Source: a virus. Taken from it: 41,321 bases of DNA. Positions within the stretch are counted from its first letter, which is position 1. Every line of letters begins with the position of its first letter. Position numbers and translations under genes: made by a program. The stretch is taken from positions 1 through 41,321 of the IMG/VR virus record IMGVR_UViG_3300044712_002646; one strand, given 5' to 3'. Positions 1-41,321 of the stretch are shown piece after piece. The notes under the pieces are model-generated. The model was not told where the DNA came from. It saw nothing but the letters and a program-made list of their open reading frames with translations, and searched no databases.

Positions 1-1605
1 ATGAAAATTGCCGCTTACTACCGCGTCTCGACGACCCGCCAGGCAGAGCATGAATTATCCCTGGCCGACCAGGAGCGCCAAGCCAAACAATATTGCGAAC
101 AGCACAGCCACGAGCTTGTCAGAGAGTTCTCAGAACCGGGGGCCAGTGCGACGACGGCGGACAGGCACGTTTTTCAAGAAATGATCAACTTCTCTCTGGG
201 AGATGAACACCCCGTTGACGCCATTCTGGTTCATTCGCTGTCCCGATTTTTCCGAGACGATTATGAATTCGAACATTACCGCCGAAAGCTTGATAAGCAT
301 GGCATCAAGATCCTATCGATTACCCAACCCTTGAGCGACGACCCATCTGGGAATCTGGTGCGCTCGATCTTGACCAAGTTTGATGAATACCAGAGCGCAG
401 AAACCGCCAAGCACGTTCTTCGGTCTATGCGCGAAAATGCAAGGCAAGGCTACTGGAACGGGGCGGCCCCGCCCTTTGGCTATCAAGCCATGGAAGCGGG
501 CAGAAAGGGTGAACGTGTCAAGAAGCGGCTTGAGATTAATCCTGAAGAAGCCGAACTGGTCCGACGCATCTACACGCTTTATCTACGTGGCGAGGGTGCC
601 GGGCCATTAGGTGTCACGGCCATCGCCAAGCTGCTGAATGGTGAGGGACTGAGATTAAGGGGCCGTCCATTCCATGTCAGTCTGATCCATCGCATTCTGA
701 CTTGCGAGACCTATACCGGGACCCATTACTTCAACAAAAAGCACTGGAAGACCAAGGCGTCCAAGCCAAAAGCTGAGTGGGAGCCTTTCTCTGTTCCCCA
801 AATTATCACCGAGGAAGATTTCAACCGCATTCAGGCCACGTTGAAGCAAAAGAACCCACGGGTAACGCCGCCCAGAGTGATTACCGGCCCAACACTCCTG
901 ACCGGCCTGCTCAAATGCGCTTCGTGCGGCGGCGGCATGACCATCTCGACCGGCAAGAGTGGGCAGTATGCCTATTACGCCTGCTCCACCTGCGCCCGGA
1001 TGGGAAAGGCTATCTGCAAAGGCCGACGGGTGCCTCGCGATGGATTGGACAAGCTTGTCCTCGACCATTTGGCCGAGCGGGTCTTCCAACCGGACCGGCT
1101 CCAGGGGATTCTTTCGGAGCTGATCGACCGAAGCCAAGACGCGGAAGAGACCCGCAAAGCCAAGCTGGAACGGCTTCGCCACGAATTAACAAGGACGGAA
1201 AGCAGCCTGAGAAACCTTTATCGATCCATCGAAGAAGGAATCGCCGACCTGTCCGATTCGACCCTCAAGGACCGGATTAACGAACTGAAGACCAAGCGGG
1301 ACGGACTGAAAGGGCAGACCGAGCTTCTGACCCGCCAGATCAACGGCACACGCAAGGCCATCACGCCAGAAAAGCTGGAACGCTTCAGCCAGGAAATCCG
1401 CGACCGGCTGTTCAACGGAACCCCGGAATTTAGGCGTGCCTATCTCAGGCTCTTCGTTAACCGTATTGAACTGGATGACCGGGAAATCCGTATCCAGGGC
1501 TCAAAATCAAGGCTTGCCAAAGGGATTGCAGCCCCTCTCGGAGACGCACCCTTGGTGCCCAGTTTTGAACGGGAGTGGCGCAGCCGACGGGATTCGAACC
1601 CATGA
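1..1605 (+). CDS. Large serine recombinase (site-specific integrase/resolvase type)
   Basis: The 534-residue product has an N-terminal resolvase domain with the YYRVS motif and nucleophile Ser10, a central recombinase domain, a zinc ribbon near residues 305-340 (CASC, then CSTC and a further Cys), and a C-terminal coiled-coil tail. This is the usual order and length of large serine recombinases, which join two short att sites through a 5' phosphoserine intermediate. The last ten or so codons lie inside the 3' end of a tRNA gene on the other strand, and the stop codon is in the T-loop sequence. The prophage has its own tyrosine integrase at the far end, so this gene probably belongs to the chromosome or a tandem element to the left. 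The window begins at its start codon, so its promoter is not visible. Confidence 0.9.
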   Translation: MKIAAYYRVSTTRQAEHELSLADQERQAKQYCEQHSHELVREFSEPGASATTADRHVFQEMINFSLGDEHPVDAILVHSLSRFFRDDYEFEHYRRKLDKHGIKILSITQPLSDDPSGNLVRSILTKFDEYQSAETAKHVLRSMRENARQGYWNGAAPPFGYQAMEAGRKGERVKKRLEINPEEAELVRRIYTLYLRGEGAGPLGVTAIAKLLNGEGLRLRGRPFHVSLIHRILTCETYTGTHYFNKKHWKTKASKPKAEWEPFSVPQIITEEDFNRIQATLKQKNPRVTPPRVITGPTLLTGLLKCASCGGGMTISTGKSGQYAYYACSTCARMGKAICKGRRVPRDGLDKLVLDHLAERVFQPDRLQGILSELIDRSQDAEETRKAKLERLRHELTRTESSLRNLYRSIEEGIADLSDSTLKDRINELKTKRDGLKGQTELLTRQINGTRKAITPEKLERFSQEIRDRLFNGTPEFRRAYLRLFVNRIELDDREIRIQGSKSRLAKGIAAPLGDAPLVPSFEREWRSRRDSNP

Positions 1606-1620
1606 CCCCTGCCTTCGGAG
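1576..1620 (-). other. tRNA 3'-end remnant, probable attL of the prophage
   Basis: Read on the minus strand, this 45-bp segment ends in CCA and contains a normal T-arm (stem ATGGG/CCCGT around loop TTCGAAT) and the 3' strand of an acceptor stem (CGGCTGC plus discriminator G). Upstream it reaches the 3' side of the anticodon arm (GGCAG preceded by loop CTCCGAA, which would give anticodon CCG, Arg, tentatively). The 5' half is absent: the sequence beyond 1620 cannot pair to form the anticodon or acceptor stems. A 3'-terminal tRNA fragment of this length is the classic core site of tyrosine integrases, so the intact tRNA should lie to the right of the integrase, outside the window. Confidence 0.75.
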
Positions 1621-1757
1621 AACCAATACCTATAGCCAATACACTGTAAAGAAAAGGTTTCTGTTTTACTATTTCGCAAAAATAACCCATCTATTTCTGT
1701 TTCGTTCACGGTCGAGTGGTTCATTTGAACCACCGACCACTGCCCTAAAATTTACCG

Positions 1758-1789
1758 TTGACACTGTACACGATTAGTGTACAGTGTAT
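1758..1789 (+). promoter_or_regulatory. Promoter with perfect inverted-repeat operator
   Basis: A consensus -35 box TTGACA lies at 1758-1763, and a -10-like TACAGT lies at 1780-1785 (16-nt spacer). Superimposed is a perfect palindrome: arms ACACTGTACAC (1761-1771) and GTGTACAGTGT (1777-1787) separated by GATTA. A dimeric repressor bound there would cover both promoter elements. The next genes are the 86-residue protein and the HTH protein that follow; the HTH protein is a natural candidate for an autoregulator, but this is inference. The rest of 1606-1838 holds no gene that I can support. Confidence 0.65.
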
Positions 1790-1838
1790 CTATCAACGCC
1801 GGGGGATGGCCCCCAGCACGAGGTAACGGAGACCTAGA

Positions 1839-2099
1839 ATGAGCAAGCCCTTCTACACCATCGAAATTAAGTATGCCGCAACCGGCAAGGTTGAGCGCTT
1901 CACTGAATCAAAAAACCAGTATAGGACGCTCTCTTACGAGCGCGCTAATGGCTGGGTCGCTCAACTTGCTCTGGCCTACGACGGGCTGGCCGGGTTCAGG
2001 TGGGTCAGGAATAATACTGTTCTTCATTCGACCGGCGAGAAGGCTAACATCCCTGCCGGTAAATTTTTATTCGCCAAAATCACACACCAAGAAGATTAA
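1839..2099 (+). CDS. Hypothetical 86-residue protein
   Basis: I do not recognise this family. The product is a small soluble protein with no signal peptide or membrane segment, rich in aromatic residues and alternating beta-like stretches (for example FYTIEIKYAATG near the start and FLFAKITHQED at the end). The start is supported by a GGAG motif 9-10 nt upstream, and the gene follows the palindrome-controlled promoter closely. It is followed after 2 nt by the HTH gene, so the two form an operon. Position next to the attachment site and opposite orientation to the late genes suggest a cargo (moron) or maintenance module expressed in the lysogen. Confidence 0.6.
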   Translation: MSKPFYTIEIKYAATGKVERFTESKNQYRTLSYERANGWVAQLALAYDGLAGFRWVRNNTVLHSTGEKANIPAGKFLFAKITHQED

Positions 2100-2101
2100 T
2101 A

Positions 2102-2533
2102 ATGTCCACCTTTCACGCACTTATTCAAGCCTGCGGCCTCTCTCTTCGAGAGGCCGCAGAATTTTTGAACGCTCGCGAGGACACGATCAAATCCTGGTCA
2201 TCGGGTAGGCGTAGCACACCCGATGGCGCGCTAGCCGAACTGGCTGGGCTGGCCGCAAGGATCGTCAAATCAGCCCATGAGGGGCTGGCCGAGATCGACC
2301 GGCACGAGACCGCCGAGATCGAGCTAGGGCTAGCCTGCGACGACTACGAAGCCCAAGCGCTGGGTTGGCCCTGCGTCGGCGCGCATCGGGCCTGCCTCGG
2401 CCTCGTGGCCGCCTGGGCGATCCAGGCTGGGCATCACGTCAAAATCGTCCCTCGCGGCAGCACAGTTGCTACTGCCGCCGCCGCTGATCGGCACGGGCCC
2501 GCCAGAAATAAAAAAAACGCCCCACCGGCCTGA
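2102..2533 (+). CDS. Small helix-turn-helix DNA-binding protein
   Basis: Residues about 10-45 read as an HTH (LSLREAAEFLNAREDTIKSW followed by a basic GRR turn), with the pattern of an XRE/YdiL-like domain in which the recognition helix carries TIKSW. The remaining 143-residue chain is Ala-rich and of unknown function. It starts 2 nt after the preceding gene with only a weak ribosome site, suggesting translational coupling. A perfect 12-bp hairpin with a T-run lies inside its coding sequence (2131-2166). It may regulate the palindromic operator upstream; there is no direct evidence in the sequence. Confidence 0.65.
   Translation: MSTFHALIQACGLSLREAAEFLNAREDTIKSWSSGRRSTPDGALAELAGLAARIVKSAHEGLAEIDRHETAEIELGLACDDYEAQALGWPCVGAHRACLGLVAAWAIQAGHHVKIVPRGSTVATAAAADRHGPARNKKNAPPA
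2131..2166 (+). terminator. Intragenic intrinsic-terminator-like hairpin
   Basis: Arms CTGCGGCCTCTC (2131-2142) and GAGAGGCCGCAG (2148-2159) pair perfectly over 12 bp around the 5-nt loop TCTTC, followed at once by AATTTTT (2160-2166). By structure this is a rho-independent terminator, but it lies 30-65 nt inside the coding sequence of the HTH gene. It could attenuate transcription when translation of the gene stalls or is repressed. A chance palindrome in coding DNA of this perfection plus a T-run is unlikely but not excluded. Confidence 0.55.
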
Positions 2534-2550
2534 GCCAGCGGGGCGGTTTT
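2518..2550. terminator. Bidirectional intrinsic terminator between converging operons
   Basis: CGCCCC (2518-2523) pairs with GGGGCG (2540-2545). TTTT follows on the plus strand and a 7-A run (2511-2517) precedes the stem, giving a T-run on the minus strand. The hairpin sits between the plus-strand HTH gene and the end of the minus-strand late operon, so it ends transcripts from both sides. Confidence 0.8.
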
Positions 2551-2571
2551 AATGCGTCGTGTCGCGAAATG

Positions 2572-3180
2572 TTATCGATATCCCTCGCGAATCAGCGCGG
2601 GAATATAATGGCTTCCCATCATGTGGTCGCGAATCAGGCTTAGATCGACGCCACGATTGATGATCGTCGGCGGTCCAACATGGCGGAACCGCACCGGCAG
2701 CGGCACCTTGGTCACGGGATCGTCGTCGTTGACGATTCGCACCACGTCGTCGGCGTGCTCGGCCAACCAGGCCGCCGCATCGGGCGCCAGCACACGCGGG
2801 CATCCGAACGTGACCAGGCGTACGCGCTTGCCCCATTTAGCCGCCTTGAGGGCGAGTATAGTTGCTTCTGCGCCACCTTTGCTGTGACCAACAATATAGA
2901 TTATATCCTCATCCATGATGTCAGCCCAGACATCTGCCCACACCCCATCAACGCGGGCGAAACCATCATGCCCCTCAAAGCCATCACAATCCGGAATGGG
3001 CGTGAGCCAAGCCCGCGCATCAGTTAGCCAATCCTCACCACCCTGACTGCCTCGGCAGACGACGACACGATGGCCATTTAGTCGTCGAAAAATAATCTCG
3101 ACGCCGTCGCGCGCGATGTCGGGCTTGACGTTGTAGGCCTCTTCGGCGAATCCCGCCAGCGGCAGAATGTCGCGCCTCAT
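2572..3180 (-). CDS. Lipase (class 3)-like alpha/beta hydrolase
   Basis: The 202-residue protein carries the nucleophile elbow GHSKGG with Ser100, a downstream acid in NDDDPV (Asp154 the likely triad acid), and a C-terminal DHMMGSHY segment that supplies the His (186 or 191). These are the features of class 3 (fungal-type) lipases, also found in some phages. There is no signal peptide, so it would act in the cytoplasm or after lysis. Its start overlaps the stop of the holin-like gene (ATGA). As last gene of the late operon it may help disrupt lipids during lysis; the real substrate is unknown. Confidence 0.8.
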   Translation of the reverse strand: MRRDILPLAGFAEEAYNVKPDIARDGVEIIFRRLNGHRVVVCRGSQGGEDWLTDARAWLTPIPDCDGFEGHDGFARVDGVWADVWADIMDEDIIYIVGHSKGGAEATILALKAAKWGKRVRLVTFGCPRVLAPDAAAWLAEHADDVVRIVNDDDPVTKVPLPVRFRHVGPPTIINRGVDLSLIRDHMMGSHYIPALIREGYR

Positions 3181-3743
3181 GGCACGCCCATGATTTTCAT
3201 AATCCCATCGACCAGGCTCGGCACAGCCTGACCGAATTCTTTAGCGACGACTTCCTCGACCTGCGCTCGAACGGCATGCGCAGGAAAGGCGCGGGCATTT
3301 TTGGCAGAATATTTGACTTCCCATTTTTCGGGCGTCGTCAGCGAAAATTCAACGTCGTCGTACTCTTTGCCGTTAATGACAAGGCCCTTGCGAAGATACG
3401 GCTTTCCGCTGGGATCGAGAGCCACTTCGATTTCAGCCTTGGCGATCCCAGCGCTCCCCTGGTCGGCGCTGCCCAACGTGCCGCAGGCCGACAGCGGCGC
3501 AGCCAGGCCGACCACCAGCAACAGCGCAATGCACACTTTGCCAATCCGCCTGGCTGCGGCGTCGAGCGCAGCAAATGTTCCCGACTGCGGGAAAATAATA
3601 TGCAGCGCAGCAAACGCAGCAGCGCCAACACTCAGGATGGCATTGACATTGTCGGGCGACACTGTGATTCCAGCCAAGCCCCACAGAACCGTTAGGCCCT
3701 GATAGGTGCTGCGCTCTTTGAAAATTTCAATGAACCGGTTCAT
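3177..3743 (-). CDS. Holin-like membrane protein continuous with a lipoprotein-like domain
   Basis: Residues 1-66 resemble a small phage holin: a basic N-terminus and two hydrophobic segments (about 14-30 and 35-51). Residues 66-87 look like a lipoprotein signal (basic ARRIGK, hydrophobic core, then LSAC with Cys87), and the rest (88-188) is a soluble domain. Both parts are in one open frame. Either it is a true fusion or an internal start (a GTG codon at residue 70) yields a separate lipoprotein, as in nested lysis genes. It lies between the lytic enzyme and the lipase. Assignment to lysis rests on context and topology. Confidence 0.6.
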   Translation of the reverse strand: MNRFIEIFKERSTYQGLTVLWGLAGITVSPDNVNAILSVGAAAFAALHIIFPQSGTFAALDAAARRIGKVCIALLLVVGLAAPLSACGTLGSADQGSAGIAKAEIEVALDPSGKPYLRKGLVINGKEYDDVEFSLTTPEKWEVKYSAKNARAFPAHAVRAQVEEVVAKEFGQAVPSLVDGIMKIMGVP

Positions 3744-3770
3744 GAGACGTCCTTTCTGTTTGGGAAAAAG

Positions 3771-4244
3771 TTAGCGATGAGCGCGCTGCCAGTTGTAGAT
3801 GAATTCCTCGACCTTCCCGGCACCTAGCGGCGTGTTGTAGAATTTCTTCCAGTAACGCCCGAGCGCATCGATATCGTTGGGATCAGTCGGCAGCGGATCG
3901 CGGGCGCGCAGGTAATGCACGCGGCACATGGCGGCGGCATAGTCGAGATTGGTGATCAGTTGCGACGTGCGGTCGCGCCCCGGAGCCAGCATGGTTTTCA
4001 ACGCACCGGAAATCGTGGGACGAAATTTGATGAAATTCTCCCACAAATCACCCTCGGTCCTGGGCTCCATCTGAAAGATGCCCAGCGCCGGGCCGCCGCC
4101 CACCTGATGAATATATTTTCCAGCACCGGATTCCTGGATCGCCGTGCCCAGCACGAGATTGGAAGCAACCTCTGAATAGAGATCGAGACGTGACAGCGCA
4201 GGGTTGATGACCAGTTCCTGCAACTGCTGAAGATTGATCGACAT
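3771..4244 (-). CDS. Phage lytic enzyme, transglycosylase-like endolysin
   Basis: The 157-residue protein contains AIQESGAGKYIHQ and GPALGIFQMEP, the arrangement seen in lysozyme-fold transglycosylases in which a Glu (here Glu38) precedes a GxFQ motif. It would cleave peptidoglycan at the end of infection. I chose the ATG at 4244, which has GGAGG 5 nt upstream. An open frame extends further upstream, but it crosses a terminator hairpin and lacks a ribosome site. There is no signal peptide, so export would need the holin-like neighbour. Confidence 0.75.
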   Translation of the reverse strand: MSINLQQLQELVINPALSRLDLYSEVASNLVLGTAIQESGAGKYIHQVGGGPALGIFQMEPRTEGDLWENFIKFRPTISGALKTMLAPGRDRTSQLITNLDYAAAMCRVHYLRARDPLPTDPNDIDALGRYWKKFYNTPLGAGKVEEFIYNWQRAHR

Positions 4245-4255
4245 GGAACCTCCAT

Positions 4256-4279
4256 AAAAAAAGCCGCCAAAAGGCGGCT
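4256..4279 (-). terminator. Intrinsic terminator just upstream of the endolysin
   Basis: On the minus strand, AGCCGCC and GGCGGCT (7 bp, loop TTTT) are followed by seven T. The endolysin ribosome site begins 3 nt further on. It would reduce readthrough from the tail genes into the lysis genes, unless transcription is antiterminated late in infection. Confidence 0.7.
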
Positions 4280-4305
4280 GGATGGAACGGAAATGCAAAA
4301 ACGCG

Positions 4306-4776
4306 TCATGGCGGCGGCTTCACATATTGCCGTAACGTATTCAGAAAGGTCGTCGCCTCTTCGGTAAAATGCTCGAACAATCGCACCAAGCCAGACACCT
4401 CGCTTTTCGTGGCGAAAGTTTTGTTCTGGTCGTCAATCCGCTCGTGAATGCGCTGAACATCGTCCTTGATGCCCTGGCGATGTTCCCGCCACTCATCCCT
4501 GTCCTCACGAATTTGCTTGGTCAAGTGCTGGACCTCGACGACCAACACCCGGATTTCTGGACACTGGCCGCCGCCAGGCGGGCATGACGGATCTGAAGGG
4601 CTGACAACACGACTTTCTTGCCTGCCCGTTCCACGCCAAATCCACAATCCAAACAGAACCGTGACGGCAATCAGGGCGACAACAGCAAAGGCCCAGATGT
4701 CGCCGTTTGCCGCCTGCTGCGTGACAGCCCCCGCCGTTCTCGCCGCCTCACCAGCGGCATCCCCCAAGTCGGCCAT
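4306..4776 (-). CDS. Membrane-anchored coiled-coil protein, i-spanin-like candidate
   Basis: The 156-residue product has one N-terminal transmembrane segment (about 28-48) followed by a Cys-containing linker and a long charged helix (about 75-121, LTKQIREDRDEWREHR and on) typical of a coiled coil. The ATG at 4776 is preceded by AAGGGG. Topology and position before the lytic enzyme fit an inner-membrane spanin subunit, with the lipoprotein-like gene downstream as possible partner. Another phage membrane protein of unknown role is equally possible. Confidence 0.6.
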   Translation of the reverse strand: MADLGDAAGEAARTAGAVTQQAANGDIWAFAVVALIAVTVLFGLWIWRGTGRQESRVVSPSDPSCPPGGGQCPEIRVLVVEVQHLTKQIREDRDEWREHRQGIKDDVQRIHERIDDQNKTFATKSEVSGLVRLFEHFTEEATTFLNTLRQYVKPPP

Positions 4777-4786
4777 GCCGATCCCC

Positions 4787-5314
4787 TTAAGACGGCCAGC
4801 CCGAATTGATATCCATCGCCGGATCGTCCAACAATGCGGCTTCGTGATCAAAACACGCCTGGACATGGGCAGCCATGGCGTCGGCGATTGCGATGACGCT
4901 ATTGGAATTTAGAGGCACAAACCCGGCGGGCGTTTTCCAATTCACGGTATAGGCTGCGTCTTCCTTGGCACGAATGCGCGCCGCCATCATCTTCATCTGA
5001 GTGTCGCGGTCGGTGGGAATGATAATTCCGTTTACCGCGATGCCGCCAGTTTCGATTTCGTAGCGTTTAGCCGCGATGGCGGCCTGGCGCTGGCTTGCAT
5101 CAACCGCCGCCACGCTGGACAGAAACGCAGGCAGCGCAGCAGCCGCTTCGTCACCAGTGATGGGCGTGGCATCGCGCCAACTAATGACGCAGGCATCAAT
5201 TTCGAACTGCAACGCAGAGGCGCTTAAGCCTGCGACGATTTCCTGCGCGCAAGGCCCTATATTAATTCCCGAACCGGGGCGCAGATACGAAACCAGATGA
5301 GAAAGCGTCGTCAT
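4787..5314 (-). CDS. DUF4376-type tail-fibre-associated protein
   Basis: The C-terminal half (about residues 80-165) matches the DUF4376 pattern: KRYEIETGGI, then a stretch around DRDTQMKMMAARI, and VNWKTPAGFVPL. Such proteins sit directly after tail-fibre genes in many contractile phages and are either fibre tips or assembly factors. It abuts the fibre gene, sharing the boundary nucleotide. Confidence 0.75.
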   Translation of the reverse strand: MTTLSHLVSYLRPGSGINIGPCAQEIVAGLSASALQFEIDACVISWRDATPITGDEAAAALPAFLSSVAAVDASQRQAAIAAKRYEIETGGIAVNGIIIPTDRDTQMKMMAARIRAKEDAAYTVNWKTPAGFVPLNSNSVIAIADAMAAHVQACFDHEAALLDDPAMDINSGWPS

Positions 5315-6432
5315 CAGTTGCCCCCATAAAACGAAAACGCCGAGAAAACACCGGGAACTTGTGTGCCTTTAAAATCGGGATAATAGGGATATCCAGGATA
5401 ATCCAGGCTTCCCAACATGAACCGACAGGTGTGCAATCCATCCGCAATGCCAAATGACCCAAGATCGAGCCGGGCCGATAAGCGCAAAAACGACACACTG
5501 TTGTAGAGATAAACACCGCCCTTGATATCGATGTTGCCGGAATTTGAGCTGGCATAGAAAGGCGCGTAGTAGGTGCCTGAATTCAAGAAAATTGGAACAC
5601 CGTCAATTTTCATGCCCAAAGCAGCGCCCTGAAGATTGGCCGACGAATGATAAAATCTCGCAGCGTCCAACGAAAGCTCGATGTATCCCGGCGCTTTGGT
5701 AAGAAAATGAAATTCCGCACCAACATCAACGCCGCCCACAGAACAGGGAGACAGCGACAAATGGTCGGTGCTGTCGGTTTGTCGACGAAAATCCTGGATG
5801 GGAAAAACGAACGCGCTATCGACATACCACGCAGCGCCAGTCCAAAACAGAATTCCTCGCTGCCCCTTGATCATTACAAGCGGCGCCGAAACGGAGCCGC
5901 CATTGATTATGTCGCCGACATGCGGGGCGAGCGTAATGTTGCCGCCGAACGCAAATAGGTTGACGGAAAATCCTGCCCACAAGCTCGAACCTTGCGGCAG
6001 TGTGTAGACAACGACGGCTGTGTTGACCAGCATGCCATGATGATGGGCCGACAGAATTGCCGTATCGACGCCAACAACCGTCGGCGGCATATTTGACTGC
6101 AACCCATTTGCCGTTCGCCGCAGACTTTCGTCGGCCAGCTTGGTCCGCAGGAATCCTGCCGGGCCTTCCTCAAGCCCTTCACCGATCCCAAGTCCGGAGA
6201 GATAGCCGAGCGACGGAGCACCACCATATAGCGACTGAAGCGCCTGATAGAGCTGCGTCAAATCATTTCCATCAGGGGTCAACCCCGCCTGCTCGATCAC
6301 ATTAACAATTTCACGCTGGCAAGGCTCGACAGCACCAGCACCTACAGCCGACCCCTCAATACCATTTGGAACATCGGCGTCAACATAGGGGGCGTTGGGG
6401 TCGCTTGATCCAACAGGTGGCGTATATTTCAT
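5314..6432 (-). CDS. Tail fibre protein
   Basis: The 372-residue protein begins with a phage-fibre N-terminal segment (EIVNVIEQAGLTPDGNDL, then TQLYQALQSL) that usually attaches to the baseplate. The remainder is a Gly/Ser/Tyr-rich beta-structured part likely to bind the host surface. It follows the DUF2313 baseplate gene, with a good ribosome site (GGGAG). No sequence resembling the DGR repeats is present in it, so it is not a target of the retroelement. Confidence 0.8.
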   Translation of the reverse strand: MKYTPPVGSSDPNAPYVDADVPNGIEGSAVGAGAVEPCQREIVNVIEQAGLTPDGNDLTQLYQALQSLYGGAPSLGYLSGLGIGEGLEEGPAGFLRTKLADESLRRTANGLQSNMPPTVVGVDTAILSAHHHGMLVNTAVVVYTLPQGSSLWAGFSVNLFAFGGNITLAPHVGDIINGGSVSAPLVMIKGQRGILFWTGAAWYVDSAFVFPIQDFRRQTDSTDHLSLSPCSVGGVDVGAEFHFLTKAPGYIELSLDAARFYHSSANLQGAALGMKIDGVPIFLNSGTYYAPFYASSNSGNIDIKGGVYLYNSVSFLRLSARLDLGSFGIADGLHTCRFMLGSLDYPGYPYYPDFKGTQVPGVFSAFSFYGGN

Positions 6433-6435
6433 TCT

Positions 6436-7029
6436 CTAAGCTCCCTGATATAAAAAATGAATGGCTATGTGGGAACCGGCCAATTTGCGCAAACGGCACT
6501 CCAAATCTTCGGCGCGGCGGATGGAAGCGAAATGATCACCGCACTGACTGGCGCCAGTGCGAAAGCGCGTCACCCTGGGTTCGTTCACCGTCACAGTCAG
6601 ACGATGTCGGACGATGGCAGCACCCTCGAGGCGCGCCCCGCAGCGCGAGCGACCGACGATGAACGGCCTATGCTCGATAAAGTCGACGTCGGTATAGCCC
6701 AGTCTTGTCGCGACGGCACGCAGATAGGCGATGCTGGCACCGCCTGTCGACGTCAACCGCTCGACGACAGCCGCCCGGCGCTCTTGCAGCGTTGTGGCTG
6801 CGACGGGAGAACAAGCGTCGGGAAGGCCGACCTGATATTCCCAGTCGCCCAGCATTTCACGAGCGGTTTTAGGATCGCTCTCTTCCAGCATGTCGAGCGC
6901 CCGGTTATGCGCGCCGGAAAGTGACGGCGCCAACGATTCAAGCAGTGGATCGTCAATCCAGGCAGGGCCCGGCGGGCGCAGAGCGTAAAGAAGCTGGACA
7001 TAGTCCTGGGCGGTTGCGCGCGCCTGCAT
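6436..7029 (-). CDS. Mu gp48-like baseplate/tail protein (DUF2313, YmfQ family)
   Basis: The 197-residue protein opens with the family pattern YVQLLYALRPPGPAW and continues with SGAHNRALDMLEESDPKTA and a GGASIAYLRAVATRLGYTDV segment. In Mu-like phages it acts at the baseplate rim next to the gp47/J protein. It overlaps the J gene by one base, and the fibre gene follows. Confidence 0.9.
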   Translation of the reverse strand: MQARATAQDYVQLLYALRPPGPAWIDDPLLESLAPSLSGAHNRALDMLEESDPKTAREMLGDWEYQVGLPDACSPVAATTLQERRAAVVERLTSTGGASIAYLRAVATRLGYTDVDFIEHRPFIVGRSRCGARLEGAAIVRHRLTVTVNEPRVTRFRTGASQCGDHFASIRRAEDLECRLRKLAGSHIAIHFLYQGA

Positions 7030-8102
7030 CAGTAGACACTCCAGGTAATCGAACCCAGAACGGGAAACTGGCTGGTCAAAACGGCGATGTCGGCGTCGTG
7101 GGCAGGAGCAATCAGGCGATGACGTGTTTCACCAGCCGCCAACGAGATCGCCTCGCGAAGCGTCGAATAGTAGATGAGCCCTCCAGGCTCGCCGACGCGC
7201 AGCAAGAAATCTTTGAGCGCCGCTTCAATGGACAATCGAACCGCCGTCGTGTCCGGGTCGACGGCGATCTCGAGATCGATCGGCAGGGCGACGGGCGCAA
7301 AAACAATCACCTCGGCTGTCGCCGGTCGCTGGCCATCGATAAAATCCTGCAACTGCGTCACGTCGTCCGTGGTGGGAATAGGATTGTCGCGCTTGACGAT
7401 GAATGTCAGGCCAACCGTGCCAGGACCGCCTTGCAGAGGAAAGCACCAGGATCTGGCAACAAAGCTCTGCGACCCGGCCCAACTGTCGGTGTAGTCGAAC
7501 TTCGCCCCGCCATGCGGCGGCTGTTGAATGCGCCTGGTCAGGCGCTGACGCAGCGTTTCATCGTCCTCGATATCTGCACCCCCGCCGAAATCATCCCCCG
7601 CAGCACCTGCCGATGCCATACCGGCGATGGGCGAAAGCAGATAGACAGGCGTGGCGGCTGCGATATTCCCGCCTAAACCGACGACCGAGGCGATCACCGG
7701 AACCGAAACAGAACCACTGGCCGCCACGGATTCAGATGAACTGACGAACTCGATCCCATCCGACGTTTTCATGGTAACGCCAGCGGGTACGGTGAGAGAA
7801 CCGCTGGCGGAAAAGACAACGACACCCGCGCTTTTCGTTGGCTGGCGGCGAAGAATTCCCCAGGTTTGGGCATGTCTGTCCAGCCAGTCTGTCGCTGAAT
7901 AGGGAAGTATTTGCAAGGCCAGATGCTCGATAAAACCAAGCACCGTATGCCAGGCGGCCGCCTGCACGCGGGCCTGAACCTCGATATCGGATCTGCGCAG
8001 AAATTCGTCGGCGCCCATGCGCGCCAGGAAATCGGCTCGCATCTGAGACAAAAGCTCTGAAAGAGACGGACGCACGAAGCTAATCCCAAGATCGTCAGCC
8101 AC
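7029..8102 (-). CDS. Baseplate J / Mu gp47-like protein
   Basis: The 357-residue protein has the baseplate J features: an N-terminal helical part with WLDRHAQTWGI, a beta domain with GIEFVSS, then GLGGNI, and DDETLRQRL followed by GGAKFDY. It forms the wedge of the contractile baseplate. It overlaps the gp46-like gene by 8 nt, indicating coupled translation. Confidence 0.93.
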   Translation of the reverse strand: MADDLGISFVRPSLSELLSQMRADFLARMGADEFLRRSDIEVQARVQAAAWHTVLGFIEHLALQILPYSATDWLDRHAQTWGILRRQPTKSAGVVVFSASGSLTVPAGVTMKTSDGIEFVSSSESVAASGSVSVPVIASVVGLGGNIAAATPVYLLSPIAGMASAGAAGDDFGGGADIEDDETLRQRLTRRIQQPPHGGAKFDYTDSWAGSQSFVARSWCFPLQGGPGTVGLTFIVKRDNPIPTTDDVTQLQDFIDGQRPATAEVIVFAPVALPIDLEIAVDPDTTAVRLSIEAALKDFLLRVGEPGGLIYYSTLREAISLAAGETRHRLIAPAHDADIAVLTSQFPVLGSITWSVY

Positions 8103-8547
8103 CGATCAAGCTCCATAAGTTTGAAAATCGCATTTCGATCTTTCGCCCACCCCGGGCCTCGTAAATTTCGACCCGAAGCGCGACGGTGGTTAACCCCATG
8201 CGCTCGACCGATACCGGAACGCTCACAGCGATTCCATCCTCGATCATCCAGTGCAGAGCTTCTTCGGAGTAGAACTTCGCCCTAGCCATCGTTTCCTGAG
8301 TGATAGTTTCACGCGCCAAAAGCCAGAGGCGCGAGCCGAATTTGTCGCCCACAATGGCCAGCGTCGCATCCCCCCACCAGCCCAAGCGGCCCATGATGTC
8401 GTCGGGCAACCTGTCGTCTGGATCGGCGCGCCGCCAGGTAAACAGGCTGATGACGACGGAGCGCGCCAATGGCGCCAGATCGGCGGGAATCGTTTTGTAA
8501 TCCGTTCCGTCGACGGTGACGATCACGTCCTGATGAATGAAACTCAT
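8095..8547 (-). CDS. Mu gp46-like baseplate wedge protein
   Basis: The 150-residue protein is of the GP46/gp25-like type: an N-terminal SLFTWRRADPDDRLPD motif, then GWWGDA and SRLWLLARETITQETMARA, typical for Mu gp46. It links baseplate hub and wedge. It overlaps both neighbours by a few bases. Confidence 0.9.
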   Translation of the reverse strand: MSFIHQDVIVTVDGTDYKTIPADLAPLARSVVISLFTWRRADPDDRLPDDIMGRLGWWGDATLAIVGDKFGSRLWLLARETITQETMARAKFYSEEALHWMIEDGIAVSVPVSVERMGLTTVALRVEIYEARGGRKIEMRFSNLWSLIGG

Positions 8548-9122
8548 GCCCAGGGCCTTGGTATTTCAGACGGGTTGTAATCATAGGAAACGCTGGTGAC
8601 GACCGCGCCGATCGTCCAGCTTTCCGATTTGAAGTTGTTGCCGCCCAGCCAAGTCAGGCGTTGTGGTCCGTATCCATGCACATCCCAATCCAGAATTTCG
8701 TCGGCATGGACACGAACATGTTTTCCACTCATGACCAATTCGCCGTCGCTTCTGATCCTGACATTCAGCGGCGAATAGACCTCGATCCTGTCGCGCTTTA
8801 AATAGACTCGCTGGTTCTGGTCGTCATGCACCGCGACTTCGCCCTCGGCGATTTGCAGGCGATAGCGCCTATCTGACGTGATGATGGCGATGCCGTGCGA
8901 TCTATCTCCACCAGGAAACAGAATTACCGCTTCCGAGCCAGCATGAGCGCGGCTTGTGAATCCGTAATTCTCGGGGAAATCGACCTTGTCCTTGACCTCG
9001 CCTGAGAGCACCCGGAACTGACCCGTCTGCATCTTGCCATCATGCAGGACGCACAGCACCGCCCGGGCGATCAGATTATTGATGCGCCTTTCAAGCCACG
9101 CGATCATGTCAGTCAAATCCAT
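8544..9122 (-). CDS. Baseplate assembly protein V / Mu gp45-like spike
   Basis: The 192-residue protein has the gp45 pattern: an OB-like N-terminal part with SGEVKDKVDFPENYGFTSRA, GSEAVILFPGGDRSHGI, then YRLQIAEGEVAVHDDQ and a repetitive beta-helix-like C-terminus. Proteins of this type form the membrane-piercing spike under the tail tube. It overlaps the start of gp46 by 4 nt (ATGA). Confidence 0.9.
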   Translation of the reverse strand: MDLTDMIAWLERRINNLIARAVLCVLHDGKMQTGQFRVLSGEVKDKVDFPENYGFTSRAHAGSEAVILFPGGDRSHGIAIITSDRRYRLQIAEGEVAVHDDQNQRVYLKRDRIEVYSPLNVRIRSDGELVMSGKHVRVHADEILDWDVHGYGPQRLTWLGGNNFKSESWTIGAVVTSVSYDYNPSEIPRPWA

Positions 9123-10203
9123 CAGCAGGATCGCCAGGCTTCAAGTCGGCGAATTTTCCATTCGATTTCGCCTTCGGCGCTTGCGGGCTTGGCGTCCAGG
9201 CGCCAGGCGGCGCAACGGTCAGCGTGCAGATCGTTCCGGACTCAGACAGGCTGTATTCTACCTCGCCTATCAATAATTCCGTTTTAAATCCAATCAGATC
9301 GTCATCGACAAAGACGTTGCTGTTGGGAGCCCACAGAGCCCCATCACCCTGCCGCCAGCCCTGCACCGTGTATGTCGCCTTCCATGAATTTCCAAAGGCG
9401 GATGCGCATTCCCAGGCCGCTTGGTCGGCGCACATCCGACCATCCGCCTGTCCGGACGCAACCGTCACCTTGCGACGTTGCGCGCGGATCGCGCTATCGG
9501 TTGCCGATCCCTCGCCTTCGCTTGCCGATACGCCGAAATCTTCATCAGATCCCGAGCGCTGGCCCTTGACGATATAGGTGCGGAATCTCTTGGCAGCGTC
9601 ACGCTCGGCCTGGCCAGTCAAGATATTTTCGCCCAGCACCAAAGCGGTTGCGTTGCGAACGCCTCCCGCCCGGGTCAGCACCAAATTGCCATCGCCGTCG
9701 TCGGTGGCCAGCAGGGCGCGCAGACGCAGCACCTTGTCCAACACGTTGAACGCCGTTTCGCCCTGCTCGACCTGCACATCCGATATGGGATCTTGCAAAC
9801 CGGACTCTGAGCGCACGGACACGCCAAAGGGGCGCGCCAACTCGGACGCCAGCGATAAGACGGACAACCCCATATATTGACCGGGCTTGTCGGGCGCCGA
9901 GCAATCGACCAGATCAGCGGTTTTCGAACGCCCCTTGACCGACACTTTGATCGAGGTCGCGTCGTAAGCGATTGGGGCGGCGTCGATCCAGCCCGTCAGC
10001 ATCTTGTCGCCACCGAACCACAATTCGCACGATTGGCCTGGCTGCACGCGCATACCGGCTGCGTTCGATCCTGGCCAATCCTCGGTAACCGACAGATCAA
10101 AATCGCGCGCCACGCGGTCGATGCCAGTAGTAACGCGCACAGATTTCCAGCCCATGAACTCGCGCCCGTCAACGACAAGGCGAACTTCGTCCAAATCGCT
10201 CAT
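9109..10203 (-). CDS. Mu gp44-like baseplate hub protein (late control D family)
   Basis: The 364-residue protein shows the gpD/gp44 hub features: N-terminal DEVRLVVDGREFMGWKSVRV, a segment with CELWFGGDKMLTGWIDA, KGRSKTADLVDCSA, and VEQGETAFNVLDKVLRLRALL. It forms the hub on which the spike sits. It overlaps the spike gene by 14 nt. Confidence 0.9.
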   Translation of the reverse strand: MSDLDEVRLVVDGREFMGWKSVRVTTGIDRVARDFDLSVTEDWPGSNAAGMRVQPGQSCELWFGGDKMLTGWIDAAPIAYDATSIKVSVKGRSKTADLVDCSAPDKPGQYMGLSVLSLASELARPFGVSVRSESGLQDPISDVQVEQGETAFNVLDKVLRLRALLATDDGDGNLVLTRAGGVRNATALVLGENILTGQAERDAAKRFRTYIVKGQRSGSDEDFGVSASEGEGSATDSAIRAQRRKVTVASGQADGRMCADQAAWECASAFGNSWKATYTVQGWRQGDGALWAPNSNVFVDDDLIGFKTELLIGEVEYSLSESGTICTLTVAPPGAWTPSPQAPKAKSNGKFADLKPGDPADGFD

Positions 10204-11360
10204 CAGGCGCTCAAAACACTTAACGTCTCGACCGGGACAAAGCCGGGATGCGCGATTTTATTTCGTCCGACGATCTGCACTTCTCGCGCCAACGGATCTT
10301 CATACATGTCATAGGCCAGGACCAAAGCGGGAACGACCGATTTTGGGGTAATCTCGACCAAACGGGGGCTGGACGCCGCCGACCGGGTAATTCCAGTCAC
10401 CGTTTCGCTGCGCAGGTTCACAAGCTGGCGGAACAGAACATCATCGCTTGCCTGCACTTCTTGAAACTCAATGGATTTTGCAAGCGAATCGCGAGCGGAA
10501 ACGGCATCGTCATAACTTAACCAACTTGTATTCACTGCCGCATCGCAGGCGCCGCACAGCGCATTCACCTGCAAAAACTGGTCGAGCGCCCTGGCGTTCG
10601 CGGCCTCGGCCAAGCGATCCGGCGTGGCGTAGATCGGATCGTCGACAACCCAGTCAGATCCGACTTGCGACAAGCCCTGAACAGACTGAGCGCCGGAAAA
10701 TCCGGTGAAGATCGGCGTGATCGATGACCCCAGCCTGTCCGGCGACTTAACTAAATCGGATGCCAGGCTCGACAACTGCGAAAGTTGCCCAGACCAGCCG
10801 CCCGGCGCGTATCTGGACAGGCCCGACAGCGATTGCAGGCGCGATACAAGCTGCGACGCAGCACTGTCACCCACGAAACCCGCACGCCCGGACGTGCCGA
10901 AGATACGAAGAAAGCGATCAAGCGCCGCCAGCCTCGACCCGGAAGATGCACTTTTTACGCTCCAGCCGGACAAGGGTCGCGATGAAGGATAGACAAGTTC
11001 GCCCGCCTCGACGAACGGAATGCTGAAAGTGCACATTCCGCCCTCGTCCTTCGATTCCCGAAAGGTGGCGGGTCGCGCAACGACATGAAGCGATCCACGC
11101 CAAGGGTGAACCAGCTCGCCGGGTCCAGCCTTCTCAAGCGCATCCAAAAGCTGGTCGCGGGCCTGCATGTAATCCGGCCCGACAACAAAACATTCAAGCG
11201 TGAATTCGCGCGAGGCGCGGCCCATGTCCTCGGACAGCGGTTTATCGCGCTTGGGGTATTCATGCAGAACGATGCGCCTGCCCGCCGTTCCACTGGCATT
11301 GTCGACGAAGAACGGGACGCCCCTGAACGAGGCGGGCCGCAATTGATCGCGCCAAGCCAT
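10203..11360 (-). CDS. DNA circularization N-domain / Mu gp43-like tail protein
   Basis: The 385-residue protein starts with the characteristic N-terminal domain: WRDQLRPASFRGVPFFVD, RRIVLHEYPKRD and FTLECFVVGPDYMQARDQLL. Despite the family name (DNA circulation protein N), it is a baseplate component in Mu-like tails. It sits between the tape measure and hub genes and shares a single base with each. Confidence 0.88.
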   Translation of the reverse strand: MAWRDQLRPASFRGVPFFVDNASGTAGRRIVLHEYPKRDKPLSEDMGRASREFTLECFVVGPDYMQARDQLLDALEKAGPGELVHPWRGSLHVVARPATFRESKDEGGMCTFSIPFVEAGELVYPSSRPLSGWSVKSASSGSRLAALDRFLRIFGTSGRAGFVGDSAASQLVSRLQSLSGLSRYAPGGWSGQLSQLSSLASDLVKSPDRLGSSITPIFTGFSGAQSVQGLSQVGSDWVVDDPIYATPDRLAEAANARALDQFLQVNALCGACDAAVNTSWLSYDDAVSARDSLAKSIEFQEVQASDDVLFRQLVNLRSETVTGITRSAASSPRLVEITPKSVVPALVLAYDMYEDPLAREVQIVGRNKIAHPGFVPVETLSVLSA

Positions 11361-13078
11361 CAGCCGCCCGCCACGGCCAAGCGGCGATAGCCGACATTGG
11401 TTGAAACGGACACGGGCGCCGAAGCTGGCGTGTTGTTCTCGACCCTGGTTCCGGCAGGAACGCCATCGAAGCGGACGACGATCTCGCCCTCGACGCGCTG
11501 GCGGGAAGCGGTCAGAACACGGCTGCGTTCGGGTGCAGTCTGATCTGCACCGGCAGCAGCGGCCTGGCCCTGCTGGGCGTAGAGATAGGATTGAGCGGGC
11601 GACGCGCTTGATGGCACGCCGCCATCAGCCCTAGGCGAGGGCGCAATGGCCGATTCAGGGATCGGAGGAACATCAGGACCGGCAAAGCCCATCGCCTCGC
11701 CCGCCCAGGAAATCGCCTTGGCGACGGGCGCAAACAAAGCCTGAAAGGTTTTCACCCAACTCCCAACGATTCTCGTCAACCCATCAAAGGCGCGCTGGAA
11801 ATCGAGCGTGAAAACACCGGCCATGAACTCTGAAACACCGGCCAGGGTTTCCCTGATTCCCGTCCAAATGTCCGACCACCACGACGCGACCGACGACCAG
11901 TTTGCATAAAGCAGATAAACCGAGCCAGCCAATGCGGCGATACCCGCCACAACCCAGGCAAGCGGATTGGCAAGCAAAGCAGCCGAGAACGACCAGACGA
12001 CAGGAATCAATTTGGCGATGGCGCCAAACAGGCTGACGCCACCGAATTTCGCCGTCGCCATCGTGTAGCCAAGAACACCGACCGATTTTGCCAAACTGAG
12101 AACGGCGACAACGGTCGGCGCGATATAAATCCCGGCCATGATGTAGAACATGTTGCCAGCGCCGCCAGCCGCGCTTGACATTTTATTGATGGCAGAAAAC
12201 ACACTCATGATTCCACGGCCCAGGCCCGCCCAATCAAAGGCGCGCAAGCCAACAGCCAGATCCTGCACAACAGCGGTAACGCGCGACGAAATAAGCTCGC
12301 GGTTGGCGGCTATCCATTCCGCCAATCCATTCACAAGCGGGGTCAATGTCGGCGCCAATTGCGCGCCGATGGCGTTGCGCAACCCCATTGTCGTCATGTG
12401 CAGACGATCAAACGAATCGCCCAATTCATCGGCCTGCGCAGCCGCTTCGTCGGACAGAACGATCCCCAAATGACGCGCTTCCTCGGCGGCCTTGCGCATA
12501 CCTTCTGCGCCATCGACCAACATCGGAATCAAGTCGGCCCCAGATTTCCCGAATGCCGTCTGCGCAATAATCGTTCGAAGTGCGGCGTTCTCGTTCTTCT
12601 GCATCGCATTGGCGAGTTCGGGCATGACATCGGCGGCGCTGCGCACATGTCCGGCGGCATCGCGAGTCTTGATGCCCAATTTCTGGAACATTGCCGCCGC
12701 GTCCTTGTTTTGCCCAAGAGCAGCACCGGCAATCGCCTTATTCAACTTCACCATGCCATTGGACAGGCTTTCCGCCTCGACACCATCCAGCTTGGCTTTA
12801 TACTGAAATTCCTGCAACTTCTCGGCGGAAATGCCAATCTTGGTTGACAGGTCATGCACCGCCGATCCTGTTTCGGAAAAACCCTTTACCAGTTCATAGA
12901 GCCCTGCCGCCGAAGCGCCAGCGGTGATGAAACCCAACGGGCCAACAGCACCAGCCATCTTGTCACGAAAATTTCCGGCGGCACCGCCAACTCCACCCAA
13001 CGCCCTTGAAATCTTGGCAAGCGGGCGCGATGCCCGATCAACAACGCTGATGATGGCCTTTAAGCTAAAATCGCTCAT
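11360..13078 (-). CDS. Tail tape measure protein
   Basis: The 572-residue protein has an N-terminal TP901-like domain (SDFSLKAIISVVDRASRPL, then GISAEKLQEFQYKAKLDGV) and strongly hydrophobic stretches at about 310-340 and 365-395, the latter with the typical NPLAWVVAGIAALAG followed by YANW. The C-terminus is Ala/Ser/Pro-rich. It sets tail length. It directly follows the frameshifting chaperone gene, the usual order. Confidence 0.92.
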   Translation of the reverse strand: MSDFSLKAIISVVDRASRPLAKISRALGGVGGAAGNFRDKMAGAVGPLGFITAGASAAGLYELVKGFSETGSAVHDLSTKIGISAEKLQEFQYKAKLDGVEAESLSNGMVKLNKAIAGAALGQNKDAAAMFQKLGIKTRDAAGHVRSAADVMPELANAMQKNENAALRTIIAQTAFGKSGADLIPMLVDGAEGMRKAAEEARHLGIVLSDEAAAQADELGDSFDRLHMTTMGLRNAIGAQLAPTLTPLVNGLAEWIAANRELISSRVTAVVQDLAVGLRAFDWAGLGRGIMSVFSAINKMSSAAGGAGNMFYIMAGIYIAPTVVAVLSLAKSVGVLGYTMATAKFGGVSLFGAIAKLIPVVWSFSAALLANPLAWVVAGIAALAGSVYLLYANWSSVASWWSDIWTGIRETLAGVSEFMAGVFTLDFQRAFDGLTRIVGSWVKTFQALFAPVAKAISWAGEAMGFAGPDVPPIPESAIAPSPRADGGVPSSASPAQSYLYAQQGQAAAAGADQTAPERSRVLTASRQRVEGEIVVRFDGVPAGTRVENNTPASAPVSVSTNVGYRRLAVAGG

Positions 13079-13505
13079 GTGCCTTTTCCAAGATCGGAAT
13101 TAATGCGATTGGCCTGGGCTTCCCAGAAGGGAAGCTCGTGCAGAGGGATATCGTTGATTTCAGACCTGGACCAACCGAAGAAGAATCCAACAGCGACGGC
13201 ACGACCTAGGATATCTCCGCCGCCGACGGCGTGAAAAAACTCATCATCACCGCCGCGCAACCATTAAAATCCTCTATCGACATCGACTTAACAGACGAAA
13301 GAGGGATGTCGCCCAGCTTCGAGATCAGACGACCGACGGCCTGAGGATCGACACGAGTAGACTCCCCACCCTCAAGGGCAAGGACGGGATAGCCACATTC
13401 CATGACATCACCCGCCCTGACCGGGCGCAGACAGATCTCGCTGATCTCTTTCCCATGCGCGCTGATGGGGCTTGAAAGCTTGAAGGTTTTCTTCTCACCA
13501 CTCAT
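13075..13505 (-). CDS. Tail assembly chaperone, -1 frameshift fusion (gpE+E'-like)
   Basis: Ribosomes that slip back by one base at TTTTTTC (13233-13239) would join the first 91 residues of the upstream frame to 52 residues of the downstream frame (13233 to 13075), giving about 143 residues. The downstream part contains FFFGWSRSEINDIPLHELPF, with the W-pattern of gpE'/GpU-like chaperone extensions that bind the tape measure protein. The second frame has no good start codon of its own (only a TTG). Its position directly before the tape measure gene matches lambda G-GT and P2 E+E'. Confidence 0.75.
13206..13505 (-). CDS. Tail assembly chaperone, unshifted form (Mu gp41-like)
   Basis: The 99-residue protein resembles the phage tail assembly chaperone family: FKLSSPI near the start, ICLRPVRAGDVMEC, and a C-terminal SIEDFNGCAAVMMSFF. 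It lies between the tube and tape measure genes. Its last codons overlap the alternative frame that follows the slippery site. It overlaps the tube gene by 4 nt. Confidence 0.85.
   Translation of the reverse strand: MSGEKKTFKLSSPISAHGKEISEICLRPVRAGDVMECGYPVLALEGGESTRVDPQAVGRLISKLGDIPLSSVKSMSIEDFNGCAAVMMSFFTPSAAEIS
13233..13239 (-). other. Programmed -1 frameshift slippery heptamer
   Basis: On the minus strand the heptamer T TTT TTC is in the correct phase (codons AGT TTT TTC ACG in the zero frame) and both tRNAs can re-pair after a -1 slip. The next codon in the new frame is CAC. The downstream zero-frame stop is only a few codons further. This is the canonical arrangement for tail chaperone frameshifting. 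Confidence 0.75.
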
Positions 13506-13852
13506 TGCCAGGTTCCCTTCTTGCCTTCAAATTTCATTTTGCGCGTGCCCTTGCCCGCCTCGACTCCAGCCTCACCCGCCAGATAGGCGCCGGAAAGCAC
13601 GGCAGTCAGCCCAGACTTAAGTTCGACCGTGATCACGCCGTCGGTCATGTCGGCGATCGTCTGGAATGGGAAATCGGCGGGAACGACCGCCTCGACCTCG
13701 ATCGAGGGGATCAGATCCTTCTCGGTGAAATAGCCGGGAACGACGCCTTCCTTCGAGGTTTCCTGGATGTTGACGGTGACATCCTCGCTGGCCAGCGTAA
13801 GCTGCGCCCCGTCGATCTTGAAATAGCAGGTTCCGCCAATCGGCTTAGCCAT
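13502..13852 (-). CDS. Phage tail tube protein
   Basis: The 116-residue protein has the tail tube family pattern: GGTCYFKIDGAQLTL, an EDVTVNI strand, KEGVVPGYFTEK, and VVPADFPFQTIADMTDGVIT. It polymerises into the inner tube of the contractile tail. It follows the sheath gene after a short gap with AGGAGA before the ATG. Confidence 0.92.
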   Translation of the reverse strand: MAKPIGGTCYFKIDGAQLTLASEDVTVNIQETSKEGVVPGYFTEKDLIPSIEVEAVVPADFPFQTIADMTDGVITVELKSGLTAVLSGAYLAGEAGVEAGKGTRKMKFEGKKGTWQ

Positions 13853-13881
13853 GGTTCATGTCTCCTGTTTTGGGATTGGCG

Positions 13882-15378
13882 TTAGTATTGCAGCCGGAAC
13901 TGGGCCAGCAGGGCGAAGATGCGCAACTGGTTGATAAGATCAGGCGGATACAGAACGTCGATGCGGTTGGGGTTGCTTTCATTGCGCCTGACGATCAGGT
14001 TCTTCTCGAACGCCTTGGCGTTTTCAAAGATTCCCATCTCGACCAATTCCTGATAGGCGGCGACCAATTCGGCGCGAATGATCTTTGGCGTCACGATGGC
14101 CAGGCCGTCTCCGAAGCGCGTTCCGTCGTCGGCCAGCGCGTGGCGTCCGAATTTCGACGTCAGGCGCGTTTTCATGTAACGTATGCCAAAGGATAGCTGG
14201 AACAGAATTTCGGCATCCAGATAACTTTGATCCGGTTGGTTCCAGGCGTTCTTTTGGTAGGTCGTCACCGAACGGTCGATGCGAACGACGCCGCTGTCGT
14301 GATTGGCCGCCGCCACGCCGTGGGCATAAAGCGACTGACGATCAGTGATCGTGAAGCGCTGGCCCGGACGGGCAGGCAGCAGGCCCACCAGTTCCAAAGT
14401 TTGCGTTGGGCGGGCCGGTTCATTGTCGAGCGAACGGGCCGAACGCGCACCCCAGGCGCCGACATTCTCCCACAATGGGTTGGGCAAATCGGTTTCAAAC
14501 CCGAAGACCGTTCCATGCTGGTCGTTGTTGGTTGCGCCAAACGTCACCAGGGACGACAGACTGCCGCGCTTGGCCGACCAGACATGGCCGTATTTCTGAC
14601 GCAGCGGCGACCAGCGGCCCGAGGTATCGCCAAGCTCAAGCTTCAGGGCCTCGAGTGCTGCGGCATCGGTATAGGGGTTGACGAAGCTGCCGTAATATTC
14701 GTCGCCCATCGCCGTGATGGCATCGGCAACGTCGGGATTTCCGGAACCGCCCGACATGGCAGTGACGGCCAGCGAAACACCGTACGGATAATTCTCGGCG
14801 CCAATCGAGCCGTAATAGTTGGGAACCAGCGTCACATCGTTGCCGGTTTCACCCTTCCATTTGCAGGTCAGATTCACCTTGGCAGGGGTCACGCCATCGA
14901 CAGCAGCGGAAACCGGAAGCGCTTCGTTTGCATTGATGGCGGCTGCCAGGCTGGTGGCGATGGAAGCAGCCGTGTCGGCGGTGTAAACGCTGACACGCAC
15001 CCGCTGAGCCGCAACGTACAGATTGAGCGTTCCGGCAGCCGTGGCCGGGCCCAAAACGGTGATGCTGCCAGTGGAGGCAACGCCCGCCGAATCGTCGGAC
15101 AGGGGGCAGACCCAGATTTCACTGGATGCGTTCGAGAGGCGGGCATATTTGTGCATGCGGGCCAGCATCGAGCCCGCGCCGAATTTCTCGATGGCTTCGT
15201 CGGTCGAGTTCACCAGAATGGGCGTTCCGGCCAGAGCCGTTCCCGATGAAAGTTTCTGGCCGAACAGGAACAGCCGGGAATCGTTCCTGAAATAGTTGGC
15301 CTGGCTGGGGTCGACCTCGGCATAGAACAGAGGAACCAGCGCATCGGCGGGAATGTTGTTAAACGAGACAGCGCCCAT
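13882..15378 (-). CDS. Contractile tail sheath protein
   Basis: The 498-residue protein is Mu gpL-like: N-terminal FNNIPADALVPLFYAEVDPS, middle segments with LPARPGQRFTITDRQSLYAHGVA, and a C-terminal LIVRRNESNPNRIDVLYPPD. Its presence proves a contractile (myovirus) tail. It sits directly before the tube gene. Confidence 0.95.
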   Translation of the reverse strand: MGAVSFNNIPADALVPLFYAEVDPSQANYFRNDSRLFLFGQKLSSGTALAGTPILVNSTDEAIEKFGAGSMLARMHKYARLSNASSEIWVCPLSDDSAGVASTGSITVLGPATAAGTLNLYVAAQRVRVSVYTADTAASIATSLAAAINANEALPVSAAVDGVTPAKVNLTCKWKGETGNDVTLVPNYYGSIGAENYPYGVSLAVTAMSGGSGNPDVADAITAMGDEYYGSFVNPYTDAAALEALKLELGDTSGRWSPLRQKYGHVWSAKRGSLSSLVTFGATNNDQHGTVFGFETDLPNPLWENVGAWGARSARSLDNEPARPTQTLELVGLLPARPGQRFTITDRQSLYAHGVAAANHDSGVVRIDRSVTTYQKNAWNQPDQSYLDAEILFQLSFGIRYMKTRLTSKFGRHALADDGTRFGDGLAIVTPKIIRAELVAAYQELVEMGIFENAKAFEKNLIVRRNESNPNRIDVLYPPDLINQLRIFALLAQFRLQY

Positions 15379-15381
15379 GGC

Positions 15382-15573
15382 TTAGCTCTCCTTGGCGTTG
15401 CGGGGTTTCTGGGAAACGGATTCAGGGGGGGTAGATGCGCGATCGATATCGCCGTCACGCAGACGAGACAGCCAGTATTGAGTGCGCGGAACATCCCGCC
15501 CGGCATCGGGCAGATAGCCGCCGCGCTCGGGGTCGGGCACCATCACCCCATTCTTCGGCTTGACGAACATCAA
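15382..15573 (-). CDS. DUF2635 protein (Mu gp38-like)
   Basis: The 63-residue protein matches the small DUF2635 family (FVKPKNGVMVPDPERGGYLP followed by a RTQYWLSRLRDGD segment). It is conserved immediately upstream of the sheath gene in Mu-like tails; its role is unknown. Confidence 0.85.
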   Translation of the reverse strand: MMFVKPKNGVMVPDPERGGYLPDAGRDVPRTQYWLSRLRDGDIDRASTPPESVSQKPRNAKES

Positions 15574-16152
15574 CTATCCTCCTGATTCAAGGTTGATCTC
15601 TATTCTCGCATCGATCCTTGTGTCAGGACCGGGCTTGTGCAAATTGGGATCGGCTGGGTCGATGGCGTCGACATCAAGATCGATTCCCAGAAGCGGCGGA
15701 AGACGATTGAGGCGTTCCTTCATAGGCTCGATCACCGTCTTTGCGGAAAAGCCCAACAGATAGAACAGGCGGGCCCGATTGCAGGCCAGCACCTTGCCCT
15801 GGGTGTAGTAAATCTCGCTGTGGTCTGCGTCTGGCTCGACACCCAGGATGGCCTCAAAAACCTCGTGGCGCAGATCATGGACAGCATCGACACTAGTAAG
15901 GCCAGGCTCGTCGGCCTGCGAGTTGTCGATACCCAGAATCACCGCAAAATGTTCAGCAACATTTTGATCAAGTGTGTTGGTCGACGGCTGGTCGGGGTCG
16001 TCGTCGTCCTTAACCACAAAAGCGCAGGGAACGCCTGTTTTTGTTTTTTCCTGAAGTTCGGCCACTTCAGCATATTTGGCCGAACCATAGACACGCCTGG
16101 AAAAGCTGGGGCAGGCGTCGCGCAAGCGCTTGACGATGGGCGACAGTTTCAT
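15574..16152 (-). CDS. Mu gp37-like tail terminator protein
   Basis: The 192-residue protein has the gp37/DUF1834-type pattern: PIVKRLRDACPSFSRRVYGS, then VPCAFVVKDDDDPDQPS, and VDAVHDLRHEVFEAILG. Such proteins cap the tail or join it to the head. It overlaps the preceding gene by 4 nt. Confidence 0.8.
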   Translation of the reverse strand: MKLSPIVKRLRDACPSFSRRVYGSAKYAEVAELQEKTKTGVPCAFVVKDDDDPDQPSTNTLDQNVAEHFAVILGIDNSQADEPGLTSVDAVHDLRHEVFEAILGVEPDADHSEIYYTQGKVLACNRARLFYLLGFSAKTVIEPMKERLNRLPPLLGIDLDVDAIDPADPNLHKPGPDTRIDARIEINLESGG

Positions 16153-16595
16153 TTCGGAAGGATCGCCTGCTGGTAGGCCGAGACAAGGCCAGTGTTGATT
16201 TCCACTTGGTGTGCACGAAGCGCTTCGGCCATGAATGGCCTTGCCGTCATCTTCGATGTTCCAAAAGCCAGGAACCAGGAATAGAAAGTCGGACCGCGGC
16301 GCTTTGGGCCAATCGACAGCGCCAGACCGTCTCGGTCAAGAACGCGATAGAAAATAGACCGTTGAACCGCTCCCGTCAGTTTTGCGGGCGCCTCACCATC
16401 GGACGAAGACTTGTGCAGCATGCCACCCCAAACGGAATAACTGCGACCAGACCCCTCTTTCCTTCCGGCAAGTTTTCGCCCGCTCTGCCGTACTTTCTTG
16501 GCGCCTTCGCGCAACACCTTCTTCAAAGGCGCCTTGTTTAGAATCAGCGCTTTTGCGCCGATGAAATCGACATTGACTTCAAAGGGAGGAAGCAC
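16149..16595 (-). CDS. HK97 gp10-like head-tail/tail completion protein
   Basis: The 148-residue basic protein resembles HK97 gp10-type tail completion proteins: KVLREGAKKVRQSGRKLAG, and a C-terminal YSWFLAFGTSKMTARPFM followed by AEALRAHQ. The FGT-x(5)-RPFM-x-A pattern is the hallmark. It lies between the head-closure and tail terminator genes. Confidence 0.75.
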   Translation of the reverse strand: MLPPFEVNVDFIGAKALILNKAPLKKVLREGAKKVRQSGRKLAGRKEGSGRSYSVWGGMLHKSSSDGEAPAKLTGAVQRSIFYRVLDRDGLALSIGPKRRGPTFYSWFLAFGTSKMTARPFMAEALRAHQVEINTGLVSAYQQAILPK

Positions 16596-16932
16596 CGCTC
16601 AACTCCTCGGCCTCGATCATGGTGGCGCGGAACGCACCGTTCAAATTGCTGGAGCGTTTCAGGCGATACCTGACAGATCCATCTGATATCTCGTGTTGCA
16701 GCCCGATGCCAGGGAACCAGCCGCGCAACCAGATGCGATGTGTAATCGCTTCGTCCGTTTGCTGGCCCGACTGATAAACAGCGCCACCGACCGGCTCGAT
16801 CTTCGCCCAGGCGCCGGCAACAAGCAGCGTTTCACGTGAAACCCCGCTATCGCCAGATGGCGTTTCGACAATCGATTCCAAGCGAACGCGCCGCTTGAAT
16901 TCGCCGATCTTGGGAATTTCCATTTCAGGCAA
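16579..16932 (-). CDS. Phage head-tail adaptor / head closure protein
   Basis: The 117-residue protein is of the SPP1 gp16/head-tail joining type: GEFKRRVRLESIV, then AWAKIEPVGGAVYQSGQQ, THRIWLRGW, and RYRLKRSSNL. It closes the portal after packaging. It overlaps both neighbours. Confidence 0.8.
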   Translation of the reverse strand: MPEMEIPKIGEFKRRVRLESIVETPSGDSGVSRETLLVAGAWAKIEPVGGAVYQSGQQTDEAITHRIWLRGWFPGIGLQHEISDGSVRYRLKRSSNLNGAFRATMIEAEELSGASSL

Positions 16933-17497
16933 TTCCCGGCGGACGGAAACCGGCGATCAGCGATTCGATGGCGGGCGGCAGAGCGGCAGTGTTGTCGCCA
17001 CGATTTTCGTAAAAGGCACCCAGCGCCAGAAGCGCTGCATTGCGCAGGCTGGCGGGAACCTTGTCGACCGCCTCCCAACCGACACTTACCTTGATACGCA
17101 CCGCATTGGCGCGGTCATTCTGAACGCAAGGCCAGCCATCGGCGCTTGGAGAAATTCTGGCAAACGACCTTTCTCCAGCGCAGTCGACCATGTAATCGCT
17201 TGCATCCATGACAACATCGGCGCCCGCTTCATCGGCGTAGGTCAAGGACACGACACCAATGAATGGGCGCAAAGGGACCAGCATGGGGTTAGAAGACTTG
17301 GGAAAGTCTGGCCGCTCGATGACCCATGCTTGACGCATGAGAAGCAGGCCCGCCAAGTCCTCGATATGCTTCAATGCGCTGGCAAGGTAAAGCGCGATCA
17401 GATCGTCCTCGGCCGCACCATCGACGCGCAAATGCGCCTTGGCCAGATCCAGGGATATGGCCTGGTCAGTGGGCGCCGTATCGAGGATGAGACGCAT
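16925..17497 (-). CDS. HK97 gp6-like head-tail connector protein
   Basis: The 190-residue protein has the gp6 adaptor pattern: ISLDLAKAHLRVDGAAEDDL, LYLASALKHIEDLAG, then PLRPFIGVVSLTY and a C-terminal LRNAALLALGAFYENRGD. It forms the ring below the portal. Confidence 0.85.
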   Translation of the reverse strand: MRLILDTAPTDQAISLDLAKAHLRVDGAAEDDLIALYLASALKHIEDLAGLLLMRQAWVIERPDFPKSSNPMLVPLRPFIGVVSLTYADEAGADVVMDASDYMVDCAGERSFARISPSADGWPCVQNDRANAVRIKVSVGWEAVDKVPASLRNAALLALGAFYENRGDNTAALPPAIESLIAGFRPPGIA

Positions 17498-17500
17498 CGC

Positions 17501-17803
17501 CTATTTGCCGCGCTTCCTGGGTTGCTCATCCGCCAGAAGATCGGGCTGGTCGGAAGATTCAAGCTCCTCCGTCACCTCGGGCTGGTCGGTGACGGACGGT
17601 TCTTCGGTCACTGCGGGCTGGTCGGTAACGGCGGGAGCTTCCGTTTGCGACGGCGCGATTTCTTCTTCGGTCGCTTCGCGGATGACGCCAAGCGCCAGAA
17701 GATTGGCGGCGTTGGCGATATCAAGCTCACGCAGGTCGCCTTTGAAATACGCCCTGTCTCCCGTCATTTCGCGAAGGCAGACATAAGTTTTTCGTGCAGA
17801 CAT
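17501..17803 (-). CDS. Small acidic protein with VTDQP-type repeats
   Basis: The 100-residue product begins with a compact domain (residues 1-47: KTYVCLREMTGDRAYFKGDL and on, ending ALGVIREATEEE). It then has four imperfect repeats of the form P-x-VT-(D/E)-(Q/E) (about 55-80) and ends in a basic RKRGK. It lies between the major capsid and connector genes, where small head or decoration proteins are common. The function is unknown; the repeat tail is probably disordered. Confidence 0.7.
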   Translation of the reverse strand: MSARKTYVCLREMTGDRAYFKGDLRELDIANAANLLALGVIREATEEEIAPSQTEAPAVTDQPAVTEEPSVTDQPEVTEELESSDQPDLLADEQPRKRGK

Positions 17804-17824
17804 CGATGACCTCCTTAAGAATGC

Positions 17825-17855
17825 AACGGGGGCGGTTAGCGGCCCCGCCCCCGTT
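17825..17855 (-). terminator. GC-rich hairpin after the major capsid gene
   Basis: AACGGGGGCGG (17825-17835) and CCGCCCCCGTT (17845-17855) form a perfect 11-bp stem with a 9-nt loop, 22 nt after the capsid stop codon. There is no clear T-run on the minus strand. It may therefore be a weak terminator or a 3' stabilising structure that raises capsid mRNA relative to the genes behind it. Confidence 0.5.
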
Positions 17856-17877
17856 GTCTCACAACGACCAAACCGCG

Positions 17878-19083
17878 TTAGGCAACGCGGCCAAGATCAC
17901 CGTAAACAAAGGCTTCGGGCCGGTAGACGGCCAGGGCCAGACGCTCGTGCGCCGCGACCGTTACCTTGCGCTTCAAGAAATCGTCCTCGTTCTCGGTGGC
18001 GATTTCGACCATAGCAGACTGGCGGTCGTACAGTTCGGAGCCCATGCCGAAGGCACCGACCAGGAATTTGTCCTCGGTCATAGCCTGGGTGGCAACAACG
18101 GGCTGGCCCCACAAGGTGGGCGCAACGCCACCCTGGGGATTGCCAATGATGTAGCGCCCCAGCGTATCTTTCAGCGTCTCGATCACAGCCCAATCGGTGG
18201 GATGCATCACGATGCCGCTGGCCGGATATTCGGCCAAGCTGGCTTGCAACAGGGCCAAGCGAAGAATGTCGATCTGAGTAGCATTGGCGATCGTGAAGGG
18301 GGCCGAATAGGCCGTGGCCTGCGGAATGACGCCCAGCAAATTGTTGCCAGTGCCATCGCCCTTCAAAATCTGGTTTTCCTCGACCAGGGCCAGGCCATAG
18401 CGCAGGCGACCGTCGATGAAGCTGGCCAACTGCGAGGCATCATCCAGGATGATTCGCGATGCCTTCATGTAGTGACCGATCGATTTGACGCCCGTGCTGA
18501 CCAGATCGAACTTGATGTCCGACTGCGCCAATGCGCCCGTTTCGGCGACGCTGGCCGCCGAATTGGTGAAACCGGTTTCCTTGATGTATTCCAGCAGATT
18601 GCCATCCATGCGGCCCTGCATGAGCAGACCGCGCACGGTCAGGCGACGTTGCGGCAGATCGATGATGCCGGGAACGCGCGTGGAGGCGACCAGATCGCCA
18701 GCCGAACCGGCGGCATCGGTGGTGGCCGAAGTGATTTCGGCCTTGATTTCCATGCTGGCGCGACCACGCTTGTCGGCCTTGGCCTGCAAGGACTTATAGC
18801 TTTCGCTTTCCACGAACTGCCTGCCGATCGATGCGGGCGCCTGATGACCCTGCTTCTGCCCACGCACGACGGTTTGCGAAATCTCGCTCAACTGCGCCTT
18901 GATCTCGCCCATAGCGGTGAGGGCTTCGTCGGCTTTCGCCTTGGTTTCCTTGGTAGCGTCGCCCGTGGATTTGGCCTCGGCCAGCGCCTTTTCAGCAATT
19001 TCGCGCGTCTTGTCGAGCGCGGAGGTAAACGCGGCCTTGGTTTCGGCGGCGATCTGTTCTGGGGTCTTGTTTTCGTCAGCCAT
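17878..19083 (-). CDS. HK97-type major capsid protein
   Basis: The 401-residue protein has an N-terminal charged helical delta domain of about 100 residues (Ala/Lys/Glu-rich coiled coil) that the neighbouring protease would remove. The HK97 capsid fold follows, with typical segments such as GDLVASTRVPGII, VEENQILKGDGTGNNLLGV, and a C-terminal LAVYRPEAFVYGDLG. Order protease-capsid is as in HK97. Confidence 0.93.
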   Translation of the reverse strand: MADENKTPEQIAAETKAAFTSALDKTREIAEKALAEAKSTGDATKETKAKADEALTAMGEIKAQLSEISQTVVRGQKQGHQAPASIGRQFVESESYKSLQAKADKRGRASMEIKAEITSATTDAAGSAGDLVASTRVPGIIDLPQRRLTVRGLLMQGRMDGNLLEYIKETGFTNSAASVAETGALAQSDIKFDLVSTGVKSIGHYMKASRIILDDASQLASFIDGRLRYGLALVEENQILKGDGTGNNLLGVIPQATAYSAPFTIANATQIDILRLALLQASLAEYPASGIVMHPTDWAVIETLKDTLGRYIIGNPQGGVAPTLWGQPVVATQAMTEDKFLVGAFGMGSELYDRQSAMVEIATENEDDFLKRKVTVAAHERLALAVYRPEAFVYGDLGRVA

Positions 19084-19103
19084 GGTAAAATTCTCCTTCG
19101 TGC

Positions 19104-19805
19104 TTAGCGGGCAAAGGCCCGCCAGAAATCGGTTTCGGGATTTGTTGTGGGGATGGCAAGCGGATGAGCGCCAGCGTCCCGCTTGGCCAACATCGCCTTG
19201 AAGCCCTGATTGATAACCATCTGGGCCTCGGAACGGCTAAGCCCAGCGTCCCGCGTGAGCAGCCGTTCAAAATCGCGTTCGCTCAATCCTTCCGCTTTGG
19301 CCTCGGCGACCAGTGCCTGATCGTTGGCCGGAAAGGTGACAAGCGACACCTCGTACAGTTCAAGCTTTTTTAGCGTGCGCACCGGCTCTTCCGGCTTCGT
19401 TCCATATTCGAACGCCTTGACCGCATAGCCAATCGAAAGACCGTCCAACTCGCCCGTCTTCAGGCCTTCGTAGATGTACTTGCCGCGCTCGGTATCGAGA
19501 CAGAAGAGGCGACCTTCGCAATAAAGGCCTTTGTCGTCCTCTTCCATCTTCGTCCAAACGCCGATGGGCACCATGTCGTCGGCGCCACCCGCCCAGCCGC
19601 CGCCGTGCTGAAGCAGCATTTTCGGCAGCTTGCCCCGCTTCTTCCAGGATTTCAGCGTGTCCTTAAAGGCACCGGGCAAAATAACGTCGCCATAAGAATC
19701 GACGTTTCCAAACATGGCGCCATAACCCGAGAAAACACCGGCCTCGACTTGCTGGCTGGAATCTGCAAACTTGACTTCGAACGGTGCGATGATGCGCTGG
19801 CGCAT
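19104..19805 (-). CDS. HK97-type prohead protease
   Basis: The 233-residue protein has the S78 family pattern: VFSGYGAMFGNVDSYGDVIL near the start, the catalytic His67 in LLQHG, and Ser124 in GLSIGY. The segment LYEVSLVTFPANDQA follows. It matures the capsid by cleaving the N-terminal scaffold domain of the downstream-encoded capsid protein. Confidence 0.93.
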   Translation of the reverse strand: MRQRIIAPFEVKFADSSQQVEAGVFSGYGAMFGNVDSYGDVILPGAFKDTLKSWKKRGKLPKMLLQHGGGWAGGADDMVPIGVWTKMEEDDKGLYCEGRLFCLDTERGKYIYEGLKTGELDGLSIGYAVKAFEYGTKPEEPVRTLKKLELYEVSLVTFPANDQALVAEAKAEGLSERDFERLLTRDAGLSRSEAQMVINQGFKAMLAKRDAGAHPLAIPTTNPETDFWRAFAR

Positions 19806-19813
19806 GGCTGTTC

Positions 19814-21031
19814 CTAGTTCTGCGGTTGCTGAATGCCGCCGACATCAGTGATCGGCACGTTCTGCATTTGAATGCGCGGCTCGTCCCCTCCCGGCACTGC
19901 CGATAGGTTTTCAAATGCGCGCGCCTCATTGATTGTCATGGCACCACAACGAAGCATGATGTTGTAAAAGTCGGCGCGCGCCTTTGAATCGCCACGCAAC
20001 AGACCCTCCATACTGAATTCGACGCCGATCCCATTCGCCTTGTCGGCAGGTGTCAGCAACTGCTTTTCAAGCGCCTGTTCAATGCGCCTCAAACGGCGGC
20101 GCAAGGTGAATTTCTGAAAGGCCAGAACCTGTTGCTCTAACCCGGTTCCCCAGCTTGACGTTTTTTCCGTGCGCCCGACCATATGGGGGGGAACGCCGAA
20201 GAAGCGACATATGTCCTCAACCTCGAAGCCACGGCTTTCCAGCATCTGGGCGTCTTCTGGGTTAATCGTGATCGCCTGCCACTCTGATCCGCCCTCGAGA
20301 ATCAGCGGGCGATCAAAGTTAAGCGCGCCAAGATATTTCTCGCCAATGCGCTTGTAGACTTCGTCCGCCTTTTCATCGGGCAAGATGTCGGGGAACTTGA
20401 TAGCGCCAGGCACACGCATGCCCCGAGCGAAGACATTTCCAGCCGTGCGCTCGATCGACTGCGCCAGACCGAAAGTGTGGCGGGCGTAAGTGAGCGTTGA
20501 AAGCCCACCCAAAGGCGAACCGCCAAATCCGCGAATATGCAAAATTTCGCGATCCGTTGCCTCGTACTGTTTTCCGTATTCCGTCCAACGATATCCGATC
20601 TGGCCGTTATCGAGCCTGCGAACAGTCATCGCCGAAGGGCTGATCGGGGAAAGACCAACCAGCCTTTGACCGATAAAATCCTTTCTCGCATAGGCGTTTC
20701 CACGCAACTCTATCGCGACGTTCTGATATTCCCAGAAATCGAGCGCCGTTTGATCGGCGTTCGGGCTGTCATGCAAAACATCATAAAGCGGATGATCGCT
20801 GGCGACCTGACGATTTCCAGTGCGGTCCTTGCGATAGACCATCAAAGGCAGCGACGCGATGGTGCCAGCCAGCAGGCCGACACAGGCCCACACAGTTGAC
20901 AACGCCAAAGCACTTTCCAGGCTTACCAATTCCCCGGAATGACTGCAACCGCCCAGATCTTTCCAGCCGTCAGCGCTTTGAACATCAAGCTTGCGGCGAA
21001 AAATCGAAGCGGCCTTTTTTAGAAAATTCAT
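19814..21031 (-). CDS. HK97-family portal protein
   Basis: The 405-residue protein shows the HK97 portal pattern: ALALSTVWACVGLLAGTIAS, LPLMVYRKD, HPLYDVLHDSPNADQTALDF, and FFGVPPHMVGRTEKTSSWGT. The stretch LEQQVLAFQKFTL follows. It forms the DNA entry ring, docking terminase and connectors. Confidence 0.95.
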   Translation of the reverse strand: MNFLKKAASIFRRKLDVQSADGWKDLGGCSHSGELVSLESALALSTVWACVGLLAGTIASLPLMVYRKDRTGNRQVASDHPLYDVLHDSPNADQTALDFWEYQNVAIELRGNAYARKDFIGQRLVGLSPISPSAMTVRRLDNGQIGYRWTEYGKQYEATDREILHIRGFGGSPLGGLSTLTYARHTFGLAQSIERTAGNVFARGMRVPGAIKFPDILPDEKADEVYKRIGEKYLGALNFDRPLILEGGSEWQAITINPEDAQMLESRGFEVEDICRFFGVPPHMVGRTEKTSSWGTGLEQQVLAFQKFTLRRRLRRIEQALEKQLLTPADKANGIGVEFSMEGLLRGDSKARADFYNIMLRCGAMTINEARAFENLSAVPGGDEPRIQMQNVPITDVGGIQQPQN

Positions 21032-21037
21032 GGCCAG

Positions 21038-22783
21038 CTATCGGCAAAGGCGGTCAAGATAGGACTGCATGGAACCCTTTTCTTCCTGGTCTTCCCTTGG
21101 CGCGATGGCGCGCCCCAGGGCCATGATGGCCGTGACGATTCCGTCGATACGCTTTTTATGCTTCTTTCTGTCCGGTTTTACGGGCGCGATGTTGTCTCGC
21201 TTGTCCGCTTCAAAGGATGTGCAAGTCGCCATCCAGCGCGCCACCGGATTTCCCATGTGATTGAAAGTGCCTGATGTGACCAGTCGCTGGAATTCCTTGC
21301 TGGGCGCCGACATGCTGGCGAACCCTTGCCCAAACGGAACGACCGTTACACCGTCGCCGGTAAGCTGCGTCGTGATCTGCGTTGCGTTCCATCTGTCGAT
21401 AGCAATCTCGACCAGATCGACAATTTCAACCAACGGCTTTTCTGGCGCCAGGGGATGTTCGACAGCGCCCGTTATGAAAGCGCGAATTGCGTCGTAATCG
21501 ACAACGTTTCCTTCTGTTCCGATAATCCAGCCATCTGCGATCCAGTTATCAAATGGAACTCGGTCGCGCTTGACGCGCTCTGAAAGCTTATGCGTTGGAA
21601 TCCAGAACATCCACCAAGCGTCGTACCCCTGATTATCAGGCCAAGGGGAGACGAGACAAAGTGCAGTTAAATCAGTGACGCTGGAAAGATCGACCGCCCC
21701 AAAGCAGCGTCTACCAACCAATGCCGACAAAGGGACGGAACGAACAGGCTTCTTCGATTTCAGGCAGGCATCCCAACTTTCGAGATCGACGCCTTCATGA
21801 ACCGCATCGGACCAGATGTTCAAATGGTAGCGCTTGAACTCGGATATCTTGCGCTCGTTGCCCTGCGCCTTGGCGACCTCACTTGCCAGATAGTCTGGCT
21901 TGACACTGACGCCGTAATTCGGGTTCGCCTTTTTCCAAGTATCAGGGCTTGTCCAATCGTCTTCAGGATCGGCGGCATAAATGATTGGCAGAAACGTCGG
22001 ATCTTCGACCGTGCCGTTCAGCACGTTCTGTGCAATCTCGTACAATTCCCAACCGTATCCGATGCCCGGTTCTCCAGCCGTCGTAATCAGAATTTCAAGA
22101 GGTTGGCGGCGTGCCGCCGTTCCTTTATGAACAACATCGTGCAACTCTCCGTCCGGCCATTCGTGCAGTTCGTCGGCAATGGCAAAGTTGGGGCTGAAGC
22201 CGTGCTTGCTGCCGGGGCTTTTCGACAGCGGCTTGAAGCTCGACATCAACTCGGGGCAGAAGATGCTGGTTTTATAGACTTCGAGATGTTCACGAAGTCG
22301 CTCACTACAGCCGACCATCACACCGGCTTTTTCAAAAACAATCGCCGCCTGATCCTTGTTGACCGCCATCGAATAGGCTTGCCCGCCCATCTCGCCGTCG
22401 CCAAGCATGACCAGCAGCGCAATACCCGCCGCAAGCTCTGTCTTGCCATTCTTGCGAGGAACGATAATCAGAACCTGGCGGATCAGCCTGGTTCCATCAG
22501 CGCGCTTCCATCCAAAGATGGGGCGGATGATGTCCCATTCTTGCCACGGCTCGAGATGAAAAGGGCGCCCGAACCACTCGGCTTCGGTATGCCTCAGGTA
22601 GTTCGAAAAAAACGATACGGCAGCATCTGCCGCCTGCTTGTCGTACCATGCACTATATTTCTCGCCGCCAGGCGGCAATTTTGGAACGCGGTAAAGAACG
22701 CTAGTTGAGGAACCCGGGGCGCGCACTTTCTTGTCGAGATCCCCCTTCCGGTGCGTGGTGCTTCGTTTCGCTTGTTCCGTCAT
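21038..22783 (-). CDS. Terminase large subunit
   Basis: From the ATG at 22783 the product is 581 residues. It carries Walker A VPRKNGKTE (about 108-116), Walker B IADE (Asp204, Glu205), and a nuclease domain opening with FGAVDLSSVTDLTALCLV. It is the packaging ATPase/nuclease, of the type paired with P27-like small subunits. The start is uncertain: it overlaps the small subunit by about 83 nt and the ribosome site (AAGAG) is weak; a GTG about 55 nt downstream is possible. Confidence 0.93.
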   Translation of the reverse strand: MTEQAKRSTTHRKGDLDKKVRAPGSSTSVLYRVPKLPPGGEKYSAWYDKQAADAAVSFFSNYLRHTEAEWFGRPFHLEPWQEWDIIRPIFGWKRADGTRLIRQVLIIVPRKNGKTELAAGIALLVMLGDGEMGGQAYSMAVNKDQAAIVFEKAGVMVGCSERLREHLEVYKTSIFCPELMSSFKPLSKSPGSKHGFSPNFAIADELHEWPDGELHDVVHKGTAARRQPLEILITTAGEPGIGYGWELYEIAQNVLNGTVEDPTFLPIIYAADPEDDWTSPDTWKKANPNYGVSVKPDYLASEVAKAQGNERKISEFKRYHLNIWSDAVHEGVDLESWDACLKSKKPVRSVPLSALVGRRCFGAVDLSSVTDLTALCLVSPWPDNQGYDAWWMFWIPTHKLSERVKRDRVPFDNWIADGWIIGTEGNVVDYDAIRAFITGAVEHPLAPEKPLVEIVDLVEIAIDRWNATQITTQLTGDGVTVVPFGQGFASMSAPSKEFQRLVTSGTFNHMGNPVARWMATCTSFEADKRDNIAPVKPDRKKHKKRIDGIVTAIMALGRAIAPREDQEEKGSMQSYLDRLCR

Positions 22784-23255
22784 TGCTCTTGTCAAAAAGT
22801 CCGCCGGGAGGAAGCGCCTGGATGTTGGCGAGGCGCATTAGCATTTGCTGGCGGGCCTGGGGATTCAGGCCCAAGCGATCTTCAAGCGCTTCAAGACGGT
22901 TCTCGATGCGCTCCCTGACCAAAAACTCAGGCGCAACACGGCGCATTTTACCGTGAGCGGACTCGGTCCAGTAGGTCAGGCCAGCGCCCTTGATCTCGTC
23001 TGTCAGATCCCACCATTGTGCAACGTATGTACAGTAGCGCGCGAATACCTCGCGATCAGTCTCACGAAGGAAGTTCAGGCGCTCCAAACGTGCGGAAAGC
23101 GTGTCCCAGACTTTTCTGGCGCGATCAGAAAGCCTGTCATGTGCACTGATTTTTCCGTTGTCAGATTCGCATGCAGCGTACTCGTGACGTTTACGGCGAC
23201 CGGGATTCCCCTTGGCATCTTTCACGGCCTGGGGGTCTGACTTGCGTCCTCTCAT
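22701..23255 (-). CDS. Terminase small subunit, P27 family
   Basis: From the ATG at 23255 (AGGG 8 nt upstream) the product is 184 residues. It begins RGRKSDPQAVKDAKGNPGRR, the usual P27 opening with the GNPGRR motif, and continues with LRETDREVFARYCTYVAQW. It would recognise the packaging site. An upstream extension of the frame exists but lacks family similarity. Confidence 0.88.
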   Translation of the reverse strand: MRGRKSDPQAVKDAKGNPGRRKRHEYAACESDNGKISAHDRLSDRARKVWDTLSARLERLNFLRETDREVFARYCTYVAQWWDLTDEIKGAGLTYWTESAHGKMRRVAPEFLVRERIENRLEALEDRLGLNPQARQQMLMRLANIQALPPGGLFDKSNDGTSETKHHAPEGGSRQESARPGFLN

Positions 23256-23393
23256 AAAGCAACCCTTTGATTTGCCCAATATTCTCAGGCAACCACCTCG
23301 AAAAAAAAGTTTCTGAATTTTGCGCACCGAAAAAATCGAGGAAGCGCTCGGTCTACAAAGCGTCTCGACGGGAGGTTTTATACCCCCCCCTAC

Positions 23394-23780
23394 CTACTTC
23401 ATCGGATTTCCGAACGCGCCGTCCCTGCTGGCAGATTTCACGCGATGGCACTCATCGGCCAGCGCCTGCCAGTTCGATTTATCCCAGAACAACTGCATAT
23501 CGCCCTTGTGGGGAACGATGTGGTCGACGACGGTCGCAGCGCGAACGCGCTTTTTACCCTCTTGACACTCATCACACTGGCAAAGTGGGTGTTGTTTCAG
23601 GAACCCTTCACGCGCCTTGCGCCATTTGTGGCCATAACCACGGCTCGCAGCACTTCCGCGCTCGTGATCTGACGCAGCCTTGCGCTCAGAAAACTCTTTC
23701 TCGTGCTTGTCGCAGAAGCGATTACTCGTCAGACGCCCACAGGCAGGCGCCGCGCAGACTTTCTTCGGAGCCCAAGGCAT
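23394..23780 (-). CDS. HNH endonuclease
   Basis: The 128-residue protein has Cys pairs typical of HNH zinc sites (CAAPACG, CDKH, CQCDEC) and the catalytic motif VVDHIVPHKGD, then NWQALADECHRVKS. HNH proteins next to terminase genes in cos/HK97-type phages assist DNA cleavage during packaging. The ATG at 23780 was preferred over an upstream TTG. It starts just after a terminator that isolates it from the early genes. Confidence 0.9.
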   Translation of the reverse strand: MPWAPKKVCAAPACGRLTSNRFCDKHEKEFSERKAASDHERGSAASRGYGHKWRKAREGFLKQHPLCQCDECQEGKKRVRAATVVDHIVPHKGDMQLFWDKSNWQALADECHRVKSASRDGAFGNPMK

Positions 23781-23790
23781 CGCACCGCCC

Positions 23791-23824
23791 AATAAAAAGC
23801 CCGCCAGGGCTTCCCCGGGCGGGC
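23791..23824 (-). terminator. Intrinsic terminator ending the early/replication block
   Basis: On the minus strand, GCCCGCC (23824-23818) pairs with GGCGGGC (23805-23799), followed by TTTTTATT. It lies between the 23881-24444 gene and the HNH gene, so it likely separates early replication transcripts from the packaging and structural genes. Late expression would need a separate promoter or antitermination. Confidence 0.75.
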
Positions 23825-23880
23825 ATACTTCGCGAATTCTTTGGGGAGTATGTCAAGCGACTTTCGCAAAGTCAACCCTC

Positions 23881-24444
23881 TCATTCACCCCAGGGCGTCT
23901 GTTTTGCATCAGGCCTTTTCGGATTCCAATCGTCGATACAGCCAGCCAGCGAGGCTTGCAACGCCAGCAACGCATCATACCATACGGAATAAACCATTCT
24001 TCGGCATGATATTAGCTCGTCAACCGCCCCGCATTCAACGCGCCCATCGGAATGCACGGCCACACGTTCCATCTTGTAACCGACGGGATGTCGATTTCCA
24101 TCGTACAAAACAACTTCACGCCCCTTTGAATTGAGTGCCCGCCGATCCTCGAACCGAACGCCCTCGCACGCATCAGGCCGAGACCCCGCCTTCGCGTGCT
24201 CGATAACCAAACCGCTCGCGGGCTCGCCCAATCGCAGCACGTGATCATGCACAATGTCAGCGTCGGGATGGCAATCAGCCTTTCCCGACGACATGCCGCC
24301 AGCAAACATCGTCTCGACCCGCAAGCAAGAATCGACATATCCACCAGGACCAACGCGCCCCTTGCGCACCACATCGACGCGCTCGACCTGATAGGCCCAG
24401 ATCAACAACCGCTCGATGTCGATGTCTCGCTTAACCTTCGGCAT
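23881..24444 (-). CDS. Hypothetical phage protein after the replication initiator
   Basis: From the ATG at 24444 (AGGGGAA upstream) the product is 187 residues, starting PKVKRDIDIERLLIWAYQVE. It has no signal peptide or membrane segment and a C-terminal ending in KQTPWGE. I do not recognise a defined domain; the pattern IERLLIWAYQVERVD recurs in alphaproteobacterial phage proteins of unknown role that follow replication genes. It overlaps the previous gene by 14 nt. Confidence 0.75.
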   Translation of the reverse strand: MPKVKRDIDIERLLIWAYQVERVDVVRKGRVGPGGYVDSCLRVETMFAGGMSSGKADCHPDADIVHDHVLRLGEPASGLVIEHAKAGSRPDACEGVRFEDRRALNSKGREVVLYDGNRHPVGYKMERVAVHSDGRVECGAVDELISCRRMVYSVWYDALLALQASLAGCIDDWNPKRPDAKQTPWGE

Positions 24445-25522
24445 GCGATTCCCCTTTCGTGAAACCATGCTTGGACAGAATTGCCAACGGCGCCGCGCAG
24501 TCGGCGTCACCCGGAGGCGCACCCCACGGGCCCAACCACATGCCGGTGTGCCTGAAGCCACCAACCCGCTCATCCCAGAAATCGACCGGCAACGCCTGCC
24601 CAACTTCTGGCGCGTCACCCTCGGCAGCTTTGCGCATCACCGCATCGTCGATATAGCGAAACGGTCGCCCCACATCGCCCCTGGCCTTGCCCAGCACATC
24701 GCAGGCGACGGCGCCAATCTGCTCGACGGAAAGCCCAAGCCCCAGCCATCGCTGCACGTCGGCAATTCCCTCGCGGCTGGTCGAAACGAACCGGGACGAA
24801 ATCCAAAGCTCGCTGCGCCTGGCAGCACGCCAAACCGCCACCCTGGCCGCATCGACCTCATCCGGAGGGGAAAGGGTCGGGATAGGGGTTATATATAAAT
24901 TACTTTCTTCGGGGGTTGTTAGAGGGGGTGCAGGGGGAGAAAGCGGGGGTGATTGGCTCGAGGTGGCGCGAGCGTGGTTGCCACTGGCTCGAACCTGGTT
25001 GCTCGTGGTTTTTTGTGGTCCTGTTGGGTTGGCACCAACAACATCTTGTAGGTTCGCGGGCCGGATGGAACGGCTGGCAGGCATGGCAGCCCCGCTGGCA
25101 TTGGCCGGGATGGCACCGGCTGGCGGATTGGCACCGCCCGGTGATTGGCCCGGCATGGCAGCCTGGCCGAGGGTCGAGAGCAGATCGGCGCCGCCCTCGC
25201 GTTCGCGGGATGGTTGGCGCTTTGACCAACCAGGAATGACATTGTCGGAACCGATGAATCGGGCCTTGCCGCTGGCCGGATCAGGCTCGCGCATGACCAG
25301 CAGCACCGCCTCGACCTGGGCTTGCTCGCAATCCAATTGAACGGCGATTTCTTCTGGCACGGCAGCAGCCAGCGACCCTCTGGGCCGAGCGCGCGAGGCA
25401 ATATCCAACAGCAGCCAGGCCAGCGCCACGACCAGCGAGCGGGCAACGCCCGCCTTCCTGGCAATCACGCCCCACTTCGGGTCAACCGGCGCACCGTGAT
25501 AGCTGCGAAACCAATCAGCCAT
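24431..25522 (-). CDS. Probable phage replication initiator / helicase loader
   Basis: From the ATG at 25522 (363 residues), the N-terminal domain (1-95: WFRSYHGAPVDPKWGVIARK and on) resembles winged-helix DUF1376-like replication proteins. A long Pro/Ala/Ser-rich linker follows (about 110-215). The C-terminal part contains SREGIADVQRWLGLGLSVEQ and FRYIDDAVMR, similar to phage DnaA/loader-type C-termini. Directly upstream and overlapping by 8 nt is the DnaB helicase, so a loader or origin-binding role is inferred. Confidence 0.65.
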   Translation of the reverse strand: MADWFRSYHGAPVDPKWGVIARKAGVARSLVVALAWLLLDIASRARPRGSLAAAVPEEIAVQLDCEQAQVEAVLLVMREPDPASGKARFIGSDNVIPGWSKRQPSREREGGADLLSTLGQAAMPGQSPGGANPPAGAIPANASGAAMPASRSIRPANLQDVVGANPTGPQKTTSNQVRASGNHARATSSQSPPLSPPAPPLTTPEESNLYITPIPTLSPPDEVDAARVAVWRAARRSELWISSRFVSTSREGIADVQRWLGLGLSVEQIGAVACDVLGKARGDVGRPFRYIDDAVMRKAAEGDAPEVGQALPVDFWDERVGGFRHTGMWLGPWGAPPGDADCAAPLAILSKHGFTKGESHAEG

Positions 25523-26984
25523 GATCGCCGACCTCGTCGTCATGCTGGTCGGCCATATTTTCAAACTTTGACAAATCCCCTCGGAAACCCAATCTGATCG
25601 TTGCCAGCGGCCCTTCGCGGTTTTTGGCGACAATGATTTCGCCCGTATTCCAAACCTCTTCTAACCGCCTTATGAAACGGGACTTTCGATCATTGAATTT
25701 GTCGTCTGATTCGTCGGCGCGCCGCCTTGGCTCAGACCGTTCAAGGTAATATTGCTCTCGAAAAACAAACCACACCGTATCGGCGTCCTGCTCGATATTT
25801 CCCGATTCGCGCAAATCTGAAAGCTGGGGCCGCTTGTCTTCGCGGGCCTCGACGGCCCGCGACAACTGGGACAGCAGCACAATGGGACAATCCATTTCCT
25901 TAGCCAGCCGCTTCATCGCCGCCGTGATCAACCCCAGCTCTTCGTTTCTGGAATGCCCACCAGAACCGGCAACAATCTGCAAATGGTCGATCACAATCAG
26001 GCGTATTCCACCATATTTTCGGCGCAAGCGCCTGGCCCGCGCCCGCATGGCGGAAACAGTCAAGGCAGGCGTTGCATCAATGAACAAGGGAAGTGAATGC
26101 GTTGCCTGTTGCGAAGCGACCAGCCGATCAAAATCATTAAATTTGACTGATCCACGCCTGATCGCCTGATGTGGAACGCCAGAACATGTCGCCAAATAGC
26201 GCATGCCGTTTTGATCTTCTGTCATCTCAAGCGAAAAAACTAGCACAGCCCCGGCCGGCACATCGGCTGAGGCGGGCAGCCCGGCCACGTTGGCAGCGAT
26301 GTTCAAGGCCAGCGCCGACTTTCCCATGCTGGGCCGACCGGCTAGGATGTTCAGACACCCACGCTCAAGCCCACCCGTTGAACGATCCAGCGACGAAAAT
26401 CCAGTCGGATAGCCAACCAGCGTTCCAGGCGACTTACTTAAATGCTCGGCGCGCTCGACCACCCTTGCCACGATTTCGCCCATTTGAACCGGGCCGCCAT
26501 CCTGAGCGGAATCAAATGCGATCTCAGAAATACCGCTTTCCAGGGCATCTACAATCTTTGCCGCCTCCATGCCGACTTCCGGTGCCGACGCCTTGGAAAT
26601 CGCTTCTCGACAGAGCACAATCAAAACTCGCCTATCAGCGCAATCTCGAATTAACCTCCCGTAGTCGCTGGCGTTGATGATGGTGACAGCCTGCCTTGCC
26701 AGCGCCGCGATGTAGGCCGTTCCGCCGACACCATCCAAAGACCCATCCGCTTCCAAGTGCGATTTCAGCGTAACCGGATTGGCGACGCGCCCAACATCAA
26801 CCATCTGACGTATGGTAGAGAAAATATGAGCGTGAACCGGTTCCGCAAAATGCTCCGGCTGCAAAAACTCGACAACGCGATCAAGCGCTTTATTGTTGGT
26901 CAAAATAGCGCCAAGCAGTGCTTGTTCAGCCTCGACGTTGACCGGAAGGCCGCTGTTTTCAGGTGCTGGCGTTATCGCGTTCAT
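25515..26984 (-). CDS. dnaB: Replicative DNA helicase (DnaB type)
   Basis: The 489-residue protein has the DnaB N-terminal domain (EAEQALLGAILTNNKALDRV), the Walker A AGRPSMGKS (215-223), Glu253 in SLEM, Walker B LIVIDHLQI with Asp333, and the arginine-finger region. It unwinds the phage replication fork. It overlaps its neighbours at both ends, indicating a tightly coupled replication operon. Confidence 0.95.
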   Translation of the reverse strand: MNAITPAPENSGLPVNVEAEQALLGAILTNNKALDRVVEFLQPEHFAEPVHAHIFSTIRQMVDVGRVANPVTLKSHLEADGSLDGVGGTAYIAALARQAVTIINASDYGRLIRDCADRRVLIVLCREAISKASAPEVGMEAAKIVDALESGISEIAFDSAQDGGPVQMGEIVARVVERAEHLSKSPGTLVGYPTGFSSLDRSTGGLERGCLNILAGRPSMGKSALALNIAANVAGLPASADVPAGAVLVFSLEMTEDQNGMRYLATCSGVPHQAIRRGSVKFNDFDRLVASQQATHSLPLFIDATPALTVSAMRARARRLRRKYGGIRLIVIDHLQIVAGSGGHSRNEELGLITAAMKRLAKEMDCPIVLLSQLSRAVEAREDKRPQLSDLRESGNIEQDADTVWFVFREQYYLERSEPRRRADESDDKFNDRKSRFIRRLEEVWNTGEIIVAKNREGPLATIRLGFRGDLSKFENMADQHDDEVGDHG

Positions 26985-27178
26985 GCAGTGTCCTTCAGGT
27001 CAGAAACATCAATTCCTTGCGCCTCAGCCAAGGCAAAAACACCGTCGTGAAAACCGTTCGTGGCCAGCACATGAAACATCAACGACACCATCACATCGCG
27101 CCGTGTTTCACGTGGAACACGCCTTAATTGCGCAGCACTTGCAGAAAATTCTTCCGGCGTCATTCGATGCGCTTTCAT
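26981..27178 (-). CDS. Hypothetical 65-residue protein
   Basis: The small product begins KAHRMTPEEFSASAAQLRRV. It has a helical pattern and no membrane segment. Its ATG overlaps the stop of the reconstructed winged-helix gene (ATGA) and its stop overlaps dnaB in the same way, which strongly supports it as real. I do not recognise its function. Confidence 0.75.
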   Translation of the reverse strand: MKAHRMTPEEFSASAAQLRRVPRETRRDVMVSLMFHVLATNGFHDGVFALAEAQGIDVSDLKDTA

Positions 27179-27530
27179 GCCCGCTCATCCTCTACCAACC
27201 GCCAACCGACGCCATGCACGCCGACGATTTTGAATCGCGAACCGGACAACACCCCGCGAATAAGCGACAGCCAGACGTCGATGGCTTTCCATTCCTTGTC
27301 GTAGGCCAGATCGCCCCACACAGCGACGGCAAGGCATTCACGGTTGACAGTGTTGCCAGCCCCCCCCCCCTGATCAAGCGAGCCATGATGGAAGCCTGCT
27401 GGCCGGGCAATCTGATTTTTCGGTCGTCGAGCACCAGCAGCCGCTGGTCTAAAATAACGGCAATGCCGACCGGCTTATCCAACTCGCGCTTGCACAATGG
27501 GTAGCAATTCTTGGCCACTGAATCGATCAT
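27175..27530 (-). pseudogene. Winged-helix DNA-binding protein, frame split by an 11-G tract
   Basis: From the ATG at 27530 the frame reads MIDSVAKNC and on to PGQQASIMARLIRGGG, then breaks at a run of 11 G. After a shift of one base the other frame continues GNTVNRECLAVAVWGD, then IRGVL and a C-terminus with VGVHGVGWRLVEDERA, ending in a TGA that overlaps the next ATG. Together they form an OmpR-type winged helix (helix, recognition helix, C-terminal hairpin). With 12 or 9 G the protein would be 118 or 117 residues. Either the tract is a sequencing/assembly error, or slippage switches the gene on and off. Confidence 0.7.
27360..27370. repeat. Homopolymer of 11 C (11 G on the coding strand)
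   Basis: The tract interrupts the winged-helix coding sequence exactly where the reading frame must change. Homopolymers of this length are prone to slippage in replication, transcription and sequencing. Confidence 0.95.
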
Positions 27531-28162
27531 GCCGCCGCCTCGCGGTAATCACCAGCACGCTCAAACGCCTTTCGACAAGGCGCAATCCAATCAAACGTCG
27601 TAATCCCCGCACCCGGCTTCTCCCACACGACCCAGCAATAAGCCGTTGCGCTCGACGCCTTCTCATCAACACGTCCCTCGACCATCGGAACGCGCTCGGC
27701 ATACTGAAGAATCAGGCTCGGTCGATTGACTTTGAAAATATCCCCATATCTCGCGCAGCCCTCAAGCCACGCTGAACGCACTAAAACAGCCACCCCGTCT
27801 CTGGCTATTTCCAGCCCTCGCGAAACAAATTGCTCGGCCAATTTGAACGGTGGGTTTGTGATGATCCAATCGACCGACCATTCGACAGGCGTTGGAAACA
27901 AAAAATCATGGACAAGATGACCCCATCCATAATCTTGGCAATCAGACGCAATGACGCCGGGCGAAAAATATTCCTCAAGTGGTCGAGCCATATACCCCCC
28001 CCCGCATGCAGGCTCCCAACAGGTTTTATCAAAGAACCTGTCACGCCCACCAAGCCGCTCCAAAAACGCCCGCGTCGCCCAAGGCGGCGTTGGAAAATAA
28101 TCGAGTGCATCCCGTGAGAGCTTTCGATTCTGCATCACGGCGGTGGATCTATTCGCAGTCAC
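27527..28162 (-). CDS. Adenine-specific DNA methyltransferase-like protein
   Basis: The product (211 residues from the GTG at 28162) has the SAM-binding motif EPACGGGYMA and the catalytic NPPF motif of amino-methyltransferases (after DWIITNPPFKLAEQF). It also has an opening RDALDYFPTPPWATRAFLE common to phage N6-adenine methyltransferases. It could protect phage DNA from host restriction. The GTG start overlaps the upstream stop codon (GTGA) and has AAAGGTG upstream; an ATG at 28135 is an alternative. The stop overlaps the winged-helix gene. Confidence 0.88.
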   Translation of the reverse strand: MTANRSTAVMQNRKLSRDALDYFPTPPWATRAFLERLGGRDRFFDKTCWEPACGGGYMARPLEEYFSPGVIASDCQDYGWGHLVHDFLFPTPVEWSVDWIITNPPFKLAEQFVSRGLEIARDGVAVLVRSAWLEGCARYGDIFKVNRPSLILQYAERVPMVEGRVDEKASSATAYCWVVWEKPGAGITTFDWIAPCRKAFERAGDYREAAA

Positions 28163-28563
28163 GCCGCCACCTTTTCCCACGGGCCCGCGATGATGGGGAA
28201 GCCAAGTCCCCGCAGCACGACATTAGCCGCCCTGGCCACCATTGCCCAATCGGCGGGCCTGCCATCCAGGGCGTAACCATGCTGATTATCAAAACGCCGC
28301 TGCGCCCGGCCCGCCAACGCGGTCATGGCGCGGCTTTCATGCGCAGCCTGCCAGCTTTCCTCAAGATCGCTTCGCCCAGCACCCAAAATCACATCCAGCA
28401 TGATCAGCAGATCGCGCCCGGTGCGCCCATCCATGCGGCGCAATATTTCCTTGGGCGACAGCATTTGCGGCGAGCGCCACAAGCGGCGCATCCTGCGCCA
28501 TTCGTCAGGCGTCGGCGGATTGATGTAAAGCGTCACCAGCGGCTTTGGAAGAATGCTTGTCAT
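28159..28563 (-). CDS. Hypothetical early phage protein
   Basis: The 134-residue protein contains LYINPPTPDEWRRMRRLWRS and a basic helical middle. There is no membrane segment. The stop overlaps the methyltransferase start, so the two are co-translated. I do not recognise a defined family; DNA-related activity is possible from the basic WRRMRRLWRS segment. Confidence 0.75.
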   Translation of the reverse strand: MTSILPKPLVTLYINPPTPDEWRRMRRLWRSPQMLSPKEILRRMDGRTGRDLLIMLDVILGAGRSDLEESWQAAHESRAMTALAGRAQRRFDNQHGYALDGRPADWAMVARAANVVLRGLGFPIIAGPWEKVAA

Positions 28564-28587
28564 TCCTGGGTCGCCTCCAAAACGTCA

Positions 28588-28686
28588 TCAGTCGAGCCGC
28601 ACAGGAAACAAGCCAGGCGGTGCAGCAGAAACAGAATCACACCCCGTCAGCGCAAAGCACACCGCGATCATCAAGACATGTTCCAT
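28588..28686 (-). CDS. Very small lipoprotein (32 residues)
   Basis: This short frame encodes MEHVLMIAVCFALTGC and then 16 more residues (ending VRLD). The lipobox LTGC with Cys16 predicts signal peptidase II cleavage, leaving a 17-residue lipid-anchored peptide. AGGGGG lies 4 nt before the ATG, a strong ribosome site. It fills the gap between two early genes in the same direction. A role in the envelope (for example superinfection exclusion) is only a guess. Confidence 0.6.
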   Translation of the reverse strand: MEHVLMIAVCFALTGCDSVSAAPPGLFPVRLD

Positions 28687-28716
28687 GCAGCCCCCTAAAA
28701 AAATGGCGACGACGAT

Positions 28717-28971
28717 TCAGTCGCCCGAAACGCCGTCGCCAGTTGCGCGCCCTTGGGAGGGAGAGCCCGGATAATCCGCCGGGCGCGGCATTCTTGCGAT
28801 CAAGCGCCGCGAGGCGGCGATCAGATCCTCGGCCAACAGCATCATGCGCTCAGGCCCCATTTCCTCGGCATGCACGCGCACCCCATCGGCAAAGCAGACA
28901 AGGCTGGGACAACCCACGCCAAGGTCATGCACAACGTACAGACACTTACCGGCAGGAACATGGTCATCCAT
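28717..28971 (-). CDS. Hypothetical 84-residue protein
   Basis: From the ATG at 28971 the product reads MDDHVPAGKCLYVVHDLGVG and on, with a helical middle (RMMLLAEDLIAASRRLIARM) and a Gly/Ser-rich end. The ATG overlaps the last codons of the upstream gene. A longer upstream frame exists but is antisense-like in composition, and the overlap start fits the operon pattern better. No recognised domain. Confidence 0.65.
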   Translation of the reverse strand: MDDHVPAGKCLYVVHDLGVGCPSLVCFADGVRVHAEEMGPERMMLLAEDLIAASRRLIARMPRPADYPGSPSQGRATGDGVSGD

Positions 28972-29470
28972 AGCGCGCCACCCCGCCAACCGTGCGAGAT
29001 TCCGGGCGCGGCGGCATGGCGCCGCCCACTTCGCGCAACGCCCTGGGATCATCTTCGAAACAGCGCCCCGCAGGCCATGCGATATCCATGGCGTCAAAGC
29101 CACTTTCCTCGTCATCACCGTCGATTTCGTCGCTGACCTGAAATTGCCTGCGGAATTGATAGATTGCCGAGCGCACGGCGCGGGCGTTCAAATATCCGAA
29201 ATCATGCGCCAGCGTGACCAGATCTTCGCCATCATCAAATCGGCGCAGCATTTCGGTGCGGCCCAGATCGGTCAAGCAGTTCTTGTCAAAATAGGGCGAT
29301 GTGGGTGCCGGATCGGCAGGCGGTTTGGGGGCTGGCATGGGGCGCAGAACAGTGCGCACCACCGATTCAGTCAAACGCAGGCGGCCTGCGATTTCAGGCA
29401 CGCACTTGCCCTCGGCATGCAGGCGCTTGATAATTGTATCGCGCTTTTGTTTCCAGCTTTCTTTAATCAT
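28964..29470 (-). CDS. HTH-containing regulatory protein
   Basis: The 168-residue protein begins with a likely HTH: WKQKRDTIIKRLHAEGKCVP followed by EIAGRLRLTESVVRTVLR. A Pro-rich linker and a second helical domain (LTDLGRTEMLRRFDDGEDLV, then ARAVRSAIYQFRRQF) follow. Both parts look like DNA-binding modules. It overlaps its neighbours at both ends. It may be a phage transcription regulator of early genes; the target is unknown. Confidence 0.7.
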   Translation of the reverse strand: MIKESWKQKRDTIIKRLHAEGKCVPEIAGRLRLTESVVRTVLRPMPAPKPPADPAPTSPYFDKNCLTDLGRTEMLRRFDDGEDLVTLAHDFGYLNARAVRSAIYQFRRQFQVSDEIDGDDEESGFDAMDIAWPAGRCFEDDPRALREVGGAMPPRPESRTVGGVARYG

Positions 29471-30063
29471 GCCGACCTCTCGTTAACCCGATGAATTCTG
29501 GCGATGCGCGGCACGCGCACCAGGCGCGCCCAATCATCGTCGCCGCTGTCAAAGCTGGCCGCCAGGCCGCCCAGGGCGACAACGCAAATCAGGGCGAGCG
29601 CCCCGGCAACCCGGCGCGTTCTTCCTGGGAGGCGGGTAGCTGCGAGCGCGTCATCCACGCCCTCGCCCTGGTCAGGTGCCACTGGCCCAAATGGGCGTGC
29701 AGCCAGGCCAGAATGTGCCGCGACTTTTCTTTCAGCTTTTTCACGGATCAGATCCCTTTTGATGGCCCCGGCTTCTGCTTCCAGCCGTTCCAGGCGGCGC
29801 TCCAAACTGCGCTCGCTTTCGGCCAAAGCTGGCGCGAAAACGAATTCCAAAAACTCGACGCCGCACCATTCGACCAACGCCACCAGATGGCGACCGCATG
29901 GCCAGTTGCCCTGGCGGATCGATCGTGCCGTGCGCAGGTCGATGCCGCCCAGCTTGCGAGCGACGGTCTTTTCGGAATGCGGCGCCAGCCATTCGCGCAG
30001 CCGCTCGCCCACCGGATGGTGGGGGCCGACGCTGGCGTGCAAAAGGCTGGCATTCAGCGACAT
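29467..30063 (-). CDS. HTH, coiled-coil and membrane-tail protein
   Basis: The 198-residue product has an HTH-like N-terminus (EWLAPHSEKTVARKLGGIDL, then RTARSIRQGNWPCGRHLVA). A coiled coil follows (about 83-112: ERSLERRLERLEAEAGAIKR), then one hydrophobic segment (about 153-170: VAGALALICVVALGGLAA). A membrane-tethered DNA-binding protein is a possible reading. GGGGG precedes the ATG. Confidence 0.7.
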   Translation of the reverse strand: MSLNASLLHASVGPHHPVGERLREWLAPHSEKTVARKLGGIDLRTARSIRQGNWPCGRHLVALVEWCGVEFLEFVFAPALAESERSLERRLERLEAEAGAIKRDLIREKAERKVAAHSGLAARPFGPVAPDQGEGVDDALAATRLPGRTRRVAGALALICVVALGGLAASFDSGDDDWARLVRVPRIARIHRVNERSA

Positions 30064-30098
30064 GGATTTGCCCCCGTCGCCGCCGCATGATTGGCAAC

Positions 30099-30344
30099 AT
30101 GAAAAACGAACCCACGCCCGAACGAAAGACCCTGGCCAGCCGCGCGCAGACCGCGCTTGGCAATCTCCTGACCGCGCTGGAAGCGTCGGCGCTCGAGACC
30201 GGCGGGCAGGTAAATCACCAAGCGCTGGCGCAGGCGAAGACCGAACGGGCGACGCTTCGCAAGCTGCTGAACGGCAAGGGCAAGGCTATGCCGCATCAGG
30301 CACCCCCTGGGTCTCGCCCGCTGGCGGGGGATTCTCGGCCATGA
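30099..30344 (+). CDS. Possible opposite-strand ORF in the early region
   Basis: This 81-residue frame lies in a 222-nt gap between minus-strand genes. Its product (MKNEPTPERKTLASRAQTAL, then EASALETGGQVNHQALAQAK and on) has normal, helix-rich composition, unlike antisense frames. It lacks a clear ribosome site and its last 59 nt overlap the Cro-like gene in antisense. It may be real or a chance frame; a second in-frame ATG lies at 30087. Confidence 0.35.
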   Translation: MKNEPTPERKTLASRAQTALGNLLTALEASALETGGQVNHQALAQAKTERATLRKLLNGKGKAMPHQAPPGSRPLAGDSRP

Positions 30345-30510
30345 AACGGCGAACACGATCAACCGTCGCCAGGGTTACGTCTCGACCATCGCGCAGCCGA
30401 AACACAAAGTTCGGATTTCCGCAGGCCTGGCGGCCAAAAACAGTTGCCGTCATGCTGGACTGGACCAGATACGTTTCGATGTCCGAAAGGAACTGAGATT
30501 GCGTTGTCAT
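30286..30510 (-). CDS. Cro-like small DNA-binding protein
   Basis: The 74-residue protein reads FLSDIETYLVQSSMTATVFG, RQACGNPNFVFRLRDGRDV, then TLATVDRVRRFMAEN. The pattern FG-x(4)-GNPNFV-x-xLR-x-GR recurs in small alphaproteobacterial HTH proteins. It is the first gene of the early operon. Its ATG lies only 10 nt after the proposed -10 box, so the transcript is almost leaderless. A Cro-type role at the lysogeny switch is inferred from position. Confidence 0.75.
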   Translation of the reverse strand: MTTQSQFLSDIETYLVQSSMTATVFGRQACGNPNFVFRLRDGRDVTLATVDRVRRFMAENPPPAGETQGVPDAA

Positions 30511-30519
30511 GACGACAGA

Positions 30520-30565
30520 GTAATAGCCAATCGGCTATCGTGTCAATAGCCAATGATATATTGGC
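30520..30565 (-). promoter_or_regulatory. Early promoter with clustered operator half-sites
   Basis: On the minus strand, TTGACA (30546-30541) and TATTAC (30525-30520, spacer 15; a TTACTC at spacer 17 is an alternative) form the promoter for the early operon. Half-sites GGCTAT/ATAGCC occur three times across it (GGCTAT, ATAGCC, GGCTAT). A further pair GCCAAT-GATAT-ATTGGC (30549-30565) lies towards the divergent repressor gene. The same 34-nt block recurs at 32499-32532. Confidence 0.75.
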
Positions 30566-30595
30566 ACAATTCACATCGAAATATGAAAATATGCC

Positions 30596-31078
30596 ATGGA
30601 AAACAAAAAACTTAGTGCCGACCGCCAACGCCTTACCGACCTCATGGCCGAACGAGGCACTGACCCCGCCAACACATCGCGCGCCATTGGGCGCTCGCAT
30701 TCATATCTTTGGAAATTTCTTACGCAACAAACACCCAAGCGCCTTTCCGAAGAAGTTAGAGAATTACTAGGCCGACACTTCCACGTTGACCCGGACATGT
30801 TTCGCCCCGGCCCCTACCACCCCCGGCCACAGGCCGCAGCACATGCCCCCGAGCCACAACCGCAACCCCCACAATTCACCGCTGACGATCTGCTTGAGAA
30901 CGCGCTTGATCTTGTAGAGCGGGCGATTCAACGCCACCACACCCCCATGCCGCCATCCATGATCGCCTATCTGGTCAAGGGCATCTGCAACCTGGCGATC
31001 AGTGGAAATCTGGAAAGTGAGGAAACGCAAACCGGCGCACATTTAAATAAATTTCCGACAACATCCCGATCAAAATAG
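30596..31078 (+). CDS. CI-like prophage repressor candidate (XRE HTH)
   Basis: The 160-residue protein has an N-terminal HTH (RLTDLMAERGTDPANTSRAI, then GRSHSYLWKFL), a Pro/Gln-rich linker (about 75-100) and a helical C-terminal part (FTADDLLENALDLVERAIQR). It is divergent from the Cro-like gene and separated from it by the operator cluster, the standard layout of a lysogeny switch. No S24 peptidase domain is seen, so induction would not use self-cleavage of the LexA type. Confidence 0.7.
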   Translation: MENKKLSADRQRLTDLMAERGTDPANTSRAIGRSHSYLWKFLTQQTPKRLSEEVRELLGRHFHVDPDMFRPGPYHPRPQAAAHAPEPQPQPPQFTADDLLENALDLVERAIQRHHTPMPPSMIAYLVKGICNLAISGNLESEETQTGAHLNKFPTTSRSK

Positions 31079-31268
31079 TGCAAAAGCGCAACTCGAAAGA
31101 TTCGCCGCCTGCGAATGATCAGCTAACAGAGTCATTTTTATTGTTTTTTATGAAACAACATTGACAGAAGTTCATTGATAACCGAATGATTGTATGAACG
31201 TCCATGACAAAACAAACAATGGCAGGCCTGATCGCTTGCAACACTCTTTCCCGCGACAAGGCTTAACA

Positions 31269-31487
31269 ATGATTGATGAACGAAAAATTTGGAAAAGCGT
31301 TTCCCGCCGCTTTGGCTCCAACGACAACAGCAAGGCGCCAGGGCTTTGTCTGCTGCGTACCACAGCGGATTTCGATTGCCCGCATTTGGCGCAAGCCAGC
31401 CAGAATCTGGGGCTTAGCGACCGCGCCTTGGCTGCGCCCGTGATTGATCGTGATGTGCTTGCAAACCGCAAAAATCCTCGCTCTTAG
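31269..31487 (+). CDS. Doubtful small ORF before the nuclease
   Basis: A 72-residue frame (MIDERKIWKSVSRRFGSNDN and on) begins after AAGG and overlaps the nuclease start by about 35 nt. I do not recognise it. The interval 31079-31452 otherwise holds only a TTGACA (31161-31166) without a good -10 partner, and a short 6-bp inverted repeat after the repressor gene (ATTCGC/GCGAAT, 31100-31116). Confidence 0.25.
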   Translation: MIDERKIWKSVSRRFGSNDNSKAPGLCLLRTTADFDCPHLAQASQNLGLSDRALAAPVIDRDVLANRKNPRS

Positions 31488-31947
31488 CTGGCTTGTTTTG
31501 TCACTCACGCCCGCGCCTGCGCAGGCCGGGGAAATCTTGGGTCGCGCACGGGTGATCGATGGCGATACGCTGGACATCAAGGGCCAACGCATCCGCCTTG
31601 AAGGCATCGACGCGCCGGAATTGCACCAGACATGCAGCGACAAAGGGCGCGTCTGGGCTTGCGGTTTTGTCTCGGCCAAGCATCTGCGCCGCATGGTTAA
31701 GGGAAAGACCGTGGCCTGTATCGCCCATGCGCAGGATCGCTATGGCCGCTGGCTGGCCACCTGCACCGTTGATGGCATTGACATCAGCCAGGCAATGGTG
31801 GCCAATGGCCTTGCTCTGGCCTATCGAAAATATTCAGATCAATATGTTGACGAAGAAGAATCGGCAAAGAAAGCCGGGATCGGCATCTGGAATAGCGAAT
31901 TTGAAAGGCCCGAAGATTGGCGGCACGCCGAAAAACAGGCGCGCTAG
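31453..31947 (+). CDS. Secreted thermonuclease-family nuclease (SNase-like)
   Basis: The 164-residue product has a signal peptide (hydrophobic ILALSWLVLSLTPAPAQA, cleavage after AQA) followed by an SNase fold: ARVIDGDTLDIKG, RIRLEGIDAPEL, and DRYGRWLATC. The catalytic Arg and Glu of RLEGIDAPE and the Arg of DRYGR are present. It would hydrolyse nucleic acids in the periplasm or outside. As a prophage cargo gene it may protect against incoming DNA or recycle nucleotides. Confidence 0.88.
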   Translation: MCLQTAKILALSWLVLSLTPAPAQAGEILGRARVIDGDTLDIKGQRIRLEGIDAPELHQTCSDKGRVWACGFVSAKHLRRMVKGKTVACIAHAQDRYGRWLATCTVDGIDISQAMVANGLALAYRKYSDQYVDEEESAKKAGIGIWNSEFERPEDWRHAEKQAR

Positions 31948-32423
31948 AATCCATCCCAAACCGTAACTAACTCGCCAGCAGTTTCTGTATTCAGCACAAA
32001 TTTATAGACCAGCCTTGTGTCGATATCCGACGTTCCTTTCGGGCCGCATGCAACCTTAAACACGTTACCCATGGGCGAAAGCCCCTTGCGACTGACGTAA
32101 TTCACCTCGGGGCACACATAGCCAAAGCGGTGGATGGCGTCGCGCAACTCCCGCTTTAGCTTCGGCGTCAAATCAACCCGGTTCGACGGTGCCTGATTGC
32201 TCTTGGTTACCGGCTTTTCAGGCAACGGAGCGGGAGATTGGGTAGGCGCGGCAGAATCGCTTGCGCCGCACGCGCGCAGCGATAAAAGGGCAATTCCAAA
32301 AATTAAACACCCGCCGAAAAACTGCGCGATGACGCCAAAGCGCTGCCCACCACAATGCGGGCACTTATTCGCCGTTTCAGCAAAATCCTTTCCACAATGC
32401 TTGCACGGCTTCAGATTTGACAT
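31944..32423 (-). CDS. Zinc-ribbon membrane protein
   Basis: From the ATG at 32423 (AGGGGG upstream) the 159-residue product has an N-terminal zinc ribbon (CKHCGKDF, CPHCGG), a membrane segment (about 32-52) and a Ser/Pro linker. An extracytoplasmic C-terminal domain (LTPKLKRELRDAIHRFGYVC and on) follows. It converges on the nuclease with a 4-nt overlap of the ends and points away from the DGR unit. Unknown function; may act at the envelope of the lysogen. Confidence 0.75.
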   Translation of the reverse strand: MSNLKPCKHCGKDFAETANKCPHCGGQRFGVIAQFFGGCLIFGIALLSLRACGASDSAAPTQSPAPLPEKPVTKSNQAPSNRVDLTPKLKRELRDAIHRFGYVCPEVNYVSRKGLSPMGNVFKVACGPKGTSDIDTRLVYKFVLNTETAGELVTVWDGF

Positions 32424-32498
32424 CAACACCCCCTTGGATTGCGAAACCAAACACGTTCACAACATTAGCTAAAAACAAACTACGGCGGAAATAACTTA

Positions 32499-32532
32499 TT
32501 GGCTATTGACACGATAGCCTTTTGGCTATTAT
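32499..32532 (+). promoter_or_regulatory. Promoter-operator of the DGR unit, copy of the early promoter
   Basis: TTGACA (32506-32511) and TATTAT (32527-32532, spacer 15) lie in a block that matches the minus strand of 30521-30554 at 32 of 34 positions. The block includes GGCTATTGACACGATAGCC and TTGGCTATTA. The half-sites GGCTAT, ATAGCC, GGCTAT are all kept. This places the DGR targets and probably all downstream genes under the same regulator as replication. Confidence 0.75.
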
Positions 32533-32594
32533 CCTCCCCCTCACAGCCACACCGGCTGTCGCGCTGGCCACCCCCTGAACGGCGCGTTCACCCA

Positions 32595-32634
32595 GGCCCG
32601 GCGCGCAGCGATTCCCCGATTCACGCGCCGGGCC
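32595..32634 (+). promoter_or_regulatory. Stable hairpin in the 5' leader of DGR target 1
   Basis: GGCCCGGCGCG (32595-32605) and CGCGCCGGGCC (32624-32634) form a perfect 11-bp stem with an 18-nt loop. It ends 18 nt before the start codon, just upstream of the ribosome site (GAAGAGGG, 32640-32647). It could influence translation or mRNA stability; no T-run follows, so it is not an intrinsic terminator. Confidence 0.5.
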
Positions 32635-32652
32635 GACCTGAAGAGGGACGCC

Positions 32653-33117
32653 ATGAACCAGACCGCCACCGCCCCCATTTCCACCGCCGATCTGCCCGAC
32701 CTCGGCCAGCCCTTCCAGGGCGGCATTCTGGCTGCCGTCGGCTACCGCCTCGACGGCACGAAATACGCCATCGCTACCGCCAAGAAAGACGACGACGCCA
32801 AAATGACTTGGGACGAGGCCATGGCCTTCTGTGCCTCGCTGGGCGAGGGCTGGTCGCTGCCCACATTGGAAAACGGCGCACTGCTGCGCGCCAACTGCAT
32901 GCCCGCGACTTATGTCGATTTTCCGGCGCAAACGCAGATTGAAGCCTTCAAGGAAGGCGGCCCGCAAGCCTTCGAAACCGACGAATGGTATTGGCTGCAA
33001 GAACAGGCCAGCGCCCACGACGCCTGGTGCCAGAACTTCTACTACGGCAATCAGTACTACCTCAACAAGTACGGTCGCTGCCGTGTGAGGGCTGTCCGCC
33101 AAATCGACCTCATTTAA
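32653..33117 (+). CDS. DGR target protein 1 (C-type-lectin-like, DUF1566/Lcl-like)
   Basis: The 154-residue protein opens with DLGQPFQGG and DGTKYAIATA, has GEGWSLPTLENGALLRAN in the middle, and ends in a VR-encoded segment (ASAHDAWCQNFYYGNQYYLN, then KYGRCRVRAVR). The LP-T-E-L and RCRVRAVR features match the DUF1566/Lcl C-type-lectin-like fold, the usual scaffold of DGR targets. There is no signal peptide. It is the first gene of the plus-strand unit. Confidence 0.9.
   Translation: MNQTATAPISTADLPDLGQPFQGGILAAVGYRLDGTKYAIATAKKDDDAKMTWDEAMAFCASLGEGWSLPTLENGALLRANCMPATYVDFPAQTQIEAFKEGGPQAFETDEWYWLQEQASAHDAWCQNFYYGNQYYLNKYGRCRVRAVRQIDLI
33006..33099 (+). repeat. Variable repeat VR1
   Basis: This 94-nt copy aligns to the template repeat 36633-36726 without gaps. 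It differs at 10 positions, all adenines in the template (A to C, G or T), all in AAY codons. The last 25 nt, through CTGTCCGC, are identical to the template. Confidence 0.96.
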
Positions 33118-33131
33118 CCATTCACCTATTT

Positions 33132-33152
33132 CCCGCGCGCTTGGCGCGCGGG
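33132..33152 (+). other. Post-VR1 hairpin (retrohoming target element)
   Basis: CCCGCGCGC and GCGCGCGGG form a 9-bp stem with loop TTG, 32 nt after VR1. It is preceded by the conserved block TTTAACCATTCACCTATTT. No T-run follows, so it is not a terminator. Confidence 0.8.
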
Positions 33153-33166
33153 GCGCCGAGGAACGC

Positions 33167-33382
33167 ATGCGCGAATATTTACAACACACAGTTGACGTTT
33201 TAGCCCGCGAAATGGCTAGGCACATCGTGCGTGTAATTTCCAGCCGCATGCAAATTCCGGCAGCGCCACGAAAGGCAGAATTATCACGGCACACGCCCCA
33301 CCAGGGCAGGCGTGAAACAGATCGCCGCAAGCGCCAGTCAGACGCCCAACATCGCGCCGCCATTACGGAGAATCTGATATGA
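33167..33382 (+). CDS. Small basic hypothetical protein
   Basis: The 71-residue product (MREYLQHTVDVLAREMARHI and on) is basic in its second half (RRETDRRKRQSD). GAGGAA precedes the ATG at good spacing, and the stop overlaps the next start (ATGA), supporting it as real. Unknown function. Confidence 0.6.
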   Translation: MREYLQHTVDVLAREMARHIVRVISSRMQIPAAPRKAELSRHTPHQGRRETDRRKRQSDAQHRAAITENLI

Positions 33383-33750
33383 ACCTATCAAAACACCCGA
33401 CCGATCTTGCCGGCGCGTTCAACGCAATTCAGGCCGAAATATCCAGGCTGGCCGAACAGGCCGTCGATGAACATCAGCGCCTAAAGCTCGGGCGCCAGCA
33501 AGCAACCTATGCCGGAATTCTAGCCGCACGATCCGGCATCGATATTCCGATGCCACCGCCATTCAGCGACTATCCCGCGCTGATTGATGCTTGGGGAAGC
33601 GGCATTGAAAAAGGCCTATCGGCCACCATTCCAGAAATCCGCCAATCGATCAATGCCCGGCTTGTGGTCAAGCGCCATTTACTCCAGCGCCTCGCCAGAA
33701 CCTACGCCGATCATGTTCACGAACACCTTGAAAAGGACAACGCCGCATGA
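33379..33750 (+). CDS. Hypothetical helical protein
   Basis: The 123-residue protein (LAGAFNAIQAEISRLAEQAV and on) appears all-helical with no membrane segment. It overlaps both neighbours by 4 nt (ATGA), so it is translated together with the GapR-like protein. No family recognised. Confidence 0.7.
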   Translation: MNLSKHPTDLAGAFNAIQAEISRLAEQAVDEHQRLKLGRQQATYAGILAARSGIDIPMPPPFSDYPALIDAWGSGIEKGLSATIPEIRQSINARLVVKRHLLQRLARTYADHVHEHLEKDNAA

Positions 33751-34082
33751 GCGACGATAAAAACCACGGCCAGCCCGGCCATAATTCAGGCATCACGGGC
33801 GAGCGCCTGAAAAGCTTTATCGAGCGCGTCGAGCGCCTTGAGGAAGAGAAGGCGGCCCTGGCCGCCGACATCAAGGACGTTTATGCCGAGGCCAAATCGG
33901 CAGGCTTCGACGTCAAAATCATGCGCCAGGTTGTGCGCATTCGCAAGCAAGACCCGCAGGACAGACGCGAGCAGGAAAAACTGCTTGAACTCTACATGTC
34001 GGCATTGGGCATGTTGGCCGACACGCCGTTGGGCGAAAGCGCGCTTGAACGGGCAGGCTTGAAGAAAGGCGACAGCGAATGA
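33747..34082 (+). CDS. GapR-like DNA-binding protein (DUF2312)
   Basis: The 111-residue protein contains the DUF2312 core: GERLKSFIERVERLEEEKAA, LAADIKDVYAEAKSAGFDVK, then IMRQVVRIRKQDPQDR. Host GapR in alphaproteobacteria binds overtwisted AT-rich DNA and supports topoisomerase action at replication and transcription. A phage copy could bind the phage DNA during replication. It sits inside the DGR unit between target 1 and target 2. Confidence 0.88.
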   Translation: MSDDKNHGQPGHNSGITGERLKSFIERVERLEEEKAALAADIKDVYAEAKSAGFDVKIMRQVVRIRKQDPQDRREQEKLLELYMSALGMLADTPLGESALERAGLKKGDSE

Positions 34083-34720
34083 CCTGGGTCGAAACCGCCA
34101 GCGGCAGACGCGTTGACCTGATGAACCCAACGCCCGAAGATATCTGCCCGCGCGACATCGCGCACCACCTGGCCATCTTGAATCGTTTTTCAGGCGCCAC
34201 GCACGCGCCGCTTTCTATCGCCCAACATTCGCTGCTTGTGCTTGAAATCGCAGAATCCACGATACGCAACATGGATTTGGAACCGTCCATTTCCACGGCG
34301 ATCCGCCGCTATGCGCTGTTACATGACGCGCATGAAGCCTACAAGGGTGATGACAGCTCGCCAAAAAAGCGTGCGCTCAGGAATTTATCTGATGGCAACA
34401 GCCCGATCAGCATGCTGGAAATAGCGCTGGATCAGGCCATCTTTTCGCGCTTCGCGCTGGCCTGGCCCACCCCAAAGGCGTGGGCCGACATTGTGAAAAA
34501 GGCCGATCTGATCGCCCTGGCCACCGAGCGGCGCGACCTAATGAACAGCAAGCAATCCTGGCCATGCCTTCGCGGCATCACCCCATGGCCGCAGATTGTG
34601 AAACCATTGCATTGGTCGGCGGCGGAAGAGGCGTTTCACGCACGCCTTCTGCAATTGATCGACGCAGCCCATGAAGTGCGCTTTCAAACCGCGCTTTCCC
34701 TAAAATCCAAAGCCGCATGA
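34079..34720 (+). CDS. HD-domain phosphohydrolase (YfbR/5'-nucleotidase-like)
   Basis: The 213-residue protein has the HD metal site: His50 in IAQHS, His82-Asp83 in LLHDAHE, and Asp143 in KKADLIALATE. The FSGATHAPLSIAQHS opening is typical of phage HD proteins related to deoxynucleotidases. It may adjust the nucleotide pool during phage replication. It overlaps both neighbours. Confidence 0.85.
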   Translation: MTWVETASGRRVDLMNPTPEDICPRDIAHHLAILNRFSGATHAPLSIAQHSLLVLEIAESTIRNMDLEPSISTAIRRYALLHDAHEAYKGDDSSPKKRALRNLSDGNSPISMLEIALDQAIFSRFALAWPTPKAWADIVKKADLIALATERRDLMNSKQSWPCLRGITPWPQIVKPLHWSAAEEAFHARLLQLIDAAHEVRFQTALSLKSKAA

Positions 34721-34731
34721 AGGAAAAAACA

Positions 34732-35409
34732 ATGACCAAAGCCAAACCGAAGACCAGTGCGAAGAAGCCTGCCGCCAAGAAGGCAGCAACGGCCAAGAAA
34801 CCGGTGGCGCGCAAGCCTGCAAAAAACGCCCGCACAGCGGCGAAGCCTCGCCCGCTCGCCTATGCCCGCATGAAGGCAGAGAAATGCCCCACCGAATTGG
34901 GGACGTTGTTTCAGGGTGGGTTCTACATGGGCCGACAGATGGGCCCGGACGGCAACACCTACGCATTGTTCACCGCGCCGAAGGCGCTGGGCGAGGGCGT
35001 CTTCCAGTGGAAGAAATCTAATACCCGCACCGAAGGGGCCTGGGATCTCTTTGACGGGTTGCGGAATACGGAAGCGCTGAACAACGCCGACCATCCGGCG
35101 GCGCAGTTTTGCCGGTCGTTGGACATCGGCGGCAAGCGCGACTGGCATCTACCCAGCCTGGAAGACATGCAGTTGCTGCGCCGCAATTTCATGCCGCGCC
35201 ACGATTCTAACTGGAACCCCGGCCAGACCAAGATCGAAGAATTTAAGGCAGGCGGACCGGAGGCTTTCGAGGCTGACTGGCATTGGACCAGCACCCAGGC
35301 CAGCGCCAGCAGCGCCTGGTGCCAGGGCTTCTACCTCGGCCTTCAGTACTACATCTACAAGGGCTATCGCTGCCGTGTGAGGGCTGTCCGCAAAATCATC
35401 CTAATTTAA
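34732..35409 (+). CDS. DGR target protein 2, with a Lys/Ala/Pro-rich basic tail
   Basis: From the ATG at 34732 (AAGGA 7 nt upstream) the product is 225 residues. The first 44 are a histone-H1-like repeat of KPAAKKAATAKKPVARKP type. The DUF1566/Lcl-like domain follows (LGTLFQGG, RDWHLPSLEDMQLLR, HWTSTQASASSAWCQGFYLG), ending in the VR segment and RCRVRAVRKIILI. No signal peptide. The tail resembles nucleic-acid-binding tails and is unlike known phage adhesins. An ATG at 34717 overlaps the previous stop. Confidence 0.88.
   Translation: MTKAKPKTSAKKPAAKKAATAKKPVARKPAKNARTAAKPRPLAYARMKAEKCPTELGTLFQGGFYMGRQMGPDGNTYALFTAPKALGEGVFQWKKSNTRTEGAWDLFDGLRNTEALNNADHPAAQFCRSLDIGGKRDWHLPSLEDMQLLRRNFMPRHDSNWNPGQTKIEEFKAGGPEAFEADWHWTSTQASASSAWCQGFYLGLQYYIYKGYRCRVRAVRKIILI
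35298..35391 (+). repeat. Variable repeat VR2
   Basis: This 94-nt copy aligns to the template without gaps and differs at 15 positions. All are template adenines in AAY codons; all other positions are identical. Confidence 0.96.
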
Positions 35410-35423
35410 CCATTCACTTATTT

Positions 35424-35444
35424 GCCGACCGCTGAGCGGTCGGC
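35424..35444 (+). other. Post-VR2 hairpin (retrohoming target element)
   Basis: GCCGACCGC and GCGGTCGGC form a 9-bp stem with loop TGA, 32 nt after VR2, preceded by the block TTTAACCATTCACTTATTT. Compared with the other two hairpins the stem bases differ but the pairing is kept, which is evidence for structural conservation. Confidence 0.85.
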
Positions 35445-35475
35445 GCAGCGCCTCAACCAAACGAAAGGAATCACC

Positions 35476-36033
35476 ATGAACCAAGTTGCCTCCACCGAAA
35501 CGCCGCTTCCCGAGATCGGCGCGCCCTTCCAGGGCGGATTCTTTGCCGGAATCATGTTCCAGCAGGACGGATCGAAATATGCCTTGATCGTCGCCCCCAA
35601 GGCCGAGGGCGAAGCGCCCGAGAAATTACCCTTCACGAACGGCGTTAGCAGTGAAACCGCTGCCCGCTCGTTGTGGGACGGTCAGGCCAATAATCAGTCC
35701 CTGCTGGACGGCGACCACCCGGCGGCGCAGTTCTGCGCCAACCTCAAGATCAGCGGGTTCGAGGATTGGTATCTGCCCAGCAAGGACGAACTCTATCTGA
35801 TCGCCAGCCGCTTCCTGCCCGCCGACGACGGTGACAACTGGAACCCGGCCATCACCGCTTTCGACGCTTTTAAGCAAGGCGGACCGGAGGCGTTCGGGCG
35901 CGCCTTATATTGGTCCAGCACTGAGGCCAGCGCCTTCACCGCCTGGTGCCAGGGCTTCAGCGGCGGCGGTCAGCTCTACTACCTCAAGGACTTTCGCTGC
36001 CGTGTGAGGGCTGTCCGCAAATATCCTCTTTAA
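35476..36033 (+). CDS. DGR target protein 3 (C-type-lectin-like, DUF1566/Lcl-like)
   Basis: From the ATG at 35476 (AAGGAAT upstream) the product is 185 residues. It has IGAPFQGGFFAGIMFQQDG, FEDWYLPSKDELYLIASRFL, and LYWSSTEASAFTAWCQGF, a clear DUF1566-type YWSS pattern, followed by the VR segment and RCRVRAVRKYPL. No signal peptide. It lies 66 nt after target 2 and 60 nt before avd. Confidence 0.92.
   Translation: MNQVASTETPLPEIGAPFQGGFFAGIMFQQDGSKYALIVAPKAEGEAPEKLPFTNGVSSETAARSLWDGQANNQSLLDGDHPAAQFCANLKISGFEDWYLPSKDELYLIASRFLPADDGDNWNPAITAFDAFKQGGPEAFGRALYWSSTEASAFTAWCQGFSGGGQLYYLKDFRCRVRAVRKYPL
35925..36018 (+). repeat. Variable repeat VR3
   Basis: This 94-nt copy aligns to the template without gaps and differs at 18 positions. 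All are template adenines in AAY codons. Identity extends 4 nt beyond the repeat (AAAT), further than in VR1 and VR2. Confidence 0.96.
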
Positions 36034-36046
36034 CCATTCACCTATT

Positions 36047-36069
36047 CCCCGCGCGCTCAGCGCGCGGGG
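36047..36069 (+). other. Post-VR3 hairpin (retrohoming target element)
   Basis: CCCCGCGCGC and GCGCGCGGGG form a 10-bp stem with loop TCA, 28 nt after VR3, preceded by TTTAACCATTCACCTATT. No such hairpin follows the template repeat. Confidence 0.8.
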
Positions 36070-36093
36070 TGTCCTGTCCGACGGAAATTTTGC

Positions 36094-36447
36094 ATGACGC
36101 TCGCGACCGACCTGCCGATCTACAAGCCGACCTACGATTTGATTCTGTTGGTGATGAATCTCACCCGGAACTATCCCAAGTCGTTTCGGCATGGCCTGGC
36201 GCGGGACATCGATTTGGGGGCGCAGCAACTGGCCACGATGATTTTTCAGGCCAACTGCACCCACGACAAGGTTCCGGTTATCGAAGGCCTGCGGAAGAAG
36301 CTTTCCGTTCTCCGCCTGCAACTAAGGCTTTCGAAGGATCTGCGTCTGATTTCTGCCGGACAATTTGGGGCCACGGTGGAGCTAACCACCGCCATCGGAA
36401 AGCAGGCGACCGGTTGGCTAAAATCGGCGAAACAGAGGGGCGCCTGA
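36094..36447 (+). CDS. avd: Avd-like DGR accessory protein
   Basis: The 117-residue protein is all-helical and basic: PIYKPTYDLILLVMNLTRNY, PKSFRHGLARDIDL, then VIEGLRKKLSVLRLQLRLSK. These match the four-helix-bundle Avd proteins, which bind the reverse transcriptase and template RNA in DGRs. It precedes the template repeat and reverse transcriptase, the normal order. The ATG is preceded by GGAAA. Confidence 0.88.
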   Translation: MTLATDLPIYKPTYDLILLVMNLTRNYPKSFRHGLARDIDLGAQQLATMIFQANCTHDKVPVIEGLRKKLSVLRLQLRLSKDLRLISAGQFGATVELTTAIGKQATGWLKSAKQRGA

Positions 36448-36632
36448 TGCGGTACGGTTACGGCCATGCCGCCTGCGCGCATGATTTGGTCGGGGTAGCG
36501 GCGGCACTGCCTGCCGTCGCTCCAGGTGCCAACGGGATACGGCGATCTGCTCCGCGCGCGTCCCGGCACGGCTTGGCGGGTGTCGATGTACCAAACAATC
36601 GCCCGCCCGGCTTGTACACCCCCGACATGACA
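36448..36632 (+). ncRNA. Non-coding leader of the DGR template RNA
   Basis: No frame of coding character is seen between avd and the template repeat on either strand. The 185-nt interval is GC-rich and has a possible stem GGGTGT (36578-36583)/ACACCC (36616-36621) just before the repeat. It probably forms the 5' part of the template RNA. Its boundaries are unknown. Confidence 0.4.
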
Positions 36633-36726
36633 GGCCAGCGCCAACAACGCCTGGTGCCAGAACTTCAACAACGGCAATCAGAACTACAACAACAAGAACA
36701 ATCGCTGCCGTGTGAGGGCTGTCCGC
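36633..36726 (+). repeat. DGR template repeat (TR)
   Basis: This 94-nt repeat is the presumed invariant donor: read in the target frame it contains 11 AAC/AAT codons, which the VRs replace. Its last 25 nt (from TCGCTGCC to CTGTCCGC) have one adenine and are identical in all copies, as expected of the IMH region where mutagenic homing begins. The RT start codon follows 2 nt after it. Confidence 0.95.
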
Positions 36727-36728
36727 AA

Positions 36729-37829
36729 ATGAAAACCCATCGCTCAGAAATCACCGTGGCCCAACTTTTTGAAGCCTATTTCGATTGCCGTCGCCACAAG
36801 CGCAACAGCGCCTCGGCCCTGGCATTCGAGGTCGATCTTGAACGCAACCTGATGGACCTGCACGAGGAATTGATTTCCGGCACCTGGATGCCCAGGCCAG
36901 CCACCACCTTCGTCATCACGCGCCCGAAACCGCGCGAGGTTTGGGCCGCCGATTTTCGCGACCGCATCGTGCATCATCTGGTTTACGCGGCCATCGCACC
37001 CAGGATCGAGGCCGCCTTCATCGCCGATTCCTGCGCCTGCATCAAGGGGCGCGGCACGCTGTACGGCGCCAATCGGTTGGCCGGTCATTTGCGCAGCGCC
37101 ACCCAGAATTGGAGCAAGCCGGTTTTTTACCTGAAAGCCGACATCGCCAATTTCTTTGTCTCGATCCGCCGCGCCGATCTGTTCGTCATGCTGGCGGCCA
37201 AGCTGCGCGATAAAACGATGCCGGATCTGTGCCGCAAGCTGGTTTTCCAGGACGTGAAACGCGATTGCATCGTCAAGGGCAGTCAGAGATCATTCTTGCA
37301 GGTGCCGCGCCACAAAAGCCTGTTCCATGCGCCCGAGGGCAATGGCCTGCCGATCGGCAATCTGTCCAGCCAATTCTTCGCCAACGTCTATCTGGACGGA
37401 CTGGATCAGTTCATCAAGCGCCAGTTGGGCTTTCACCATTACGTGCGCTATGTCGACGACATGGTGCTGATCGACGCCGATCCCCAGCGCCTGTTGGCCG
37501 CTGCCAACGCCATTCGCGACCACCTTACCAGCATCGGATTGAAACTGGCCGAACACAAAACATTCGTCGCCCCCGCCGACAAGGGCGTCGATTTTGTTGG
37601 CCATGTTATCCGGCCATTTCGCAGTCAGGCCAGAGCGCGCACCCACCGCGCCGCCCTGGCCAGGATTGCCGCCACGGTCCAGGCAGACCTGCCCACCACT
37701 GTCACGTCGTATCTGGGCCTGTTCAAGCACAGCGGCAGCCGGGCGCAGCGCGAACAGATCGCCCGCGCCGCCATGCAGCGCGGCCTTTATGTCGAAACCG
37801 ATTTATCGAAAGCGAGGAAAAGAAGATGA
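36729..37829 (+). CDS. DGR reverse transcriptase
   Basis: The 366-residue product has the RT palm motifs: Asp138 in LKADIANFF, the DGR-type motif LPIGNLSSQFF (207-217; GxxxSQ replaces the QG of retroviral enzymes), and the catalytic YVDD (241-244). An open frame extends far upstream through target 3, but the true start is the ATG at 36729. The best ribosome site (GAGGG, 36714-36718) lies inside the template repeat. It would copy the template RNA and misread adenines. Confidence 0.97.
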   Translation: MKTHRSEITVAQLFEAYFDCRRHKRNSASALAFEVDLERNLMDLHEELISGTWMPRPATTFVITRPKPREVWAADFRDRIVHHLVYAAIAPRIEAAFIADSCACIKGRGTLYGANRLAGHLRSATQNWSKPVFYLKADIANFFVSIRRADLFVMLAAKLRDKTMPDLCRKLVFQDVKRDCIVKGSQRSFLQVPRHKSLFHAPEGNGLPIGNLSSQFFANVYLDGLDQFIKRQLGFHHYVRYVDDMVLIDADPQRLLAAANAIRDHLTSIGLKLAEHKTFVAPADKGVDFVGHVIRPFRSQARARTHRAALARIAATVQADLPTTVTSYLGLFKHSGSRAQREQIARAAMQRGLYVETDLSKARKRR

Positions 37830-38293
37830 CCAGAACTTGGCTGCCTCAAGACTATCAGGACGAAGCGATCCCACCGCCTCGAAAGTCACCGGACGACTGG
37901 ATTGCCATCCTTCCCGGTGATTCCTATGGGCTTGCGCCCGCCTACGAAGATGGCGCCGACCCCCGCATTCTCAATGACGGAGATATTGTCCTGTTCGATT
38001 GGACTGAAAACCACGGCAGAGCCATCTTCACCGTGAACGAAGACCTCTCATGGTCGATTGATTGCGATGAACCAAAAGCGCCAGATGGCGGGTATATGCT
38101 GGTCGCCATTTACGGCGAAGCTATCGATACAATGGCGGAGGGTTTGGAATCTTTCGCCAATGCATTCATTGACAACTTGTCTCCAAGCGACCTGCCTTAC
38201 TCTGATACCGTTATTTTCTATAGCTGGTCATTAAAGGCGACAAAGTTTGAATTTCGGCAAGGGCACTTTCATCCTTTGGAGGCCGCCCAATGA
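37826..38293 (+). CDS. Hypothetical acidic protein after the DGR
   Basis: The 155-residue protein overlaps the RT stop (ATGA) and the next start. It is acidic, with DDWIAILPGDSYGLAPAYED and an S24-like pattern (DGADPRILNDGDIVLFDWTE, then GYMLVAIYGEAI), reminiscent of the beta fold of LexA/S24 proteins, but no catalytic Ser-Lys pair is obvious. Unknown function. Confidence 0.7.
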   Translation: MTRTWLPQDYQDEAIPPPRKSPDDWIAILPGDSYGLAPAYEDGADPRILNDGDIVLFDWTENHGRAIFTVNEDLSWSIDCDEPKAPDGGYMLVAIYGEAIDTMAEGLESFANAFIDNLSPSDLPYSDTVIFYSWSLKATKFEFRQGHFHPLEAAQ

Positions 38294-39279
38294 CCCGCAA
38301 AACCGCGATCTCATATGCTGACGCAAGCTGGCCGGTCGTGACTGGATGCTCAAAAGTTGGCGAAGGCTGCCGCAACTGCTATGCCGCGTTTCAGGCCGCA
38401 GGCAGGCTGCGCCATCATCCGCATTATGTCGGCCTGGCTGGGTTTGATTCCAAGGGCGTCGCACAATGGACAGGCAAAGTCCGCTGCAACGAAGACGCGT
38501 TGGAAGAACCGATGAAGCGCAAAAAGCCCACCACCTATTTCGTGGCGCCACGCGGCGACCTGTTTCACGAGCAGGTTCCGGATGATTTTCTGGACAAGGT
38601 TTTTGATGTCATGGGCCGATGCCCGCAGCATCGCTTTCTTGTCTTCACCAAGCGGTCAGAGCGGCGACTGGAATACATCGTCAACGCCCATCGTCACATC
38701 GACCTCGAGGAATATTCATGGCCTCTGCCCAACGTCTGGCAGATCACCAGCGTGTGGGATCAGGAATCGGCCAACCGGCTAATCCCGCCGACGCTGTACA
38801 CACCCGCCGCCCTTCGCGGTGTTTCCATCGAGCCGCTGCTCGGGCCGATTGATTTGGCGCGCTTAACCGAACGCATTACTGAAGCAGATGGGACTTGCGT
38901 TCAACATATCGACGCTTTGAACGGAACATTAAGCGACGATGAAAACGGCGTGATCGACGGGGCCTTTGAGCCGGGAAAAGAACCGCGCCTCGACTGGGTG
39001 ATTGTCGGCGGAGAAAGCGGCAAGAACGCCCGACCGATGCACCCAGATTGGGCACGATCACTGCGCGATCAATGCGCCGAGGCTGGCGTACCATTCTATT
39101 TCAAACAGTGGGGCGAGTTTTTCCCTGGCGAATGTCTTCATGACAAAAGAGATTTCCCTGATCGCGAAGGCGTACCATTCTGCGTCCTCCAAACAGGAAA
39201 CCAGGTAATGTATCGCGTCGGCAAGGCCAAGGCAGGCCACCTTCTCGACGGCAAGGAATATCTGGGGGTGCCAAAATGA
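38290..39279 (+). CDS. Phage Gp37/Gp68 family protein (DUF5131)
   Basis: The 329-residue protein opens with ISYADASWPVVTGCSKVGEG followed by CRNCYA (Cys20, Cys27, Cys30), the hallmark of the family. It continues with RGDLFHEQVPDDFLDKVFDV, FLVFTKRSERRLEY and VIVGGESGKNARPMHPDWAR. The fold is related to radical-SAM barrels, although the Cys spacing is not the standard CxxxCxxC. It is common in phages, function unproven. Confidence 0.9.
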   Translation: MTRKTAISYADASWPVVTGCSKVGEGCRNCYAAFQAAGRLRHHPHYVGLAGFDSKGVAQWTGKVRCNEDALEEPMKRKKPTTYFVAPRGDLFHEQVPDDFLDKVFDVMGRCPQHRFLVFTKRSERRLEYIVNAHRHIDLEEYSWPLPNVWQITSVWDQESANRLIPPTLYTPAALRGVSIEPLLGPIDLARLTERITEADGTCVQHIDALNGTLSDDENGVIDGAFEPGKEPRLDWVIVGGESGKNARPMHPDWARSLRDQCAEAGVPFYFKQWGEFFPGECLHDKRDFPDREGVPFCVLQTGNQVMYRVGKAKAGHLLDGKEYLGVPK

Positions 39280-39488
39280 AGGCATCTGACATGCCAAGCC
39301 ATTACTACTTGATTTCAAACACGCGATCGATCGTTGCAAAATCGACGTATCGAGACAAGCCGAATTGGGCATTGGTGAAAGACATGTTCGGGTGCGGGGC
39401 AACAAAGGCGCATGAGATTTGCCACCAGAGCAACATCGATCCAGACGACACGGTTGTTCGCTTCTTCATGAGGGGGAAAGCACCATGA
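39276..39488 (+). CDS. Hypothetical 70-residue protein
   Basis: The small protein (SHYYLISNTRSIVAKSTYRD, then DMFGCGATKAHEICHQSNID) overlaps both neighbours by 4 nt, which supports it as real. The FGCGATKAHEIC part could be a short helical nucleic-acid-binding motif, but I do not recognise a family. Confidence 0.7.
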   Translation: MKASDMPSHYYLISNTRSIVAKSTYRDKPNWALVKDMFGCGATKAHEICHQSNIDPDDTVVRFFMRGKAP

Positions 39489-40186
39489 CCGACCGCCTCA
39501 CAATTTTCAGCGCCCCGATGGTCCGCGCTTTGCTCGACGGCAGAAAGATCATGACGCGCAGGATCGTTAAGAACGTGCCTCCGATGCCATCAGAAAACGA
39601 TTTTGTTCATGAGCCGCGCCACGAACGCCCCTATCTCGATTCATACTGCGGCAAAGAAAAGACAAAAGCCAATCCTCGCGGCATGTCCGATCAATGGTGC
39701 TGGTGGACCGTCGACGACAGGCCAGGCGCTCTGTTCAAAGTGCCGTATGTTCCTGGTGACCGCCTGTGGGTGCGGGAAACTTTTTACTGTGATCATTACA
39801 ATTTCCCAAAAGCATCCGTCGATTCGATGCGTGATTTGCTTGATTTCAGAGCAACACACGACTGCTCAAATTATGAAGCGGGGTGCCCATGCGACCATAA
39901 AAACTGGAAGCCATCCATCCACATGCCGCGCTGGGCATCGCGCCTGACGCTCGAAGTGACGGGCGTCAATGTCGAGCGGTTGCAGGATATCAGCGAAGCC
40001 GACGCCGTGAGGGAAGGCGTTTATTGCTTCCGCGATTCAGATGATGACGACAGAAGTCCTCGCGATCTTTTTGCCGCGCTCTGGCGGCATCTACACGGCC
40101 CCGATTCATGGGATGCCAACCCATTCGTTTCCGCAATTAGTTTTACCGTCCACAAATGCAATATCGACAAGATGGGGACACCATGA
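39485..40186 (+). CDS. ASCH-like phage protein
   Basis: The 233-residue protein begins TIFSAPMVRALLDGRKIMTR and has YVPGDRLWVRETF, MPRWASRLTLEVTGVNVERL, and QDISEADAVREGV, the features of ASCH/PUA-like proteins that bind RNA or modified nucleotides. The ATG at 39485 overlaps the previous stop. Common in phage accessory regions; molecular role unknown. Confidence 0.85.
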   Translation: MTDRLTIFSAPMVRALLDGRKIMTRRIVKNVPPMPSENDFVHEPRHERPYLDSYCGKEKTKANPRGMSDQWCWWTVDDRPGALFKVPYVPGDRLWVRETFYCDHYNFPKASVDSMRDLLDFRATHDCSNYEAGCPCDHKNWKPSIHMPRWASRLTLEVTGVNVERLQDISEADAVREGVYCFRDSDDDDRSPRDLFAALWRHLHGPDSWDANPFVSAISFTVHKCNIDKMGTP

Positions 40187-40488
40187 ACGCCGCGCCGCCG
40201 CTTTCCGTCGAACAACTGGCCCAGCGATGGGAATGCAGCAGCCAGCATATCCGGGACATGATACGAAATCAGGAGTTGCAGGCCTTTCGGATCGGTCGTT
40301 TAATCCGAGTTCCAGTCGCCGAGGTCGAAAGGATCGAGCAATGCACGTCGTTAATTATCGAGGAAAATGGTGCGCCAGAGCCACCATTGACGGAAAGCGG
40401 CGGCGCTGGAGCCTTGGCAACCTCGATGCCACGAAAGAAAATCGTGGGGCTGCCGAGCGGGCGCTGCGTGACCTTGAACGCTCCCTAG
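40183..40488 (+). CDS. xis: Excisionase-like HTH protein
   Basis: The 101-residue protein has a MerR/HTH_17-type domain: SVEQLAQRWECSSQHIRDMI, then LQAFRIGRLIRVPVAEVERI. Small proteins of this type next to a tyrosine integrase are usually excisionases (recombination directionality factors). The second half (residues about 53-101) lies in a different frame inside the integrase gene, an overlap of 148 nt. The ATG overlaps the previous stop. Confidence 0.75.
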   Translation: MNAAPPLSVEQLAQRWECSSQHIRDMIRNQELQAFRIGRLIRVPVAEVERIEQCTSLIIEENGAPEPPLTESGGAGALATSMPRKKIVGLPSGRCVTLNAP

Positions 40489-41321
40489 CCGCCCCGGCAG
40501 GAACAACCTGCGACGATATTTTCAATGCCTACAAAGCCGACAGCCAGGCGCTGGACAAAGCGCGCATGGAAAATTCCTGGAAGGCACTTCGCCCCCACTT
40601 CGGCCACCTCAGGGCTGATCAAATCACCCGCGATATCTGCCGCGAATATACCGCCCAGCGCCGCCAGTCTGGCCGACAGGACGGAACGATCAGACGTGAA
40701 CTGATCACGCTGCGCGCAGCACTTCGCTGGCATGATAAAAATTCTCCAGCCGTTTTCGACATGCCCGCCAGCCCGCCGCCACAAGAACGCTGGCTGACGC
40801 GCGATGAATTTACGCGCTTGCTGGACGCCTCGACCATCACCTATCACCTGACGCTGTTTCTGCACCTGGCTATTGGCACGGCGGGACGAAAAGACGCACT
40901 GCTGAACCTGACATGGCATCAGGTTCGTTTCGATTCAGGGGAGATTTGGCTCGGAAGAAAAGCGGGCGGAAAAAACCGCGCTACCGTGCCTATGACAAAA
41001 ACGCTGCGCGCCGTGCTAACGCAAGCGCGGGAATTAGCCCAAACCGAATATGTGGTCGAATTTGCAGGCCGACGCGTGGGATCTATCAAAACGGCTTTCA
41101 ACGCAGCGTGTCGTCGAGCGAAATTGGCCGACGTGACGCCGCACGTTTTGCGCCACACCGCCGCTGTCTGGATGGCAGGCGCAGGCGTTCCAATCAGCAA
41201 AATCAGCCAATATCTCGGGCACTCAGACAGCCGGGTGACTGAGCGGGTCTACGCACGCTACCAGCCCGGCCACCTGCAAGATGCCGCCGCAGCGCTGGAA
41301 ATAACCACCGGGCCGAGGTGA
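40341..41321 (+). CDS. int: Tyrosine-type phage integrase
   Basis: The 326-residue protein starts HVVNYRGKWCARATIDGKRR, an arm-binding N-terminus, followed by a SAM-like core-binding domain and the catalytic domain. Catalytic residues are Arg183 (TAGRKDAL), His268/Arg271 (HVLRHTA), His294 (LGHSDSR) and Tyr304 (ERVYARY). It ends at the window edge. The expected partner site is the tRNA 3' end, as seen at the left boundary. Confidence 0.95.
   Translation: MHVVNYRGKWCARATIDGKRRRWSLGNLDATKENRGAAERALRDLERSLAAPAGTTCDDIFNAYKADSQALDKARMENSWKALRPHFGHLRADQITRDICREYTAQRRQSGRQDGTIRRELITLRAALRWHDKNSPAVFDMPASPPPQERWLTRDEFTRLLDASTITYHLTLFLHLAIGTAGRKDALLNLTWHQVRFDSGEIWLGRKAGGKNRATVPMTKTLRAVLTQARELAQTEYVVEFAGRRVGSIKTAFNAACRRAKLADVTPHVLRHTAAVWMAGAGVPISKISQYLGHSDSRVTERVYARYQPGHLQDAAAALEITTGPR

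Follow-up and report, generated by a model that had tools for sequence, protein, structure and literature searches.

A probable lambda-like operator pair whose second member heads a DGR operon

The window that we analysed, all 41,321 nt (positions 1 to 41,321) of IMG/VR virus record IMGVR_UViG_3300044712_002646, contains two inverted copies of a 34-nt block that very probably form the O_R/O_L pair of a lambda-like immunity region, with the second operator heading the DGR operon. What is established at the level of sequence comprises the two sites themselves, their positions, their co-variation among related phages, and the co-directional gene order. A shared promoter-operator block had been proposed earlier from the letters of the window (the original prediction), and it is supported by the features described here (Table 1), including the recurrence of the same layout with different operators in many related DGR phages.

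Table 1. Coordinates of the operator blocks, flanking genes and DGR components in the window
Feature	Position	Strand	Remarks
Leftward replication operon	23881-30510	-	gene map; run of mostly minus-strand genes
Replication-initiation-like protein	24431-25522	-	leftward operon
DnaB-like helicase	25515-26984	-	leftward operon
Methyltransferase-like protein	27527-28180	-	leftward operon
Small cro-position protein, first gene of leftward operon	30286-30510	-	start codon 10 nt from copy 1
Copy 1, O_R/P_R-like	30521-30554	-	ATTGGCTATTGACACGATAGCCGATTGGCTATTA
Copy 1 weak -10-like TATTAC	30525-30520	-	15-nt spacer to TTGACA
Copy 1 dyad ATAGCC-N4-GGCTAT	30523-30538	-	read from sequence
Copy 1 -35-like TTGACA	30546-30541	-	read from sequence
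Repressor candidate	30596-31078	+	160 aa; N-terminal HTH; no S24 peptidase domain
Staphylococcal-nuclease-like protein	31453-31947	+	rex-like position between operators
Cysteine-motif protein	31944-32423	-	between operators, divergent from DGR operon; probable membrane segment (read by eye)
Copy 2, O_L/P_L-like	32498-32531	+	ATTGGCTATTGACACGATAGCCTTTTGGCTATTA
Copy 2 -35-like TTGACA	32506-32511	+	read from sequence
Copy 2 dyad ATAGCC-N4-GGCTAT	32514-32529	+	read from sequence
Copy 2 TATTAT	32527-32532	+	15-nt spacer to TTGACA
DGR target 1, Lcl_C-like	32653-33117	+	first gene after copy 2; below Pfam cut-off
Variable repeat (VR) of target 1	33003-33102	+	11 differences from TR
GapR-like DNA-binding protein	33747-34082	+	early operon
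YfbR-like HD nucleotidase	34079-34720	+	below Pfam cut-off
DGR target 2 (Lcl_C)	34732-35409	+	
Variable repeat of target 2	35295-35394	+	16 differences from TR
DGR target 3 (Lcl_C)	35476-36033	+	
Variable repeat of target 3	35924-36022	+	18 differences from TR
Avd accessory protein	36094-36447	+	Pfam bAvd, 8.5e-13
Template repeat (TR)	36630-36729	+	
DGR reverse transcriptase (RT)	36729-37829	+	RVT_1, 8.8e-16
Tyrosine integrase	40341-41321	+	end of rightward operon; runs off record

The two copies align at 32 of 34 positions, as had been predicted, and both mismatches fall in the 4-nt centre of the ATAGCC-N4-GGCTAT dyad, at the positions that an operator made of two half-sites should leave free to vary. 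In each copy TTGACA is flanked by half-sites, with three TTGGCTAT/ATAGCC half-sites in all, again as proposed; the minus-strand coordinates of the original prediction (30521-30554) are also correct, but the plus-strand copy, placed by it at 32499-32532, lies one base away at 32498-32531. Outside the block the flanks of the two copies do not align. Within the window the exact dyad is present only at these two places, as is TTGACA-N(0-30)-GGCTAT, for which 0.07 occurrences are expected by chance, and there is no third block closer than 12 mismatches, the nearest places overlapping copies 1 and 2 themselves. Both copies contain TTGACA, and the best -10 candidates (TATTAC and TATTAT) are weak and 15 nt from the -35 box; as this spacing is short for sigma-70, the promoters are putative. 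The start codon of the cro-position gene is about 10 nt from the block both in the window (30508-30525) and in the related phage L003 (4999-5048), and the P_R transcript may thus be nearly leaderless.

Copy 1 lies in the gap between the cro-position gene and the divergent repressor candidate, facing the replication operon, and copy 2 precedes DGR target 1 and all of the genes through to the integrase; the gene map bears out the original prediction on both points. The cro-position gene has no Pfam match and has a weak homolog at the same place in the related phage L016, and it is a putative Cro by its position and this homolog. Rightward from copy 2 the order is target 1, the GapR-like gene, the HD nucleotidase, targets 2 and 3, Avd, TR, RT, a DUF5131 gene and the integrase, with all genes on the plus strand except for one 43-aa minus-strand call that is probably spurious. 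The window has a serine-recombinase-like ORF (read by eye) at its left end (1-1605) and the tyrosine integrase at its right end, and ORFs related to the former come after the DGR in four other loci (L013, L014, L095 and L097).

The repressor candidate named in the original prediction (30596-31078) is supported, in that its ~70 N-terminal residues align with the S24-family DNA-binding domain. In 317 genomes of the order of Paramagnetospirillum caucaseum (G001), a whole-genome search gave 12 matches; the ones amenable to realignment share 31-46% identity with the N-terminal ~60-90 residues of the candidate, and the regulators are mostly 227-237 aa long. One that was checked has an S24 peptidase domain, and pairwise BLASTP against it gave an E-value of 5e-14 with 28/61 residues identical (46%) at the N-terminus. 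Only the whole-genome search yielded these homologs, neither degenerate patterns in viral_contigs nor tblastn in phages giving any, and the best Pfam match of the candidate (HTH_31, E=0.0023) is below cut-off. From these alignments the candidate has the DNA-binding domain of Rhodospirillales S24 (CI/LexA-like) repressors without the protease. The S24 domain is present in the repressors of most relatives examined (L003, L097, L098, L099, L082, L039, L020 and L073) and was found neither in the window's candidate nor in the short repressor of L016. RecA-triggered (SOS) induction is therefore not predicted here, although because many CI-type repressors lack the S24 autocleavage domain, its absence bears on the route of induction and not on the architecture. 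The repressor homologs have TTTCCTA elements at or near their own starts, and the TTnnCTA common to these and to the window's half-site is suggestive without being proof. An AlphaFold2 single-sequence model of the candidate was discarded (mean pLDDT 52), and PDB sequence searches with the candidate and with target 3 gave nothing useful.

The window's DGR is genuine: every one of the TR/VR differences (11, 16 and 18 in the three repeats) is at a template adenine, and both Avd and RT are present. Hairpins with perfect 9-10-bp stems lie 3' of each VR (33132-33152, 35424-35444 and 36047-36069), with loops of 3 nt (TTG, TGA and TCA) rather than the GRNA tetraloop in the hairpins of other phage DGRs (PMC3240598). 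None of the targets matches any tail family. In four phages (window, 32653; L016, 4794; L082, 4332; L175, 5761) the P_L-like operon opens with a DGR target, which is set apart from the other DGR genes.

Exact searches for the block in viral_contigs and in the 317 genomes found no relatives with the same sequence, and the few matches with 2-3 mismatches are no commoner in these collections than with a reversed-pattern control, so that the block sequence is not conserved between phages and only the layout is. We took relatives of the RT from viral and genome collections and defined as close those in which the RT is at least 60% identical and the immunity region lies in the fetched stretch. The close relatives have an inverted pair at the same two places, in the cro/repressor gap and before the DGR operon, with a sequence that differs from phage to phage and is unrelated to the window's block. 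The pair in L003 and L015 is identical at 34 of 38 nt (5011-5048 and 6533-6570; ATACGAAGCATATCGCGCGAGGTCAATATGATTTGTAT), and other pairs are found in L097 (3349-3388 and 4558-4597; GAAAGAGCAATATCGCTCTTTTGTCAAGAGCGATGTCGCT) and L099 (3702-3723 and 6159-6180; AAATCACATCATGATGGGATAT). L015 comes from the culturable lysogen Paramagnetospirillum caucaseum SO-1, and the operon is complete in the stretch fetched from it. L016, L031, L096 and L098 have pairs at the same two places with shorter shared sequences, and in L012 the shared sequence is only 11 nt. Many of the relatives' blocks include TTGAC-type -35 boxes. The arrangement thus persists from phage to phage, and the two copies vary in step with each other, which is what a single repressor reading both sites would produce.

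When each operator region was scored against all partner regions in 11 phages, it ranked its own partner first in 10, the window's own pair scoring 29.5 against a cross-phage mean of 8.05 (sd 1.3, maximum 13.5), with some selection bias because the O_R and O_L stretches were picked by hand from gene maps, some after repeats had been seen. The exception is Cruim01, which has the gene order of the window and no detectable shared operator. The isolated Burkholderia cenocepacia phage Magia has five AACCAAGGTTAT-type sites (three plus two, versus 0.3 expected), located only in the cro/cI gap and before the DGR operon, and the first gene behind the latter sites is a DGR target. Across 22 mapped relatives the O_R-O_L separations range from 0.75 to 3.1 kb, and there is no minus-strand gene between O_L and RT in 18.

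In a screen independent of the gene maps, which covered 125 non-redundant loci, 10 had a low-GC inverted pair on the upstream side of the DGR, and neither the 675 kb of flank downstream nor five shuffles had any; the initial low-GC filter passed over L016 and L031, whose pairs were found by reading the gaps. An automated test starting from S24 repressors covered 41 loci, of which 11 scored above and 28 below the 99th percentile of the cross-phage control, the latter partly because of mis-called starts. All of the detected S24 repressors (47/47) are upstream of the RT and point in its direction. In L030, L052, L112 and L134 the stretch upstream of the RT has low-GC direct repeats (20-30 nt). 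The locus L017 (1-9112) is of a different phage type, apparently Mu-like, with DDE-transposase-like and ATPase genes (read by eye), and its DGR follows these early genes in the same orientation.

By the logic of lambda, the DGR would be silent in the lysogen and switched on at induction, and would also fire on infection. In the lysogen the 30596-31078 protein would bind both blocks and keep both promoters shut; on loss of repression, or upon infection before repressor has accumulated, the two early operons would fire together. The DGR RNA would then start at copy 2, and RT, Avd, template RNA and target proteins would be made in an early wave along with replication and recombination functions. 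Judging from the sequences of more than 20 related viruses, in which the layout is the same and each has its own signals, the mutation machinery is probably off in the dormant virus and on early. The nearest experimental precedent is in another phage, hankyphage, in which CRISPRi silencing of a CI-like repressor is reported to increase virion output and the expression of most phage genes, and the virions so obtained showed DGR mutagenesis; uninduced lysogen cultures had DGR activity too, and they also released virions spontaneously (PMC12135933).

The O_R/O_L pair could be real and yet exert weak control, if TR, Avd and RT are expressed mainly from an internal and possibly constitutive promoter of their own. 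The distance from copy 2 to TR and RT (~4.1 kb) favours such a promoter, as does the DGR activity of uninduced hankyphage lysogens, though with the spontaneous virion release reported for those cultures (PMC12135933). A consensus scan found no further sigma-70-like promoter on the plus strand between 32536 and 40414, although alphaproteobacterial promoters can depart from the Escherichia coli consensus; the co-directional run of genes from O_L to RT is moreover kept in most relatives, and the first gene after O_L is a DGR target in the window, L016, L082 and Magia. We consider expression chiefly from an internal promoter to be unlikely.

Two other explanations deny that the blocks are operators. 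Inverted repeats around a 2-kb segment with variable cargo recall the terminal repeats or inversion sites of a mobile or invertible element, but there is no transposase or invertase between the blocks, the corresponding two places in relatives have sequences unrelated to these, in many cases with the half-site present two or three times per location (three plus two in Magia, two plus one in L098), and the blocks contain -35 boxes and differ only at the dyad centre, which makes a mobile segment highly improbable. We find it just as hard to credit copy 2 as a terminator-like hairpin (GGCTATTGACACGATAGCC with TTTT behind it) and copy 1 as a chance or passive relative: the consensus scan does mark 32501-32519 as terminator-like, but in copy 1 the same stem is followed by GATT and not by a run of T, a -35 box is covered by the stem, and the relatives' blocks lack a common hairpin-plus-T pattern.

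The reading as paired early operators offers a sequence-level answer, for a large group of phages, to how DGRs are switched, in which the lysis-lysogeny repressor would act through a second operator, and DGR regulation is useful to study here because it can be tested by deleting one short site. On this reading the DGR targets would belong to the early programme instead of the late tail one, which argues for functions other than the switching of tail tropism, the BPP-1 paradigm. A broader and more tentative proposal, which we regard as possible though doubtful, is that in this wide temperate group the DGR is an early-gene module, with targets that act within the new host or at its surface, for example against defences or rival phages, rather than as receptor-binding proteins of the virion, and with hypermutation confined by the repressor to the first minutes of infection or induction. 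If so, the targets would be made with replication and recombination proteins and before tails.

Hankyphage is comparable in that silencing of its CI-like repressor, RepC_HP, gave virions with DGR mutagenesis, but it is Mu-like and transposable, its DGR target is a tail fibre, and the available text of the report describes no shared operator beside the DGR (PMC12135933). Magia (MT701587) has the same order of annotated genes, from cro and a C2-like repressor through the DGR targets (genes 57 and 47), RecT, Avd and RT to the integrase; its operator sequence and repressor differ from those of the window, and operators are not mentioned in the available part of its announcement (PMC7883833). BPP-1 (NC_005357) shares with the window TR, Avd, RT, A-specific VR/TR differences, a hairpin after each VR, and a Cro/cI pair. 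However, its mtd, avd, TR and brt are on the tail-gene strand just beyond the tail genes and opposite to cI and the early genes, whereas the window has its DGR in an early operon, next to the repressor, with targets that match no tail family. At a loose threshold BPP-1 has 42 repeat pairs (best score 16), and the best twelve, almost all inside annotated genes, include no O_R/O_L-like pair. The annotated second variable region of BPP-1 (VR2; L176, 33229-33558; gene bbp36) belongs to the operon that follows cI, with the RT among the late genes.

In the open-access literature, which was the scope of the search, we came across no account of a DGR placed in a repressor-controlled P_L-type operon; the circuit type, paired early operators, is known, and a DGR in a P_L operon appears to be undescribed. 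In lambda, two near-identical inverted operators ~2 kb apart surround cI, with the cro/replication operon on one side and another early operon ending in the integrase on the other, and small accessory genes (rex) between cI and O_L. The window matches lambda in its inverted operators, divergent repressor, cro/replication side, integrase-ending operon, ~2 kb separation and small accessory genes between repressor and O_L, and differs in that its repressor is short and without an S24 protease and its P_L-like operon holds the DGR together with its targets.

Follow-up and report, generated by a model that had tools for sequence, protein, structure and literature searches.

A diversity-generating retroelement of a temperate phage with a structured RNA in front of its template

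To our knowledge, the priming of cDNA synthesis in diversity-generating retroelements (DGRs) has been worked out in detail for essentially one phage, Bordetella phage BPP-1, in which the RNA involved lies behind the template. In retrons, the ncRNA (a1-G-msr-msd-a2) is clamped by an a1/a2 helix, and an unpaired G stands behind a1. The BPP-1 element (mtd-avd-TR-Sp-brt) has a single target, which shares its strand with the adjoining bbp9/bbp10. Between the template repeat (TR) and brt stands a structured spacer (RF03022), and the target is C-lectin-like, with a hairpin behind its VR (PMC3240598 and general background). DGRs with several VRs were tabulated in 2012, among them that of Magnetospirillum magneticum AMB-1 (PMC3521204, Table 2), and accounted for 28.6% of DGRs in a 2019 survey (PMC6642488); they combine one TR with several paralogous targets, many of them DUF1566 proteins.

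Here we analysed a window of 41,321 nt, positions 1-41,321 of the viral record IMGVR_UViG_3300044712_002646, given as one strand, 5' to 3'. Its genes for sheath, baseplate, tape measure, portal, terminase and a tyrosine integrase agree with the temperate myophage proposed in a preliminary description of this DNA. The features discussed below are the following.

32501-32535, plus strand: predicted operator, a 19-bp inverted repeat that overlaps a promoter-like TTGACA site
32653-33117, plus strand: target gene 1, 154 aa, Lcl_C/DUF1566, carrying VR1
33003-33102, plus strand: VR1, a gap-free copy of the TR
33119-33160, plus strand: conserved stretch with a 9-bp hairpin 3' of VR1
34717-35409, plus strand: target gene 2, 230 aa; alternative start ATG at 34732
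35296-35394, plus strand: VR2, gap-free
35422-36033, plus strand: target gene 3, 185 or 203 aa (start at ATG 35476 or TTG 35422, respectively)
35924-36022, plus strand: VR3, gap-free
36094-36447, plus strand: Avd, 117 aa
36438-36632, plus strand: RT-15 RNA (RF03018), structured 5' leader of the template RNA
36482-36488, plus strand: a1, the segment pairing with the TR 3' edge
36632-36726 (outer limits about 36630-36729), plus strand: TR, 95 nt with 30 adenines
36726-36732, plus strand: a2, CAAAT(G)A, at the TR 3' edge and overlapping the RT start codon
36729-37829, plus strand: DGR reverse transcriptase (RT), 366 aa from ATG 36729

The window shares with BPP-1 the order target, avd, TR and RT, the A-specific changes and a homologous RT (32.9% identity to brt over 81%). 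The LPIGNLSSQ and YVDD motifs read earlier in the RT are present, and the protein matches RVT_1 (PF00078; 2.6e-16) and a PHROG RT family (1.8e-95); its nearest solved chain is 8ub7, 'Reverse transcriptase' (1.3e-37). It is not of the retron type, as its best matches are DGR RTs and it scores 49 bits with the NCBIfam retron model against a cut-off of 235. The Avd-like protein was likewise borne out by matches to Pfam bAvd (8.5e-13) and to the PHROG 'Avd protein of DGR' (8.4e-28). Over TR positions 36632-36726, the three VRs differ from the single TR at 10, 15 and 18 positions, each of them a TR adenine (10 or 11 for VR1 depending on alignment length, the same for VR2 and VR3 in both alignments). 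This pattern cannot be chance. Among 119 TRs, A was the template base at 3158 of 3195 TR/VR mismatches. With Avd and a DGR RT both intact, the element looks as complete as had been proposed.

Relatives suggest that such elements also work in nature. In one pair of phages (L054 and L123) the TRs are identical, and the three VRs differ at 16, 15 and 13 TR-A sites and nowhere else. Across 48 related pairs, VR differences occupied 706 of 1383 A sites and 86 of 3444 other sites, these 86 lying mostly where the TRs also differ. Since VRs of related phages thus differ almost solely at template adenines, sequence comparison gives good support for the clade being active.

Three targets had been described as more than usual. 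They are unexceptional, because 87 of 96 non-redundant relatives with sufficient upstream sequence have two to four VRs and multi-VR DGRs are already in print; the norm of the RT clade is two or three targets per TR, with a maximum of four. The window DGR does not differ in kind from the published multi-VR elements and is another member of that group. The targets do not form a compact cassette, because 2.2 kb (VR to VR) and three unrelated genes separate targets 1 and 2. Burkholderia phage Magia and Pseudomonas phages Cruim01 and LPPA56 share with the window the RT clade, short targets and a cassette upstream of the integrase; Magia's targets are annotated as lectin-fold, and in Cruim01 RT-15 is annotated directly before the RT gene. 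Their records make no link between RT-15 and a DGR template, and their hosts differ. No near-identical phage turned up when the last 24 nt of the TR were searched for as an exact match in viral contigs; a plasmid search gave short matches only, of roughly 70% identity, and the ones listed were DUF2312 (GapR-type) genes.

What is unusual is the layout of the template RNA, not the number of targets. The preliminary description overlooked the structured RNA before the TR, the missing BPP-1 spacer and the a1/a2 helix, as well as the position of the cassette in what looks like an early operon away from the tail genes. RT-15 was found by cmscan at full length (92 bits against a gathering score of 82; E 9.5e-21). 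It lies between avd and TR in 50 of 50 records, and in 47 of 48 no more than 8 nt separate its end from the beginning of the TR. Rfam names it simply 'RT-15 RNA'; here it is the TR leader, with a long-range helix to the TR 3' edge in addition to the Rfam structure, which we adopted without re-counting its internal helices. Open-access literature on RT-15 together with DGRs yielded nothing, and the original description of RT-15 may already recognise the link. In BPP-1 a structured RNA follows the TR; here it precedes it, and no spacer of the BPP-1 type follows, for the TR abuts the RT start codon, which overlaps its 3' edge.

When the leader was scanned without bias against the 3' flank, the a1/a2 register ranked first, and RNAalifold found the helix unprompted, with core pair probabilities of 0.95-0.99. 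On the RT tree of the main set of 114 loci, a1/a2 underwent 23-28 compensatory branch changes, depending on tie-breaking, against 0-6 in slid registers; these are parsimony counts on one FastTree tree rather than a formal R-scape test. In a second set of 107 further loci, variable positions were paired in 100 of 104 and 105 of 105 cases, and compensatory changes numbered 12-15, where slid registers gave 0-1. Judged by this covariation, the helix exists; in the window its core comprises just 5 bp, and a G-G mismatch comes next. TR/VR identity is 97-100% as far as the C of a2 and falls off directly beyond it. Directly behind a1 stands G36489, a G that is nearly invariant (113/114 and 104/105 loci). 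By itself, the a1/a2 helix does not say which nucleotide primes.

Retron ncRNA has the same order of parts (a1, invariant G, structured RNA, template, a2), and by analogy the a1/a2 clamp would enclose both the structured RNA and the template. We propose the following scheme. A single transcript would run from avd through the RT-15 leader and the TR to the RT gene. Its leader would fold and the single-stranded a1 pair with a2, which would hold the template between two structures. RT-Avd would begin to copy the TR beside a2, with the invariant G beside a1, our putative branch point, as a retron-like primer; it would misread adenines on the way and end at the RT-15 fold. The cDNA would then replace the matching ends of the three target genes, each marked by a GC-rich 3' end that carries no changes and by the hairpin that follows. 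The hairpin stems 3' of the three window VRs measure 9, 9 and 10 bp, and a hairpin of at least 6 bp stands behind 54% of VRs as against 10.5% of random stretches. Unlike in retrons, the RT and Avd are of the DGR kind and the product would be a mutagenic copy homing into genes. That the locus is a functional-type DGR in a clade of temperate proteobacterial phages, with this account including the leader clamp, we regard as likely; that the clade makes its mutagenic cDNA in the retron-like way, with the RT-15 leader clamping the template 3' edge and the G priming, is a tentative proposal to which we give slightly less than an even chance.

The element might instead be an ordinary DGR like that of BPP-1, with the RNA for priming concealed within the RT coding region behind the TR. 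RT-15 would then serve only as a leader, either to halt reverse transcription or to make the RNA more stable, and a1/a2 would merely join the TR ends. In the closest studied DGR priming occurs from the 3' spacer (PMC12875486), and RT and Avd are homologous. However, no match to RF03022 (Phage_DGR) was found in 30000-41321 at E up to 1, whereas BPP-1 has one exactly between TR and brt; synonymous constraint was not raised in the first 48 RT codons, where a hidden spacer was sought; and the sole RT start codon falls inside the TR in 64 of 114 loci. We consider this arrangement unlikely. More improbable still is a helix that switches RT translation and has no part in cDNA priming: a2 of the window does include two bases of the RT start codon, but the two overlap in only 12 of 114 loci, the helix being kept in the others, and the helix ends exactly where TR/VR homology ends.

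A widespread clade with a structured RNA in front, a covarying helix and a homology stop allows a direct test of how general the BPP-1 scheme is, would give RT-15 a function and offers a compact mutagenesis cassette. If the retron-like scheme is true, the arrangement is permuted relative to BPP-1, DGRs and retrons are linked mechanistically, and an orphan Rfam RNA is explained.

All three targets match Lcl_C/DUF1566. Target 1 scores slightly below the curated Pfam cut-off (4.8e-8; 33.7 bits against 34.9), and targets 2 and 3 match at 6.6e-9 and 4e-11; by composition, target 2 begins with a Lys/Ala/Pro-rich N-terminus, followed by Lcl_C. A sequence search for solved structures returned none for a target and none for Avd. 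The AlphaFold model of target 3 (pLDDT 89) matched the Lcl C-terminal domain 8q4e in Foldseek, and as modelled, target 3 has a C-lectin-like fold. In each target, a short Lcl_C protein of the C-lectin-like kind, the VR sits at the C-terminus, and such targets may bind ligands.

Whereas BPP-1 has one target, three stand here in an apparent early operon, target 1 being the first gene after a predicted early promoter; the predicted operator that precedes it has a mate copy at 30533-30551. Because the cassette lies there and not with the tail genes, a tail-tip role is uncertain. The targets could nonetheless be virion tail tips like BPP-1 Mtd, three copies giving three receptor specificities. C-lectin-like folds occur at the ends of phage tail fibres, DUF1566 genes adjoin tail genes in PMBT3 and QHHSV-1, and in several clades most targets of viral DGRs are tail proteins (PMC8144416). 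Against this, the targets are short and free-standing. Of 26 records, the window among them, 24 have the RT and the portal, terminase or sheath gene on opposite strands, and in all 26 at least 14 kb separate the two; terminase family PF03237 matched few records and added little. We rate this role at slightly less than an even chance. Alternatively, the targets may serve not in the virion but in or on the cell of the host, at an early stage of infection or upon induction; host defence and competing phages are examples of what they might counter. Target 1 leads the genes behind a predicted repressor-controlled promoter, the Lys-rich tail of target 2 resembles a nucleic-acid-binding protein, and relatives' cassettes stand near recombination and integrase genes; yet virion proteins can also come from early genes, and promoter-like sites in the region are no more numerous than in shuffled sequence. 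This host-directed role is plausible, at somewhat less than an even chance. Several short targets in an early-operon position raise the question of what phages diversify besides tail tips.

Recent duplication of targets was rejected for the clade, because just 10 of 199 are most closely related to a target of their own locus. Here the targets form largely separate lineages by position, and targets 1 and 2 of the window are closer to each other than most.

The diversity-generating retroelement (DGR) comprises the following parts, all on the + strand:

32653-33117, target 1, with VR1
34717-35409, target 2, with VR2
35422-36033, target 3, with VR3
36094-36447, Avd
36438-36632, RT-15 (Rfam RF03018), a structured leader
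36632-36726, TR
36729-37829, RT

The preliminary description of a complete DGR with intact parts and gap-free copies of a single template holds. Avd and RT are both intact, with matches in Pfam and PHROGs, and within this 41,321-base IMG/VR virus record one TR is accompanied by three gap-free VRs on the + strand, which depart from it at 10, 15 and 18 positions, every one a TR adenine. As these adenines lie mostly within AAC or AAT codons, the changes alter amino acids; translated in the target frame, the TR reads ASANNAWCQNFNNGNQNYNNKNNRCRVRAVR and the VRs read ASAHDAWCQNFYYGNQYYLNKYG.., ASASSAWCQGFYLGLQYYIYKGY.. and ASAFTAWCQGFSGGGQLYYLKDF.., respectively. Each VR is followed by a conserved stretch and a hairpin (stems of 9, 9 and 10 bp), a trait common to this DGR and that of Bordetella phage BPP-1, where a hairpin behind the VR has reportedly been described.

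The template RNA of the clade, meaning DGRs with RTs related to the window's, is a new variant. The BPP-1 TR is separated from brt by a structured spacer that recruits RT-Avd and serves to prime cDNA synthesis (PMC12875486). This spacer is Rfam Phage_DGR, whose cmscan match falls exactly between TR and brt. In contrast, the window's TR extends into the start codon of the RT gene, cmscan found no Phage_DGR match in positions 30000-41321, and the structured RNA lies ahead of the TR: RT-15 occupies the avd-TR gap with 92 bits. RT-15 was found in 50 of 50 records searched, 48 of them above cut-off, and in 47 of 48 its 3' end lies no more than 8 nt from the TR start. RT-15 may have been recognised previously as a DGR RNA. 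In 64 of 114 non-redundant loci (L014, L016-L021 and others) no RT start codon was found near the TR except within it, so the TR apparently also serves as the beginning of the RT gene, encoding the RT N-terminus. A spacer hidden in that gene start is unsupported, since no additional synonymous constraint was seen over the first 48 codons of RT.

An unpaired segment of RT-15 (a1; consensus GAAUCUG), followed by a nearly invariant G and then by the RT-15 outer helix, is complementary to CAGAUUC at the TR 3' edge (a2). This pairing forms a new long-range helix. Its register ranked first when every register of leader against 3' flank was scanned across 114 loci, and RNAalifold proposed it unprompted. 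On the RT tree, compensatory double changes fell on 23-28 branches, a range reflecting tie-breaking, versus 0-6 with the partner slid by 1-4 columns; for the two best pairs, P ≤0.001. In a further 107 non-redundant loci, fetched afterwards and aligned to the same columns, there were 12-15 compensatory changes versus 0-1 in slid registers. Here the most variable pair was formed in 100/104 loci, as U-A, G-C or C-G, and the two innermost in 105/105. The window carries a compensated variant, AUUUG/CAAAU (36484-36488 with 36726-36730), also found by single-sequence folding.

TR/VR identity stays at 97-100% as far as the C paired in a2 and reaches background within about 5 nt past it, while on the 5' side homology begins at the RT-15 end. 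Thus, RNA structure lies at each boundary of the copied region. Retrons are ordered a1, G, structured RNA, template, a2; in them, priming is from the 2'-OH of the G that follows a1, and copying begins next to a2. The clade's template RNA has the same order of parts. Sequence comparison demonstrates the helix, its position and the homology edges; from these edges and the shared order we propose, by analogy, retron-like priming in the clade, in which the G after a1 would prime via its 2'-OH and copying would start from beside a2. The template RNA offers a testable link to retron-like priming.

Sequence divergence indicates that the clade is active in nature. Two related loci, L054 and L123, have identical TRs, and their three target genes share 94-97% identity immediately ahead of the VRs; their VRs differ at 16, 15 and 13 sites, all of them TR adenines and none elsewhere. 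Among 48 related pairs, 706 of 1383 A sites differ versus 86 of 3444 other sites. The non-A differences track TR changes, which is what renewal of VRs from the current TR would produce. The closest RT relative of the window phage, among those searched, is 71% identical.

Three targets had been thought unusual, but they are ordinary for this clade. Of the RT relatives scanned in viral and genome contigs, 96 were non-redundant DGRs with 6.5 kb or more of sequence upstream; one VR was present in 9, two in 58, three in 28 and four in 1, so that 87 carry two to four. Multi-VR DGRs are also already published (PMC3521204; PMC6642488; PMC10743442). By position (proximal, middle or distal), the targets fall into largely separate lineages. 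Just 10 of the 199 have their nearest relative within their own locus; the targets are therefore not recent copies.

Each target is a short protein with a single C-lectin-like domain and a variable surface; all three match Lcl_C/DUF1566 in Pfam, target 1 just below the curated cut-off. They may be virion proteins, like Mtd in BPP-1, or may act early in infection. The predicted target 3 fold (pLDDT 89) has the Legionella Lcl C-terminal domain as its top solved match. Among its viral matches are tail-fibre ends, and relatives by fold favour tails. Gene position, however, argues against a plain tail operon. Of 26 records that include a structural marker, 24 have the RT on the strand opposite to the structural genes, and the distance between them is always at least 14 kb. 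An integrase gene lies within 8 kb downstream, on the same strand, in 22 of the 38 records that have one. In BPP-1, by contrast, mtd directly follows bbp9 and bbp10 on the same strand. At the cassette position, Pseudomonas phage Medea1 (L168) has two DUF1566 genes and no annotated RT; this is possibly a DGR that has lost its RT. The N-terminus of target 2 (34717-34870) has a high content of Lys, Ala and Pro over some 50 residues (13 K, 15 A, 6 P); it resembles histone H1 tails, an unusual feature for a protein that binds receptors.

Sheath, baseplate, tape measure, portal, terminase, replicative helicase and tyrosine integrase genes identify a temperate myophage, in agreement with the preliminary description. 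Upstream of the cassette lie:

30533-30551 and 32501-32519, predicted operators, a mirror-image 19-bp pair, GGCTATTGACACGATAGCC with TTGACA inside
30596-31078, short gene between the operators, helix-turn-helix-like by eye

The gene at 30596-31078 had no PHROG match. The operators around it are likely a lambda-like pair of left and right early promoters; the one at 32501-32519 overlaps a TTGACA site immediately upstream of target 1. All assigned genes from target 1 to the integrase point rightwards, and we infer that they constitute a repressor-controlled early operon. A second integrase, of the serine-recombinase type (1-1605; PHROG integrase, 1.7e-111), occupies the left end, with the tyrosine integrase at the right; either the phage has two systems for integration or a neighbouring element is involved. 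A GapR-like DNA-binding protein encoded between targets 1 and 2 (33747-34082; Pfam, 6e-36) points to an alphaproteobacterial host.
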